DNA of 64,000 nt from Terebella lapidaria (taxonomy: Eukaryota > Annelida > Polychaeta > Terebellida > Terebellidae), in assembly GCA_949152475.1 (NCBI GenBank), contig OX424567.1, forward strand, positions 30,281,402 to 30,345,401, given 5' to 3'. Numbering within the stretch: position 1 is the first letter of the stretch; the number at the start of each line of letters is the position of its first letter. This document shows, one piece after another, positions 1-64,000 of the stretch. The position numbers and the translations under genes are program-made. The notes beneath the pieces were generated by a model, which saw only the letters and a list, made by a program, of their open reading frames with translations, was not told the DNA's origin and did no database searches.

Positions 1-558
1 TAACGTTCAATGGAAAGTTTCTCACTTGTGCCTGGATAACGATATACTTCACCAATAATAAATTTCTTGGAACTTTGCTTTATCTTGACTTCGATACAAA
101 TACATTCAAATTCTCCATCCACATTGGGATTGATGTCAGGTCCTGATGTGAGTCTTAAACTATAGCTAATCTTTTCATTTATAAATATCCCAAACCCCCC
201 CCCTTTTTGAATTAGTTCAATTCCTACATACAAACTTGTAACCAGGAATTTCACACATCTTCTCGCTTAGCACTGTTAGAAAAGTTTCACAGACTAGTAG
301 AAAGTCACCTTTTTTGTTTCTAGCCTTCATGTCATCCAAAAGAACTTTGATGTTATCAAGTTTACTACACAATCCCTGAACATTCAAATGTAGTACTCTA
401 TATACAGTCAGTCCATCAACTTCAATATGTTGTAAATCATCAGTATCATAATATGTGCATTCAGCATCATACAATTTTTCACTTTCTAGAAGTTTTTCCA
501 GTTCATCATCATTTATCAAATTACTGTTCTTTCTAGCATCGGAGTTCATTCCAATCAC
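1..558 (-). pseudogene. LINE (non-LTR retrotransposon) apurinic-type endonuclease, 5' part, truncated by window edge
   Basis: Reading the minus strand, 558 to 217 is open for 113 codons and ends in a segment with the start of an APE-type endonuclease as found at the N-terminus of CR1/L2-like LINE proteins: an N-rich start (LHLNVQGLCSKLDN), then a 'LLVCETFL' stretch matching the usual 'ICITETWL', then 'IPGYKFVCRN'. The frame stops at 217, but homology resumes at once in another frame from about 212 down to base 1 (GGGFGIFINEK, then an FECICIEVK stretch and IIGEVYRYPGTS, matching the 'IIGvIYRPP' block). The frame change lies next to a run of nine C at 195-203, so either decay or a homopolymer error could explain it. 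The RT half would lie outside the window. A LINE endonuclease nicks target DNA to prime reverse transcription. This copy is not intact as read. Clade assignment is inference. Confidence 0.75.
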
Positions 559-1142
559 TGTATTTTTTACAACCTTTCTCTATATTCTACCTGATCCGGG
601 TATACACTAATATCCGTCCCATACGTTTTTAGCCCCCTCCCGCATGGATTGATTAAATGACAAGATCCAAAAATTTGCAGTTGTCATAATTTTCAGATGA
701 TTCGCATATACTTTCTCAATACACTTACAAACACACACATTCACTACTTAGTAAGCTCTACTAATGTGTGTATACACACAAACACATGAAGTACAGTGTC
801 CATACAAATATATCAGAACTAAGTACATTGTCCATACACATATAATTATTAGATTCAAACATGTATGCCCCGCATTACAAGGTCGTACTCAGATACGTAC
901 CTGAAAATAAGTTCAATGACAATAATAATCAAAGCCAAATATATTGAGGCAAATGTATCGCTAGAGATATGTATGGAAAATGTGGTGACCAAGTGTGTCA
1001 GAGATATACATATTGCATGAATAAAGAGTGCAAAACACAAAAACGAAAACAGTGTCTGCACAGATTACGTGACGGAAAAGTTATTCAAGCCTCTGCAATA
1101 TGACATCATGCTCATCATACTCTGGGGTGTAAATCACACTCA
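559..1142. other. No gene seen; AC/GT-rich low-complexity sequence
   Basis: Between the LINE start and the minisatellite there is AT-rich sequence with scattered CA/TG-rich patches around 720-840. A short hydrophobic minus-strand ORF at 855-1061 has no recognisable motif and I do not support it. Confidence 0.5.
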
Positions 1143-1402
1143 CATGCAATTTCATCTCCTGATTTTAATAATTCATTTCCCGGTTTTAATATTTAGTTCC
1201 AGGTTTGAATATGTATTTCCCGGTCTCATTATTTAGGTCCAGGTTTTGGTATTTAATTCCCGGTTTTAATGGTTAATTCAGGTGTTGATATATTTTCAGC
1301 GTTCAATGTTTTATTCCAGGCTTTAATATTTCAATCCCGATTCTAACATTTAACTCCATGCTTTATTATTAAGTTCTGAGTTTTAAATCATCATTTCTCT
1401 GT
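1143..1402. repeat. 20-bp minisatellite, about 13 degenerate units
   Basis: Successive 20-base units align by eye to the consensus TTTTAATATTTAATTCCCGG; the CC(C/A)GG end and TTTAAT core recur at 20-base steps from about 1163 to 1400, with units decaying at both edges. No coding content. Confidence 0.8.
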
Positions 1403-2088
1403 TCAAAAGTGAGTGATTAAATCTTCAGGAGAAAGTTAATTCCTAAATTAAAATCCGTACAGAGTTAAAAAATCAATAGTTGTAAAGAAAAAAAACGTTT
1501 GAAAGTTTCAACTCTACCGAAGGATTGGAACACATTTTGAATGGAGTAATAGTTAGGCTATTTCCGAATGTATACAAACAATATGGTCTATGTTTTTTTT
1601 GGTCGAGGAAGGCATTATGTTCACTTCACCGGTAACTGACCCAAGTTCAGCCAAATTACGATGTGCAAATGAAGAACGGGGTTCACCAAAGATAATTTTT
1701 TTTAATATATTCACCACAATTTCAACTGACTATATGATTCTACATTTGAACTGTAGCCGGAAATTGATGTTACATATGAAAAGTAACCGAAGTTGGACTA
1801 TCCGAAGTTGGATTCACAAGAAGTATAGCCAACTGAAGGTGAACTTAGAGTTAACTGAAAGATCAGTTGAGTAAAACAAAACTGATAACGTCTGAGATAG
1901 AACCTGAACTATCAACCGAGAAGGAAAACGGAGCTGAAAAAGAGGTCAAAGGGAGGGATGAGCGACAACTCTGATGATCCGGGACCCCTACGTCTGATGG
2001 AACAGTAGTGACTGCACTCCAGAACACGCTACCACATGAGGCGGCCAGCAGCCGGTCGAGGAGTCTTGTCCAGATGAGGAGCCGGTAA
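1403..2088. other. No recognised gene
   Basis: A-rich sequence with short unassigned ORFs on both strands (plus 1590-1874, minus from 1863). Composition becomes GC-richer after about 1900. No motif is recognised. A decayed Gag-like region is possible for 1880-2250 but not supported. Confidence 0.4.
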
Positions 2089-2163
2089 CAGCCGAACAGC
2101 TGGGCAGCCCACCAGCCGGGCAGCCGAACAGCCGAGCAGCAGAACAGCCCACCAGCTGAGCAG
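2089..2163. repeat. 8-bp tandem repeat (CAGCCGAA-type), about 9 units
   Basis: The segment reads as consecutive octamers, each beginning CAG: CAGCCGAA, CAGCTGGG, CAGCCCAC, CAGCCGGG, CAGCCGAA, CAGCCGAG, CAGCAGAA, CAGCCCAC, CAGCTGAG. Because 8 is not a multiple of 3, the apparent ORFs through it are unlikely to be protein-driven. Confidence 0.75.
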
Positions 2164-4549
2164 TCAATCATGACTGAGGAGCCGACTTCAACACGAAGTC
2201 CAAGAGCAACCCCTATATCAACCCCAGAACTGATACAGTATGTTTTCAATCATGGTGTAATCAATTCTGGTGTCATTTTTGCAATGAATGTAAGTATCAA
2301 TCTATAACCGCCAATACAGTCAGATTTTGATGATGCCAATAACAAACGTAAACTACAACATTTTGCAATAGAAACAAAGCCCGACTAAATAGTTTATCCA
2401 AAGACACACTGGCGTCATTAGGGGCAGACAGTGTGTTAAACGTAGTTGTTTCTACTGTACACCTGATTGAATTAGTACAGTGGGAATGCTTATTTCCCAT
2501 TTTTTAAGGAAACAAAAGCAAGAAGAAAGCCAGGATGTTCACCACCAAATAATGTTAAATCCAGACAATTCAATATATTAGAAAGAAGTGATGAGTAGTA
2601 TGTATAAATCTATATGTGTAGCAGATGCAGAGCTATGAATATTTTGAACAATAACAAAGTGAATTGCCTGATGATATCCAGAAACGCGGCTCCGGAATTG
2701 TCACGTTATCAGGACTGACTACTGAATTCGATGTGGACATTGGAAACTATTCCCTTCCAGATGACTGAAATATATGTAATATGTGTAATATGTAATATGT
2801 ATATCATACTACAGTTCCTCACCACTTTTTTTTCAGATCTAAACGATATTTGTGCAAGTTGTGCCGGACACAGTCAGAGAAGCGTTTAGTCAGAGAAGCG
2901 CTTGGTCCAGAGAAGATTAAGTTACTAGCCATAAGTGCGGGATATGCCACTCTAGCTGATTCAATTAAAAAAAAAAAGATTAAGTCACCATAAAACCTTT
3001 TCTTTGCAGTGCCGGTCATCAAACACTTCCAATAGTCATTCGTCGGCATTTATCACATTGTGGGATATGTTGAGCGAACTGATTTGCCATTTATGTGCAC
3101 AGATGCTACTCCTTAAAAACCAATATGTTTTGTTCGATGAACCAAGTTCTCCCGAGTCGAGCCCCTCTGCTCTCTTTGCACTGCCTGACTTGCCCTTCAT
3201 CAAATGCGTTGATTAAATTTGAGGCTCGAGGTTTTCTCCTGCACCAATTCGGATCTGATGTTTGGGATCCTCCAGAGAGGGGAAGCTCAATCTGCTGTTG
3301 CAGTCTATTATCATCAGTCAGGCAGTTGACATTTTATTTTCGTTCATGTCTTTCGTATTTGCTCGTATCTGGGTGGGCTTTGATCGAAACTCAGATATCC
3401 AATTTCGTCAGGCTGCTGCAGAAGTACATATTCATCAGGAGCTCCCGTGTCACCATGTCGGTTTTGGGGTAGGTGCGTCTTAGGCATTGTCAGACAATTC
3501 CAGATCGGGCATCAGTCAGCAGGTTTGCAGTTCAGACTGGTGTATAAACGTTAGTTCCTCCTCTCAGCCTATCTAGTCGAGCAGTGTTAGTCTCCAACCT
3601 GGTCTGGTAACAACGGCTCAAGTTCTAGTTTTCTATATGTCTCCCCAGCTTAGGGTATATTGTACCTCTCCATCCTAGGCAATCGGGGTGGTGTGTTGGG
3701 TTCTTGGTTGTAACTGTTGAACCGGCTGCTTTTCCCTCACGCTCTATACCTGCTCCTATCTGCAGTTCAATCCCACCCTTGGCTCCGTCCATTTGAACTG
3801 GCTCAAGCCCGGCTAGCTGTCTTCAGCTACTGCCTAACTATTCGCGTTGCTAGCTCTGGGAGAATCCTAACATTGTCACCGATCGAGATCTTCTGCTCTT
3901 ATTAGTCAAGGCAAAATTCAACTATGTTTTGCTCTCTTTTTTTTAATGACGGCTGTGTCGGCCTTGTTCGTTGAATGCTAAATTTCAAATTACAAATGTG
4001 ATTAGCTGAAGATGTTTCTTTTGTGTGAAGTGTGTTTTGTGTGAAGTGTGATACTTGTGAACAATGGTGTCTTTTTCTACTGACCCATTGGAGAAAGCGG
4101 CCACGCACAGGCCGCCACATTGACAAAAACCTCGAAACTGACACAGGTCAAAAGGGTGCCCCGATGATAATGAAATGCATTAAGATATAGCAATTTGGTG
4201 ACCATACTTTAGGAATATGGCCTTCAATGTCCAAAAATACTTGAATCAATGACTGGCAACCTATGATTTCAGAGACAAATTTATATGTTTATCATATGGT
4301 GAGCACGGTGGTGCAGCACGGATAAAGAAAGCCCTGGCCACATGCCATTCTGGAAAATGGCCACCACGGACGATGTGCAGTAAATCTGACAAGACACCAT
4401 AGCTTATTTTACAAGTATTAGCATGAGATACATATATATCGTGTTTTTCCACAAAATTGAAAGTGAAGCAGAGTACCTATCTACTAGGCTGATAACTGAA
4501 CATATGGGGCGTCGTAGGCTTGAAGTGGTTTGTGGGAACGACCACTAAA
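2164..4549. other. No recognised gene; unassigned moderately GC-rich stretch 3000-3900
   Basis: The stretch 3004-3483 (two overlapping plus frames) and 3717-3905 has somewhat higher GC and longer open frames than its surroundings. No conserved catalytic or structural motif is recognised in any frame. It may be a decayed retroelement fragment. The rest is AT-rich with no coding signal. Confidence 0.35.
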
Positions 4550-4805
4550 CTCCAAAATTGTGTGATTTGCATAAACAAACGGCCACCATTTGGGGAAAAT
4601 GCGACATTTAAAAAGCTAAAATTGTTTCCATCTTGAATCTATATTAGGTATTTATGTTCAAAATTGCAGAGAAATTTGACCGTAGATTTAAAAGATGGAA
4701 ATGTGGACAATGAGCGAATTACTGACGATGAACGCCCAGACAGTCCAAGGATGTATTACCATAACGATAGCTCAAGCAGCGTTCGGTAGCCTAAACTAGG
4801 TGACC
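4550..4805 (+). repeat. Diverged 3' tail of the tandem-repeat/hairpin element family
   Basis: Order of landmarks matches the tails at 38.2-38.47 kb and 42.1-42.39 kb: 'cggccaccatt', a Leu-type AT-rich block, 'attgcagagaaatttgaccgtagattt', 'aaagatggaaatgtggac', then a degraded CGxx tract and 'ccataacgatagc...gcctaaa'. It is much more diverged than the other copies and its hairpin is largely lost. Confidence 0.5.
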
Positions 4806-5439
4806 TCCTCATGATTCATGGATAGAAGTTCATTTGAAGTGCAATGGAAACGTAAAGAAGAAATATAATCAGGGAACTCAATATTGAGAGGCTTCGCAAA
4901 TTCCACTCTTTGGTCCAACCTGTCGAGAACAACATTGTACTGGAATAACCTTGTTCAAACAGGTAGTGACGCTTGACTGTTAGGACGATGTTTCAAATCT
5001 GAGCTACGAGATCATTCCGTTAAGTACGGAGGAGTGAGTTACATGGGCGCTATGCCACAACCTCCAGTCATCGACATCACTGAGTACGAATATTGGAGCA
5101 CCTGACCAGGCACCTGGGAGACCTTCCGGAGATAGAGAGCGAGTACTTTAAATACTTGGATTGGAAAGCAAATACGAAAGAAAGCGAGTGACAAAAACAT
5201 GTCTATATATGACATGTTTTTTTGGTGGATTTTTTTACTCTTTTTTACCTTTACTGGTAAAGATTATTGCATTTGTTTTCTTATTGCTGTTGATGATGTT
5301 AACACTGTTTAAATATATAGTAAGTACCAGCCTAAACCCATCAAAACATTTTTCATAGATCAGCCTAAAATCAACTCAATGCTATCCACTTTATGCGACC
5401 GACAAATATGCGACTGACAGAAGAACTGTGATAAAGTCC

Positions 5440-6780
5440 AGTTTGCGTTCCATTACTTCAGGCAAAGTTGATGACACTGAAGCACCACAAACGATTCGAC
5501 TATGCTGCTGTTATAGAGCCACCGGTTGCACTAACGTGAAAGCTTTGTAGATGTGGACGGAATCTTAACAAAATGATTTCGACAGACTGAAGCAAGCATT
5601 TCAGTAACTCCACAACTGGTAGTTCCAGGCAATCTGGATATTATATGTTCTAGACACAGAGGATAGTTTGTCCTTATTCATTAGATAGATAATTATCTCA
5701 GAATGTTGACGGACAAGACGTTTTTATTAGATTTGCAAGTGATACGTTATCGACGGTGCAAATTAATTCTTACACGACGTATCGGGAATTACTAGTCAAA
5801 GAAAATATGATGTGAATTTTCGACATTATTTGTGGGGATGAAGATCCCTAAGAACAGGCAAGCTGAAAGTGGAACAACACAGACGGTCTCCTAGCAAGTT
5901 GGTTAGTAAAACTACATCAAAGACACGTTACTGACAAGACACTGACAAGACTGAGCACTAGAAGATCACATTTGCAGACGAAGGCCTCTATGGAGATCGA
6001 AAGCTTCAATGGCTCTTAAAGACTGGACTCTGTGAAGGTAATTTTACATTTTAACACAGACGATTCAACTGGTCAGGGTTAGTCTTAGACGTTTGCCTAA
6101 TGGTGTAAGAAATTTCAACAGTGTCAGTCGAGAAAAGGGAAACCAGGAACCCAAAGATCGCCATTAACGTAACTATTGACTGGGACCCATTATATATAAT
6201 ATACATAAATAACCTAGATATCCATAAAGTGAGACCAAAAAGTTCGCAGTACATCCTAGGAATCTGATATTGCTTTTTGAGGCAAAAGATTTTTTTTTTC
6301 ATTCACACATCATACAGCTAATGCTGTATGTGAATCAATGAATCATGTACCATAGCGTACAGTAGAACTAGTAAATCTGAACCGAGCAACAAATTTGCTA
6401 GGCCATGGGCAAGGCCATGAAAACTTGCTGAAAATGCACTGACATTTTATGTGACAGATGATGGTTGGATGAGAAGTTCAAATACTGATCCGTATGGGTT
6501 ACGATCCAGTAGATGGTGACTTTGGTTGAGAATAATCTGTTCAAAACTGAGAAAAAAATAATCTGTTCAAAACTGAGAAAACAAAGAAATGTTCATTTTG
6601 ACGTGCTCAACCAGTTTGTGGGTAACGCTGAGGACGCTACATACGTCAGGAGTGAAAACACTGAAAGAGTTCATGAGTTTGCTAAACGACTGCAATTCAA
6701 AAAATTGCATGAACCATGATTAGTTGTGGTCGCTGATGTTGCACAGAAATCTGGGGACGAAAGTGACGATACAGTAATGA
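5440..6780 (+). pseudogene. Ty3/gypsy pol relic (integrase region), heavily decayed
   Basis: This stretch aligns piecewise with the relic at 33.36-35.08 kb: the same 'gatgacactgaagcaccacaaac' start, 'tctagacacagagg', 'ggggatgaagatccctaagaacag', 'tcagtcgagaaaagg', 'caatgaatcatgtaccatagcgtac' and 'acaaagaaatgttcattttgac' landmarks occur in the same order. In the plus frames short pieces resemble the integrase zinc/core region of the intact element at 52 kb (for example KREPGTQRSPLT beside GKPAPKRSPLTQLPTG). Stops and shifts occur every few codons, so no function is expected. I infer a fossil of a gypsy lineage related to the 47-60 kb element; the 33-35 kb copy makes the identification firmer than this copy alone would. 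Confidence 0.55.
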
Positions 6781-6834
6781 GTGAAAACGAGCGGAAGGCA
6801 GACCTGAACATTTACAAAAAATATTTCTTGTTGA

Positions 6835-8190
6835 CCACTTGGCAGAAGCAGATGACTTTCTTGTCAGTCTGTACTTTCCTATTTCCGGAACTATATTTCT
6901 GATGCTTGGCAGATGCAGATGACTTACTTATGAGTCTGTACTTTTCTATTTAGATAACTATATCTCCGGATGCTTACTTGTCAGACACAGATGTCTCAAT
7001 TGTCAGTCCGTACTTTTCTATTTCCAGAAGTATATTTCTGATGCTTCTCAGATGTAGAAGACGTACTTGTTAGTTTGTACTTATCTATTTCCAGAACTAT
7101 ATTTCTGATGCTTGTCAGATGCAGAAAACTTACTTGTTAGTTTGTACTTATCTATTTCCAGAACTATATTTCTGATGCTTGTCAAACACATATGACTTAC
7201 TCGTCAGTCTGTTCTTTTCTATTTCCAGAACTATACTTCTGATGCTTCTCAGATGCAGAAGACTTACTTGTCAGTTTGTACTTATCTATTTCCAGAACTA
7301 TATTTCTGATGCTTGTCAAACTCATATGACTTACTTGTCAGTCTGTACTTTTCTATTTAGAAAACTATATCTCCGGATGCTTACTTGTCAGACACAGATG
7401 ACTTACTTGTCAGTCTGTACTTTTCTGTTTAGATATTTATATTTCTGATGCTTGTCAGATGTAGAATCCTCACTTGTCAGTTTGTACTTATCTATTTCCA
7501 GAACTATATTTCTGATGCTTGTCAAACATAGATGACTTACTTGTCAGTCTGTACTTTTCTGTTTAGATAACTATATTTCTGATGCTTGTCAGATGTAGAA
7601 TCCTCACTAGTCAGTTTGTACTTATCTATTTCCAGAACTATATTTTTGATGCTTGTCACACACAGATGACTTACTTGTCAGTCTGTACTTTTCTATTTCC
7701 AGAACTATATTTCGGATGCTTCTCAGATGCAGAAGACGTACTTGTTAGTTTGTACTTATCTATTTCCAGAACTATATTTCTGATGCTTTCCAAACACATA
7801 TGACTTACTTGTCAGTCTGTACTTTTCTATTTCCCGAACCATATTTCTGATGCTGATCAGATGCAGAAAACTTACTTGTCAGTTCGTACTTCTCCATTTT
7901 CAGAACTTTATTTCTGATGCTTGTCAAATAGAGATGTCTTACTTATCAGACTGTACTTTTCTATTTCCAGAACTATATTTCTGATGCTTCTCAGATGCAG
8001 AAGACTTACTTGTCAGTCTGTACTTTTCTATTCCCAGAACTATATTTCTAATGCTTGTCAGATGTAGAAGACTTACTTGTCAGTCTGCACTTGTCTATTT
8101 TCAGAACTATATTTCTGATGCTTACTTGCCAGATACAGACGACTTACTGATTAATCTGTACGTTGTTATTCCAAAACTATATTCTTTGAC
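6835..8190. repeat. 67-bp satellite array, about 20 units, with alternating unit types
   Basis: The core 'tctatttccagaactatat' followed by 'ttctgatgct' recurs every 67 bases. Two unit types differ in the linker: one reads (t/c)cagatgcagaagac, the other caaacacatatgac; they often alternate, giving a 134-bp higher-order period. Plus-strand ORFs through the array (7179-7448, 7582-7803, 8051-8254) are by-products of the repeat, whose period is not a multiple of three. Confidence 0.9.
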
Positions 8191-8804
8191 AATAGCTTGG
8201 CAGAAACATATGTTTTGGCAAAAAAGTAGAATTAGCTGCGCCAGTATGGAATAAATAAAGGATCTGGATTTTTTTCCATACTGGACTGATGAAATGAGCT
8301 GGTGACCTTTTCATTTTAGCCACCCTTAGCGATCTGATTTCGCCTCGGGTCGAATTTTTTACACCAAAGGTCGCTTCCTTCGATCTTCCAGTTGATGCCT
8401 GAGTTTTAGCAACAAAATCTTTTCAAAAAAAGTTCAATTTCAAGCCCATTCGGATCCTTCTTTTTCGTGTACTTTATAATTCTCTGGCAAAAATCAGTCC
8501 CATTCTCATGAGTGAAATTGAATATTTCAAACTACCTATGTGGATATCAGCGTGAATGATAAATGTAAAAACCTTGCACCATACCACAGACAAGTCCTTT
8601 CGACTAAGGTCAAAGGTCGTATTCAATATCATATTCAAAGCTTAACCTTCGAGTGATGAGCAGGTAGAACCCCAGGAACAAACACGATAGAGACACCGGG
8701 GTGAAACGAATGATGCCTTCACTGAAACTTTTGTATTCATAATTAAAGCCTACGGCCTATGGCCTATAGCCTTTTATACGCACATTAGGTAGAACCTGAA
8801 ATAA

Positions 8805-9290
8805 CCTTTTACTATTTCCGAATATATCCAGTTTATATTGGAAGGTATTTGAGAGTACTTTCTAAAGAGGTCAGTTTTATTATCAAACACATTTACAGTG
8901 GTTATTTGCATTCTGCATATATCTAGTTTATATTGGGAGGTATTTGAGAGTACTTTTTAAATAGGTCATTTTTATCATCAAACATAATTACATTATTTAT
9001 TTGCATTCCGAATATATCCAGTTTATATTGGAAGGTATTTGAGGGTACCTTCTAAATAGGTCATTTTTATTATCAAACACAATTACAGTGTATATTTGCA
9101 TTCCGAATATATCCAGTTTATACTGGAAGGTATTTGAAATTACTTTCTGAGTAGGTCATTTTTATTATCAAACACATTTCAGTGTTTATTTGCATTCCGA
9201 ATATATCCCGTTTATATTGGAAGATATTTGAGAGTACTTTCTAAATAGGTCCTTTCTGTTATCAAACAAATTTACTGTGTTTATTTACAT
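8805..9290. repeat. 95-bp satellite, 5 units (in duplication unit A)
   Basis: The block 'atatatccagtttatattgg' recurs with starts near 8823, 8919, 9013, 9109 and 9203, i.e. 94-96 bases apart, each followed by 'aggtatttgagagtacttt' and 'tttttattatcaaacac'. The matching array in unit B has about seven units. Confidence 0.9.
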
Positions 9291-10618
9291 GATATTAGCA
9301 CTTTGTTTCCAGTTTTTGTGGATTTGGTGCTCTGAGGAGTTTCAGAGATAACTATATACTGGAGCAGATTGTCTGTTTTCAATTCGATCTTTGAATTGGT
9401 TATGATGGTTATGACGTGAATGACGTTTTTATGAATAACTATGCCTAATTATGCAAAGTTTAATATCCAAAGATACTCTTATGTTTTCCAGTGAGGATAT
9501 GACATTTGAAAGCACGATATCAACTCGCATGATTACATTGATCAGGTCCATCAAGTTCACACAGTTTCAAAGACAGTAATGATTGGTCAACGTCAAATTA
9601 TATTTTGGTTCATTTCATGGTTGTTTTGAACTTCTTCGCATTAGAATTATTTTAATGTGAGGTGATGACGAAACAAATCTATTGCACACACCTTCATTGC
9701 ATCAGTCCTGATTGTTCAGATAAATAATAATCATTATATATACCACAAGTTGAAACATCAATGGTTCACATAGTGGCAACCACGAAAGCGGGGAGAATCT
9801 TGCCGAGCCATCTGCTATTCCTCACCCACGAATTCTGTCGAAAACATTCGGCTCAATATTCCTACTTCCGTATATTGTGTTGTTAGTTTGTGACAAAATC
9901 TATGCCGATGTCATCACTTTTTTATCGGCACTAATCGGTCAATGCATGGACAGCCCCAGCCCTCCCCCGAACCATGAGGGACAAAATTACAGTGACAAGC
10001 AAATCGAGGATAACGCCTTACTATATCCGATGATTTAACGTATGATGTGTCATACGTGTATATATCAACATGGAGAGTTTGACATACAATAAACCTAGCA
10101 CCATCGGTGCTGTAGCTTATCGGAAAATATGTTTTGAGGTACAATATTGAAATTAGTCTGTGGTCAAGTTCGAGGCCACCCGTAAATCCACCATATATGA
10201 TTCCCTAATACTAACATGATTTATCTTTGTCATCATTTTGTCTGCAGAGACCGATTGACATAGTTTATGTGAAATGTGACCTTGAAATTCACCGCCCAAG
10301 GTCATCTGAGTTCGAGATCGCCAAAAGAGAAATCATGACTTCCTATATGTTCATAATACAAACCTAAGGACTATCCATAAGCGTTTTGCCTGCAGAGGCC
10401 AATTTACAAATTTTAGATTAGATGTGACCGTGACAGTTGAGGTCATGTTCAAGGTCAACTATGATATAGATCCATCATACACGATTTCCTACATGTTTAT
10501 GCTCATAATACATTTTTAAACGCTATTTACATTTATTAGTGCCTGCACAGGCCAATCGACACATTTCAGCTCAGATGCGGCATTGATGTTTATTACTCAA
10601 GGTCTTCTGATGTCAACT

Positions 10619-10855
10619 GTTTATATTGTAAGCATTTAGGGGGTCATATGTGCATAAAAAGGGCATAAAAAGATCGGTTCAAGTATCATACACTGCACCT
10701 TAATACTACTCGTCCACTAAATGAATGCCATTTAATCCGTCTGTCACCTTTTTAATCCTTATTGAATATAGAGGAAGGCGCAGTGTATGATACTTGGGCC
10801 GATCCTTTTATGCCCTTTCTATGCACATATGACCCCCTATATGCTTACAATACAA
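10619..10855. mobile_element. Palindromic MITE, copy 1, with arms of about 85 bp
   Basis: The left arm 'gtttatattgtaagcattta' through 'gatcggttcaagtatcatac' to 'actgcacctt' is the near-perfect reverse complement of the right arm 'aaggcgcagtgtatgatact' through 'tgggccgatcc' to 'tgcttacaatacaaac'. The central spacer (about 60 bp, 'taatactactcgtccactaaatg...') is shared with copies at 15.60 and 45.08 kb, which keep only the inner 22-26 bp of each arm. The outer arms may be an inverted duplication of surrounding sequence and not part of the MITE proper. Confidence 0.8.
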
Positions 10856-11113
10856 ACCTAAAGCATTATCTACAAGCATTATGTGAGCCGAGGCCAATTC
10901 AGGCGTTATAGGTTAGATGTGACCTTGAGTCTTGATGTCAAGTGCGAGGTCACCAATATAGATCCATCTTATATGACCTAGTATATGCTCATGATACTTC
11001 CTAATCTCTATCCACAAAATTATGTCTGCAAAGACCAACTAAATCCTTCCAAGTCAGACGTGACGTCTGCCCCACGAATTCATTCAATATGAGGTCACCC
11101 AAAATCCACCATT

Positions 11114-11655
11114 ATATATATATATTCGTTTATTCATCAGATAAAACTGATACATTACAAGGAAATTTACGTTATGATGACAGAAAAGAAAAATATATGA
11201 GATACAAATAGAGAAGCGGAGAAAACAATGATGATTCACTCAGTGAACTCCATTTCTTCTTTCTTTAAGGTATCATAAGATGCATGGTCTCTCATAGACA
11301 TTAACTCACGTATAATACTAGCATGACAACCAAGCACTCCTTCGGAGCATACTTGTTTAGCTGGCTTGATTGAAACATTGACAAGGTCACTTTTGTCAAG
11401 ATTATAAAACGCACACAGCTCATTAATGTTTTTGGATAGATTGGTGTTACTACCATTTAATGCTAAATTATAAGCAGTTTTTACATACATATTCCGACTG
11501 TTACATAGTTGACGGACGAACCGTGCGAGCCGTCGATAAAATTGTTGCTTCACATCTAGATCTGCACATATCAAATGAAGTAGGTTACAGTGCGTATTGT
11601 AGAGCAAATTGAATAGTTTCCTTATACATTTTCTTCACGCTATAAAGAATCGTTG
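11114..11655 (-). mobile_element. 5'-truncated LINE insertion (C-terminal part of ORF2 plus 3' tail)
   Basis: Present in duplication unit A but absent at the matching place in unit B, where 'aaatccaccactatgatttccg' is uninterrupted, so it is a datable insertion. The minus strand encodes 123 codons (11607-11236) typical of the C-terminal end of CR1/L2-like LINE polyproteins: 'NTHCNLLHLICADL', 'RRLARFVRQLCNSRN', 'NLALNGSNTNLSKNINEL', 'FYNLDKSDL'. A (TA)n tail lies at the expected 3' end, 11114-11130. No clear target-site duplication was found. Only the terminal tenth of the element is present, as usual for incomplete target-primed reverse transcription. Confidence 0.75.
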
Positions 11656-12941
11656 TACATGATTTCCGATATGCCCATAATACAAACTTAAGCTCTATTT
11701 ACACGTGTTCTGTTCCCTTGAGACCTATTTGTGCATTCTGTTCCATTTTGGTCTTTTTGGGCATACATTCTGGGCTGTTCGAGCGATTCAAGGTCTATAA
11801 TGACCTAAAATACCATTTGTGTATAGCAAGAGTAAAAAAAAATTATCAAGAAAATTTACTCTGAATTTGAAATTGTGTCAGATTAGCCATTTTCGGAACT
11901 GAAATGGGCGCCAAGTGGCCGAAAACGATTCAATAAAACAATTTTCAAAAATGTTCTTTACATATTGGCCAACTGTATGATCTGACAAATTCATAAGGAC
12001 ATTCATGCTGTAAGAAAATATAGACCCAGACGGACGGACGACAGACAACGGACAGACCGACGAAAAACCACGACAACAGTTTATCGGCCCATATGGGCAT
12101 GTAAACTAAAGAAAACCGTATGGTCAAACAGCATGAATAAAGACTAAAGTATGCTATATGTATGCTATAAGTATGCTATATGTTCCTCTATGTGCGAGCA
12201 CATCAGTTATTCATTGGACAATGTGATTGTGTTATAAACAAGTCGAGGTGGTAGATGAATGATCTTATCCATTAACTGCTGTGTACACTAGCACGTGGAG
12301 AAGTGTATGCATGTATGGGCCCAGGTATATTGTGCTGCTTATTCTACTTTGTTTCATAAGAACTGAAAAAATGTCGCGACGGTTCATTTGTATGTGTTCA
12401 GTGGACGAGCTGTAAGTATTATCGGGCAGCACAAGCTATTGAGGTCCAACAAAGGCAAATACACATGTACAGAAGCCATGTGAGCACACTATTCGACTCA
12501 AAACTATATCTGAATAGTCAATGAACATGAAACTGCAAAACAGTTCTTCAATCGGATCCGGAACAAAATCCGAGTATTTGAAAAAATATTGACAAAAAGC
12601 AAATTTTTCCCAAAGTTCCAAAATGCATCACTCTAGTCTTGACCAAATGCTGAGTCTATAACAAAATATACACGAAGGACAATTTTGACACAAACATTGA
12701 AAAAAAAAAGAATAGATATTGCAATTTGTTTATTTAGAGATACCAGTCTGACAACGAGTTCAATGAGTGATTCACTGCTTCTAAGATATCGTTAAGAATG
12801 TAAATACAACAACATGATACAAGGGAATGTGACCGGGGAATTCCGAAATCTCAGAATAACCACCCTTGCAGTCCAAGACACACTGTTCTTGAGATACGGA
12901 CTAGGAAACCAACATTTTGTGTCCAAGGAGCAAGTTCGCCC

Positions 12942-13151
12942 TTAAATGCCAATGACAGGCATTTGCCTCAATAAATCATAGTTGTCTTTGGATATCGACA
13001 GGTTTGTCTTGATGATATTGTCCACGAACAGGATTGTAACACAAAAGTCAGTCAAGGCGTATAAAAACATGTCATTATAGTTTGCATCGTTCTTGACTTT
13101 ACACATATACTTCAATCGAATGGTTATTTTACGACTAATTGAACGTGACAT
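12942..13151 (-). CDS. Unassigned 69-codon ORF, copy A of a duplicated pair
   Basis: Minus-strand ORF with a mid-section LYALTDFCVTILFVDN and C-terminus DNYDLLRQMPVIGI. The matching place in unit B (17213-17400) keeps the same frame over the last 45 or so codons with eight base changes, of which I count four silent and four replacement. The family is not recognised. It could be the decayed end of a real gene or a chance frame retained because the duplication is young. Confidence 0.3.
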   Translation of the reverse strand: MSRSISRKITIRLKYMCKVKNDANYNDMFLYALTDFCVTILFVDNIIKTNLSISKDNYDLLRQMPVIGI

Positions 13152-13499
13152 ACATTACGACTCAACAAATGAAAATAATTATCATACTGTGGTCAGATAA
13201 CCAAAACCTGTTACGAGTTGCACATGTTTGCGTTTTTAAAATATTTTTCCCATATCGAGATAATAACTTGGCAGATACATACGTTTTGGCAAAAATGTGA
13301 AATTAGCTGCGCCAGTATGGAAAAAATAAAGGATCAGGAATTTTTTTTATACTGGATTGATGAAAGGAGCTTCTGACCTTTTCATTTTAGCCACAAAATC
13401 TTTTTTTAAAAAGTTCAATTTCAAGCCCATTCGGATCCTTCTTTTTAATGTACTCGATAATTCTAGCCTTTTATACGCACATTAGGTAGAACCTGAAAT

Positions 13500-14165
13500 A
13501 ACCTTTTACTATTTCCGAATATATCCAGTTTATATTGGAAAGTATTTGAGAGTACTTTCTAAAGAGGTCATTTTTATTATCAAACACATATACAGTGGTT
13601 ATTTGCATTCTGAATATATCCAGTTTATATTGGGAGGTATTTGAGAGTACTTTTTAAATAGGTCATTTTTATCATCAAACATAATTACATTATTTATTTG
13701 CATTCCGAATATATCCAGTTTATATTGGAAGGTATTTGAGGGTACCTTTTAAATAGGTCATTTTTATTATCAAACACATTTACAGTGGTTATTTGCATTC
13801 CGAATATATCCAGTTTATATTGGGAGGTATTTGAGGGTACTTTCTAAAGAGGTCATTTTTATTATCAAACACAATTACATGGTTTATTTGCATTCCGAAT
13901 ATATCCCGTTTATATTGGAAAGTATTTGAGAGTACCTTCTAAATAGGTAATTTTTATTATCAAACACAATTACAGTGTATATTTGCATTCCGAATATATC
14001 CAGTTTATACTGGAAGGTATTTGAAAGTACTTTCTGAGTAGGTCATTTTTATTATCAAACATATTTCAGTGTTTATTTGCATTCCGAATATATCCGGTTT
14101 ATATTGGAAGGTATTTGACAGTACTTTCTAAATAGGTCCTTTTTGTTATCAAACAAATTTACTGT
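13500..14165. repeat. 95-bp satellite, about 7 units (in duplication unit B)
   Basis: Same unit as at 8.8-9.3 kb; 'atatatccagtttatattgg' or close variants recur at about 95-base steps from 13519 to 14092. Confidence 0.9.
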
Positions 14166-14639
14166 GTTTATTTACATGATATTAGCACTTTGTTTTTATA
14201 GTTTCTGTGGATTTGGTGCTCTAAGAAGTTTCAGAGATAACTATATACTGGAGCAGATTGTCTGTTTTCAATTCGATCTTTGAATTGGTCATGATGGTTA
14301 TGACGTGAATGACGTTTTTATGAATAACTATGCTTAATTATGCAAAATTTAATATCCAAAGATGCTCTTATGTTTTCTAGTGAGGATATAACATATGAAA
14401 GCACGATATCAACTCGCATGATTACATTGATCAGGTCCACCAAGTTCACACAGTTTCAAAGACAGTAATGATTGGTCAAGGTCAAATTATATTTTGGTTT
14501 ATTTCATGGCTGTTTTGAACTTCTTTGCATTAGAATTATTTTAATGTGAGGTGATGATGAAACAAATCTATTGCACACACCTTCATTGCATCAGTCCTGA
14601 TTGTTCAGATAAATAATAATCTTTATATATACCACAAGT

Positions 14640-16400
14640 TGAAACATCAATGGTTCACATAGTGGCAACCACGAAACCGGGGAGAATCTTGCCCAGCCAT
14701 CTGCTATTTCTCACCCACGAATTCTGTCGAATGCATTTCAATGGAAACATTCGGCTTCAGTTGAACTTTTCACAAAAAAACAAAAACAAAACACGGTGTG
14801 TGTTTTCCTTGATCAATATTCCTACTTCCGTATATTGTGTTGTTAGTTTGTGACAAAATCTATGCCGATGTCATCACTTTTTTATTGGCACTAATCGGTC
14901 AATGCATGGACAGCCCCAGCCCTCCCCCGAACCATGGGGACAAAATTACAGTGACAAGCAAATCGAGGATAACGCCTTACTATATTCAATGATTTAGCGT
15001 ATGATGTGTCATACGTGTATATATCAACATGGAGAGTTTGACATACAATAAACCTAGCACCATCGGTGCTGTAGCTTATCGGAAAATATGTTTTGAGGTA
15101 CAATATTGAAATTAGTCTGTGGTCAAGTTCGAGACCACCGGTAAATCCACCATATATGATTCCCTAATACTGACATGATTTATCTTTGTCATCATTTTGT
15201 CTGCAGAGACCGATTGACATAGTTTATGTGAAATGTGACCTTGAAATTCACCGCCCAAGGTCATCTGAGTTCGAGATCGCCAAAAGAGAAATCATGACTT
15301 CCTATATGTTCATAATACAAACCTAAGGACTATCCACAAGCGTTTTGCCTGCAGAGGCCAATTTACAAATTTTAGATTAGATGTGACCGTGAGAGTTGAG
15401 GTCATGTTCAAGGTCAACTATGAGATAGATCCATCATACACGATTCTCTACCTGTATATGCTCATAATACATTCTTAAACTCTATTTACAATTATTAGTG
15501 CCTGCATAGGCCAATCGACATATTTCAGCTCAGATGCGGCATTGATGTTTAATACTCAAGGTCTTCTGATGTCAACTTCAAGGGCATAAAAAGATCGGCC
15601 CAAGTATCATACACTGCAGCTTAATACTACTCGTCCACTAAATGAATGCCATTTAATCCGTCTGTCACCTTTTTAATCCTTATTGAATATAGAGGAAGGT
15701 GCAATGTATGATACTTGGGCCAAAAAGGCCAGCACATATGACCCCCTATATGCTCACAATATAAACCTAAAGCATTATCTACTTTCATGATGTGAGCGGA
15801 GTTCAATTCAGGCGTTATAGGTTAGATGTGACCTTGAGTCTTGAGGTCAAGCGCGAGGTCATCAATATAGATCCATCATATATGATTTCGTATATGCTCA
15901 TGATACTGCCTAATCTCTATCCACAAAATTATGTCTACAAAGACCAACTAAATCCTTCCAAGTCAGACGTGACGTTTGCCCCACAAATTCCTTCAATGTC
16001 ACCCAAAATCCACCACTATGATTTCCGATATGCCCATAATACAAACTTAAGCCCTATTTACACGTGTTCTGTTCCCTTGAGACCAATTTGTGCATTTTGG
16101 TCCATTTTGTTCCATTTTGGTCTTTTTGGGCCTACATTCTGGGCTATTCGAGCGATTTAAGGTCTATAATGACCTAAAATACCATTGTTGTATAGCAATA
16201 GGGAAAAAAAATTATCAAGAAAATTTACTCTGAATTTGAAATTGTGTCAGATTAGCCATCCTCGGAACTGAGTGGCCGAAAACGATCCAATAAAACAAAT
16301 TTCAAAAATGTTCTTTACATATTGGCCCACGGTATGATCTGACAAATTCATAAGGACATTCATGCTTTATCGGCCCATATGGGCATGTAAACTAAAGATA
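14640..16400 (+). mobile_element. Long non-autonomous element, copy in unit B
   Basis: Same order as in unit A: 'ctcacccacgaattctgtcg' head, blocks with 'tgtgaccttgaaattcac' and 'aaggtcatctgag', then 'tttatcggcccatatgggc' hairpin tail. The GACGG tract seen in unit A is deleted here. Confidence 0.6.
15595..15722. mobile_element. Palindromic MITE, copy 2
   Basis: 'cggcccaagtatcatacact' faces 'gtatgatacttgggcc' across the same spacer as copies 1 and 3. The outer arm on the left side is deleted in this unit, so the long palindrome of copy 1 is broken. Confidence 0.8.
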
Positions 16401-17520
16401 ACCGTATGGTCAAACAGCATGAATAAAGACTAAGTATGCTATATGTTCCTATATGTGCGAGCACATCAGTTACTCATTGGACAATGTGTTATGTGTTATA
16501 AACAAGTTGAGGTGGTAGATGAATGATGTTATCCATTAACTGCTGTGTACACTAGCACGTGGAAAAGTGTATGCATGTATGTGAAGAATTGGGCCCAGGT
16601 AAATTGTGCTGCTTATTCTACTTTATTTCATCAGAACTGAAAATATGCCGCGTGGGTTCACTTGTATGTATTCAGTGGACGAGCTGTATTACCGGACAGC
16701 ACAAGCTATAGGGGTCTAACAAAGGCAAATACACATGAACAGAAGCCATGTGAGCACACTATTCGACTCCAAACTATATCTGAAATGTCAATGAACATGA
16801 AACTGCAAAACAGTTCTTCAATCGGGTCCGGAACAAAATCCGAGTATGTGAAAAAATATTGACAAAAAGCAAACTTTTCCCAAAGTTCACAAAATTCATC
16901 ACTCTAGTCTTGACCAAATGCTGAGTCGATAACAAAATATACGAGAAGGACAATTTTGACACAAACATTGAAAAAATGAATACATATTGCAATATGTTTA
17001 TTTAGAGATGCCAGTCTGACAACGAGTTCAATGTCTGATTCACTACTTCTAAGATATCGTTAAGAATGTGAGTACAACAACATAATACACGAGAATGTGA
17101 CTGGGAACTCCGAAATCTCAGAATAACAACCCTTGCAGTCCAAGACCCACTTTCTGAGATACGGACTAGGAAACCAACATTTTGTGTCCAAGGAGCAAGT
17201 TCGCTCCTAAATGCCAATGACAGGCATTTGTCTCAATAAATCATAGTTGTCTTTGGATATCGACAGGTTTGTCTTAATGACATTGTCTACGAACAGGATT
17301 TTAACACAATAGTCAGTCAAGGCGTATAGAAACGTGTCATTATAGTTTGCATTTTTCTAGACTTTACTTGAATCTAATGGTTATTTTACGAGTAATTCAA
17401 CGTGACATACATTACGGCTCAACAAAGTAAATAATTATCATATTGTGGTCAGATAATCAAATCCTATTACGCTCTGCACATATTTGAGTTTTTTAAATAT
17501 TTTCCCCGTATCGAGATAAT

Positions 17521-18100
17521 AGGTTGAATTATCAGGACATGATGGACAAAATTTCTGAGTCATATTTAAAGAATGTCAAATAGATTTGTAACACTTCATA
17601 GAAATACCATATGAAAAACTACGAAACTTCCTGGTTAATAAGCCTTAGGAGACTAGGTTGTGAGATTGCATGACTGTAAATGGTACAAAACCCTAATCGA
17701 AGGAGCCTTATTTCAACCACTAAGTTCTGCGAATATTATATTACCACTCGTCATTACTTACAGAAACTTTTCTGTTTAGAAAGATCAGTTTGATTATGAT
17801 ATAATACATTTCATAATAACTACAAATGCCCGCAGGACTGCATATACCATATTGTCGTATGGCAATCATGACGCCCGTCATGACGCCGGAACTACTTTTT
17901 GGACATGAGTTAACTATTCAACTATAAACGGGTTATGTCAAAATATGAGTTTTTGTGCCCGCGGGTCAAGCTCTCCAAAAGTTCGACACGGAGCGGATTA
18001 ATAAACCTGCAGTGAAACAACCCTATAGTATGTTTACCCTTCTATGCACACTAAGTCGAATTCTTGGATAATATCTTGGGATGAAAACACTGCAATGCTT
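17521..18100. other. No gene seen
   Basis: AT-rich sequence after the duplication. Nothing recognised apart from a short near-repeat 'atgacgcccgtcatgacgcc' around 17868-17888. Confidence 0.5.
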
Positions 18101-18790
18101 ATAAAACAACAAAGCTGCACAGTACATAATTTTTATTACAAAGCATCTGATGAGATCTTTCATACAAAACAAAAAGATTCCGGCCGAATATAAACTGAGT
18201 CGTAATTCGACGAAGTACTAAACTTGACATGTACCGTGCACTGGGTAATAAATTTCTGACAATATATTAACAGACTCGCAGTGTTGTAATGTGACTCTCT
18301 TGAACTATGCAGTCAGTCGCTAAATGTACATATAAATCTGGAATGATAATTACTGCAGAATCCATTATATTTTTGTGGCTAACGACTTTGTATTTTTCAG
18401 ACTTATTGCATTGTGCTGCCCCCGTAATATACCACTCGTTCACTGGCAATATACTATTTATTCCGATTTTGTATTTCTTTATTGAAAACAGAAACACAAC
18501 CTATTTAGAAGAACAAACAAATGTACATCCATAAATTATACCATCAGCGATTTAGGTGATATAATGGGTTTCAATTATGTAATCAATCAATTATCGTATG
18601 ATCAAACAGCGTGAACATAAGCAATGCTCACAACCATGTGAGCACATCAGTTATTTTATGGCTGTGTGTATATTTGCATGTGGAAATATGGATATGATAT
18701 ACCAATAACCGTATGATCAAACAACATAAACAGCCACAGAGTTGTGTGAGCACGTCAGTTATTTAGTATAATATGTGTGAAATGAGGATA
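18100..18790. repeat. Repeat block, copy 1 of a pair with 22.43-23.27 kb
   Basis: 'agctgcacagtacata', 'acaaagcatctgatgagatc', 'cttgacatgtaccgtgcact', 'taaatgtacatataaatctg' and 'ccgtatgatcaaacaacat' occur here and again in order at 22.43-23.27 kb, where the first block is doubled. Read on the minus strand there are AATAAA-type signals, so a duplicated 3' UTR is one possibility; no coding part was found. Confidence 0.7.
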
Positions 18791-18824
18791 TCTGGCCTAA
18801 GATAGATACGCGACACTAGAAATA

Positions 18825-20632
18825 TTGATATTAGGGATGTTTCGTATCCACTTAGGCCTACGTGCAGTAAAAAACGTAACAATTTCTGCAAAGAAAAGTT
18901 ATCTTTGGTTTACTCGTGGACTCCTTACATTTAGAAATTTGGACGAACCATACAGAAATTTTATGCATCAGCCCAAAACAAGTAACGCTTGTGTTAAATA
19001 CATTATCCTACAGGAATAAATCCAAAAAATCTTATCGAAAATGTAGCGAAAAGGAAGTACTCTAAACATCAATGAACTTAAACATGATCTGAAAAAAAAT
19101 TGTCTAATATCATCTCTGGCATTAGGAAGAAAAATGACAAATCAAACATCTCAGAAATTATAAAAGAAAGTTGACTGAAAACATATAATTAAGATCAAGA
19201 TATCTCACAGGCAATAAGTTATCTAAGGAAATACACAAAATGTTATAAGGAGGAAAGTATAATCCAGTAAGTCTATGTTTCCAGTAGGCACTCGTGAAAT
19301 TCAAACTGTCATCAATACCATGGAACCCAAAAAATTCTTAATCTGATAGATTAAAAACAGCTGTACCCGCAGTCTGTTTCCGCCCCTGGTCATAGATGTA
19401 AATCAGTAGGAACTAAGCAGGTGTCAGACTTAATGAAGTTGGCCGACGTGGTTACCATTTATTCTCTGTTATTGACTTAATTTACAAACGTTTTACCTAG
19501 TTGTCTAAAATACATCAAATCAATTCTTTTTGCTGATGGCATAACTACATATTCATGTATTCACATGTCTGAAGACTAGAGTTGCTACTCCTAAACATTA
19601 TATAAATTCAGATGTATACAATCTAATTGGTTCAGGGGAAATAAACTCTGAAATAATCAGTGAATGTTAATAAGAAAAGGAATTGTGTATTATTCACCAA
19701 AACACCAAGCACAAGAGACGTATGACAGATAATCATGATAACGTAGGTATCAAATTGGAAACACCCCTATAGGGTAAGAAATTATGTTAAAATTTTTGGT
19801 ATTATAACTGAACACAATCTCACTTGGCATGTCCAAACTTTACAGGAAAAAAATAACGCCGGGCCATTCATAAAGCTAGATACAATGACCATACACTACC
19901 TTTGTTTCTGCAGAGTAAAATGTTGAGGATATATGATATAATTATATATCATTTGCTACAGTTTATGTATGCATAAGCATATTCCACCACTCTGCAGTTG
20001 ATGTACGACCGCAATAGTGAAATTCCTACCTACAATTCAAGGCAATTTAATAATCCCCATCATCTTGCTTTCAAAACTAATATATATGATAAAAGTCTTT
20101 TTGGAAAGGGTCCCGATTTATGGCAACAGTTTCCAACCGATATCGAAGAAAGTCGCTCAAAACAAGTTTTCAAAAGAAAATTGAAACAATTTTTATTCAC
20201 ATTGTATAGTAGGTGAATGTATTCCTCGTTCTTGTACTGGTGCCAGACGTACATGTGCCATTTTGAGATTATTATTAAACTAAATAGCAGTTTGAGTTAC
20301 GGGAAGGGAACAGTATGGGGATAAGTATAGGGTCAATATGGATAGTGAAATTATATTATCAGAATAATTCAGTTATGGGATTATATGGAAATCATAAGCT
20401 CAAAGTAGCTAGGAATTTTTGGTGTTTGCTACACTTCACTCTGATGAGTGGAGTACACAGCGAAAGCTTTAGCATTTACCATGACTAACCATTAATCGTA
20501 TGTTGAAATTTCATTGGCTGACTAAATAACATGATTGAACACTGTAAAGAGCGTTCGAAATGTACTCTATATCGTAAATGTTTATTTTGTATGATTAATG
20601 TGTGTCAAAATAAAATTACTACTACTACATGA
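18825..20632 (+). pseudogene. LINE relic (RT and C-terminal part), CR1/L2-like
   Basis: Scattered plus-frame pieces follow the order of a LINE ORF2: a 'KKNDKSNISEIIKE' type linker near 19.13 kb; 'LPSCLKYIKSILFADGITTYS' near 19.5 kb, where the catalytic FADD box reads FADG; a degraded 'KFLGI-LD' region near 19.79 kb; then an intact 72-codon C-terminal end (19998-20216) with 'MYDRNSEIPTYNSRQ', 'FGKGPDLWQQFPTDI' and 'FKRKLKQFLF'. The sequence ends in AAATAAAATTACTACTACTAC near 20.62 kb, a short-repeat tail usual for this group. Many stops and a mutated catalytic Asp mean it is dead. Confidence 0.65.
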
Positions 20633-22046
20633 CTTATGTTAATGATAAGCTAAGCTTTTCCTTTTATGCATTGAAAACAATTGATTACTAAAATTGCAAG
20701 CTATTCGCTATTCTATGATCAATTCCCATTTATAATATGGAATAACATTATAGGGATCATCTAACTCAACATATTTGAATAGACTTGTTATTTTGTACAA
20801 AAAAAGGATTGTGGCCAGAATAAAAGTATAACGACCATACAAGTAAATTCTTAAAATACTTCCACACTTCAAATCAAGAAGGGCTTCTAAATGTATGAAT
20901 CATAATAGTTCAATCCTTTGTAACAGTATACCCGATCAATTAAGAAGTTTTAAAAGTATACATTATTCACAAAGTATACCTTATCTTTTCTCTAGTTATT
21001 CATCTTGACTGTGACGGACCCAATCTTGAATAAATTAAATTACGTACTCATGCCAACTCATCACGATTTCACATTGGAGTGGGGGTGGGGGGAGGTTTAG
21101 TGGGAATCAATTTGTATTTTCATTTCTTGTACCATACTCATTTTCTTCTTAGGATTATGTTAAGCAAGTATCCAAAGCTCCATATACATATCACCTGTCA
21201 TCTTAAATATTCACATCCCATATCGTATAAGGCTTCTTTCTATATGGGTTACAGTCTTCAAGGCTTCTGTGAACTTTAAGGGAAATTTGAATATATTTCA
21301 TATCTCAGTGTCAACATTATTCGTTATATAAGTGTCATGTATTAATTCCTTAATGAATTTATTTATTTATTTGATTGAAGTCACTGATGGCACATGCGGA
21401 CGAACCGAACGAACAGGAGTGGTTGTTATAACAAGCATAGCTGACCGAGGTATACATCATAGTTTTATGTGATATCATGGGCGCATCTTTCTTTTCATTG
21501 TGTTCATGAGTGTAGTCTAAGTAAATAATATTTTGAAGCAATGGATTACAGGGCCTCTGTCGTGCCATCAAAAGCCCTAGTTATCATCTTTTACAACTCA
21601 CATGTATGAGATATTAGGTGATACATATGAGGTGATAAGTCATACATATGAGATACTAACACAAAAGTGAGAGATACTTATCAGAAAAATAATCGGTCTG
21701 ACCAGTGGTGTGTAACGGTCAAAACTGATAGTGGTCACAGTTTCATGTCCCGGAATGGCTGAGAGCGTTACTGTATACTTAGGTGTGAAACTGTATGTCA
21801 GGCCGAATAAGACAAAATTATATTTGACTGCAGTACAATGTTATAGCTAGACAAACGAACATATTCCATGTTCATCAATATCTCATTAGGGACATGCGAC
21901 AAACCGCGTTAGTAGGCACGTTTATTTGAATGGCACGTATACGTATAACTCCACGTTTAGGCCGTATAGGAAGGGGGTAATTATTATTTCATGTTGTAAA
22001 TGTCCCTCGTGAGAGTTCACCATATAGGCGGGCATGGATAATAGCT
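20633..22046. other. No gene seen
   Basis: AT-rich sequence with short chance ORFs on both strands. A C-rich run of 10 followed by TCCCCCTC lies at 22050-22068. Confidence 0.5.
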
Positions 22047-22424
22047 GTGCCCCCCCCCCTCCCCCTCTTATCATCCTGTTCTGGCTTGTTCTGCAAAAAA
22101 ACATGGATTTTCCAAGCCCTTTTCAAAATGGCTTCCAACCACCCATTTCAACACCATCTAGATACATATAGGGTAATGAATCTCACATATAATCCTGGTA
22201 AAACTACTACCGCCATTCTCGATAAGGCTTTACATCATTCACATATATACGAGTTTGAAAGCATTACCATTAATGACATGAATCGATGGTGGAAACACCC
22301 TATAGTTCGTTTCCACCCTGCTACACAATGCAAACGCTATATTTTTTTAATGTTAGCCACTCATTTGATTTCTCGGATAAGAGCTTTTAATGATCCTGCC
22401 AAGATTATAAATCTACAAAACTGA
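22047..22424 (+). CDS. Unassigned ORF (125 codons)
   Basis: The longest open frame in this area. A Met near 22131 ('MASNHPFQHHLDTYRVMN') is a more natural start than the upstream codon in the C-rich run. Segment 'ITINDMNRWWKHPIVRFHP' looks protein-like, but no family is recognised and no neighbours support it. Chance is possible. Confidence 0.25.
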   Translation: MPPPLPLLSSCSGLFCKKTWIFQALFKMASNHPFQHHLDTYRVMNLTYNPGKTTTAILDKALHHSHIYEFESITINDMNRWWKHPIVRFHPATQCKRYIFLMLATHLISRIRAFNDPAKIINLQN

Positions 22425-22429
22425 AACTA

Positions 22430-23270
22430 CAGTACAAAACTTTATTACAAAGCATCTGATGATATCCCACAAACGAAACAAAACATTTCAGGTCAAAATG
22501 TATATAAACTAAGTTGGGGTAATATTCCTGTCATGATTTTGAAACAAGGAAGCTGCACAGTACATCACTTTTATTACGAAGCATCTGATGAGATCCACAC
22601 ATGAAAGAAAAAGATTCGGGCCGAAAAGTCTATAGACTGAGTCGTGAATCAACTGAAGTACTTAAAAACTTGGCATGTACCGTGCACTCGGTAATGCGTT
22701 TCCGACAAGACAATATATTACCAGACACGCATTGTTGTAATGCACCTCTGTACACCAGCTAAATGTACATATAAATCTGAAATGATAAATACTGCAAAAC
22801 CCATCATATTTTTGTGGCTGTTTATTTTGCATTATTGCATGACATAAGTTATGCTGCCTCTGTAATATACGACTCGTTCATTGGAATGTACCATTAATAA
22901 TCCAACTTTTCATTCCTTATCGAATATAGAAACACAAGCAACAGAACCTACTTAGACGAACAAACAAATGAAGAAATTTGCATCCAAAAATTCCACCATT
23001 AGCGATTTAAGTGATGAGTAAAATTCAACGATCAAATTTTTGGAAGCCAAATATAATGGGTTTCCATTATGTAATAGAGCAATAAATGTATGATCAAATG
23101 GCGTGAACAGAAGCATTGCTATATGTTCATCACCGTGTGAGCACATCAGTTATTTTGTGGCTGTGTGTATATTTGTATGTGGAAATGTGGATATGATACA
23201 CAAATAACCGTGTGCTCAAACAAATGACAATCGATGCCACAGAGTTGTGTGAAGGCTTTAGTTATTCATC
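22430..23270. repeat. Repeat block, copies 2 and 3 of the 18.1-kb block
   Basis: 'actttattacaaagcatctg' at about 22438 and 'cttttattacgaagcatctg' at about 22569 show the head doubled within this copy; the remainder follows the 18.1-18.79 kb order through to 'ccgtgtgctcaaacaaatgac'. Confidence 0.7.
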
Positions 23271-23518
23271 ATTATGCCATGTTTTTTCTCCTTTGTTTCC
23301 CTTCAGCGGGCGGGTGAAAATAGCAATTATGTTGAGAAAAGAACACAACATTTTATGTCGTTTTTTCCTCCCCAAAAACGACGTTTTACCTCGAAAAAGA
23401 CACCGAATATCGAGATTATCATTTTTCTGTTATGCCCTCTGCTATTCATCAATAGAGTATTTAATAACTTAAATACAACCAGAGTAGTAGTTCATGGAGT
23501 TACAATTTCAAGTTAGTC

Positions 23519-25345
23519 ATGGATGCAGTTGAGGAACATGCCAGAAGGTGGACTAAGCGAGAAAAAGCAGAAACTGATTCTCTGTCAGAATGGGTCAAAC
23601 AAATTAGGTCGTTGCTGTCTAAACGCATTCGTGTTTTGTCTAAGTCAGTCAGTACTAAATACAGCTCTGTCTTTGATGATCCAGTGGTTGCTGATAGTTT
23701 GTTGAAACTCTGAGAAAAAATTGTCATTGTTCCTGCTGATAAAGCATCCAATAATGTTGTTTTTGTATGTAAAGCATACTAAATTCAGTGCCTATTCAAT
23801 GAACTTGGTATCTCTAACAACAACACTTCTAACCGTACATACCAGGATATTACTATATCTAAGCAGGATATATTATCTAATCACACGTCTGTATTGCATT
23901 CTTTTGGTATCACTGCTTCATGTAAAGATTACAAACTACCCAGTTTATACTGGATCCCAAAATTACACAAAAATCCATACAAACAAAGGTATATTTCAGC
24001 CTCGGCATCATGTTCCACCAAAGCTCTCTCTAAGCTATTAACTGTTATATTGTCAAAGATTAAACATGGTCTCCAAAATACTGTGAGACTATTTACTCTA
24101 GAAGTGGTATCAACCAAATGTGGATACTAAAAAATTCCAAATCTTTGTTGGAGTATCTACATGCTCACACACTTTCAAAAGTTACGTCTATCAAAACATT
24201 TGACTTTTCCACTCTCTACACCACTATACCTCATTCAGACCTAAAGTCCCAGTTTCAAAAGCTCATACATAATTCCTTTTTCTCCAAAAGGACAACGTCG
24301 TTATAAGTATATTGTAGTCAAATATAATACAGCCTACTTTGTTGAAGATGATTCAGATGCTCTGCATAAATATACAGAAACCGATGTTGTGAATATGGTT
24401 AATTTCCTTATTGATAACATCTTCGTGGAGTTTGGTGGCCGGATATTCCAGCAGAATATTGGTATTCCAAAGGGTACAAAACTGTGCACCATTATTGGCA
24501 GATCTGTTTTTATACTCATATGAATCAGATTTCATCCAACATCTACAAAGAGGAGTATCCAAGTTTCAAACTAGTAGCTTCAATTTCACCTTCCGATACA
24601 TAGATGATGTATTGTCAATAAATATTCCCAAGTTTGGTGATTATTTGGATGATATATATCCTAAGGAACTTGAAATTAAAGATACTACAGACTCCTCTAA
24701 TTTTTCCAACTATTTAGACCTAAGGTTGGAGATTGATGAAGATTCTAACCTGTCAACTAGGTTGTATGACAAACGTGATGATTTCAATTTTTCCATAGTC
24801 AATTTCCCTTTTCTAAGCAGCAACATTCCTATGTCGCCAGCATATGGCGTGTTTGTCTCACAACTCATACGCTATTCCAGAGCTAGTTGCAAGTATGAGG
24901 ACTTTGTTCACAGAAATTCCCAGCTAGCCTCTAAACTGCTGCGACAGGGATATGTTTTACCAAGACTAATAGCTGCTTTCAAGAAATTCTATGGATGTCA
25001 TCACAATCTGGGTGATAAGTACACAAAATCTATTACAAGTATGCAACAAGACCTTTTTGCATGTTAATGTTTTGGAATTCATGACGGGTGCCACATGTGG
25101 GGCAGGAAATGCTCACTCTTCCCGGAACACCTGATTTCACCCCTTTATGGCAACATATGGGGGTTCATGAAATTCCATTTAAATTTTTTTCCGATTTTGC
25201 CTGACACTGGACTTTGAGATTGGATGATGGACTCGGTTTTGTTTGCTCGGATACTATATACTTGGGTATTGTTTCCATGTTTAGCGAACTGTCAAATCCC
25301 ATTTATCTTACATTTTTGGTATGAGTTACTTTATGAATAAAGATG
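23519..25345 (+). pseudogene. Penelope-like reverse transcriptase element, frame-broken
   Basis: Homology runs continuously but across several frames from 23519: 'EEHARRWTKREKAETDSL', 'IVIVPADKASNNVVFVCK', 'LYWIPKLHKNPYKQRYIS', 'FDFSTLYTTIPHSDL', 'GIPKGT' followed by 'APLLADLFLYSYE', 'FRYIDDVLSIN', 'YLDLRLEID', 'LYDKRDDFNF', 'NIPMSPAYGVFVSQLIRYSR' and a final 'KFYGCHHNLGDKY'. The last part (24411-25067) is one open frame of 218 codons holding the RT catalytic YIDD. No GIY-YIG endonuclease follows; a short downstream frame (MLTLPGTPDFTPL...) and an AATAAA at 25336 close the element. The RT class fits Penelope-like elements or a near relative; the exact clade is uncertain. At least three frame changes upstream of 24411 make it non-functional as read. 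Confidence 0.7.
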
Positions 25346-25410
25346 ATATTGTGGTAGTAAACTTCTGTTTTTTGTGCTTGTTTTTTCCTGGCTGGCTGGT
25401 ACCAGAAAGG

Positions 25411-25881
25411 GTAGAACAGAGAGGTTTCACTCTACAATGAGCTGGTTCAGCACTACAAGAGCGCATGCGTAAAAACGTGAATTTAGTGGATAAACAAAAA
25501 CATGTGACATTGTTGTCTAAAGAAAAAAAAAAACGTCGCAGAGATAATCCCGTTGTCTCAGATTTGAATGTTAGTAAAATCAACATGTGCTTTTATTTAT
25601 CCACCAATTTCTGGAATGCTGATTTCGCTTATTTCAATTATCTATATTTTTTCTCAGGGAGCACTGTAATCCTGGCGGCTGGATGCGGTGTTGTAGTTTG
25701 TCGTCCTCAGGGACGATTGTGAGTTACGTCATTTCTTTTTGCTAACATATATCCTTTCATTCATAAATTCATGTCATAGTAACAGTAGTAAACACATTCA
25801 TTCACAAAGCTCATCCATCCACCAGGAGTGCCACCAGTTAATACAAAATGGTGCCGGTAGAGTGAAACCTCTCTGTTATAC
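25411..25881. mobile_element. Short inverted-repeat element (471 bp)
   Basis: Left end GTAGAACAGAGAGGTTTCAC (25411-25430, continuing TCTAC) is the reverse complement of the right end ending at 25881, with one mismatch over 25 bases. The interior is AT-rich with no supported protein. A target-site duplication is not evident. Confidence 0.65.
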
Positions 25882-28547
25882 ACTCTGCTAGTACTTTTTG
25901 AAAAAAAAGTAATTACGGGAAACAAAGAAAAAACACAACATGGCCTAATATGCATATACAGTCATTCAGGCAGTTTTGTGATTCAGGCAGTTGCGTGAAA
26001 TCTATAAATTGTTCTCTTCGCAACGAACTTAATATAATGATGCAACGAAAATGTAGCTATCACGTTGAAGTACTATAACTCGCCTCTATATTGGCGGGAA
26101 AAATAATTCCCGGCCCAATTTTCCTTTCATGGGATTTCAAGATGAGCATATAGTAGTCGCCGTATGAACACGCAAAAATTGCTCATGATATACTAGGCGT
26201 CTCAAAACATTACCACTCTGGTCAGATCACAATATATTGTTTTGTTGTTATAAAAGTACCGGGTATATGTCTAGATTAAGATATGAGATTTTGAGACAGT
26301 TGCCATATATTGTCAGCTAACGCTGAGTGGTAAATCATTTCAGCACTTTTCCGAAATGTTACTACTAACTGCCTGAAAGACTGCACTTTGAAGTTTTAAA
26401 ACTAGTTTACACCGTTTTTCGCTGATATTTCAGCGATGCTTAACGGTATTGTACGACAACTTGGCGTACTTCACCTGGCTGTCAAACGGCAATGTTCTAT
26501 AAAATTTCAGATTTCTCTCGCACAAATTGGATCTACCTCAATAATAAATTTCAGCCCAAAACGTCTATTTCGCGTTTTGGTCGTGTTCACATCCATCAGG
26601 AATTGAAGTATTGTTGTAGTTTTCGATCTTAAGATACGTCATGGTGTATCTACAAAAATATGCTGATTTCAAAAGATATCGCATCGCTACAGAAGCAAGC
26701 AAATGCACAAAATGTGTGCGGACCCAGAAGATCAATGACGGGGTCAACATTTTCAATTTTTCGCGACAGAAGTCTGAAATTTGCTAGGAAATAGTCGTTT
26801 GAAATTGGAGTTATAATACGATACATTTAGCATAGAAAATATTTGCAAAAAGTGGTGTAAACGAGTTTAAATATACATGTGTGAGATTACATGTGTACTT
26901 GTGTGAGTATGAGTAAATCTGACCTAAGATAGATATGCGGATATTTCTTATACCTGTTAATTTTGCTCCGAAAGTATGTACAAGTTGACTACTCACCTCT
27001 ATATATCCTGGCGATCTCGGACGATTTCTTTCCGTCATGTCGCATCTCCAACCATCCTATTCAAGATGATTCATTTTTTCCAAACCTACCTGTTGTAGTT
27101 GACAGAAGCACGTTATGTTTCCTTATATGGTCACAGCGGTGCATCAAGGTACTATTTCATTGGTAAAATCACAATTTCTCCCAGAAAAGCACGTGTATCG
27201 ATGTAAGAACACTCATTTTTAGTTTGTATGGTTTTAGCTGAAACATTTCTCTCAAATGTGTAAGTGTTTGCCCTGATTGGAGCTTTCACTGGGTGGAAGC
27301 GCATCTGAGTAAATCGGTCCAGTACTTGTCCAAAGCGGTATTCGCCAGACGTCTGTCAAGTGCTTGCAATGAACGATGTACTCCAATAGTGTTTAGAGAT
27401 GTATTGCGCAGTGTCTGCGCAGATGTGCGTTTTAGTTTGAAAACATACACATCAGCTGTAGACCAATGGCTAGAATGCACATACGTACTTTAGTCATACT
27501 TTACGAAGTTCAAACTAGTTGCCATCAATAGAGAAGTAAAGTTGAAACGCAATTGATATACAAAGAAGACGTATTATTGAGGGTTATCAATATTGGGAGG
27601 CTTGGTTTGTTTCAAAGTCCAACCGACCAGGAACAACTTTCTATTTGTACAATAAAGTGGCAGCCATGAGTGTATCGTGATGGTCTCACTATCGGAAAAT
27701 CAAAGAAAATGACGTGCTCTTTGTCATACAATAGCAATGGCTGTCACTGCAATTCATTGAATATAATCATGATTGTGCCCAAGGCATATCTGGATAACTT
27801 TCAAATATTCAAAACATAATATTGTACTTTCATGAACAGGAACAAAGTTGTTCTGAGTCTTTTATATCAGCACCGTGCTTGCCAGTCAAATAGAAGCGCG
27901 GCCACATATGAAAGTATTCATATGGACAGTCTCTGTCGACATAAAAATATTTTTCACGTCCATACAACACAAAACGTATGTTTATTACATAAACAACACA
28001 CCTTTTTCGTGAAAATGTTTCTCTTTCGTCGTCCAAAATCAGTTACGTGTTGACACATACATGGACAAAAGTGTTTTTTAAAAATATATTTTACATGAAA
28101 TTAAGAACCAGTTTTGAAAAGTTGTGAACTGAGCTGAAAAGTCTATTATGCCGAGACTCGTCAAGAGTCGCTCATTCTGGGAGGTTAAGGCAGTCTGAGA
28201 GTAGTCCCTGAGTAGTTAGTTGTATACCTGCCTGTTCAAGTCTTTTATATAGTTTTCCCCGTGGGTCTGCACCGTGTTTCAACCATGGTTCGTTTGGACA
28301 GTCCGGGAGTCGTCCGTGAACAATACACATCATTCGAGGACTCTCACGTCGTGGCTTGTTCGGGAACACGAAACAGCAAACAGATAGGGATGATCCAGGG
28401 TACTTGTTGTGTGGCCCGTCTGGTCTTTGGTCCAACGATGTCTGGACTGGGTCTCCAGATTCGGGAGGTATTCTTCATGAATGTCATGAACCTTTCCCGT
28501 ACCATTCACAATATTAACGTGGGAGCATGTTCAAGAATATTGAAGAC
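25882..28547. other. No recognised gene
   Basis: Mostly AT-rich. 27.28-27.49 kb and 28.17-28.45 kb are open in both strands but carry no motif. The piece 27.53-27.66 kb vaguely resembles 4.84-4.95 kb ('caatattgggaggctt' beside 'caatattgagaggctt'), suggesting another old repeat. Confidence 0.4.
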
Positions 28548-29528
28548 GGGGTGACTTTGGCCCAAATATTTCATATAATGACGCCTGTGGCTGTATAAGT
28601 ATATATATGGACGATTTTATTGTCCAAACCATATCCCTCAATTGGGCATTTGACAATGTACGGTAACCATACATAGCAGTGATGCTTATCGTGGTCATGC
28701 ATGGAAACATTTCATGCAACTATGTATGATATTACGATGGGGTGACTTTGGCCCACTGCAAGGAATGACGCGTCCAAGGTTTAGCAAGTGTAAAACCTAC
28801 AGTCGTTTGAAAATTATAGGAATACAAACTGAACAAGACAATCAGAGATTGCATTCCCTTGCATCCCAGATTGATGTGTTCTAGTTTCAACTATACTTCC
28901 AGCTAAAAACCTAGATACATTTTCGACCCTAGGTGATAATAGGAAATTTGGGTCATATAATTATTATCATCGGTCGGTTATCAACTGATGGGGCACAGAA
29001 GAACACAAAAATAATAGGGAAAATCAATCAGGAATATAATGACAGTCATCAAAAACTCCCCTTATAATCGTTATTAACAAACTTATATTGATGATTAATT
29101 TGCAGTATTCGTGGTTTTTCCCCGATTTTTAACTCCATTCTTATATTCGTGGTTTTTCCCCGATTTTTAACTCCATTCTTATAATCGTGATTAACAAACT
29201 TATATTGATGATTAATTTGCAGTATTCGTGATTTTTCCACGATTTTTAACTCCATTCTTTTTCTGCTGTGATCGTGACACATTTCTTGAGTGATAACGGA
29301 CTGAAATGACTAGCTCCATAATATGATAATGAACCTTGAGTGACCAAAAAATCGTAAAATTATGTATTCAAAATTTTAGGCATACGTGTGGAAAATGATG
29401 CTTCAGGAAGATGATCAGGATATTTTTTACTGTAGTCAATGCAGTGCTTCTTTGCAAAAAGCGTCTTTGCAAAATATAAAGTTTCGAGCAAAATATTAGT
29501 GTAATAGCTGCCGGGCCAAAGTCACCCC
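28548..29528. repeat. Region bounded by a 16-bp string present three times
   Basis: GGGGTGACTTTGGCCC occurs at 28548-28563 and 28739-28754, and its reverse complement at 29513-29528. The latter two match over 18 bases (AT before the G run), so 28737-29530 may be a short inverted-repeat element. Confidence 0.5.
29060..29262. repeat. Compound tandem repeat (about 48-bp and 110-bp periods)
   Basis: 'attaacaaacttatattgat' and 'gatttttaactccattctta' recur at 29077, 29113, 29164, 29190 and 29239. The AT-rich minus ORF over it only reflects the repeat. Confidence 0.75.
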
Positions 29529-29872
29529 ATGTTCCCATGAGTTTTCTTCTGTTTTGTGCATTGTTTGCTCTAATTTCAAATTTATAATATCTAGCGTTCA
29601 ACAATGATGATTTTTCGAGGGATTATCACTTGCGAACGCACTGTGTGGCACCCAATTCAAGCGAGCCTTCGGGTCCTTAGAGACTTGAATACAATTTCCC
29701 AGTGTGCTGGTTATGCACAAATCAACACTATGGCCTGTTGGTGGAATCATATAGCTCAACTTTCAGTTAGTCAGCTGAAGTGACATACTAGTCACAAAAT
29801 ACATTGTCTATTGTAAAAAAAACTCATTACCGGGCAGCCATAATTTCATGATATCATGATTAAACATTGCAG

Positions 29873-30029
29873 AGACTGTAATGCCGAAGTATAAATATAT
29901 ACAATGCCATGTTCACCCTGCAACATATCTCAAGGCGGTGAGTGACCTAGTTCTTTTGTCTAGGGGTCAGTTCATGTTATTGTCACCGACTTGTGCTCAG
30001 ATTTTGGGGAAGGAAGATGAATACAAGGT
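29873..30029 (+). CDS. Possible isolated internal exon of an unknown gene
   Basis: A plausible acceptor 'aaacattgcag' and a consensus donor 'tacaag|gtaagaaa' bound about 155 bases that are open in one frame throughout (MPKYKYIQCHVHPATYLKAV, then ...SDLVLLSRGQFMLLSP, ending ...GKEDEYK). The frame holds no TE motif I know. No partner exon was found nearby, and the family is not recognised, so this may be chance. Confidence 0.3.
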
Positions 30030-30324
30030 AAGAAAATTGCAATTTCTGCAATATAACACATATATATTATAACTGAGGTGGATGATACGATGTCCGAGAT
30101 AGTACTCTAAATTTATGTACTTCACAAATATTTGTAGGGGCTGAAATTCCCCCAGAAATAAGGATTCTTTGATCAATGTTTACCCCAATTTTGACACGGT
30201 GATCACGTTTATGGTCATTTTTTTACATTGTATTTCGATAATCTGTTCATGGGAGTTAAGATAATCATCTCATGTTTCATACATCCTGCGCATATGCACT
30301 AATATTTTGTAATTTTTCAGATAT

Positions 30325-32035
30325 TCCTAAATTATTCCACATGCTTGTCTCACAACGTCAGAACGTCACCAAGCTCATCCATGCAACCAAGGCTGCTTTT
30401 TACCGCTCACATATCCAGATAAATTCTGGCAATCGAAAGATACTTTCCCAGACAGTCGACAAACTGCTGCATACCTCAACAGGAACGTCCCTCCCCTCAA
30501 TGCGAAACTTGCCAAGGAATTCAAGGACTTCTTTGTCGATAAGGTTGTGCGCATTCAATCTGGCCTTCATCAGAGCATTGCATGCATGAAAGACATACCT
30601 GTGGCCCGTCCTCCAAAGTTGCCCCCCAACTGCTTGATCAGCTCATTCCGTCCAGTCACTCAGGAGGAGATCAGTAAGTTGCTGCACAAAGCACCAAGTG
30701 AATCATGCGAATTGGACGCCATGCCGACCTCTATCTTGAAACAGTGCAATTATCACATTGTCCCTGCCATGACATATATCATCAACAAGTCGTTGGAAGT
30801 CGGAACTTTTCCACACCAGTTCAAGTACGCCCACGTACGCCCCTTACCGAAAAGAAACAACATTGGATTCTGAGTGTCTGAGGAACTACAGACCAGTGTC
30901 CAATCTTCCCTTTCTGTCAAAGCAGACAGAAATGGTGGTAGCAGCACGTATGGCAGAACACATGGCCGATTTTGAGCTCTTCGAACCACTTCAATCGGCA
31001 TACAGGCGCAATCACAGCTGTGAGACAGCTCTCATGCGAGTCCAGAACGACATCCTCTAAACACTGGACAATCAAAAGGTTGGCTTTCTTGTTCTCCTAG
31101 GTCTATCCAGTGCTTTTGACACTGTTAACCATCAAATCCTTCTGGAGAGGCTTCAGTCAGACATAGGTGTCTCTGGTAGGGGCCTGGCGTGGTTTGCTTC
31201 CCACCTTGGTGACAGGAAACAGAAGGTGAAAATCAAGGACACGTGCTCTACATCACATGAACTGCTGTCGGGAATTCAATTGGGGATTCGACCATTTCAC
31301 TAGTTTCAAATGTGCCCAATCTGGGAGCAATATTTGACAGTGACCTGACCATGGCAGCACACGTCAATGCCGTATGCATGTAGGATAAGATGATATCTCA
31401 ATACTGACGCATGTGATAAAGTCGTCCATGCATTTGTAACTTCCCGTCTAGACATGAACAACTCCCTTCTAGCAGGACTTCGAAAAGACAACACTGACAA
31501 AAATTCAGAGGTGTCAGAACATAGCCGCTCGAGTAGTCACATGTATCCCTGCCACAGCCTACATCAGTCCCATTCTGAAAAACCTACACTGGCTGCCAGT
31601 AACTCAGAGGATCAGTTTCAAGCTGATGCTGTTAGTGTATCGGGCACTGAATGGGCTAGCACCAGAATACCTTGCTGATCTCATCCATCCATACACACCT
31701 GGGCGAGCCCTTAGATCGGCGGATCTTCACCTGCTCAGTGTGACCAAGACCATAACTCTCTGGGGTGACCGGGCTTTCACAAAAGCTGCTCTGGGGTTTT
31801 GGAACACTCTGCCTATATCTGTCAGAACAGCACCATCTCTTGATTCATTCAAACGAAGCTTAAAATCTGACCTGTGTGACATTGCTTTTCAATAATGTTA
31901 TTCCATTAATGTTATTGATTTTTTCAGTGTGTTATGTATGATATATTGATTTTGATTAACTCATCATGGTACAGCACCTTGAGCAACGCTATGTTGGACG
32001 ACCGCTTTATAAAACTCTACTATTATTATTAAATA
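30325..32035 (+). pseudogene. CR1/jockey-group LINE, 5'-truncated, RT core deleted
   Basis: Plus-strand pieces in order: linker with 'RKILSQTVDKLLH'; 'FRPVTQEEISKLLHKAPSES'; 'MPTSILKQC'; 'VGTFPHQFKYAHVRPLPK'; 'NYRPVSNLPFLSKQTEMVV'; 'LQSAYRRNHSCETALMRV'; 'LSSAFDTVNHQILLERL' (first catalytic Asp); 'GDRKQKVKIKD'; then at about 31290 the sequence jumps to the post-RT region 'PNLGAIFDSDLTMAAHVN' with the GxxQGSxLxP and FADD boxes missing. The C-terminal end (31626-31895) is intact: 'PEYLADLIHPYTPGRALRS', 'GDRAFTKAALGFWNTLP', 'FKRSLKSDL'. The 3' UTR ends 'cgctttataaaactctacta' plus (TTA)n, the usual CR1-like tail. Several frame changes also occur. Confidence 0.8.
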
Positions 32036-33355
32036 CACACATCTCAAAAACACAAACAAAAGGCAACTCTAGATGACCAGAGGTAGAAACAAAACGCAAC
32101 TCTAGGTGGCATAGGAAATAAATATCTGATAAAAAAGGATGATGAAAAGGTCAATATACAAGAAGACACCAATTTTGGGCTCTGTGCATCTTGATGAGTC
32201 CTGTGTATCCATCCACTACACCACCTTGTTAAATATAGGCTGGTAAGGGAACTGGAAGAATATCCAGACAAATACTAAAACTATTTTTGCATTTCAAAAG
32301 AGCAATTTGACAAAGTTTAATTCGATTTTTATATTTTTTGTTATTGTTTACCACAAAGTATATACCTACATAGGCCTATTTGCAACCGTGAAGTACGTGT
32401 TACCGTCTGTCTCGTCATGATGTACTAAATAGAGGCATTTGTGTGGATTTTCACGTACAATAGAATGAGGCATCAAGGTAGCCTTCATTTGTGAAAAAGC
32501 ATTGTTTTGCCACAAAAATAATATCATAGATCGCTGAGTGACCACTTCTAGCAGTCATATTGTTTTTCAGAATAATAATGCAATCATTAGCAAATTACAT
32601 AGGATTCAGCAATAGCTGTGGGAAACCTTAAACACAACTTTATTTATACATGACATATAAAAAAGAGCAACAATTAATATTATGAAAACTCCAAGTAATT
32701 TGGCCATTACCTTTGCTTGACATTGTACATGCAGTTGCAGTCCACAAAGGTCACAAAAAACAACCCGTGATCGGCGGACAGACCAGGCAGTTGTCTTTGC
32801 ATATATGTGGATAATTTATGGAACATATAGTTATATTTTAACCTCTAATGCATTTTTCACTCATATTATGTGCTGGCATTACGGACGTAAGGCGTAAAAC
32901 TTAGAACACTGTTCTATATTTTTAAAAGTGGAGCGCTAGAATGGGACATGTGTGCACACTCCCCTTTGGAAAGCTGAGTTCTATCATAGCTTGCGTGGCG
33001 TTGAAAACGTACAGCATAAAACAGTTCTCAAAACAGCCGGTGTCATCTTGTTTGTTGTGCCTTAGAACTCATTTACGAAATTAAGCGCTATACAGTTTGA
33101 CGTATCATCATTCTAAGAGGACATCTCTTGGGAAGATGTCTGATCTATCTGGATGAAGTGATTTGCTTCAAACGTGATTTTTTCCCCCAGTGCGTTAACA
33201 GCTATTTTCAAGAAAATATATGGAGCATGACTCAAATGTCAAGCCGAGAAATGTGAAATACTCAAAATAAATATACGCTATCTTCGGTTCATTACATGTG
33301 GGGATGGAAACGATTTGAAAAAGAAGGATAAAAGAAGTAGGTGTTATCAGACATA
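32036..33355. other. No gene seen
   Basis: AT-rich sequence with only short chance ORFs on either strand. Confidence 0.5.
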
Positions 33356-34721
33356 GGCTGTTTCTGACATAGTGGATGACACTAAAGCATCACAAACTAT
33401 TTGTCAACGACTATGCTGCTATTGTGGAACCACTGGTTGCACTAACGTGGCAGCTCTGATAATTTCTTGGAAGCATTTTTTCAGCGCCACACCTGATAGA
33501 TCCAAGTATGCTAATATTACGAATATTTGTTCTAGACACAGAGGCTATCTGATCATTATGCATGAGGTGGACCACTATTTCAGATTCTAGACAGACAAGA
33601 AGTTTTAATGGGTTAGTGAGATGTTATCGAAAGTACAACGACATTTATGCATGAAGTATCGAAATATATCAAAATATCGGAAAATACTAGATTCCAAAAT
33701 TTTCGACACTCCCTATGGGGATGAAAATTCCTAAGAACAATTTATATTTCATTAAGTAGTTGTATAAATATAGTGACACATGCAGTATGCTTTGAGAATT
33801 GCGAGAATACAAAATAACTGATGGCAAGTTGGCAGGTCAAAATTTGTTATAAGAGTACAGTCGGGCCGACTTGTCTGAGATTCAAAGAGCAGATATCAGT
33901 AATGGACCAGTGTACAAATGGATACAAATTCAACAAAGCCCAACAGTAAGCAAAATGGCACGCTATGAGGAACAAACGAAGACGACACTATCCAGATGGA
34001 TACAACTGAAAAATAAAAAAATAATTACTGATCCAGACGATGAAGGAACATCAAATGACAGGTGTGATTCGATAGATTTTACTGAAGTTGGCACTGCGAG
34101 AAGCAGTGCTACATCAGCTGCATGAGTTGAGAATAGTGGTATATCTTGGAATACAAAGAGGAACATTCCAAGTAAAAACACGATTTTACTGGCCAGAGTT
34201 AGCCTAAGACGTTGCATGATGTAGTACGAAATGTCCAGAGTGTCAGTCAAGAGAAGGCAAACCAGGTATCCAGAGACCCTCATCGATCCAACTGCCGACT
34301 GGCGCACTATTAGATTGAATAGCTCTGGATATCCTTGATACATATGATGTGAGGCCTAAACGTCAGTAGCGCATCCGAGTAATTTCATATTACTTTCTGA
34401 GATATACAGATGGTTTTCCATTGAGACGTCATGCAGCTAAGGCAGTAGTGGATATTCTGGTGAATCAATGTATCTAGTACCATGGCGTACACAAGTAGTA
34501 CACTCCGACCAAAGTACTGAATCTGAGTTGAGTCAATTCCACTTTATGTTACTACTGTTAAGATCCAAGAAGATACGAACAGTACTAATCATACCACAAA
34601 GTGACAGTCGAGACCATATATTTCTCAAGAAGAGCCACAATATGACAAAGGGTTATGACAGGTATGCTCAAAGTAAATCATTCTTCGAGAAAGGAAATTC
34701 AGTAAAATGAAATTAATAGAA

Positions 34722-34772
<51 letters not shown>

Positions 34773-35080
34773 CCTGTTAAACCAAGAAAACAAAGAAATG
34801 CTCATTTCAACATGCTAAACCATTCAAGAATTGCATACGTCAAAAGCGGAAGTGAAGAAAGAGACTATGAGTTACACAGAACGACTGCAAGTCAGGAAAA
34901 AATGGATGAACTGGGATACGTTGTGGCCACCGATCACGCACAAAATACTGGGGATGGAAACGGTGATGCATGCTTGAGCGAAGGCGAGCAGACCGCACCT
35001 GAAATTTTCACCAGAATACTAATTCCTGCGGGAAATCATAATAAAATAATAACCATTAATCAGCAAAAAAATTCCTAAAG
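33356..35080 (+). pseudogene. Ty3/gypsy pol relic (integrase), second copy
   Basis: Parallels the 5.4-6.8 kb relic. From 34.13 kb the plus frames give a degraded integrase with clear landmarks: 'FYWPELA', 'KCPECQSREGKPG', 'LPTGALLD', 'RYTDGFPLRRHAAKAVVDIL', 'HSDQSTESELSQF' and 'KKIRTV'. Each has a counterpart in the intact integrase at 52.1-53.6 kb ('FYWPGLA', 'RCPQCVTRKGKPA', 'DAFPLRRHTAKNVADTL', 'HSDQGTEFES'). Stops interrupt it repeatedly, and a (TAT)n tract has expanded at 34.72 kb. Inference: a fossil from the same or a sister lineage of the large element in this window. Confidence 0.75.
34721..34772. repeat. (TAT)n microsatellite
   Basis: About 17 uninterrupted ATT/TAT triplets; it creates the poly-Tyr run in the surrounding ORF. 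Confidence 0.95.
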
Positions 35081-35509
35081 AAGACAAAAGTAAAGATGAA
35101 GATTTTGATAGGAAAAAAACGCAACATGCATTTAGATAAGCCTGGTTACCAAATCATTCAACGCACTGTATTCACAAGCACCACGACAGCTGCACAACTA
35201 AAGGTTGGGTGTGCGGCCACGAGGTTAGTATGACACAATGAAAACCAACACGATACAGGACAAGTGGGCACAAACACCATGGTCGTAGATGTTAGTGCTA
35301 AATGAAACTCCAAACTCTATGATCTTTGAATATGACCAATATGCACATAAATAATAAAAACAAATATGTGATGAGGGGTCGCAAGCAACAAACACTGATA
35401 TCAAGCCTATTGACCAGTATGTTCATGCTAATAAAATAGAAACTCGAATCCAGCGGACATGGACTGTTCAGCCATTTCTGTCTTTCGCCAGTCATCACTG
35501 TGGAGGAGA

Positions 35510-36060
35510 CTTCTCAGGCACATGCAAATCCTCACCCACGAATTTTGTCCGTTTATTTTTGGCCACATGTGACTTTAGTTGTACTTTCCACAAAAAAGGG
35601 CAACTAAAGTCACATCTGTGTTTTCCTTGTACAATATTTGCTACTCCAGTTAATTGTCTTGTTATTTACGTTTAATGTATGAGTAATGTCATTGCTGGCA
35701 TAGCTCGGCACCAATCAGTCTATGCATTGGCAAGCGCCTCACAAATCACCATGGGGACGAAATTACAGGTAAAAAATAGGGTTAAGATAGGTTACCAGAC
35801 AGTTTTATTTTTAAGTATTACAGGTGACTTTATTATGACCTCGATATTTACCAAACCAGGTCATCTAAGTGGGCTTCACTGTCACCATTAGATGTGCTTT
35901 TTATGAATTTCTATACACGTTTGTTCATAATACGAACACATAAGCCTTATCATCAAGTATTTTATCTGTAGAGGCAATTCACACATTTCAGGTCAGGCAA
36001 AACTTTGAGATATAGCCTTAATTGTCATCTAGGTCAAGTTCAAGGTCACGGAAAGATGTG
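35510..36060 (+). mobile_element. Head part of the long non-autonomous element family
   Basis: 'ctcacccacgaattttgtcc', 'tgtgttttccttgtacaata', 'ccatggggacgaaattacag' match the heads at 9.83 and 14.72 kb. It then has 'agataggttaccagacag', the same boundary string that starts the 37.07-kb copy, and ends after 'tcaaggtcacgg'. No tail is present. Confidence 0.6.
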
Positions 36061-36079
36061 TCATATATAAATGACTTCT

Positions 36080-36310
36080 ATTAAAGGCCGACCGTCAGCT
36101 TGCCAAATATCCCACCGGACAGCAATTAACTTCAGAGCCAAGCTCATTGGCTGAACAAAGGGCCCACCCCACGCCTGCCGTCTAACGGTCGTTTCTGCAC
36201 TCGGGACATAATCGAAACAGCGTCCCCGGCCAGCCAGCCTGGTACAACTGCCTTGACTGATAACCACAGAATTTTGTCTGCCCACTACTGACACTACAGT
36301 CTAGAAATAG
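36080..36310. repeat. GC-rich insert of unknown origin
   Basis: About 230 bp of markedly higher GC than its flanks ('ggccgaccgtcagcttgcc' through 'acgcctgccgtctaacgg' to 'ctgcccactactgacactac'). It is open on the minus strand (77 codons) with no recognised motif. A short interspersed element is plausible but no A/B boxes were found. Confidence 0.3.
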
Positions 36311-37064
36311 TGGTTTTGTGCACAGTCTCTGGGAAATATCCAAGCTGGAGCATTCCGCGATGGCACAACTGCCAATTTATTACAGACAAGCATACATTCA
36401 ACAATATCTCTTCAACACACATGTTATGCATTAATACAAAAAACATAATATTATGAATATCATGGTATTACCACATGATATTCTGCATTTTTTTTCTCGA
36501 CCACGAACCAAAGAAATGTTATAAACTACAAGTCTGTACATGTGTCAAACGTTTAGGCCTAGTATTTAGTATGTCAACCTGTAATATTTATCCAAAATAC
36601 TGCTTCAAAGTTTAGAGCAATTACCAAAATATCTCTGTAGGTAAATCACCATTGTATGTACCGACGTCATACCGTAGTTTTCCTAATAGAAGCTTGTGCC
36701 CCAACAGAAGAGTGCCCCTGTTTTTGCAGAAAAAAAATGCCGCGTGCTTCACTTGGATTTATAAATTGTCCTTATTTTATTATAGTAAGGTCTCATAACA
36801 TGGGCTATATTTTTTTCCCAACTACCACACAATGAACATTGCATGCATGTGTTATATCAGTGATTTATTTTAGAAATGGCTATCAAATTTCACATTTTTA
36901 TGCGCGCTAATGTTGAATGTCTTGCATTAGAGGGCCGCACTTCTATTGGGACCAGTACGTCATGAGACAGCTATATGGTTTGTGTCCTGATCATGTCGTT
37001 AATATACTTGTACATGTATGTGAACACAGGCTGAATAATAAAAAATTAGGCCAAGGGCCGAAGA
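36311..37064. other. No gene seen
   Basis: AT-rich sequence without coding signal. Confidence 0.5.
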
Positions 37065-37139
37065 TAGGTTACCGGACAATGTTTAATATTTTAGATGTTA
37101 GCCAGGTCACTGGTTGAATTCAAGGTCAAGAGAATATTC

Positions 37140-38000
37140 AGCATATATAACATTAAGCATATATCATGTCCACAGTTGATTGCTAAGCTGTAAATTCAAT
37201 AATCAGAGAGATATTAGCAATTTTGTGCTGTGGCCTTGAAAATGAAGGGGCAAAGGTCAAAATCATCAAAACATTCAATGTATATCATTTTGTATATCAT
37301 GTCCACAATTGATTCCCAAGCCATACAGTCAATAGAGGAGCTAGATATGAGCCAGTTTGTCCTTGGACCTTGAAAATGAAGTCAGAGGTCAAATTCAAGG
37401 TCACGAGAATATTCAGCATATATCATTTCCTATATGTCCATCATTGATTCCTAAGCTGTAAAATCGATAATAAGTGAGATATTAGCCATTTTGTCCTGTG
37501 ACCTTGAAAATGAGGTCAAAGGTCAAATTCAAGGTCATGACAATAATCTGCATATATCATTTCCTATATGTTCATAATTGATTGCTAAGCTGTAAAGTCG
37601 ATAACAAGCGAGATATTAGCCAATTTTTCCTGTGACCTTGAAAATGAGTTCGAAGGTCAAATTCAAGGTCATCAGAATATTCAGCATATATCATTTCCTA
37701 TATGTCCACAATTGATTCCTAAGCTGTAGAGTCGATAATAAGCGAGATATAAGCCATTTTGTGCTCTGACCTTGAAACTGAGGTCAGAGGTCAAATTCAA
37801 GGTCACGAGAATATTCAGCATATATTATTTCCTATATGTCCACAATTGATTCCTAAGCTGTAGAGTCGATAATAAGCGAGATATAAGCCATTTTGTGCTC
37901 TGACCTTGAAACTGAGGTCAGAGGTCAAATTCAAGGTCACGAGAATATTCAGCATATATCATTTCCTATATGTCCACAATTGATTCCTAGTCTCTAGTCT
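37140..38000. repeat. 134-bp tandem repeat, about 7 units, each with several AGGTCA half-sites
   Basis: 'ttcctatatgt(c/t)ca' recurs at 37427, 37561, 37695, 37828 and 37963. Each unit contains TGACCTTGA, one or two copies of AGGTCA (in one unit as the DR1 arrangement AGGTCAAAGGTCA) and TCAAGGTCA. The last two full units are almost identical, so expansion is recent. Confidence 0.9.
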
Positions 38001-38377
38001 CAATATCAAGTGAGATATTAGGCATAATGTGTCTCATTATAAAGCATAGGAGAATTTAACATGGGAAAGTCCCATTTGGGCCGAGTTTGGGCCAAAATGG
38101 CCCACTTCGAGCAATTCAAGCGCAACGAAATTTATAGACATCATAGGAGTACATATGAGGAGTCTTATGTATCAAAAAGAAAAAAAGTTACTGAACAGAT
38201 TTTGAGAAAATGGCCGCCAAAGTCCAAAATCAGGCCTTTTTCGTCGAAAACGGCCGCCATTTTGAAGAAAAAGCAAAAATCAAAAAACTAAAAAATACCT
38301 CCTTCTTGAATTATTTTTAAGTATTTTTCTGCAAAATTTCAGAAAAATTCGCCCGTAAACAAAAAAGATAAAAATGT

Positions 38378-38378
38378 G

Positions 38379-38410
<32 letters not shown>

Positions 38411-38428
38411 ACGACGGACGACGGACGC
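38378..38428. repeat. (GAC)n / GACG tract
   Basis: Uninterrupted GAC triplets grading into GACGGAC units, at the position where related copies have GACGG tracts. Confidence 0.95.
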
Positions 38429-38829
38429 AACGCCATGCCAATAGGTTATCGGACCATAGGTCCGGTAACCTAAAAAAGAGCCACTGAATCGATCACGTAC
38501 AATCATGGAAATAGCCAATGAAAATATCAAAAATTCTGATCATAAGTATATAACTATATTATTGGAATATCAGTCTAACTTTCGGAGAATATATCAGGCA
38601 GGATACATTAGTCCACTGGCTACAACATTAGTCATTGACATATTGTATACAAGCTACATGCATTCTGAAATCAAACATCCAAATAAGAAACATTTGAAAT
38701 AATGTCCATTTACATGTACATTATCACCAAAATGACAGTTATATTTATAATCAAATGACGCTATACTCACATCATGGAGCGAAGAGTGAACAGATGTTAG
38801 AGTCCCATAAGTTATCACGGTAAGTGTAA

Positions 38830-40230
38830 TCTAGTTTTTTATATTTCTTTTTCATCTTCCGTCGGCGATTCCCTGATGCCGGTCTGGAACAGGTCGAAGT
38901 GTGTCCCCTGTTCACGTTGGTGTTCCAGTGCAGGGCTGCCAGCTTCGAGCGTTAAGGTCTTTTCTACAACGAGATGTTTCATGGCATCTATCGTGCTTGT
39001 TCTGGTAATGAAGGACAATGTTGTCCAACATTTCCCGGAGCTTTGCTGGATCTCCCACACACTTTCGGATGGCCCAATGAAAGTGGTTCGCAACAGGATC
39101 GACCTTGTCCATCAGTTGCGTGTGCCATGACTTCCCGTGTTTGTACTTAGGCCCAGAACTGATAGCGGTCAACTCCCTTTTGATGATCTTCACGCCGTGC
39201 CATAAATCGTTTTGGTTCCTGATGGTAGAATGAGACTTGACCATCTTGTTTATGGTTGCGTTTCTGTCGTGAACCATCGTGTGTACCATCACCTCTGATC
39301 CTTCTAGATGTTGTAGGACCCTTTTTGTTCCGAGGGTTTTGTGTCTTTGGGTGACTGGGTCGTCAGCTTTGGTGACATGCTCATGATACAGAAGCTTGTG
39401 GGATTTCTCACCCAATGCCACAACATTACATTCTTACGCCATCCATGTCGGGCATCGGTGAGAATGTTTATTCCTTTTGACACATCGTCATACATCGCCA
39501 CCTCCTCAAGTGCAGCGGTTTCACAGGAATCCTGGTATTGAGCACTTATGATCGGGTAGTACTCGCGCAAAAAAATTCCTGAGCTTCTTCTCAACCACGC
39601 AGCCATTGCCAGCTGCTTCAACGAGTCGGACATACTGCACGTGGAGAAGTCCGCTGCTGACGAGGCCATGGGACATTCTCTCGTTGACCAGGTGCTCGTT
39701 GTTTGGCAGATATGGCGATGACGACCACAGGTAGGTGTGTTTCCCACATGAAAGCCTGGCTATTCCTGCATGTCCGCGCATGGTCAATTTGCTGACGGAT
39801 AGCTTTTCTGGGCGGAACTTGGCATGATTTTGGACAATGTCCAATTATTTCTCGAGGGAGGAATTTGCAGTGAGACATACCACTTCCTTTGTCGAGTCCC
39901 TTGTTGCAGCTTGGTACGTCGTGGAGTTGTGAAGCAATGCTTCATTGGTATCGGTAATTTTCGTAGACTGGGAAGAATAGACATCCAGTACATGGGAAAG
40001 TATATCACCATTATTCACAGGCTTCTGCAAAGACTGCACGAGCGCTTGTCGAACGGATTTCATCCTTTCTAGGATATTTTTCTTCAATTCTTGATTTGCT
40101 GGTATTTCAAGGCGGAAATTGTCTGGTTTTGACCTTTCCCGTGGAGGTTCCATATTTATAATGATAGGAATCAACAGATACAACATATTTATATAAAGGT
40201 CTGATAGACGAAGAGAACACCAGTCCACGT
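38830..40230 (-). pseudogene. Transposase-like gene, frame-broken
   Basis: Minus-strand homology runs 40228 to about 38840 through at least four frames. N-terminal part (40228-39845): charged, with 'RMKSVRQALVQSLQKPVNNG'. Middle: 'HAKFRPEKLSVSKLTMRGHA', 'SSPYLPNNEHLVNERMSHGL', 'LLHVQYVRLVEAAGNG'. Then 'EEVAMYDDVSKGINIL' and 'TDARHGWRKN', followed by 'HVTKADDPVTQRHKTLGTKR', 'VHDRNATINKMV', 'NQNDLWHGVKIIKREL', 'WHTQLMDKVDPVANHFHWAI' and 'HYQNKHDRCHETSRC'. The spaced D (TDARH), D (HDRN) and D-x-W-H series looks like a cut-and-paste transposase core. I know related multi-copy proteins from invertebrate genomes but cannot name the superfamily. Stops at 39845 and shifts near 39.3-39.6 kb inactivate it. 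Confidence 0.6.
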
Positions 40231-40907
40231 CTAATCACAACAAATATATAGATAAAAAAACAAAAAAACCTTCCTTCCTGGCACATTTTTTGATCATGTA
40301 GAAGCACTCAATGCAACACAGTGACTGTCAAAGTGAATCTGTTCTTGACGAACTTCAATATACAACTGAGCAAATTTTCTCACAGTGTGTACATACACTG
40401 GTTGTTCTGTGCCTTTTCCCCATGAAAAGGAACTTTCCACAAGAGAAAAAAAAAATGATTACAGATGTATTGATACATTTATTTGACCCATCTAAGGGCA
40501 ACTCTGAGGTAATGTGAAAACATAAAATGTTGTGTTCATCACTCCACAGAGATCGTATTAGCAACTTCAAAAAGCCCACATGCATTCTATTCCAGATGTC
40601 AAATGTCCCAAACATGTCCCAATGGTATTAGCAGGGATTGGTTGTAATCTGATAATCAGGGGTTATATCATTAAGATGGGTATTTTTCTTCCTTTGGTCT
40701 CCTTCTTTGTTCTCAGGATCCAAGTTTTATCTTTTTCTTTTTTACTTCGACCACTGGAAACAGTTGTATTCACAGATATGTCAGTCTGGGCGTGATAACA
40801 TGTACATGTCTTGTTTTTAGTTCGATCCCTGACACAACAGTCTTAGGTGTATGTGGAATATTTTCAGTTATTTATGCATTGGATTATACTTGTGAAATGT
40901 GCTAAAC

Positions 40908-41481
40908 ATGAGTGATTCTGAATCTGAACAAGGATCTACTACTGGTAACAGTGATACATGTGGAAATAGTTGGATTGAGAGTAACACAACAACGAGCGGA
41001 ATCAATACAGCAGCTATTTTCCCGAAATAACTGGGAGTTTCAAGAAGTTCCCGAACAGGAACATTCCGTTCAAGAAGAGAATGAAACTCGAAGATCTCCA
41101 GACTTCCATATATTAGTAAATCAGGACGGTGACAGAGAAGAATGTGAACATTGTTTGTGCAGACCTTGCATAACAGATCAAAGCAATGAACAGTTATGGT
41201 GGGAAAAGAATCCATATCAACCTCGCAAACATAACCACAAGCTAAGAAAGAGTGTTTATGAACGCTTCTGGACTATGCTGTATCACCGAGGTGTTTGGTT
41301 GGACGCACGATACATTGATAGGAAAACACAAGCCCTTGCACATGACCCCAACAGACAAAATTTTATGTGGATACATCATATACATAGAAGGGACCTCATG
41401 CCTATATGTGTGCTAGACCTAGTTCGATCCTGGTATCCAAATCCAAAGGATATTACATACATTGGGCATGAATGGGAATAG
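40908..41481 (+). CDS. Cys-rich protein of a repeat-associated family (ends DLVRSWYPNPKDITYIGHEWE-like), one frame shift
   Basis: An ATG at 40908 opens an acidic start (MSDSESEQG) that stops after about 40 codons; the main frame (+1 offset, open 40912-41481) continues with 'CEHCLCRPCITDQSNEQLWW' (a CxxCxCxxC cluster, likely metal-binding), 'LRKSVYERFWTMLYHRGVWL', 'RRDLMPICVLDLVRSWYPNP' and stops after 'YIGHEWE'. The usual protein of this kind therefore seems to need a shift near 41.0 kb. Related sequences occur in many copies in marine invertebrates, some fused to other domains; function unknown. It lies head-to-head with the transposase-like gene, 680 bp apart, which suggests both may travel together. 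No introns are apparent. Confidence 0.5.
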
Positions 41482-41599
41482 ATGTTAGGTGAGGAATGCA
41501 TGTTTTGTTACATTTATTTTTCAATTGTTATGCTATGCTTGAATGAGATATATATATAACAGAGAGGAGGGGGGAGGAGCAAAGTCCCCAACTACCTGG

Positions 41600-42390
41600 T
41601 ACTGACAAAACACACCGAATGCCAAAGTAATCTATCAGACTATCTATCAGCTCATAATGCAAACATAAACTCTATCTACAAACCTTTCGGCAATTTGGGT
41701 GCATTTTGCTTTTACCAAAAATTGCTGTTCGACCTTTCAGGGGTCATCGAAGGTCAAATTCAAGGGCAGCACACAAATCGCCATTTTGGACTTCCTATTT
41801 GAAAGTGCCAATATATAGCATTTATCTTCAGGTGTGTTATGAGTACAGTGGTGGCAGCTCCCATTGTGAAGTAAAGAAGTGCCAGATGATTCAAATTTAA
41901 ACGTTAACTCTTTTTTTGTCTAGGAATGGCCCAAAATGGATAGAAATGCAATTTGAGGCAATAAAAAGAAATTACAAACCGTTTGAAAAATCCAAAAGAC
42001 CGTCACGTGCATACTAGCGACTCAAGAGCAACCAAACTCATACACATAGCAGAGGTACATAAGGGGAATCGTTTGAAACAAAAAAACCCTAAAAACTGTC
42101 TGAGCAGTTTTGGAGAAAATGGCCGTTATAATCCAATTTTGGCCATTTTTTAATCGAAAATGGCTGCCATTTTGAAAAAAGCAAGAAGAAAGGAAAAAAA
42201 GGAAAAAAAACCGAAAAAACGAAATTTCTGGGAATATTCTTAGGATATTTTTGTGCAAAAATTCGGAAAGATTCGACGGTAAATTTTAAAGATAAAAAAT
42301 GTGGATGGACGACGGACGGACGGACGGACGGCCGCCGGACGCAAACGCCATACCAATAGGTTATCGAAATAAAGGTTCGGTAACCTAAAA
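41600..42390 (+). mobile_element. Non-autonomous element copy (tail part)
   Basis: 'cataaactctatctacaaac', 'aggtcaaattcaagg', 'aaaatggctgccattttg', 'gtggatggacgacggacgg', 'acgccataccaataggttat' and 'ttcggtaacctaaaaaa' match the 38.1-38.47 kb tail. The hairpin is altered by 'aaataaa' in its loop. The left end is unclear. Confidence 0.6.
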
Positions 42391-43409
42391 AATATAGTAG
42401 GCTAACGCCGCACAACAACCTATTAGTTGGCGACTTAGCCTCATATTATCCTCAGGATTCACAGAGGGTTGGTGACGGACACATGGATCAGATACATTTG
42501 TTGAGGATACTACCCATGTACAATCATGTAACAGGATTGAGATTGATTATTATTATACTGTGACAACCATCATAGTTTTACCATATGATATAGTGTGTGT
42601 CACCAGAGTTTTGGTTTAGATATTCACTAGGTGTCAGTACTATAGCTTTTGGCTTCTGGTGGTCAGTGACTGGCCACTCCCTATAAACTAATGATTTCCG
42701 GGCACATGTGAATATGACCAGTTGTGTCACAGCAACTGACAAGGAGTTCCCTCCGGAGACCCCCCTCTAGGCAACGGCTCTTCGGTAATCCTAGTATAAA
42801 TAAATTTGTTCAAACTAAGGGAAATTCCATGTAAAGTAAAGTTCATGCTGATTATATATTGCCTCATTGTTTGCATCATTGGGTGAATTGGATTCAACAC
42901 AGATTGTTAATACTCTCATGTATCTTGTGTTCATGACTGGATTCATAATGGCAGTAGTCTGTCTTTTGTGACATTCGAAGCACATGGTGTGGCTGTCATT
43001 TTGTATGTTCTTAGTTGGTTAATTCCCAGGTATTTTCTAGTACATATTTAGTACTGTGTGCATGACAAAGTTTAGGAATAATTTGCAACAGCATATTCTC
43101 GCCCCTATTGAATATTGAATACTTGAATACGAACAAATTCCAGTATCCAATATACTTTTTGAAATGTACTAGTACTAGTTCAACTGTGATATTATTCGTG
43201 TGTTATGTTGTTTTTGCAGAGTTTATTATATTGGAAGTACAAGTGGCGAAAACTATACAAGTAGTTGGTTCTAGATTTTTAGCTATAACAATATTGTCTG
43301 CATTACCTTGAGTATCAGGCATGCAGTGCTTTCGTTTGTAGCTACAAAATTTGTCATTTATCTGATGAACAAAATAAAACCACAGAGGTTTATCTGAAGT
43401 TATTATTTC
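42391..43409. other. No gene seen
   Basis: Unremarkable AT-rich sequence; the small plus ORF 43108-43311 has no support. Confidence 0.5.
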
Positions 43410-44460
43410 TAATTACCCTCGCCCCGTAGGGGGGCGAGGGTATTGCAATTGGGTCTGTCCGTTTGTATGTCTGTTTGTTTGTTTGTCTGTCTGTCTGTAT
43501 GTAAAAATCAATAATTGACCATAACTTCGGTTCTATTCAAAATATTTTTTTCTAACTAATTTTGTATTTTTCTATGGCCGATTCCTGATCATCTGATACA
43601 TGGCCCGTGGTCGTACGACCAAAACTCTCCATTATCGCCCGATGTCGAAAAATTGGGGGTCACGGTTTCGGTTATTTTTGGCCAGCGACGTTCCAGTGCA
43701 AATGTCTGCGCTCATAACTCAAAGGCAAACAGTCTGATCGATTTGAAATTTATCGGCCAAGAGTGCTATGATGGTGGCTCAGTCCCTTTAAAATTTTGCC
43801 AAAATCGGATGAAAAAGGTTGCCATGGCAACGGAAAAAAGAAAATCACATAATTGACTCTAATTCCAGTTCTACTTGATATTAATTTTTCCAACTATTTT
43901 TGTATTTTTCTTTGGCCAATTCCCGATCGTTTGGTGTACGACCGATGGTCGTACGACGAAAACTCTCCATTATCGCCCGATGTCGAAAAATTGGGGGTCA
44001 CGATTTCGGTTATTTTTGGCCAGCGACGTTTCAGTGCAAGTGTCTGAGCTGATAACTCAAAGGCAAACGGTCCGATCGATTTGAAATTTATAGGGCTGGA
44101 GTGCTATAGTAGTGGCTCAGTCCCTTTCAAATTTTGAAATCAATCAATATTAAATTTTCAACCTATTTTTGTATTTTTCTTTGGCCAATTCCCAATCGTA
44201 TGGCGTACAACCGATGGTCTTAAGACCAAAACTCTCAATTATCGACTAATTTTAGTGACTGAATCTGAAGGGCGAGGGTCTGCAATCTCTGATTGTCTCG
44301 TTTGAATACTGCAAAACAGCTATCAGCTGTGGTATCAGCTCATTAGGAGTCACCCGTGGCACACATGAATTACACCCCGATATACATCTCAATGTTTCGT
44401 TTGTACTTCCTTCTTAGTTCACTCAGCAGGTTAAATAGTTGATAGGGGCGAGGATAATTA
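43410..44460. mobile_element. 1.05-kb inverted-repeat element with internal 338-bp tandem repeats
   Basis: TAATTACCCTCGCCCC (43410-43425) matches the reverse complement of GGGGCGAGGATAATTA (44445-44460) with one mismatch. At the left end the TIR also folds back on 'ggggggcgaggg' (43429-43440), a strong hairpin. Inside, a TGTT/TGTC-rich tract (43450-43505) is followed by a 338-bp unit present about 2.7 times ('aactctccattatcgcccga' at 43624 and 43962, variant at 44231). No protein is supported. Confidence 0.75.
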
Positions 44461-44925
44461 AGTACAATAAAGATGCCTAAAACTAGAAGGGGTTCACCAG
44501 ATAACAACAAATCATTCTACAATGGGTGTGACATTCATTATGAGGCATTCATACCTCATGGGCATGACATTCATACCTCCAATAGTTTATTAGTTATTTA
44601 ACACTGTTTATAATGATAGAATGTTTAACGAATTACGACCGAAACATGGAGTAACCCAGGGATCAATTTTAGATTCATTGCTCTTCTTAATGTATATCCA
44701 GGACTGACGTGTTTCCTTTCAGTGTCAAGACGAGATGTCAGTCGAGACAGTCGAGATATCATCAAATGAACTAACAAAGAGTTAGAAAGATCACGCCTGA
44801 TAGAAATGTAAATGCATGTCATCCAAAGCTGATAACGGATGCAAACTTAACCCACGCACTAACAAAACTTAAAAGAGCGAAACGTCATTATCTTTGTGAA
44901 TAAAACGTCGGGACATGTGTTTGGT
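44461..44925. other. No gene seen
   Basis: AT-rich sequence with chance ORFs only. Confidence 0.5.
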
Positions 44926-44943
44926 GGGGGGGGGGGGGGGGGG
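44926..44943. repeat. G18 homopolymer
   Basis: Eighteen uninterrupted G; length may be unreliable in assembly. Confidence 0.9.
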
Positions 44944-45082
44944 CGTTATTTTCCCCTTCAATTACGCATGTATGCGGCTTGACGTGGGATCGAAACCACG
45001 CCGGCGATGGTGCTTAGTTCAAATTGAGCGAATGAGCGCTCGCAAGAACAAGTCGCTCAACTCGCTCCCATGATATCAAATT

Positions 45083-45212
45083 CGGCCCAAGTATCATACA
45101 TTGCGCCTTAATACTGCTCGTGCACTGAAAGCATACCATTTAATCCGTCTCGCACCTTTTTAATCCTTATTGAATATAGAGGAAGGCGCAGGATATGATA
45201 CTTGGGCCTGAA
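45083..45212. mobile_element. Palindromic MITE, copy 3
   Basis: 'cggcccaagtatcatacatt' faces 'ggatatgatacttgggcc' across the same spacer as at 10.7 and 15.6 kb ('aatccgtctcgcaccttttt', 'aatccttattgaatatagag'). Being outside the duplication, it defines the core element at about 128 bp. Confidence 0.8.
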
Positions 45213-45299
45213 ATGCTTGGGCCTAAATATAGATCCTAACCTCGGGTGGCACACACGTATATATGTATATTGTCTTTTTATGTAACAAAATATCTAAGT

Positions 45300-45530
45300 A
45301 TATTAGATGTTCGTCAGATCCCCGTATTTATTCTCAGGACGTATAATTAGGGAAGCGGTGTTGCATGTTCATAAAATTCACTCCGTTTAGAAACCCATAT
45401 TATATTTGGGTAATTAGATATCTGTATTTAGTCTCAGGAGTTAACTGGGGAAGCGGTGTTGCATGTTCATAAAATTCACTCCGTTTAAATACCCAGCTTA
45501 TTTCTGGGTAATTAGAATATCTGGATAAGA
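45300..45530. repeat. Tandem duplication of about 110 bp
   Basis: 'gggaagcggtgttgcatgtt' followed by 'cataaaattcactccgttta' occurs at 45352 and 45452; each unit ends in a small palindrome (ccatattatatttggg; cccagcttatttctggg). Confidence 0.85.
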
Positions 45531-45648
45531 ATTATTCCAATAATCGATTATAGCTATACATTCACACAGCGGACGGGCGGCTGAGCAATGACCTTAGAAA
45601 AACTCGTGACAAAAGAGCTCATCGACCCAAATATGTACTAATTCTTAA

Positions 45649-46043
45649 GGTAGTCCGCTCCAAACAGTGAGGGGAGGGGGTCAAAGAGTTTTTCAAAATG
45701 AATGACTGTATTAACAAAATCTAGAGCTTCAAAATGACATATTTTATAGAGTAACTGATCAGCATCCCAAAACTGAAAAGAAAATAGGGGGTCACCGTAT
45801 CCGTTCTCTTTGAAAACAAGATGCAAGATGTGAAAAATACCATAAATTAAGTCATTTTAGTAAATGTTTGTGATATGTGATCGAATATGTCGAAGAAACC
45901 AGCACGGTGACCCCCTATTTTCTTTTCAGTATTAGAATGCTGATCAGTTACTCTATAAAATATGTTGTTTTGAAGAGATAATATTCGAGATATAGCTTTT
46001 AAATTTTGACTTTTCATTACCGCTCTGTTTGTAGCGGACTACG
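45649..46043. mobile_element. 395-bp foldback MITE flanked by TTAA
   Basis: 'ggtagtccgct(cc)aaacag' at the left mirrors 'ctgtttgtagcggactac' at the right. A second inner pair also mirrors: 'ttatagagtaactgatcagc' with 'gctgatcagttactctataa', and 'gaaaatagggggtcaccgt' with 'acggtgaccccctattttc'. TTAA flanks both ends (45645-45648, 46044-46047), the duplication typical of piggyBac-type insertion; superfamily is inference. Confidence 0.8.
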
Positions 46044-46580
46044 TTAAAGCTGCTGCCTTCGAATGTATGCAATATTTTTTCAAAACCATTTTTTTGTTAA
46101 ACACATCTAATGCAATAAAACAAAAGGTGTGCTCAATGATTTTTACGATTACAGTCCCTCCGAGTTGTCTTGTCATCCATTTTAGTGCCCATTTCATACA
46201 GGTTTTGTAAATAAACAAACGAAGTCTATCCATCAAACCCGAATGTAAACAAATGCTCAAATCGCGCTTAAAAGTCCACATCGAGTACATTTTCCAGTTC
46301 GTGTGTGTATATATAGTGTGTGAGAAAATCATCAATGATATACTATGATGTGCGTGGAATCTTGCACTTCCATGCTTTGTTTACATCTGCGTGTAATGGA
46401 TACAGTTCCTGTATTTACGCGATAACCGCCTATTCAAATGGGCAAACTTTCCCTGAGAAATGGTTATTTTCATTACATTTGGTGTGGGTATGTTTCATTC
46501 AGTTAGTTTAGCATGTTAAGTATGAAATATAGTTTTCAAAAAATATTGACTGCTTTCGAAGGCAGCTGTTTTGAGCTTAA
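46044..46580. mobile_element. Adjacent inverted-repeat element of about 530 bp
   Basis: 'gctgccttcgaatgtatgca' plus 'atattttttcaaaac' at 46051-46085 mirrors 'gttttcaaaaaatattgact' plus 'gctttcgaaggcagc' at 46531-46566. TTAA occurs at 46044 and again at 46577-46580, so this element and its neighbour share the middle TTAA. The minus ORF inside (46039-46335) is unassigned. Confidence 0.65.
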
Positions 46581-46776
46581 ATGTCAATAACATCTATACA
46601 CACCAACTACATGGTTGGTACACACCAACTACATCTCCGATATCAGGTGTTCACTATGAGTGGTATGAGTGGAATAAATTCTATGGTCACTCCAAAGTCT
46701 GTTCCACGTTCCTCGACCATGTAGCAACAGTAGAATCACTGTCCGGAACCTGACATAGCAGACAGTATTTAACTCT

Positions 46777-46880
46777 GATCGACTTTCCTTATTGTTAGTG
46801 ACCTTACCTTTTGATCGATTTCCCTTACTTTTTGTAACGTGACCTTTTGATCGATTTCCCTTACTATTTGTGACTTGTGT
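46777..46880. repeat. 36-bp tandem repeat, about 2.8 units
   Basis: 'gatcgatttcccttact' followed by 'ttttgtaacgtgacctttt' recurs at 36-base steps. Since 36 is divisible by 3, it gives a repeating minus-strand peptide that I regard as an artefact. Confidence 0.8.
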
Positions 46881-47276
46881 TGAAATGAAATATGTATAGC
46901 GATTGTATAGCCTAGATCGAACAGAACCAAGTAGCACTAACTACTGGGTGTACATTTTTGCATGTTCTTCAGTTATTCATTTCAGTAATTTTGGATTCGA
47001 CTACCGTAACCTATTTACCGGACTACCTTAACTGGCATCATCTACGTGACTACCGTTATGTTAACGAATAGTTTTTCTTCCCGAATGTAGTGAAATATTA
47101 TTCATTATGAAACTCAAATAATAGTAGCGTTGACAAAAATTATGGAAAAGTAACCCCGGAAAAAAATGCATCAATCTGTGAGTATGTAAGTAAGTAGGTA
47201 AGTACAATTCAAAGTAATTTATTTCAATCTCCCATGACACTGGGCACACTCCAGACTCCATGTGTTGCATTGTATG
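46881..47276. other. No gene seen; left flank of the large retroelement
   Basis: AT-rich flank. Bases directly before the left arm (gtatg) do not match those after the right LTR (ttatt), so no target-site duplication is visible. Confidence 0.5.
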
Positions 47277-47672
47277 TGTAGTAATTTTAGCGACTGTAAC
47301 TCCCGTCCCTCCCGCGCATACATATTTCCACAACAAACATTCATTCTACATGACTTACATACAGGACAAGTACACACTATACGATCACAAGCATAAACTC
47401 CATGTAGTCATGGTTACATACACAGGTCAAACCACGCACCTGCGGCCCCATTTATTCGGTACACTCGACCCAGTATATTCGGCCTTGACCTTCACATGCA
47501 CTGACTTCTAAACATAGAACTTGACACACATACCCCACGCATCCCGTGCACAGTTACAGTTAATACAAGTCTTGACACGCGCCGGGGAAACCCACTTTCC
47601 CGGTGTGATCAGCGCATACCAGCATACATCCAACCAATCACAACACCGCATGCACTTGGCGGGAAATTACAC
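47277..47672 (+). repeat. Left terminal arm: inverted partial copy of the LTR
   Basis: Starts TGTAGTAATTTTAGCGACTG and runs with about 93 per cent identity (eye alignment) against the reverse complement of 59560-59956. Similarity stops at 'ggcgggaaattacaca'. A regular 3' LTR would be in the opposite orientation. Even the GGGTCG-type motifs are inverted here (cactcgaccc, cggccccat). Confidence 0.9.
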
Positions 47673-47940
47673 AGTCATTAGTCACTACGATGATACATTT
47701 ACAATTACATGCATAACAATGAATGGAATGAAAGATATGGAATGTATGAACAAAACTCCTCGACGTTTCATAGTGAAACGGAAACTAAAACTTTAAGAGT
47801 CCAATGAACTGAAAAGAAAAGTTTGAATTAACCTTAACTAATTACATGTATAAAACTAAACTGCCGTGGCTAGGATATAATGATGATATGTACAACTATT
47901 TACAACATATATATATATATACCGTGACCAGGATTGTTTG
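47673..47940. other. AT-rich junction between left arm and ORF3
   Basis: About 260 bp free of the GGGTCG motif and unlike the corresponding LTR part. It ends in a (TA)n run and 'GTGACCAGGAT' (47924-47934), nine bases of which (GACCAGGAT) also occur in the PBS at the right end. It may be the diverged remainder of a plus-oriented LTR. Confidence 0.4.
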
Positions 47941-47991
47941 GTCAACTCTGGGCCGCATCAAAAGGGGGGCCGAACAGTTCAGGGTCGAATC

Positions 47992-48714
47992 TTATTTCCT
48001 CTCCCGTCCACGTTTGCCAGCGGGAGGGGGCTGGGCCGCAGGAGACGCCTGACGCATCAAGGTGAGTTGTTCGTCCGGAGGGAGCTTTGGCAATATGGCG
48101 ACAATGGTGGCCAAGAGGTCCTCCGGAATGGCCGCTGTAGTTGGGGTCGACGAAGCCGCAGCTTGTGGTTCGGCCGGGGTCGAAGTAGTGCGGAGTTGTT
48201 CGACCTCCTGCCGAAGATCTGTCACTTGACTCTCTAGTTGCGTGACTCTAGCGCGCAGGCGTCGATTTTCCTCCGACAAGTCGTCCGGAAATGTGGGTTG
48301 GTGACGCTCATGTAGCGAACCCATGGCGAAGCCCACTGAAAGGCCGTTGTATTCAGCTTGCCGGATGTGATGGTCCATGGCCGACACGTACTCCCGCCGA
48401 ATGAGTTGCAGATACTGCTGGGCCATGTCGTCGGCTCGCGCCAGTGCCACAGTTGGAAGATGCTCTTCCGCTTCCGAAGGCAAGAGCAAGGGGTCGGCAC
48501 TGTGCATGACTTGATTGAGGCGATCGATCCAAAAATCGTCGTGATGGCCGATCAAGTTTGGAAGCCTCCGGGCGTCCTCGTCCCGATCGGGGTTTTGCAG
48601 GGTCGGGTTTTGGCCTGGCAGGGCCTGTAGGCCGGGCAATGTTCGTGTCGACAGCCGGCTCCCATGTTGCCGCAAGAACTGGTAGTCAGCGGCAAATTCT
48701 CCCGATCCGTGCAA
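47992..48714 (-). CDS. ORF3, C-terminal part: leucine-zipper protein
   Basis: The 240-codon frame overlaps the end of the 48686-50638 frame and most likely continues the same protein after a +1 step at about 48.7 kb. Residues about 145-178 form a coiled coil with leucines at exact heptad spacing (LRARVTQ LESQVTD LRQEVEQ L), preceded by 'EENRR'. The rest holds a helical, acidic section (FWIDRLNQVMHSADPLLL...) and a Pro/Ala-rich stretch; the end 'KRGRERK' is a possible nuclear-localisation or nucleic-acid-binding tail. There is no membrane segment or signal peptide, so it is not an Env-like protein. Function unknown; dimerisation is inferred from the zipper. Confidence 0.65.
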   Translation of the reverse strand: MHGSGEFAADYQFLRQHGSRLSTRTLPGLQALPGQNPTLQNPDRDEDARRLPNLIGHHDDFWIDRLNQVMHSADPLLLPSEAEEHLPTVALARADDMAQQYLQLIRREYVSAMDHHIRQAEYNGLSVGFAMGSLHERHQPTFPDDLSEENRRLRARVTQLESQVTDLRQEVEQLRTTSTPAEPQAAASSTPTTAAIPEDLLATIVAILPKLPPDEQLTLMRQASPAAQPPPAGKRGRERK

Positions 48715-50638
48715 GGGAAGGAGGCAGCGGGGTAGCCTCCACCATCCTTCTGGACGGTGTGGTCGACTCTCTCGGGGCCGGTGGATTTACTGGGGTCGAA
48801 AGTTCGGGCGAATCTGTCGCGATCTCCCTTAGAGGAGGCGGCAGGTCGGGTTCCTCACCGAGAGGTTGAGTCGTCTGAGCGGGAGTCAGCATGGGCTCCG
48901 CGAGCTTCTTCTCCAAAGGTGGGAACTCCTCTGGCGGGGGAACTAGTCCCTCTCGAACCCTGTAATCGGTCACATTAGAGGCCGTGGGTCGTTCCACTAT
49001 CATCCGCCGTGGAATGACATCCGAAGGTCGGGTTTGTGTCGGGGCCGAACTTGACGTCGTGGTAGCCGAAGATACCGTCGTCGAAGACACGACAGCCGCG
49101 AATGTCGTGGATCCGCTAGAAGCCGTCGTCGTTGGTGCCGTCACCGGAACCTCTTCAGCCATTTTTACCGAAGTGGTCTGGTATGTAATGGGCCGGACGA
49201 AAAATATAGTGCTGGGCCGACGTACACGTACCCACGTGTTCATTGTCTCTATATCGCTCACCATGCGAGCGAGCCGAACTTCGTCCGCCGGCGTCGTCGC
49301 CCGATTATACTCCAAGCGACGGAGAACCTGTTGGACTTCAGGGGCCGAATTTGGTGGGTACTGGTCGAAAAGTTCCGGGGCCATATGCCAGATCCCAAAA
49401 GTCAAGACGGTGTTGACATCTCTCCTGAAGATGGGAATATTAGCCGGAACTCGAGGGGGCCGATAATTGGGATTCGGCTGCATGTCGACTCTGCAGCGCA
49501 GCGCGAACCTTACCAGCATGGGGCCGGTTGCCGTGAGCCTTCCTTCGTAGTAAAACGGGAAGGACGTGACATGTAGCGGGGTCGACTGCGAAAGATGCTG
49601 AAACATCTCCTCCTGGGCCAGGGTGATGAAGCCGTCACGAGCCGGACATACGAAAAATCGCAGGAACGGGAAATGATACGCTAGAACGTGTGCGTCTAGC
49701 GTCTGGGCCAAACGGAAGGGTCCCCGACGTGGCACGGTAGACCACCGTCGCTCTCCTTCTCCTTCCTCCTCACCAATGCAGAACGGACACGCGTATTGTC
49801 CGTCCTCACGCTGAATCGGGGCCAGTGTCAGGATATTACCCTCCGACAGGGTTGACGGCTCGTCGAAGTTATGGGCGTGCCCATAACCCACACTCCGGTT
49901 CCGTCTGCTGAGTGGAACTTGAGTCCAGTCTATTGGCCGAGTACCGTATGGCGTTATCGGTGGTGGTACCAGCGCCATTAGTTCCGCTACTTGTCGGCGG
50001 AATGTCGAAGTCGGGGCCGAAGATCCGGAGCTGCTCCGGGATGAATCGCTAGAAGTAGAGCTAGCACCTGTGCCCTGTCTCCTCTTCATATTGGTATACG
50101 CGCGCTTGGTGGGCGAGCGCGTTACCTTGGGCCGAACAACTGCAGAACTGGTCGCAGGTGATGTCGGGACCGGCGCGATCGGGGCGATCGCGTGTGGGGC
50201 CGAGCTGGGCTGTCGAGCTGCAGCGGCCGCTTGTTGAGCCTCCTCGGCTGCTTTCCGGGCCTCAATGGCTTGGCGAACAATACTCCCGCCTTTCTCGAGT
50301 AGGCGGAAGCGCTCAGGGTCGGTCGAAAAGGGATCGTCCTGGGTCGGGCTAGGCGTGTGGCGCACTCCTCTTTGCGCCAACTTATCCCGTACCGTTTTGG
50401 GTCGAGCGCTGGCCTCCGATCCACTTGCCGTGTCGCTGAGCGTAACTGGGTCGAGCTGCTCAGGCTGCGAGTCGGGGCCGGACGAAGATTCGTTGTCGGG
50501 GACGATTATGGGATGATCCGATTCATCCCCGGTGTCGACTACTTGAACGGTGATGTTCTCGCCATCCAACTTGACCGTGCGGGGCCGATTTTCATCTGGG
50601 TCGCCTTTATCCCGGTCATCCCCGGGTTTGTCAGCCAT
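48686..50638 (-). CDS. ORF3, N-terminal part: large non-Env protein with a zinc-finger-like segment
   Basis: 650 codons from an ATG at 50638 (MADKPGDDRDKGDPDENRP). N-terminal third: acidic, then Ala/Gln-rich helix (EARKAAEEAQQAAAAARQ) and Ser-rich linker. Middle: a globular part with 'YACPFCIGEEE' and, about 30 residues on, 'LDAHVLAYHFPFLRFFVCPA', giving C-x2-C ... H-x4-H (about residues 286-322), followed by 'FQHLSQSTPLHVTSFPFYYE' and 'RVDMQPNPNY'. C-terminal third: Ser/Thr/Pro-rich low complexity. Not recognised as any standard retroelement protein; gypsy-type elements with a third ORF usually carry env or a nucleic-acid-binding protein. Separated from pol by 1.44 kb, so it probably needs its own transcript, splicing or internal translation start. 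Confidence 0.7.
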   Translation of the reverse strand: MADKPGDDRDKGDPDENRPRTVKLDGENITVQVVDTGDESDHPIIVPDNESSSGPDSQPEQLDPVTLSDTASGSEASARPKTVRDKLAQRGVRHTPSPTQDDPFSTDPERFRLLEKGGSIVRQAIEARKAAEEAQQAAAAARQPSSAPHAIAPIAPVPTSPATSSAVVRPKVTRSPTKRAYTNMKRRQGTGASSTSSDSSRSSSGSSAPTSTFRRQVAELMALVPPPITPYGTRPIDWTQVPLSRRNRSVGYGHAHNFDEPSTLSEGNILTLAPIQREDGQYACPFCIGEEEGEGERRWSTVPRRGPFRLAQTLDAHVLAYHFPFLRFFVCPARDGFITLAQEEMFQHLSQSTPLHVTSFPFYYEGRLTATGPMLVRFALRCRVDMQPNPNYRPPRVPANIPIFRRDVNTVLTFGIWHMAPELFDQYPPNSAPEVQQVLRRLEYNRATTPADEVRLARMVSDIETMNTWVRVRRPSTIFFVRPITYQTTSVKMAEEVPVTAPTTTASSGSTTFAAVVSSTTVSSATTTSSSAPTQTRPSDVIPRRMIVERPTASNVTDYRVREGLVPPPEEFPPLEKKLAEPMLTPAQTTQPLGEEPDLPPPLREIATDSPELSTPVNPPAPRESTTPSRRMVEATPLPPSLARIGRICR

Positions 50639-52078
50639 GCTGACGGGCCGAAATTAAGTCGGAGTACTTCCTAAGTACTGACTAGGCTGGTTGTAACAGA
50701 GTCCGGATTTCTTCAAAACCAGCCTAGTTCAAATGCCGATAATCAAAGCCGAAGTCTTGCGACCAGGATTTAAACAATGTCAAAGTTTATAGGCCGACAA
50801 TATTATTCACTTTTGCAGTGTTTTTATAGCAATAGTCCGTATTCCAGTATATCCGAAACTTTAGTACCGTCCTTCTCCTCTAAAGTCTCAGACGCAAATG
50901 ACCTGATTGCCGCTAATCTTCACTGCCGTACACAAAGATGCTGACAGCATCTCAATTCTTAGAACTGGGTCGGGGGGCGCTCTCTATCTGTATAGAAAAC
51001 GTCTTTATGCTATGTATCATTGTTCCAAGCGTACACACAGCGAGGCGGGGCCGTCGTCAAGGAAACGCAGAGCGATCCTTCTCTGACCTCTTGGGTCAGT
51101 CCATTACGACAGTAGGGGTGTCCTCACACTGTCCAGATTTCCGTATGTCCATCTGCCGTCCCCTGGATAACTCGTTCCGAAACATTGTCTATTTTGTACT
51201 AATCGACTGTTCGAATTACTGGGCTCTTTTTGGCCGACGACTCACTATTGTCTTTATCAGGGGAGATTTCACGTGGGTGCTGTAAACAGCCAAAATGTTT
51301 ATTTGCGCTCGTGCGTGCCTTGTGAACTAAACAGTTTATCATTCCTTCTCCCACAAGTTAGCGCACAATAAACTACGGGGTCGAGTTGCTGTTTCACAGA
51401 CGACACACAGTTATTAAAGGCTGAGATATGAATATCAATCACTCACAGGGGTGGACATCGTTCCATTCATTTTCAGGAAGTTCACAAGACGACGGGGCCG
51501 CAAATATTGTAGGGGTCGAAATTGCAATGAACTGGGTCGGTCACACCGCGGCGCTTTGAATATTTTGGGTGATGAATTTGGTGACAGGCCGCATCTTGGC
51601 ATGATAGCTATGTAGTGACTGGTTCCCGTACCACTGGGCCGTACCTCCGAATATTACATGGAGTGAGTAGAGGCTCTGTCGACGCATACTCCAGAACGAA
51701 TCACACTATCACCTCTTCGACAACTAAGTGGCCTTACTCACGGTGTGACTAGTTATTATCCTCTTCGGCTGGCACATGGATTGAAGCTTTACATGATAAT
51801 CTTAGTCATTGCGTAACATACGCCTTGATCAATGGTACATGTTATACGGGGTCGAAACACATATCATAATGCAACCAATTTTTCACCAGCATCATAATTA
51901 TAATATCATCTCTAGTGTGTATATATATCGAATTTGCCTCACTGACATTTTGTACATATTAAATGCATATATTGTTATTGTAATATAATATATTATTGTA
52001 GGGACAGACATGATATCATAGTCCATTAGACATGCATAATTCATCATCAATGGTATCAATCAGATAACAAGGCCGGGG
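50639..52078 (-). other. 1.44-kb spacer between pol and ORF3
   Basis: No convincing ORF on either strand (the plus 50938-51285 frame lacks any motif). It still contains the strand-specific motifs (about ten, for example at 50991, 51054, 51375, 51495, 51518, 51535, 51849), hairpins next to ORF3, and AT-rich sequence with TATA-like runs around 51.92-52.0 kb in the pol-proximal part, which could hold a subgenomic promoter or splice signals. Confidence 0.6.
50664..50728 (-). promoter_or_regulatory. Two perfect hairpins just upstream of the ORF3 start
   Basis: ACTAGGCTGGTT (50681-50692) pairs perfectly with AACCAGCCTAGT (50717-50728) across a 24-base loop, and AGTACTT with AAGTACT (50663-50679) across a 3-base loop. 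They lie 25-90 bases upstream of the ORF3 ATG on the sense strand. Role unknown: RNA leader structure or protein-binding palindromes are both possible. Confidence 0.6.
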
Positions 52079-53614
52079 TTATCTGTATCGGGCCGGTTTG
52101 CGTGCGTTGCGTCTGGGTCGATTTGGTCGTGCAGGCGGGGGCGTAGCCTCGCTTGTCTCAGGGTCGGAAGATACCACAGGCTTTTGCCTGCGCGTCTTGC
52201 GTGCCGGTTTTGGAGTGTCGGAACTTGATCTGTGTGATCTTTTCCGTTGCCGATGTCGACTTGAGCCGGATGAGGTCGGAGATCGCGGTTGGCGATTCTG
52301 GGTCGTTAGTGAATCAGACTCAGCAGTTTGGTCTGAATCGGTATGCCGATCTTGCACTGTTACCTCCCAAGGATAGTAGAACTCTTTGAGAAGTCCCATG
52401 GGGTCGGGCGACTGTTCTGGGTCGGAGTGACTTGACGACGTTGTGGGTCGTACAGGGTCGGAGTAAATGTGGGCCGCTTGGTTGTCACCTTCGTATGGCT
52501 TGAGCACATCCAGATGAACCACACGAGTGTTCCGAGGATTGGAAACCAGGGCGATTCGGTAATCAACCTCGGTTACACGGTCGATGATCCTCCAGGGACC
52601 AGTCCAGGGCCGAGCGAACTTATTATTCTGCGTGAGTGGCAGATAATAATACCGGACCAGTTCGCCTGGTTGAAACTGGGGTCGTGGTTTTGCGTGGGCG
52701 TCATAACCCATCTTTTGCCGAATTGCCGCTTTTTCGAGATGGTTTTGGGCGAAACCGTGGGCCGTCCTGATGGCTTGCCGCAAATACTCCACATACTCCG
52801 GACCACACGGAGGTAAAGGCTCAGGGTCGTAAGTCGGGAACATGAGGTCGACTGGCAAGTTACACTCGTGTCCGTACACCATCAGATGCGGGGTGCATCC
52901 CGTGGACGAGTGTACTGAGGTTCGGTAGGCCATTAACACATATGGCAAGTGCAAGTCCCAATCGTTTGCACGATCGCTGACGAACGCACTCAGCATGTTG
53001 AGCAATGTCCTGTTGAATCGCTCAACTTGGCCGTCGCTCTGAGGTCGATATGGGGTCGTACGAATCTTTTTAGTGCCCAGTAGACGCACAACATGCCGGA
53101 ACAGGGACGACTCAAACTCAGTACCTTGATCGCTATGGATCGCTTTGGGGACACCGTGGTAGACTATCCACCGATTCACCAGGGTGTCGGCAACATTTTT
53201 GGCCGTATGTCGCCGTAGCGGAAAAGCGTCAGTGTACTTCGTAAAGTAGTCCGACACGACCAGGACATACCGATGGCCTCTTCCCGTGACCTTGTGGGTG
53301 TCGAGGATGTCCATCGCTATTCTGTCGAACGGCGCTCCTGTCGGTAGCTGTGTCAGGGGCGATCTTTTTGGGGCCGGTTTACCCTTGCGGGTCACACATT
53401 GCGGGCAGCGGGCACACCAGCGGGCGACGTCCAACGCCAAGCCGGGCCAGTAGAATCGGCGCCTGACTCTCTCGATGGTACGCTGTATGCCGAGATGTCC
53501 GACAATCTTTAGGTCGTGTAGTTGGTGCAGAACTTGTGTCCTGAGTGCTACGGGGAGCACGGTTTGCACCACAGGCCGTCCGGCGGGGTCGGGTTTTATA
53601 TGTCGAACCAGCAC
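52079..53614 (-). CDS. Integrase (Ty3/gypsy pol, C-terminal part)
   Basis: 511 codons. N-terminal HHCC zinc domain about residues 29-75 (LHQLHDLKIVGHLG ... CARCPQC). Catalytic DDE core: Asp in 'IAMDILDTHK' (about 101), Asp in 'HSDQGTEF' (about 161), Glu in 'SDGQVERFNRTL' (about 198). A GPY/F-like module follows (PWTGPWRIIDRVTEVDYRIA). The C-terminal 120 residues are Ser/Pro/Arg-rich with a basic end (RPNRPRRNARKPARYR). No chromodomain. It inserts the reverse-transcribed DNA into the host genome. All catalytic residues are present. It is out of frame with the upstream RT-RNase H frame, overlapping it at 53596-53614; a one-base loss near there would explain the break. Confidence 0.93.
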   Translation of the reverse strand: MLVRHIKPDPAGRPVVQTVLPVALRTQVLHQLHDLKIVGHLGIQRTIERVRRRFYWPGLALDVARWCARCPQCVTRKGKPAPKRSPLTQLPTGAPFDRIAMDILDTHKVTGRGHRYVLVVSDYFTKYTDAFPLRRHTAKNVADTLVNRWIVYHGVPKAIHSDQGTEFESSLFRHVVRLLGTKKIRTTPYRPQSDGQVERFNRTLLNMLSAFVSDRANDWDLHLPYVLMAYRTSVHSSTGCTPHLMVYGHECNLPVDLMFPTYDPEPLPPCGPEYVEYLRQAIRTAHGFAQNHLEKAAIRQKMGYDAHAKPRPQFQPGELVRYYYLPLTQNNKFARPWTGPWRIIDRVTEVDYRIALVSNPRNTRVVHLDVLKPYEGDNQAAHIYSDPVRPTTSSSHSDPEQSPDPMGLLKEFYYPWEVTVQDRHTDSDQTAESDSLTTQNRQPRSPTSSGSSRHRQRKRSHRSSSDTPKPARKTRRQKPVVSSDPETSEATPPPARPNRPRRNARKPARYR

Positions 53615-55728
53615 TCGTCTTGTAGCGCCAGGAGGTTCCAGCGGGAAACAAGTGTCTTTACCTCCTCTCCTTGGCGGGCGACTTCTCTAGAGTCAGGCTT
53701 GGTGCCGGCTAACATCCATTGCCGCACTTTTCCAACGCTGGGGTCGGCTTGCTGTGCCGCGACAATGTCCTGGGTCGAATAGTCCGAAAGCCACTTTTGT
53801 CCATCAAGTGTGGCGTCCAAAGCACGGACTCGAACAACTTGGCGTGCCGAAACTAGTTGGGGCAAGACCGGTGATGTCATAGAATCACTGTCCAGGAGGT
53901 CTGCCCTTGTCTGGGTCGGAACAATGGCGATCCGACGAACTGGAAGCTCTCCGGAACTTGTTTCGGGGTCGGTCGGAGGTGTGACGAGTCGTCCGGGACA
54001 GTCTTGGTGTTTACAACTGTGGCACCGTGACAGGCCGTCGGCGTTACCGCGTAGTTTTCCGGGTCGATGCTCTATCCGAAAGTCATACTGCTGTAGTTTG
54101 GCGAGCCACCTAGCGAGCATGCCGTCGGCGTCGCTGTAGTTTTTCAGCCACCTCAGCGAGCTAGGGTCGGTCCGGAAGAGGAATTTCCTGCCCCAGAGGT
54201 AATGCCGATAGTGCTGCACCATCTCCACTACTGCCAGCAGTTCCCGACAGGTGGTGCAATAGTTCCGTTGGGTTCGGGAAAGGGTTTTACTGGCGAACCC
54301 GACGGGGATCTCCTTCCCGTTAACCCTTTGCGAGAGGGCACCTCCTACAGCAAAGCCGCTTGCATCCGTGTCGAGGATGAAGTAGTCGTCCGGATTCTGG
54401 GTCGGATGAGCGAGCTTTGGCGCCTTGATGAGGGCGTCGCGGAGTCGCTGGAAAGCTCGTCGCTGGGCCGGTCCCCAAGTGAAGTGGCATTTACCTCGGG
54501 TAAGCGCTACGAGAGGTTCAGCGATCTCAGCGTAGTCCTTGATGAATCGCCTGTGATAGTTGGCGAAGCCACGGAAAGCCCTGACGTCGGTGATCTCGCA
54601 CGGGGTCGGCCATTCCCTGATGGCTTTGACTTTGTTGGGGTCGACTCGAATTCCTTGGCCGCTCACTATGAACCCTAAGTACAAGATTTCCCGTTGGAAC
54701 AACTCGCACTTCTTGGGCTGAAATTTCAGGCCTGCCGATCTGATCCGATCCAGGACCGCTTCCAAGTTTGCGAGTGCCTGATCGAATGTTCTGCCGTAAG
54801 CTATCACGTCGTCGAGATAGCACATACACCGGGTCCACAAGTAACCACGGAGTATGGTCTCCATAAGCCGTTCGAAGGTTGCCGGGGTGTTGCTAAGGCC
54901 GAATGGCATGACCTTAAACTGATAGAGTCCCTTCCTTGTGGCGAAGGCAGTCTTCGGTCTGTCGCTAGGGTCGACTTCGACCTGCCAGTAGCCGGAGGCT
55001 AGGTCTAGGGCCGAAAAGTAGTTGGCGCCTGCCAGGGCGTCATGAGTGTCCTGAATGTTGGGCAGGGGATACGAGTCCTTGCGGGTGACGTCATTCAGGA
55101 GCCGATAGTCGACGCAAAATCTCACTTGGCCGTTCTTTTTACGCACGAGCACCACCTGTGCGCTCCAGGGCGAATCCGATGGCTCAATGCACCCCAAGCG
55201 GAGCATCTTGTCGACCTCCTCGTCGATGATGCTTTGCTGCGCCTGAGGGACGCGTCGCTGTCGTTGCCGAATCGGGGCCGTGTTGCCAGTGATTCTATGC
55301 TGGACGACTTGGGTCCGTCCCAGTTGGCCGTCTGGGTGCATGAACGTGTCCTGGTATTGGTGAACCAGGTTGGCGCAACGCCGGTGCTGCTCCGGCGCTA
55401 ATCCGGCGCGATCCACCATCTCTTGTAGATGTGGCGGTAGGTCGCGGTAGTGGCTGGCGTCTACCGTGGCTGGGTCGGGCTCCTCTCCGGGTCGTGGTAG
55501 AGCTCCGACGAAGCTCTCGACAGGACTGGCTATTGCAACGGGGTCGGAGCGGGTAAGCGTAATGCCGGTATCTGCTGGATTGACTACCAACACTTTTACG
55601 CATTGCCGATTCAGGGTCGTAAGTGTTCTCCCCATGATGAGGTCAGTTTCCTCGGGTAAGGCCGTTAGTGGTTGGATTATCCGCGGGTGTCGACGGACTC
55701 GAACTCGGGAAGTTGGAACCAGTTCCAC
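53596..55728 (-). CDS. Reverse transcriptase and RNase H (Ty3/gypsy pol)
   Basis: 710 codons; the frame is open further upstream than 55728, where it overlaps the end of the protease frame. RT domain about residues 150-320: 'IEPSDSPWSAQVVLVRKKNG', 'FCVDYRLLN', 'FSALDLASGYWQ', 'FGLSNTPATFERLM' and catalytic 'CYLDDVIAYG' (about 304). RNase H about 440-570 with 'ILDTDASGFAVGGALSQ', 'ELLAVVEMVQHYRHYLWG' and 'NADGLSR'. The usual TDH of this family reads 'RTDPSSLRWL', a possible damaging change. Then 'PTQTRADLLDSDS' linker and the start of the integrase region. It copies the RNA genome into DNA in the Gag particle. Confidence 0.93.
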   Translation of the reverse strand: MELVPTSRVRVRRHPRIIQPLTALPEETDLIMGRTLTTLNRQCVKVLVVNPADTGITLTRSDPVAIASPVESFVGALPRPGEEPDPATVDASHYRDLPPHLQEMVDRAGLAPEQHRRCANLVHQYQDTFMHPDGQLGRTQVVQHRITGNTAPIRQRQRRVPQAQQSIIDEEVDKMLRLGCIEPSDSPWSAQVVLVRKKNGQVRFCVDYRLLNDVTRKDSYPLPNIQDTHDALAGANYFSALDLASGYWQVEVDPSDRPKTAFATRKGLYQFKVMPFGLSNTPATFERLMETILRGYLWTRCMCYLDDVIAYGRTFDQALANLEAVLDRIRSAGLKFQPKKCELFQREILYLGFIVSGQGIRVDPNKVKAIREWPTPCEITDVRAFRGFANYHRRFIKDYAEIAEPLVALTRGKCHFTWGPAQRRAFQRLRDALIKAPKLAHPTQNPDDYFILDTDASGFAVGGALSQRVNGKEIPVGFASKTLSRTQRNYCTTCRELLAVVEMVQHYRHYLWGRKFLFRTDPSSLRWLKNYSDADGMLARWLAKLQQYDFRIEHRPGKLRGNADGLSRCHSCKHQDCPGRLVTPPTDPETSSGELPVRRIAIVPTQTRADLLDSDSMTSPVLPQLVSARQVVRVRALDATLDGQKWLSDYSTQDIVAAQQADPSVGKVRQWMLAGTKPDSREVARQGEEVKTLVSRWNLLALQDECWFDI

Positions 55729-56015
55729 TATCGCTTCGCTGCGTGCAGGGACGTGACTGCTCGGCGCACAGCCATTCTAACAACATTGGCTTCAATGTCC
55801 TTGTGCGCGAACATGATCTCCTTGAAGACCTGTATGGTCCCCTCGCCATAGTTCACCACAGAATGAGCTTGCCGAAAGAAGTTCATTCCTAAAATCATGC
55901 CGTCATGTATGTCAGCCACACAAAATGTTACGACCATATGGTTGGTTCCGACCTGGATCGGAAGGTCGACTATTCCATCGATGGGGCTCGACTGTCCGTT
56001 AATGTCACAAATCAT
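55728..56015 (-). CDS. Aspartic protease, C-terminal half (frame fragment)
   Basis: 95 codons containing 'VVTFCVADIHDGMILGMNFF', matching the second structural loop of retropepsins (hydrophobic-hydrophobic-Gly), and leading into the linker before RT. It is offset by one base from the upstream fragment that holds the catalytic Asp and by one base from the RT frame. As read the protease is split, so a working polyprotein cannot be made from this copy without frameshifting. Confidence 0.75.
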   Translation of the reverse strand: MICDINGQSSPIDGIVDLPIQVGTNHMVVTFCVADIHDGMILGMNFFRQAHSVVNYGEGTIQVFKEIMFAHKDIEANVVRMAVRRAVTSLHAAKR

Positions 56016-56605
56016 GCCGAAGTGGGTCGTAGTTGCCGTTGGTCGGCGGGAACATGCCGGAGCTGGTCGCGACGGAGCAAGGAGATTTGCGCTCCGGAAT
56101 CGAGTACAGCCTGCATTGTCTTTTCACCAACATGTACTGGCAACTTCCAGCATTTGTGATTTGTGGCGCTGGAGTTGTTGATGACGGGCGGAATTTCTGG
56201 GTCGTCTGGCGGCGGCTTGAAGAGCGTGTGAAGAGGCGGTAGCTTGGATTCCGGTCCGCTCGGAAAGGCGTAAAATCCTCCATCGTCGGAGATCCATTCC
56301 ACCTCGGACATGCTGTCGGTTCCGGTGCCGTTGGCGGTCGGGGGCGACACCCCTTCAGGATGATGGTTCCCACGTGGAGGTCGCTGCGGACGTGGTGCGG
56401 ACACCTCTTCCTGACGAGAAGCCGGCGCTGGGGCCGTTGGATGACACTTGGTGCACACCCCTTCAGAGAACTGAGGTGTGAGCTGGGCCGGCTGCGGGGT
56501 CGTTACTGGTGTCGATACCAGTGCGGTAGTCGTGGCAACCGCGGGTGTGGAGCGGGGAACATGGTTCTGTTGTCCGGAAGGTTCTTGCTCCTCAGTACCT
56601 TCCAC
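56012..56605 (-). CDS. Pol N-terminus with protease active site (frame fragment)
   Basis: 197 codons from just past the gag stop: a Pro/Thr/Gln-rich linker, then near the C-terminus 'EKTMQAVLDSGAQISLLRRD', the D-S/T-G retropepsin active site. The frame is open upstream of 56605 into the last 45 or so bases of gag, in the -1 frame relative to gag, the arrangement expected for a programmed -1 frameshift, although no standard XXXYYYZ heptamer was found in the overlap. The frame stops at 56012 right where the next fragment begins. Confidence 0.8.
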   Translation of the reverse strand: MEGTEEQEPSGQQNHVPRSTPAVATTTALVSTPVTTPQPAQLTPQFSEGVCTKCHPTAPAPASRQEEVSAPRPQRPPRGNHHPEGVSPPTANGTGTDSMSEVEWISDDGGFYAFPSGPESKLPPLHTLFKPPPDDPEIPPVINNSSATNHKCWKLPVHVGEKTMQAVLDSGAQISLLRRDQLRHVPADQRQLRPTSA

Positions 56606-59151
56606 TACCGGTTTGACGACTGGGTCGGAGGCGTTGGTTGGGCCGGTTTGGTTTGGTCACCGGTTTGGTTAGGTACTGACAACACTTGAGCTGTCCTTCT
56701 GTCAGTACCGGGACCATTGGGCCGAAAGGCTAGCGGTTTCATGCCGTTACGCACTAGCACATCTTTAAGCCGGAAACACCGCATCCAGCGATGGCCGGGC
56801 TTCTTACAGAAGAAGCATACCATGGGTCGTCGGGGTTGCGGGGGTCGATCACCTTTAGTCGGGGCCGTAGTTCGCAGGACAGAGTAAATGGCCGCCTCCT
56901 CACATAGTCCATTCTCGTCACTAAGGACGCACTGAAAGGCTTCCGTCACCCACTCGCGTGAGCTAGATGGCACTGAATGTTCGTCGCAACCCTGTAGGCC
57001 AGTGGTGTCGCTGTCCGCGGGGTCGTAATAGGCCGCTATTTGCTCCGGGGTTGGTGTTTCCCCCTGAGTGACTTGTCCCATGGCACAGGACAGTTCTCCG
57101 TTAACGGTGTCGTCTTCCGCATATCCGCTCACGGAAATGTCGGCACGTCGCGTGCCTCGGTGTCGATCTCTGGCTGTCCTCTGCTGGCGACTCTCTGCTT
57201 TAAGAAGGGCCGTTAGTGCCTCACTGTAGCTGTTAAAAGTGAAAACACACAGTTTATCAGCAATGGGGTCGGGTTGGCCGTTAACGAATTGGGCAATTAC
57301 AGTTCGTTGCCGCGACTCTGGCGTGACGTCATCGAACACTTGCTCCGCCAGAGCTTGGAGTCGCTCCATATAGTGTTCCGCGTCCTCCTTTCGTTCCCTC
57401 TTGAGGAACGGGAAATCGTCCCGTTTGGACTGCCGACGGGGCGCAGGTTCCCAGCCCTCCAGGAGTTGGCGACGGAACTCCTCCCAGGGAGTAGCGACGG
57501 GGATGTTTAGAGCTAACGCTTCAGCGCGGCCGCGCAGCGTGCTCCGGAAGGTCGTCGTCTTATTGAGGTCGGAGTAAGTGAAAGCCGCAGTAAATTGTTC
57601 GAAACTCCGAATATACTGGGTGAGATTGCCCTCCTTGAAGGTCGCACGCCATTGAGCCGTTTTAGCCGTAGCCAACGTTTGGGGCTCAGACGTGAGTCTC
57701 TGTGGCGTGGGCGTGTCAACACTCACCGCAACTGGTGTAGTCGCTGCAGTGGCCGTCGGAGTCGGAAGAGCCGAAGTCGCCGGAGCCGTTGTATCTGGGC
57801 CGATCGGGGTCGCGTTAGCGGGGGCGGTTGGTGCTGTCGTCGTGGAGACGGCGAGCGATGCGGCGGGTGGTGCCGTCGCGTGACTGGGGTCGTGTGGTGC
57901 TTGTGCAGCGGGGGTCGGTTGACTGTATGGAGGCGTCACCCATGGTATCCCGACTGAGGGTGGGAATACAGCCGGTGGTGGATATCGGTATGCCGATCCA
58001 TCTGGGCCTACACCATGGTACACTAATCCGGGTTGTGCACCATGATAGCCGGTGTCAGCTATCACGCTGGGAACGCCACCATATCCGGGCGGTGGGTTCA
58101 CGTAGCCGACATGCAGTGAATAGTATCCGACAGCTACTCCATTTGGAACACCGCTTGTTGCGCCAGGGTATCCGACTGGCGGTACACCATATCCGTTGGT
58201 GTTTCCGACTGATTGTGAGATCGGATGTCCGATCATTGGCACAACACTTTCTGCTGGAGCAGACACAACTTGATCTTGCGACGGATCGAAGCGCGGTTGT
58301 TCTCCGGTAGTCGGCGACGGTGGATGCGTGGTCGGCACGGGAGCGCGTGTGTCAGAGGTCGACGTGTCGGGGTCGCAGGGTCGGCGACTTGACGTCGACG
58401 GTACTTGCCGAGGTCGCGCTTGCCGTGTGGTGGCGCGAGATTCTGTCGTCGCGTCGCGGGGTCGTTGCGGTCGTGGAGGTGTCGCGATCCGGGTAGCGGT
58501 CGTCGCCGGGATGCTCTCGGCTGTCACTCTCGCCTGGCTGGGTCGTGTGTACTCTACCAACGTTAGCTCGGTCGATATGCGTGAGTACATTTCTGGCGCG
58601 GGGTCGTGTTGTCTCGGCGTCATGGGCGGCGCCAGGGGTCGATTCGCCGAATAAGCGCTCGGCGGGATCAGTTCCGGAACATTGTGAGACTGACAAACCC
58701 ACTGTCGTATCCGAGAGTTACTTGGTGGGTGTGTAACCATCGACGTATCTATGGTTACGGGCCGAACGTTTATCACTGAATGTTCTGGGTCGATATGATT
58801 TTTGTCGGCAGAGTTTGATAGTCTCTGGGTCGTTCTAGCCGACGTAGCCGAATACGCTCTAGCGTGTGCACGCAGAATGTCACTTACTGTATGTGACGGC
58901 GCGAGCGGGTCTTCGTCTAGGAACTCCTGCACCAGGTCGGCGGGCGGCGAAGACGATCTCAGGGTCGAATGGTCACCGAATGAGTCGAACAGGCCGGTTG
59001 GTTGTTGCTCCTGCGACAGTGGGACCGTATCGCTCATGACGACTGAGCGGGGGCCGGAAGGTCGGAAGGCCGGGTTCGGATTGATCGTCACTTCGTCATC
59101 CATGGGGTCGAGCGGCTCACCGCGGGAAGCTCCCGGGGCTAATGCCATCAA
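56605..59151 (-). CDS. Gag, 848 residues, with GY-rich segment, capsid region and CCHC knuckle
   Basis: The start chosen is the ATG pair at 59151, 40 bases after the PBS. Residues 1-310: disordered, Pro/Ser/Thr/Arg-rich. About 320-395: Gly/Tyr/Pro-rich (GYGVPPVGYPGATSG, ...GYVNPPPGYGG). About 400-490: Ala/Pro/Thr-rich. About 500-665: helical capsid-like region (WRATFKEGNLTQYIRSFEQF, 'ALNIPVATPWEEFRRQLLEG', 'HYMERLQALAEQVFDDV'), as in Ty3-type Gag. About 778-792: a zinc knuckle CFFCKKPGHRWMRC (C-x2-C-x4-H-x4-C), preceded by few basic residues. The frame is intact from start to stop. It packages element RNA into particles. At 848 residues it is long for this family, mostly because of the disordered N-terminal half. 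Confidence 0.9.
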   Translation of the reverse strand: MMALAPGASRGEPLDPMDDEVTINPNPAFRPSGPRSVVMSDTVPLSQEQQPTGLFDSFGDHSTLRSSSPPADLVQEFLDEDPLAPSHTVSDILRAHARAYSATSARTTQRLSNSADKNHIDPEHSVINVRPVTIDTSMVTHPPSNSRIRQWVCQSHNVPELIPPSAYSANRPLAPPMTPRQHDPAPEMYSRISTELTLVEYTRPSQARVTAESIPATTATRIATPPRPQRPRDATTESRATTRQARPRQVPSTSSRRPCDPDTSTSDTRAPVPTTHPPSPTTGEQPRFDPSQDQVVSAPAESVVPMIGHPISQSVGNTNGYGVPPVGYPGATSGVPNGVAVGYYSLHVGYVNPPPGYGGVPSVIADTGYHGAQPGLVYHGVGPDGSAYRYPPPAVFPPSVGIPWVTPPYSQPTPAAQAPHDPSHATAPPAASLAVSTTTAPTAPANATPIGPDTTAPATSALPTPTATAATTPVAVSVDTPTPQRLTSEPQTLATAKTAQWRATFKEGNLTQYIRSFEQFTAAFTYSDLNKTTTFRSTLRGRAEALALNIPVATPWEEFRRQLLEGWEPAPRRQSKRDDFPFLKRERKEDAEHYMERLQALAEQVFDDVTPESRQRTVIAQFVNGQPDPIADKLCVFTFNSYSEALTALLKAESRQQRTARDRHRGTRRADISVSGYAEDDTVNGELSCAMGQVTQGETPTPEQIAAYYDPADSDTTGLQGCDEHSVPSSSREWVTEAFQCVLSDENGLCEEAAIYSVLRTTAPTKGDRPPQPRRPMVCFFCKKPGHRWMRCFRLKDVLVRNGMKPLAFRPNGPGTDRRTAQVLSVPNQTGDQTKPAQPTPPTQSSNR

Positions 59152-59189
59152 TGCCGGTCGGGTCTGGGTCGAAGATCCGAGACTAGCTC

Positions 59190-59210
59190 AGATCCTGGTC
59201 TACGGCGCCA
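59190..59210 (-). promoter_or_regulatory. Primer-binding site next to the 5' LTR
   Basis: Sense strand TGGCGCCGTAGACCAGGATC begins one base after the LTR end (...TTCACA, t). TGG pairs with the CCA end of a tRNA whose 3' part would be GATCCTGGTCTACGGCGCCA. I cannot name the tRNA with confidence. Confidence 0.75.
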
Positions 59211-59211
59211 A

Positions 59212-59956
59212 TGTGAAGAATATCGTTCACGGCCGATATCAAGCCGATGTACTGGGACGTTGCGTATATAAAGCCGGCAGAACAGTTCAATGATTTATTG
59301 GGATGAAACTGTTCAATGATGCATATATTCCACAACATAGAGGCCGATCACACCTACGTCGGTGATTTTCCCAGTCGAATTATATCCTTGTATTATAGTC
59401 CTTGGTATATCTTGTACATATAATCAACAGCTTATATAGCACTTGTATCTAGTTCGTATATATATCGTCAATCTTCACACTCAATAGATTTCACGTCCTT
59501 TCACTGTCATTACTTCTTCTACTCTGCGCAGATAGCTGGGGCCGGGGGACCATGTGCTTGTGTAAGTTCCCGCCAAGTGTATGCGGTGTTGTGATTGGTC
59601 GAATGTATGCTGCAATGCGTTGATGTCACCGGGAAAGTGGGTTTCCCCGGCGCGTGTCAAGACTTGTAATGCCTGTATCTGTGCACGTGATGCGTGGGGT
59701 ATGTGTGTCAAGTTCTATGTTTAGAAGTCAGTGCATGTGAAGGTCAAGGCCGAGTATCTTGGGTCGAGTGTACCGAACAAGTGGGGCCGCAGGTGCGTGG
59801 TTTGACCTGTGTATGTAACCATGACTACATGGAGTTTATGCTTGTGATCGTGTAGTATGTACTTGTCCTGTATGTAAGTCATGTAGAATGAATGTTTGTT
59901 GTGGAAATGTGTAGTGCGCGGGAGGGACGGGACTTACAGTCGCTAAAATTACTACA
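59212..59956 (-). repeat. 5' LTR, 745 bp
   Basis: On the sense strand it starts TGTAGTAATTTTAGCGACTG and ends ...GAACGATATTCTTCACA, i.e. TG...CA. A TATA-like CTATATAAG (59432-59440) lies about 140 bases upstream of an AATAAA (59292-59297), consistent with U3, R and U5. The first 397 bases reappear inverted at the left end of the element. Confidence 0.85.
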
Positions 59957-60150
59957 TTATTATATTTATAACTCTCCTTTCTTTTCTAGGGTAACACAGG
60001 AAGACGACGTAATTGTCATGTGATAGCCCGGACAGCTATAATTTGTTTTCATTTCTGTTCTTCGTACCTCTTGTACCTTTGTACACCTCGGTAACTTTGT
60101 AATATATTAGCTGTCCGAAATAAATTTGACTTGACTTGACTTGACTTACT
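59957..60150 (+). mobile_element. 3' tail of a LINE or SINE with (TTGAC)n end
   Basis: 'cttgtacctttgtacacctc', 'tattagctgtccgaaataaa' and then four TTGAC/ACTTG repeats (60127-60148) form a typical short-repeat 3' tail. No coding part is present; it abuts the LTR directly, so the retroelement may have inserted in or next to it. Confidence 0.45.
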
Positions 60151-60980
60151 CCTAAGATGTAGCCATAAATTCACACAAACGACGTTCGGAAGACAAAGCT
60201 TACCAATCTGAATATGTGCTAGTTCATCAGCCGAAATGATTATGTCCCGTCCATATTATATATCAATAACAGCCAGGTACACCAACTAGATAGTCCATGG
60301 GAATCATCTGATAACATTTGTCAACTATGTGTGTAGGCTTACACTTGAGCATTTGAACTGAAATTTCATGAATTACGTTCCTGTTATGTCACATATTGCG
60401 AAGACATACCATCCTTCACATGCCTAGATCTTGAATTGTGCAGTATGTTCAAGAAACCTTGTTTGAATCATCTAGGTAGGCCTTGCACGAACAAAGTCTA
60501 CGGTAATTTCAAATTCGTTTCCACATTCCCCGTTCGTGAACTGCAGTATAATCACTGAGCCCTGACATGGCAGATGATACAAAGTATGCAGCGATTGTAC
60601 AGTGTACAGCTGAGACCGAAGGGAATCTAGCGATAGTAAATACTGGGTTTGCATTCATAGTCAGGAGGCCAAACGGCCTGAAATATATTTTCGTATGCAC
60701 AAGAGTACTTATTCATGACTATGGTATCAACGGAAAGGGGAGGATCTCAGGGTCTCATTTCTACCACATGTAGTGTTGGCAATTATGTCCGTCACCATGG
60801 CAACGGCCCTTGAACATGGCAACCTCCAGACAATCTACGAAACCCATTAAAACACTGATTTGGCCTCATGTTCGATATAATTCGATATGTATGTACATAT
60901 GTCATCAAATATTGATTACAATTATTTAGTAGTACATATGCTTCAATGTGATACTAAAAACCTAAACAGACGCCCGTCAG
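60151..60980. other. No gene seen
   Basis: AT-rich; the plus ORF 60567-60773 and its antisense frames have no motif. Confidence 0.5.
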
Positions 60981-60989
60981 GACTTTAAT

Positions 60990-61480
60990 AATGGCGAAAA
61001 ATTATAGTCGCCATTATTGAAATTTCTGTTCTTGCCAATATCTTGATAACTATTCATCCAACCACAACGAAAAAAGTACCTACACCTATGTTTTCATGGT
61101 CAAGGAACCTGCTCGTGTCAATAAAAATACATTTTATGGCAACGCAAAAAATGTAAAAAATTGGGGAGAAATATGACCGAACTTATTGCTTGACAATGTG
61201 CTTCTAAATACAGATTTGACATAAAATGCCATCATATATTGATAACAATTAATTGGGATTCAATTTAGATAAGTTTTATATAAAATATTAAAGATAGACG
61301 ACCTTTAGAATTATCAAAAAAAAGCGTCACAAAGAATAACATGAAAATTCGAAGCCGCCATTACTGAAATTTCCTTTCTCTGGCAATATCTTCATTAAAA
61401 AAACATCCAATCACATTAAATGATGTGTCTATACCTATATTTCCATGATCAAGAAACATGTCTATGCCATTAAGAGCTGG
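60990..61480. repeat. Diverged tandem duplication, period about 360 bp
   Basis: 'gccattattgaaatttc', 'ggcaatatcttgataa-like', 'catccaaccacaa' and 'tacacctatgttttcatgg' near 61000-61100 recur as 'gccattactgaaatttcctt' and relatives near 61350-61450. Confidence 0.6.
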
Positions 61481-64000
61481 ATATTATGCATATTTATTTA
61501 TCAAACGTACTGTCTATCCTTGGCTACGGAAAGAATGCGAAAATTAAGGAATATAATATCAATTTTGGTACAAGGCTATCATCAAAAATCGATCAGGATG
61601 ATGTGGAAAACATTCTACATGTATATAAAGCTACAAATTGAAGTGTCTATCACCATGGCATCCTCTCGCAGACACATTTGAAGATTGCAGCTTGCTCGGC
61701 AACAGACACTGACGTTGAGATGTTGCACATGTATATAATATACAGCTACAGATTGAATAATAGTGGGTGTTTAGAACCAAAGCAAGAATGTGTGTATACC
61801 ACGCTGAATCTAATCCGCATCACCATCTGCGTGATTATGTTTGTTTTGGTTTGAACAGGCATTGCTTTCGCACTCACATACTGCTGTGCATGAAACTGAT
61901 TTCTTCGGCAACTGCAGACTCAACTTATAATTTGATTTGCAACCACACGTCAGTAGTTCAAGGCAGACTGTCGGAACTGCAGGGAGGGTCATCAGCCTGA
62001 GCTTGAGGCGGTGTTGGTCACATCCATTCTCCTCGGCTGATGGTGAGAGGAGCTTTCGCACGAGCACATTAGGCGTATCACGGTTTGACAATGTGCATGT
62101 TTTGTGTGCAAACACAGTTTATCGGAAATAGGTGGCAACTTTTCGGGTGTTTTCGAATGAAACAGCTCGCTTCTCAGCTCATCCACACATCCACATATAA
62201 CACATAACGTTTGATACATTATCACTGTTAATTAATTGCCCAACTGCTTTCTCAGTGTCAGATGACATAACGATAACGCCCAGACTTGAACAAGCAGGCT
62301 CAGTGAACATCCTCACTGTAATCGTATGCAATGTTATGTACTCGAGTGTACTTACCTCTCTTTGAAGTGCCAGAACACATCCAAACTTCCTTAGTGATTT
62401 ATTGGGCGAAATGGATAAGAAGCACAAGAAAATCAGTGTCTCTTAATCTATCACGGTACGCTGCTACCCAATTGAACTTCGTACAAATCTTCAAATGTCT
62501 TGAACTCGCTTTTGCAAGAAGTTCATCAAACCTGAAGTTACTTATGAAAACAGTCGATCACTTATGTAGTCATGCAAGTACCACAGGTTGTGAGAATTGT
62601 GCCGTCTTCAAGTGTCAGTAATGAAAAGAATGTAACCACTTTTTTGTTTGGTCGTGATGAAAACTTTTAGTTGGATTGAACAAGTCGGAACGGTGTAATA
62701 TCCCTGAATAGATACTTACAACTCGCTACACATCCCCTAGATTGCTTTGTCCCAAACCCAATGGATCACAAGTCCAGTATTCATATACTCGAACATTTGG
62801 AAAGTCTATATTTGCTTTGCCAGTTTGGCAACATTTTTGTTCATCTCTCAGATTCCTGGACGGGCCGCTATTTTGTGTAGGTGTGTTCAATCAAGTACAT
62901 GCAGACCAAGCCCTTGAGCACGTGAACTGCTTGGGCAAAATATCTGGAGGTTTGGTGGGTATAAGGTGAGTCATCTCAGGCAAACAAGGCCAACCTCACG
63001 AAGTTCTTCTGCGATGAATGTGTCGCCAAGAAACTGCCAGAAACTGCCAGATACACAATTCCAGAATAAATACGTAATAAAAAGTCAATAAAATCATTCA
63101 GTATTTCATATAAATCCCATATGATCAATGGATATTGAATCAACTGCCGCTGGTCCGCTTTGGTTGACCACTCCGCCTCCTGCTCTTGGCCTGTCTGTGT
63201 GGGGTGCATGCCTATCTGGTACTGGTGTTCCGCATCCTTGGGGCTCTGGGGGATCACTGTCTCGACTTCTCTATTTTCTTTTCCATCCTTTTCTAATTTA
63301 ATGGTAAGAGAAAATTTGAATGGTGAAATAGTAAAATAATTAGGTGGAAACAATTCACTACAATTCACAGTACATGGACTGATTGGAGTGTAGGATGGAA
63401 TTTGTCACATTATCAGTAAAACTATAAACTCACTGAAACCGGATCCTGCAAAGGACCATCCAGGAACACCCAACATCAAGAGATGTTGCAAACCGGGTAT
63501 ATTGATCGACAAATGCTCATCACTCAGACTGAAACATTGTCACCAATGATCAACTCTGGACCCAACGGAGCACCACTTAAGCTGGACACAGTGCCAGCAA
63601 GGATGAACCTAGATCAGTAGGAAACTTCCACAGACAAAGAACCGATCAACCACTCCATATCACCATGAACAACATGTTATTCCCCTCAATCAACCCGAAC
63701 TAGCATGTCAGAACCACAGATTGATTCTCCACTCAAAATTTCTTAAATACATGACCCCAATGAGGATAATCTCTGAATATCTCATAACTGTCACAAACCA
63801 CCATGAAAAAACATGGACCCTGTCACAAAGAATGGCGAAATAGCCCAGGATCGCACGGGTTGACCTGGGTTGTGAATCCAACTCACATGACTTGATTGGT
63901 GACAGAACATTGTAACAATACCAATACAACTACCTTTGCGCCAAGAAACCATTAGGAACGTTCAACGATCCATTCATGGAAGAATCTTCATGGAAGAAAG
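61481..64000. other. No recognised gene
   Basis: Several overlapping ORFs on both strands at 61.77-62.6 kb and 62.98-63.37 kb (minus, 130 codons, with a charged middle 'EKDGKENREVETVIPQSPKD') look slightly protein-like but match no family I know. No splice-site arrangement joins them convincingly. Confidence 0.35.

Follow-up and report, generated by a model that had tools for sequence, protein, structure and literature searches.

In a Ty3/gypsy-type LTR retrotransposon of Terebella lapidaria, the hexamer CGRCCC (R, A or G) occurs 104 times on the sense strand, in coding and non-coding parts alike, and never on the antisense strand between positions 47,940 and 59,830. Five of its six positions are constrained in comparisons among copies of lineages A and B, and lineage D, a sister from the same genome, carries a different one-stranded word. 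We tentatively propose, at a probability of roughly 0.4, that CGRCCC is a dispersed sense-strand RNA recognition tag, bound by a lineage-encoded reader, most likely Gag, for uptake of the element's own RNA. The window, meaning the whole stretch analysed, comprises 64,000 nt (assembly GCA_949152475.1, contig OX424567.1, positions 30,281,402 to 30,345,401 of the forward strand).

The element and its tags

The order of Pfam domains (RVT_1, RT_RNaseH, Integrase_H2C2, rve), with reverse transcriptase-RNase H followed by integrase between LTRs, places the element among the Ty3/gypsy LTR retrotransposons (Table 1). The same genome contains at least 63 scored places of the element, the window copy counted in. 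Its inverted LTR arrangement looks peculiar to the window copy; LTRs are direct in four of the five other copies whose flanks were examined, and in the fifth just one LTR lies within the stretch examined. The stretch adjoining the 5' LTR is presumably a primer-binding site. In many other copies ORF3 is a single uninterrupted frame (about 929-937 aa); in the window copy it is split. Its window parts have no Pfam match, none of the scored candidates is a homologue at E <= 0.001, and its predicted structure has a mean pLDDT of 36.7.

Table 1. Coordinates of the element's parts in the window, with tag counts and the basis of each assignment.
Feature	Position	Strand	Tags	Basis or remark
Ty3/gypsy-type LTR retrotransposon, carrier of the tag	47277..59956	minus (sense)		Pfam and LTR arms
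5' LTR, ~404 bp	59553..59956	minus	2 (59,761 and 59,784)	
Primer-binding-site-like stretch	59535..59552	minus	overlaps tag 59,539	read from sequence; adjoins LTR
gag frame	56605..59151	minus	25	one CCHC zinc knuckle; no Pfam match
Protease-region frame (pro)	56012..56605	minus	5	no Pfam match; named from position and D-S-G motif
Reverse transcriptase and RNase H (RT)	53596..55728	minus	17	Pfam
Integrase (IN)	52079..53614	minus	16	Pfam
Spacer, integrase to ORF3	50639..52078	minus	9	
ORF3, first part	48686..50638	minus	20	Cys/His block by eye
ORF4, second part of the ORF3 frame in the window copy	47992..48714	minus	5	
3' end beyond the frames	47674..47991	minus	3 (47,950, 47,967, 47,982)	adjoins inverted LTR
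Second LTR copy, inverted	47277..47673	plus	47,443 and 47,466	
Tag set	47940..59830	minus	66 CGACCC and 38 CGGCCC	0 antisense

An earlier sequence-only reading had estimated about 65 GGGTCG and 35-40 GGGCCG on the plus strand and had noticed no reverse-complement copies in the interior; a recount between 47,940 and 59,830 agrees on both points, with 66, 38 and none, respectively. The reverse copies that it placed in the left arm are present, and lie on the opposite strand because that LTR copy is inverted. Over the whole window the plus:minus counts are 69:3 for GGGTCG and 45:7 for GGGCCG, and 104 of the 114 plus-strand copies are inside the element. Relative to an order-2 Markov model of the interior (47,674-59,558), the sense strand has 65 CGACCC against 11.7 expected and 37 CGGCCC against 10.3. 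One-mismatch neighbours are mostly near background there, the raised ones being CGRCCT (31 vs ~8), CGRCCA (22 vs ~13.5) and CGACAC (15 vs 7).

As had been claimed, tags are found in gag, pro, RT, integrase, spacer, ORF3 and LTR. The six frames hold 88 of the 104, the others being distributed as 3 in 318 bp, 9 in 1,440 bp, 2 in 407 bp and 2 in the LTR, and the 283 bp from pro to RT contain none. All three codon phases are used in five of the six frames, among them gag (8/8/9), for which this had been noted; ORF4 has 0/4/1. Gaps between tags are Poisson-like (coefficient of variation 0.955 vs 0.981 for random placement), which rules out regular spacing and leaves placement indistinguishable from random. 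A tandem-repeat origin is ruled out by Tandem Repeats Finder, which reports no arrays in 47,277-59,956.

The proposal that selection acts on the nucleic acid and not on the protein is supported by both checks named with it, codon shuffling and the comparison of related copies, with lineage E as the exception. With 1000 codon-preserving shuffles, the observed/mean/maximum counts are 25/7.6/16 for gag, 5/1.7/6 for pro, 17/4.5/12 for RT, 16/3.7/9 for IN, 20/4.0/11 for ORF3 and 5/1.2/5 for ORF4. A codon or composition origin is ruled out in the four frames that exceed every shuffle, and not in pro and ORF4, which lie within the shuffle range and are too short to decide. Antisense copies number zero in each of the six frames, with a joint shuffle probability of about 0.012 (the product of six fractions). 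Genome-wide, a triple-tag pattern occurs at 2468 + 3575 places and its reversed control at 4052 + 2966, totals that provide no evidence because simple repeats inflate pattern and control alike; the first places listed for the pattern include many copies of the window element's family.

Constraint on tag positions

Comparison of the window element with copy A2 at 101 sites shows 0, 2, 13, 3, 2 and 6 changes at the six positions and 11-19 at nearby positions, with a reference rate of 9.6% for C changed elsewhere; five positions are therefore constrained and R drifts between A and G. With CGRCCT left out of the controls, A2 retains 91 of 101 tags and 77 of 136 one-mismatch words, and copy B1 67 of 74 and 66 of 96, two tests that are not independent because A2, a mosaic, combines A-type ends with a B-type pol. 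Silent third-base changes between the window element and A2 are also fewer in tags, both for C (5/103 vs 134/787 elsewhere, p = 0.0007) and for G (1/28 vs 115/625, p = 0.04). The ORF3 comparison in the other direction is weaker (16/26 vs 30/83 kept). Among near-identical copies private changes are equally frequent in tags and elsewhere and, in a weak test, shared changes seem fewer in tags (p = 0.01, 0.09 and 0.09 depending on the reference copy), a hint that transmission, more than the host, may preserve the tags.

Lineage E presents a different picture. The word is still one-stranded (25:0), but window tags are kept at 16 of 32 sites and controls at 49 of 117 (21/32 vs 20/29 under a looser rule); the word is retained, and its positions are not retained above control. 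The expectation that motif positions would not drift neutrally is thus borne out for the A and B copies and not for lineage E, and selection maintains the tag whatever the reading frame in the A/B comparisons, though not by position in lineage E.

Words of the sister lineages

Polarity is repeated in other copies, with sense:antisense counts of 118:0 in A2 and 86:1 and 83:1 in two B copies, and the flanks of three copies (~14.7 kb) have 6 sense and 3 antisense occurrences, which is no enrichment. Lineage D, whose pol is ~74% identical, has little CGRCCC and carries CGRACT instead, 58 times sense and 2 antisense, as judged from one long-form element and one 2.4-kb piece (12:0). The 16 window tags and 9 D tags in the aligned RT-IN part share no start column, so that the two sets are separate sites; there is no reason under double-stranded recognition for nearly all of them to share one orientation.

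In C, a more distant sister, the whole element shows no word of this kind; GTCCGC was 15:1 in one C locus but 31:15 over the whole element, and was dropped. No such word was found in 4-kb pol pieces of families F-K, a length at which a tag as weak as D's is barely detectable, and CGRGAG in the F pol (17:0, z 4.7) is within the null range. Family F, with a longer word (48:0) that clusters outside pol, looks closer than the window element to the RM boxes of Sireviruses. According to PMC2829016, RM boxes of these plant Ty1/copia LTR retrotransposons are symmetric, have a CGG-CCG core and very high copy number, and are located in the LTR as well as upstream of env, and the authors consider regulation or Gag/Pol interaction. 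The tag resembles them as a short motif repeated many times in an LTR retrotransposon, but is not symmetric, is strictly polar, and has 2 of its 104 copies in the LTR.

Readers of the tag

A plausible scenario is that the element's lineage supplies its own reader in trans, most probably Gag, which would bind many tags along the 10-13 kb genomic RNA, such that the particle or replication machinery would take up this RNA and ignore host RNA and less related elements. Tags would be gained and lost singly through point mutation and retained because low-tag RNAs would replicate less well; a change of reader would then lead to rebuilding of the site set, giving different tags in sister lineages. Packaging together of tag-sharing RNAs would have the A2 mosaic as its expected outcome. 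Between A and D the gag zinc knuckle hardly differs (CFFCKKPGHRWMRC / ..WIRC), and therefore the knuckle alone cannot explain two tags. Also counting against the RNA-tag reading are the lack of positional retention in lineage E and the absence, in a local folding model, of any predicted preference of tags for unpaired RNA over same-composition words (mean pairing 0.670 vs 0.676), a comparison that also argues against hairpin presentation.

STNV-type packaging signals, numerous, short and degenerate, are confined to one strand of the RNA and putatively recognised by the capsid protein, and those of STNV and MS2 type are presented in stem-loops. The window element shares the many short sites on a single strand, but these have no structural preference in the folding model and form a sharply defined hexamer in which one position is freely degenerate. 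Dispersed packaging signals in small RNA viruses, STNV among them, are described in PMC6475782. Among the roles listed by the sequence-only reading, Gag binding or packaging and a self-recognition tag fit best. In Neisseria and Haemophilus, DNA uptake sequences are likewise self-recognition words in coding and non-coding DNA, selected in a transfer step, and the window word too is selected regardless of reading frame; uptake sequences, however, are found on both strands throughout bacterial genomes and are read as DNA, whereas the tag is on one strand of one mobile element.

For almost all LTR retroelements, to our knowledge, it is an open question how they select their own RNA and how co-resident lineages are kept apart. 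The cis component proposed for the window element would be a word of six letters that occurs ~80-120 times per copy, and the different tags of co-resident sister lineages amount to a natural swap that makes own-RNA recognition testable. By extension, and with rather less than even confidence, each co-resident LTR lineage may have an RNA name tag in every gene and its own reader, both changing together at lineage splits, when dozens of sites in coding sequence would have to be rebuilt; if true, such name tags would be a retroelement self/non-self system. Codon-based analyses would also misinterpret the constraint that the tag places on coding sequence. We found no one-strand word through LTR-retrotransposon coding sequence in the titles and opening abstract lines of open-licence papers.

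Alternatively, though this is doubtful, an element-encoded anti-silencing or chromatin protein binds GGGYCG on integrated copies and keeps them open, with ORF3, in which zinc-finger-like Cys/His blocks are seen by eye, as the candidate. The tag would then belong with the VANC kind. According to PMC5735166, Arabidopsis VANDAL families carry a short one-orientation motif at high density and almost only in one element family, and sister families have different motifs and lineage-specific VANC readers; the window motif is similarly dense, same-oriented and family-specific, and differs between related lineages. VANDALs, however, are plant DNA transposons whose motifs are mainly non-coding and spread as tandem repeats, and VANC21 binds double-stranded DNA (PMC5735166), whereas the tags lie in an LTR retrotransposon, mostly in coding frames, in all phases and outside tandem arrays, with a reader that we infer. 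Same orientation arising without tandem duplication is unexplained by double-stranded DNA binding, and the plain double-stranded transcription-factor site once suggested fits the 104:0 polarity poorly. The B and D copies examined are tagged yet have no long ORF3, which excludes, in those copies, an ORF3 product encoded in cis as the reader, and the ORF3 of family C has a similar short Cys/His block (E 7e-5, single comparison) but no tag. In the gypsy insulator, Su(Hw) sites likewise repeat a short sequence within a Ty3/gypsy element, but they form one non-coding cluster, read as DNA, and are not spread over the element.

It is unlikely that a host RNA-binding factor exports, stabilises or shields the long intronless RNA through the tag. 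Short export elements occur in naturally intronless mRNAs, and those of CAR-E type are sense-strand and active in several copies; polarity, uniform spread and reading-frame independence agree with such a role. CAR-E type elements, however, are in host genes, in few copies, with a different sequence and no lineage specificity. Two sister lineages have different words and a third has none, so that one factor would need replacing by another, and the flanks show no enrichment.

Pairing of the tag with a putative small or structural RNA containing GGGUCG (AGUUCG for D) is improbable. It would account for R, since A and G both pair with U, and an exhaustive pattern scan puts R exactly at position 3 of the best pattern in both A and D; the free change of R and the enrichment of CGRCCT, 25 of 30 sites of which are retained as CGRCCY, also agree. 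But the wobble-compatible TGRCCC, CGRTCC and CGRCTC are not clearly enriched, and six base pairs are few. A resemblance of the complementary words to the tRNA T-arm is speculative.

That a mutational or copying bias of replication, among the roles once listed, or a codon or composition bias yields a functionless word is very improbable: the sense strand is C-rich, further words are weakly enriched and lineage E shows turnover, but codon shuffles fall short in four frames, five positions are constrained and their neighbours are not, and a host or reverse-transcription bias should mark the other Ty3 families of the same host, which, in whole C and the F-K pol pieces, lack the word.

Outside T. 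lapidaria, no relatives were found among viral contigs, and a plasmid collection gave distant integrase matches only. In distant relatives, DP, RP and GP dipeptides gave no informative protein footprint of the tag in 40 of at least 120 integrase homologues. Bacterial genome records contain five loci of distant Ty3 relatives (33-43% identity), none with a strand bias like the window's (17:4 in a C-rich 5 kb at one locus, L044, and 10:12 at another, L041); these are probably host DNA in MAGs.

Distribution of the tag in the window element

The window element (see table) lies in a genome of 761.6 Mb, in which 63 places out of 12,655 initial candidates were scored. Its RT-RNase H and integrase have Pfam matches, and no relative of its ORF3 turned up in Pfam or among the scored candidates. 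The sequence-only reading had described about 100 copies of a motif on one strand only, found in gag, pro, RT, integrase, spacer, ORF3 and LTR, and this description is borne out. The tag, CGRCCC, occurs 104 times on the sense strand between positions 47,940 and 59,830 and its reverse complement not once, with 25 tags in gag, 5 in the protease region, 17 in RT, 16 in integrase, 20 in ORF3, 5 in ORF4 (the second part of the ORF3 frame, split in the window copy), 9 in the spacer, 2 each in the leader and LTR, and 3 at the 3' end. It is the top one-strand pattern of the element (22 expected, z 17.3) in an exhaustive scan of every hexamer and every hexamer with one R or Y, and in the interior CGACCC is seen 65 times and CGGCCC 37 times, against order-2 Markov expectations of 11.7 and 10.3. 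Placement along the element is random and without tandem repeats of the tag, and the 283 bp separating the protease region from RT contain none.

The count exceeds all codon-preserving shuffles in gag, RT, integrase and ORF3; pro and ORF4 are short frames and are not among these four. The use of all three codon phases, claimed earlier for gag, holds there and is seen in five of the six frames. Near-tags are also raised, CGRCCT to 31 (about 8 expected) and CGRCCA to 22 (about 13.5 expected), so a putative reader of the tag may accept a weaker base at the last position.

Coordinates of features in the window and of ORF3 in other copies
Feature	Location	Remark
Ty3/gypsy-type LTR retrotransposon	47,277-59,956	sense = minus; order gag, protease region, RT-RNase H, integrase, spacer, ORF3
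LTRs, window copy	47277-47673; 59559-59956	mutually inverted, 94%
ORF3, window copy	47992-50638	
ORF3, A2	L039:1113-3911	
ORF3, family C	L056:1851-3755	
PBS-like stretch	59535-59552	shares bases with one tag
Tandem units	46776-46883	three of 36 bp, just beyond element boundary
Open frame, RT-like	24411-25067	

We take the PBS-like stretch to resemble a tRNA-Tyr primer site, and the RT-like frame presumably resembles Penelope-type elements. The window copy has no obvious target-site duplication, and its inverted LTR is attached to the body some 200 bp before the point at which the 3' LTR begins in A2, another copy with A-type ends; both LTRs are direct in the four other copies where both were read. 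The structure of the window copy is a rearrangement, possibly the product of autointegration or of two opposed insertions.

Selection on the tag positions

Three further copies were read piecewise: A2, which is about 13.1 kb long and includes ORF3, and B1 and B2 of subfamily B, of about 10.1 kb. The frames listed for one B copy (L031) include no long ORF3, and no B piece matched ORF3. Tag density in the three copies is 8.2-9.0 per kb, and about 14.7 kb of their flanks contain 6 sense and 3 antisense CGRCCC. A2 (pieces L040, L009 and L039) is a mosaic: its LTR, ORF3 and 5' gag resemble the window copy more closely, but its pol matches B copies (B1, B2 and L007) at 97-100% identity, so that the A2, B1 and B2 comparisons overlap. 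Read from its sequence, the mosaic shows recombination between tag-sharing subfamilies.

Mapped window tags are kept at 91 of 101 sites in A2, compared with 77 of 136 one-mismatch control words, and B1 keeps 67 of 74 versus 66 of 96. Sites with the near-tag CGRCCT still read CGRCCY in 25/30 cases (A2) and 21/24 cases (B1). Substitutions in A2 at the six positions of the 101 tags number 0, 2, 13, 3, 2 and 6, so that constraint falls on five positions, and the third (R) varies. The three positions 5' of the tags show 17, 15 and 16 and the four positions 3' show 19, 11, 11 and 12 of 100, and outside tags C is changed at 9.6% of sites and the C of CpG at 88/874. Silent third-base C is changed in 5/103 tag codons versus 134/787 elsewhere in A2 (p 0.0007), 2/79 versus 66/614 in B1 (p 0.016) and 1/78 versus 64/617 in B2 (p 0.006). 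The corresponding values for third-base G are 1/28 versus 115/625 (p 0.04), 0/23 versus 63/464 (p 0.06) and 1/23 versus 61/464 (p 0.34). The site statistics assume independent sites and related copies have a common history; least affected by kinship are the by-position contrast, the silent-site contrast and the lack of common tag columns between lineages A and D. The tag is under selection as nucleic acid, as had been proposed from the sequence: the by-position contrast bears this out in A2 and the silent-site contrast in A2, B1 and B2, and aligned tag sites are more conserved than controls in A2 and B1; the exception is lineage E, where retention equals that of the controls.

Lineage E is the chief result against constraint on individual sites. 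Sampled as one copy (L060 and L073) and another (L061), 85-89% identical, it carries the tag at 25:0 and CGRCCT at 20:2 in 5.4 kb. However, window tags are retained at 13/21 versus 36/60 for controls and at 10/16 versus 32/53; a further count gives 16/32 versus 49/117, with the last base changed most, and 21/32 versus 20/29 when C or T is permitted there. Our interpretation is that sites turn over in this lineage or that its tag is loosening.

ORF3 is about 929-937 aa in many copies and has Cys/His blocks; a similar short block in the family C ORF3 is 9/24 identical (E 7e-5, a single comparison). Among ten ORF3 copies, a 74%-identical type retains window tags at 16/20 versus 30/70 controls, or 16/26 versus 30/83 counted in the reverse direction, and L047, with a stop within the frame, keeps 11/18 versus 35/66, near neutral.

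In 28 near-identical copies (mean identity 98.3% across a 5.1-kb piece) private changes are at least as frequent in tag columns (19-22 of 220-225) as in other C/G columns (186-192 of about 2,655), whereas changes common to several copies are rarer in tags (2-3 versus 89-90 elsewhere). With p at 0.01 for one choice of reference copy and at 0.09 for two others, this contrast is only suggestive of tag selection operating during transmission rather than in the host.

Words of other lineages and families

Lineage D (L059, L062, L063 and L064, representing one long element and one extra piece) has a pol frame of 1,537 aa and about 74% nucleotide identity to the window element. CGRCCC is scarce (11:5 across 11.2 kb), and the top of D's own exhaustive scan is CGRACT, with 58 sense and 2 antisense copies (12.6 expected); this word is at background in the window element (9:7). 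Three long coding pieces have 13, 13 and 11 copies against codon-shuffle means of 4.2, 2.9 and 2.9, above all 1000 shuffles, and a very short 99-bp integrase tail has 1 against 0.5. All four CGRACN words are one-stranded in D, T being strongest, and the two words have the frame CGR-x-C-y in common, with R in the same place. Across aligned RT-IN the 16 window tags and 9 D tags have no start column in common; 2/16 window tags read CGRCCC in D and 2/9 D tags read CGRACT in the window. The word is a property of the lineage.

At the protein level family C is 54-55% identical to the query P0015; its architecture is similar and includes an ORF3 (13.6 kb, LTRs 99.7% identical), and over its full length there is no one-strand word (best z 5.3). 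None of the pol pieces of about 4 kb from C and the six families F-K exceeds its Markov null (60 simulations each), a length weak for faint tags, since pieces of A and B reach z 9.7 and 7.6 but a D piece no more than 5.6, where the null maximum is 5.3. Family F, a high-copy Ty3 family, carries TTCGCGG, mostly as CGTTCGCGGAAG, with 33 (L071) and 15 (L072) sense and no antisense copies: 7 in each of two LTR copies, 26 in a long reading frame upstream of pol that is presumably gag (phases 10/9/7), and the other 8 in the element's 3' part. Its pol piece (L069) has none, so pol-only sampling matters for G-K, which are represented by pol pieces only.

Known systems and the putative reader

The closest precedent is VANC21/VANDAL21, in which copies of the motif YAGTATTAY are dense and share one orientation, and VANC6 has another motif; this system differs in its double-stranded DNA binding, non-coding location and growth by tandem repeats (PMC5735166). 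In Sirevirus LTR retrotransposons a repeated motif built on a CGG-CCG core is present in high copy number, but it is symmetric and lies in LTRs and upstream of env (PMC2829016). A mainly non-coding location and tandem growth, and likewise a symmetric motif placed as in Sireviruses, were looked for and not found in the tag element, so we file it under neither, although by analogy the principle may be similar; the word clusters of family F are partly tandem and come closer to both patterns. The tag also bears a partial likeness to dispersed packaging signals, to uptake sequences and to export elements.

The strict orientation of the tags, in the absence of tandem duplication, favours a reader that would recognise the tag in single-stranded form, at the RNA level, because sites arising singly in double-stranded DNA would occupy both strands. 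That sister families in one host have two words and no word speaks against a single host factor and for a putative reader that would change together with the element lineage. The B and D copies examined are tagged without a long ORF3, which makes Gag or Pol better candidates than ORF3, although ORF3 could act in trans. The Gag zinc knuckle is identical in 30/30 fetched A/B pieces and differs at one residue in D, and when A and D are aligned, Gag diverges in its N-terminal half and is conserved across the capsid part; specificity, if carried by Gag, would sit outside the knuckle. Joint packaging would permit recombination as in the mosaic A2.

Separately, we note that the Gag knuckle of family C reads CYFCGKQGHFWLKW in one copy (L055), in which the fourth Cys, a zinc ligand, is missing. 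Ty3-like integrase is also present in bacterial-filed records, namely five MAG contigs (L041-L045) and a small 'Wolbachia' plasmid (NZ_CP087956.1), and is probably host DNA within these assemblies.
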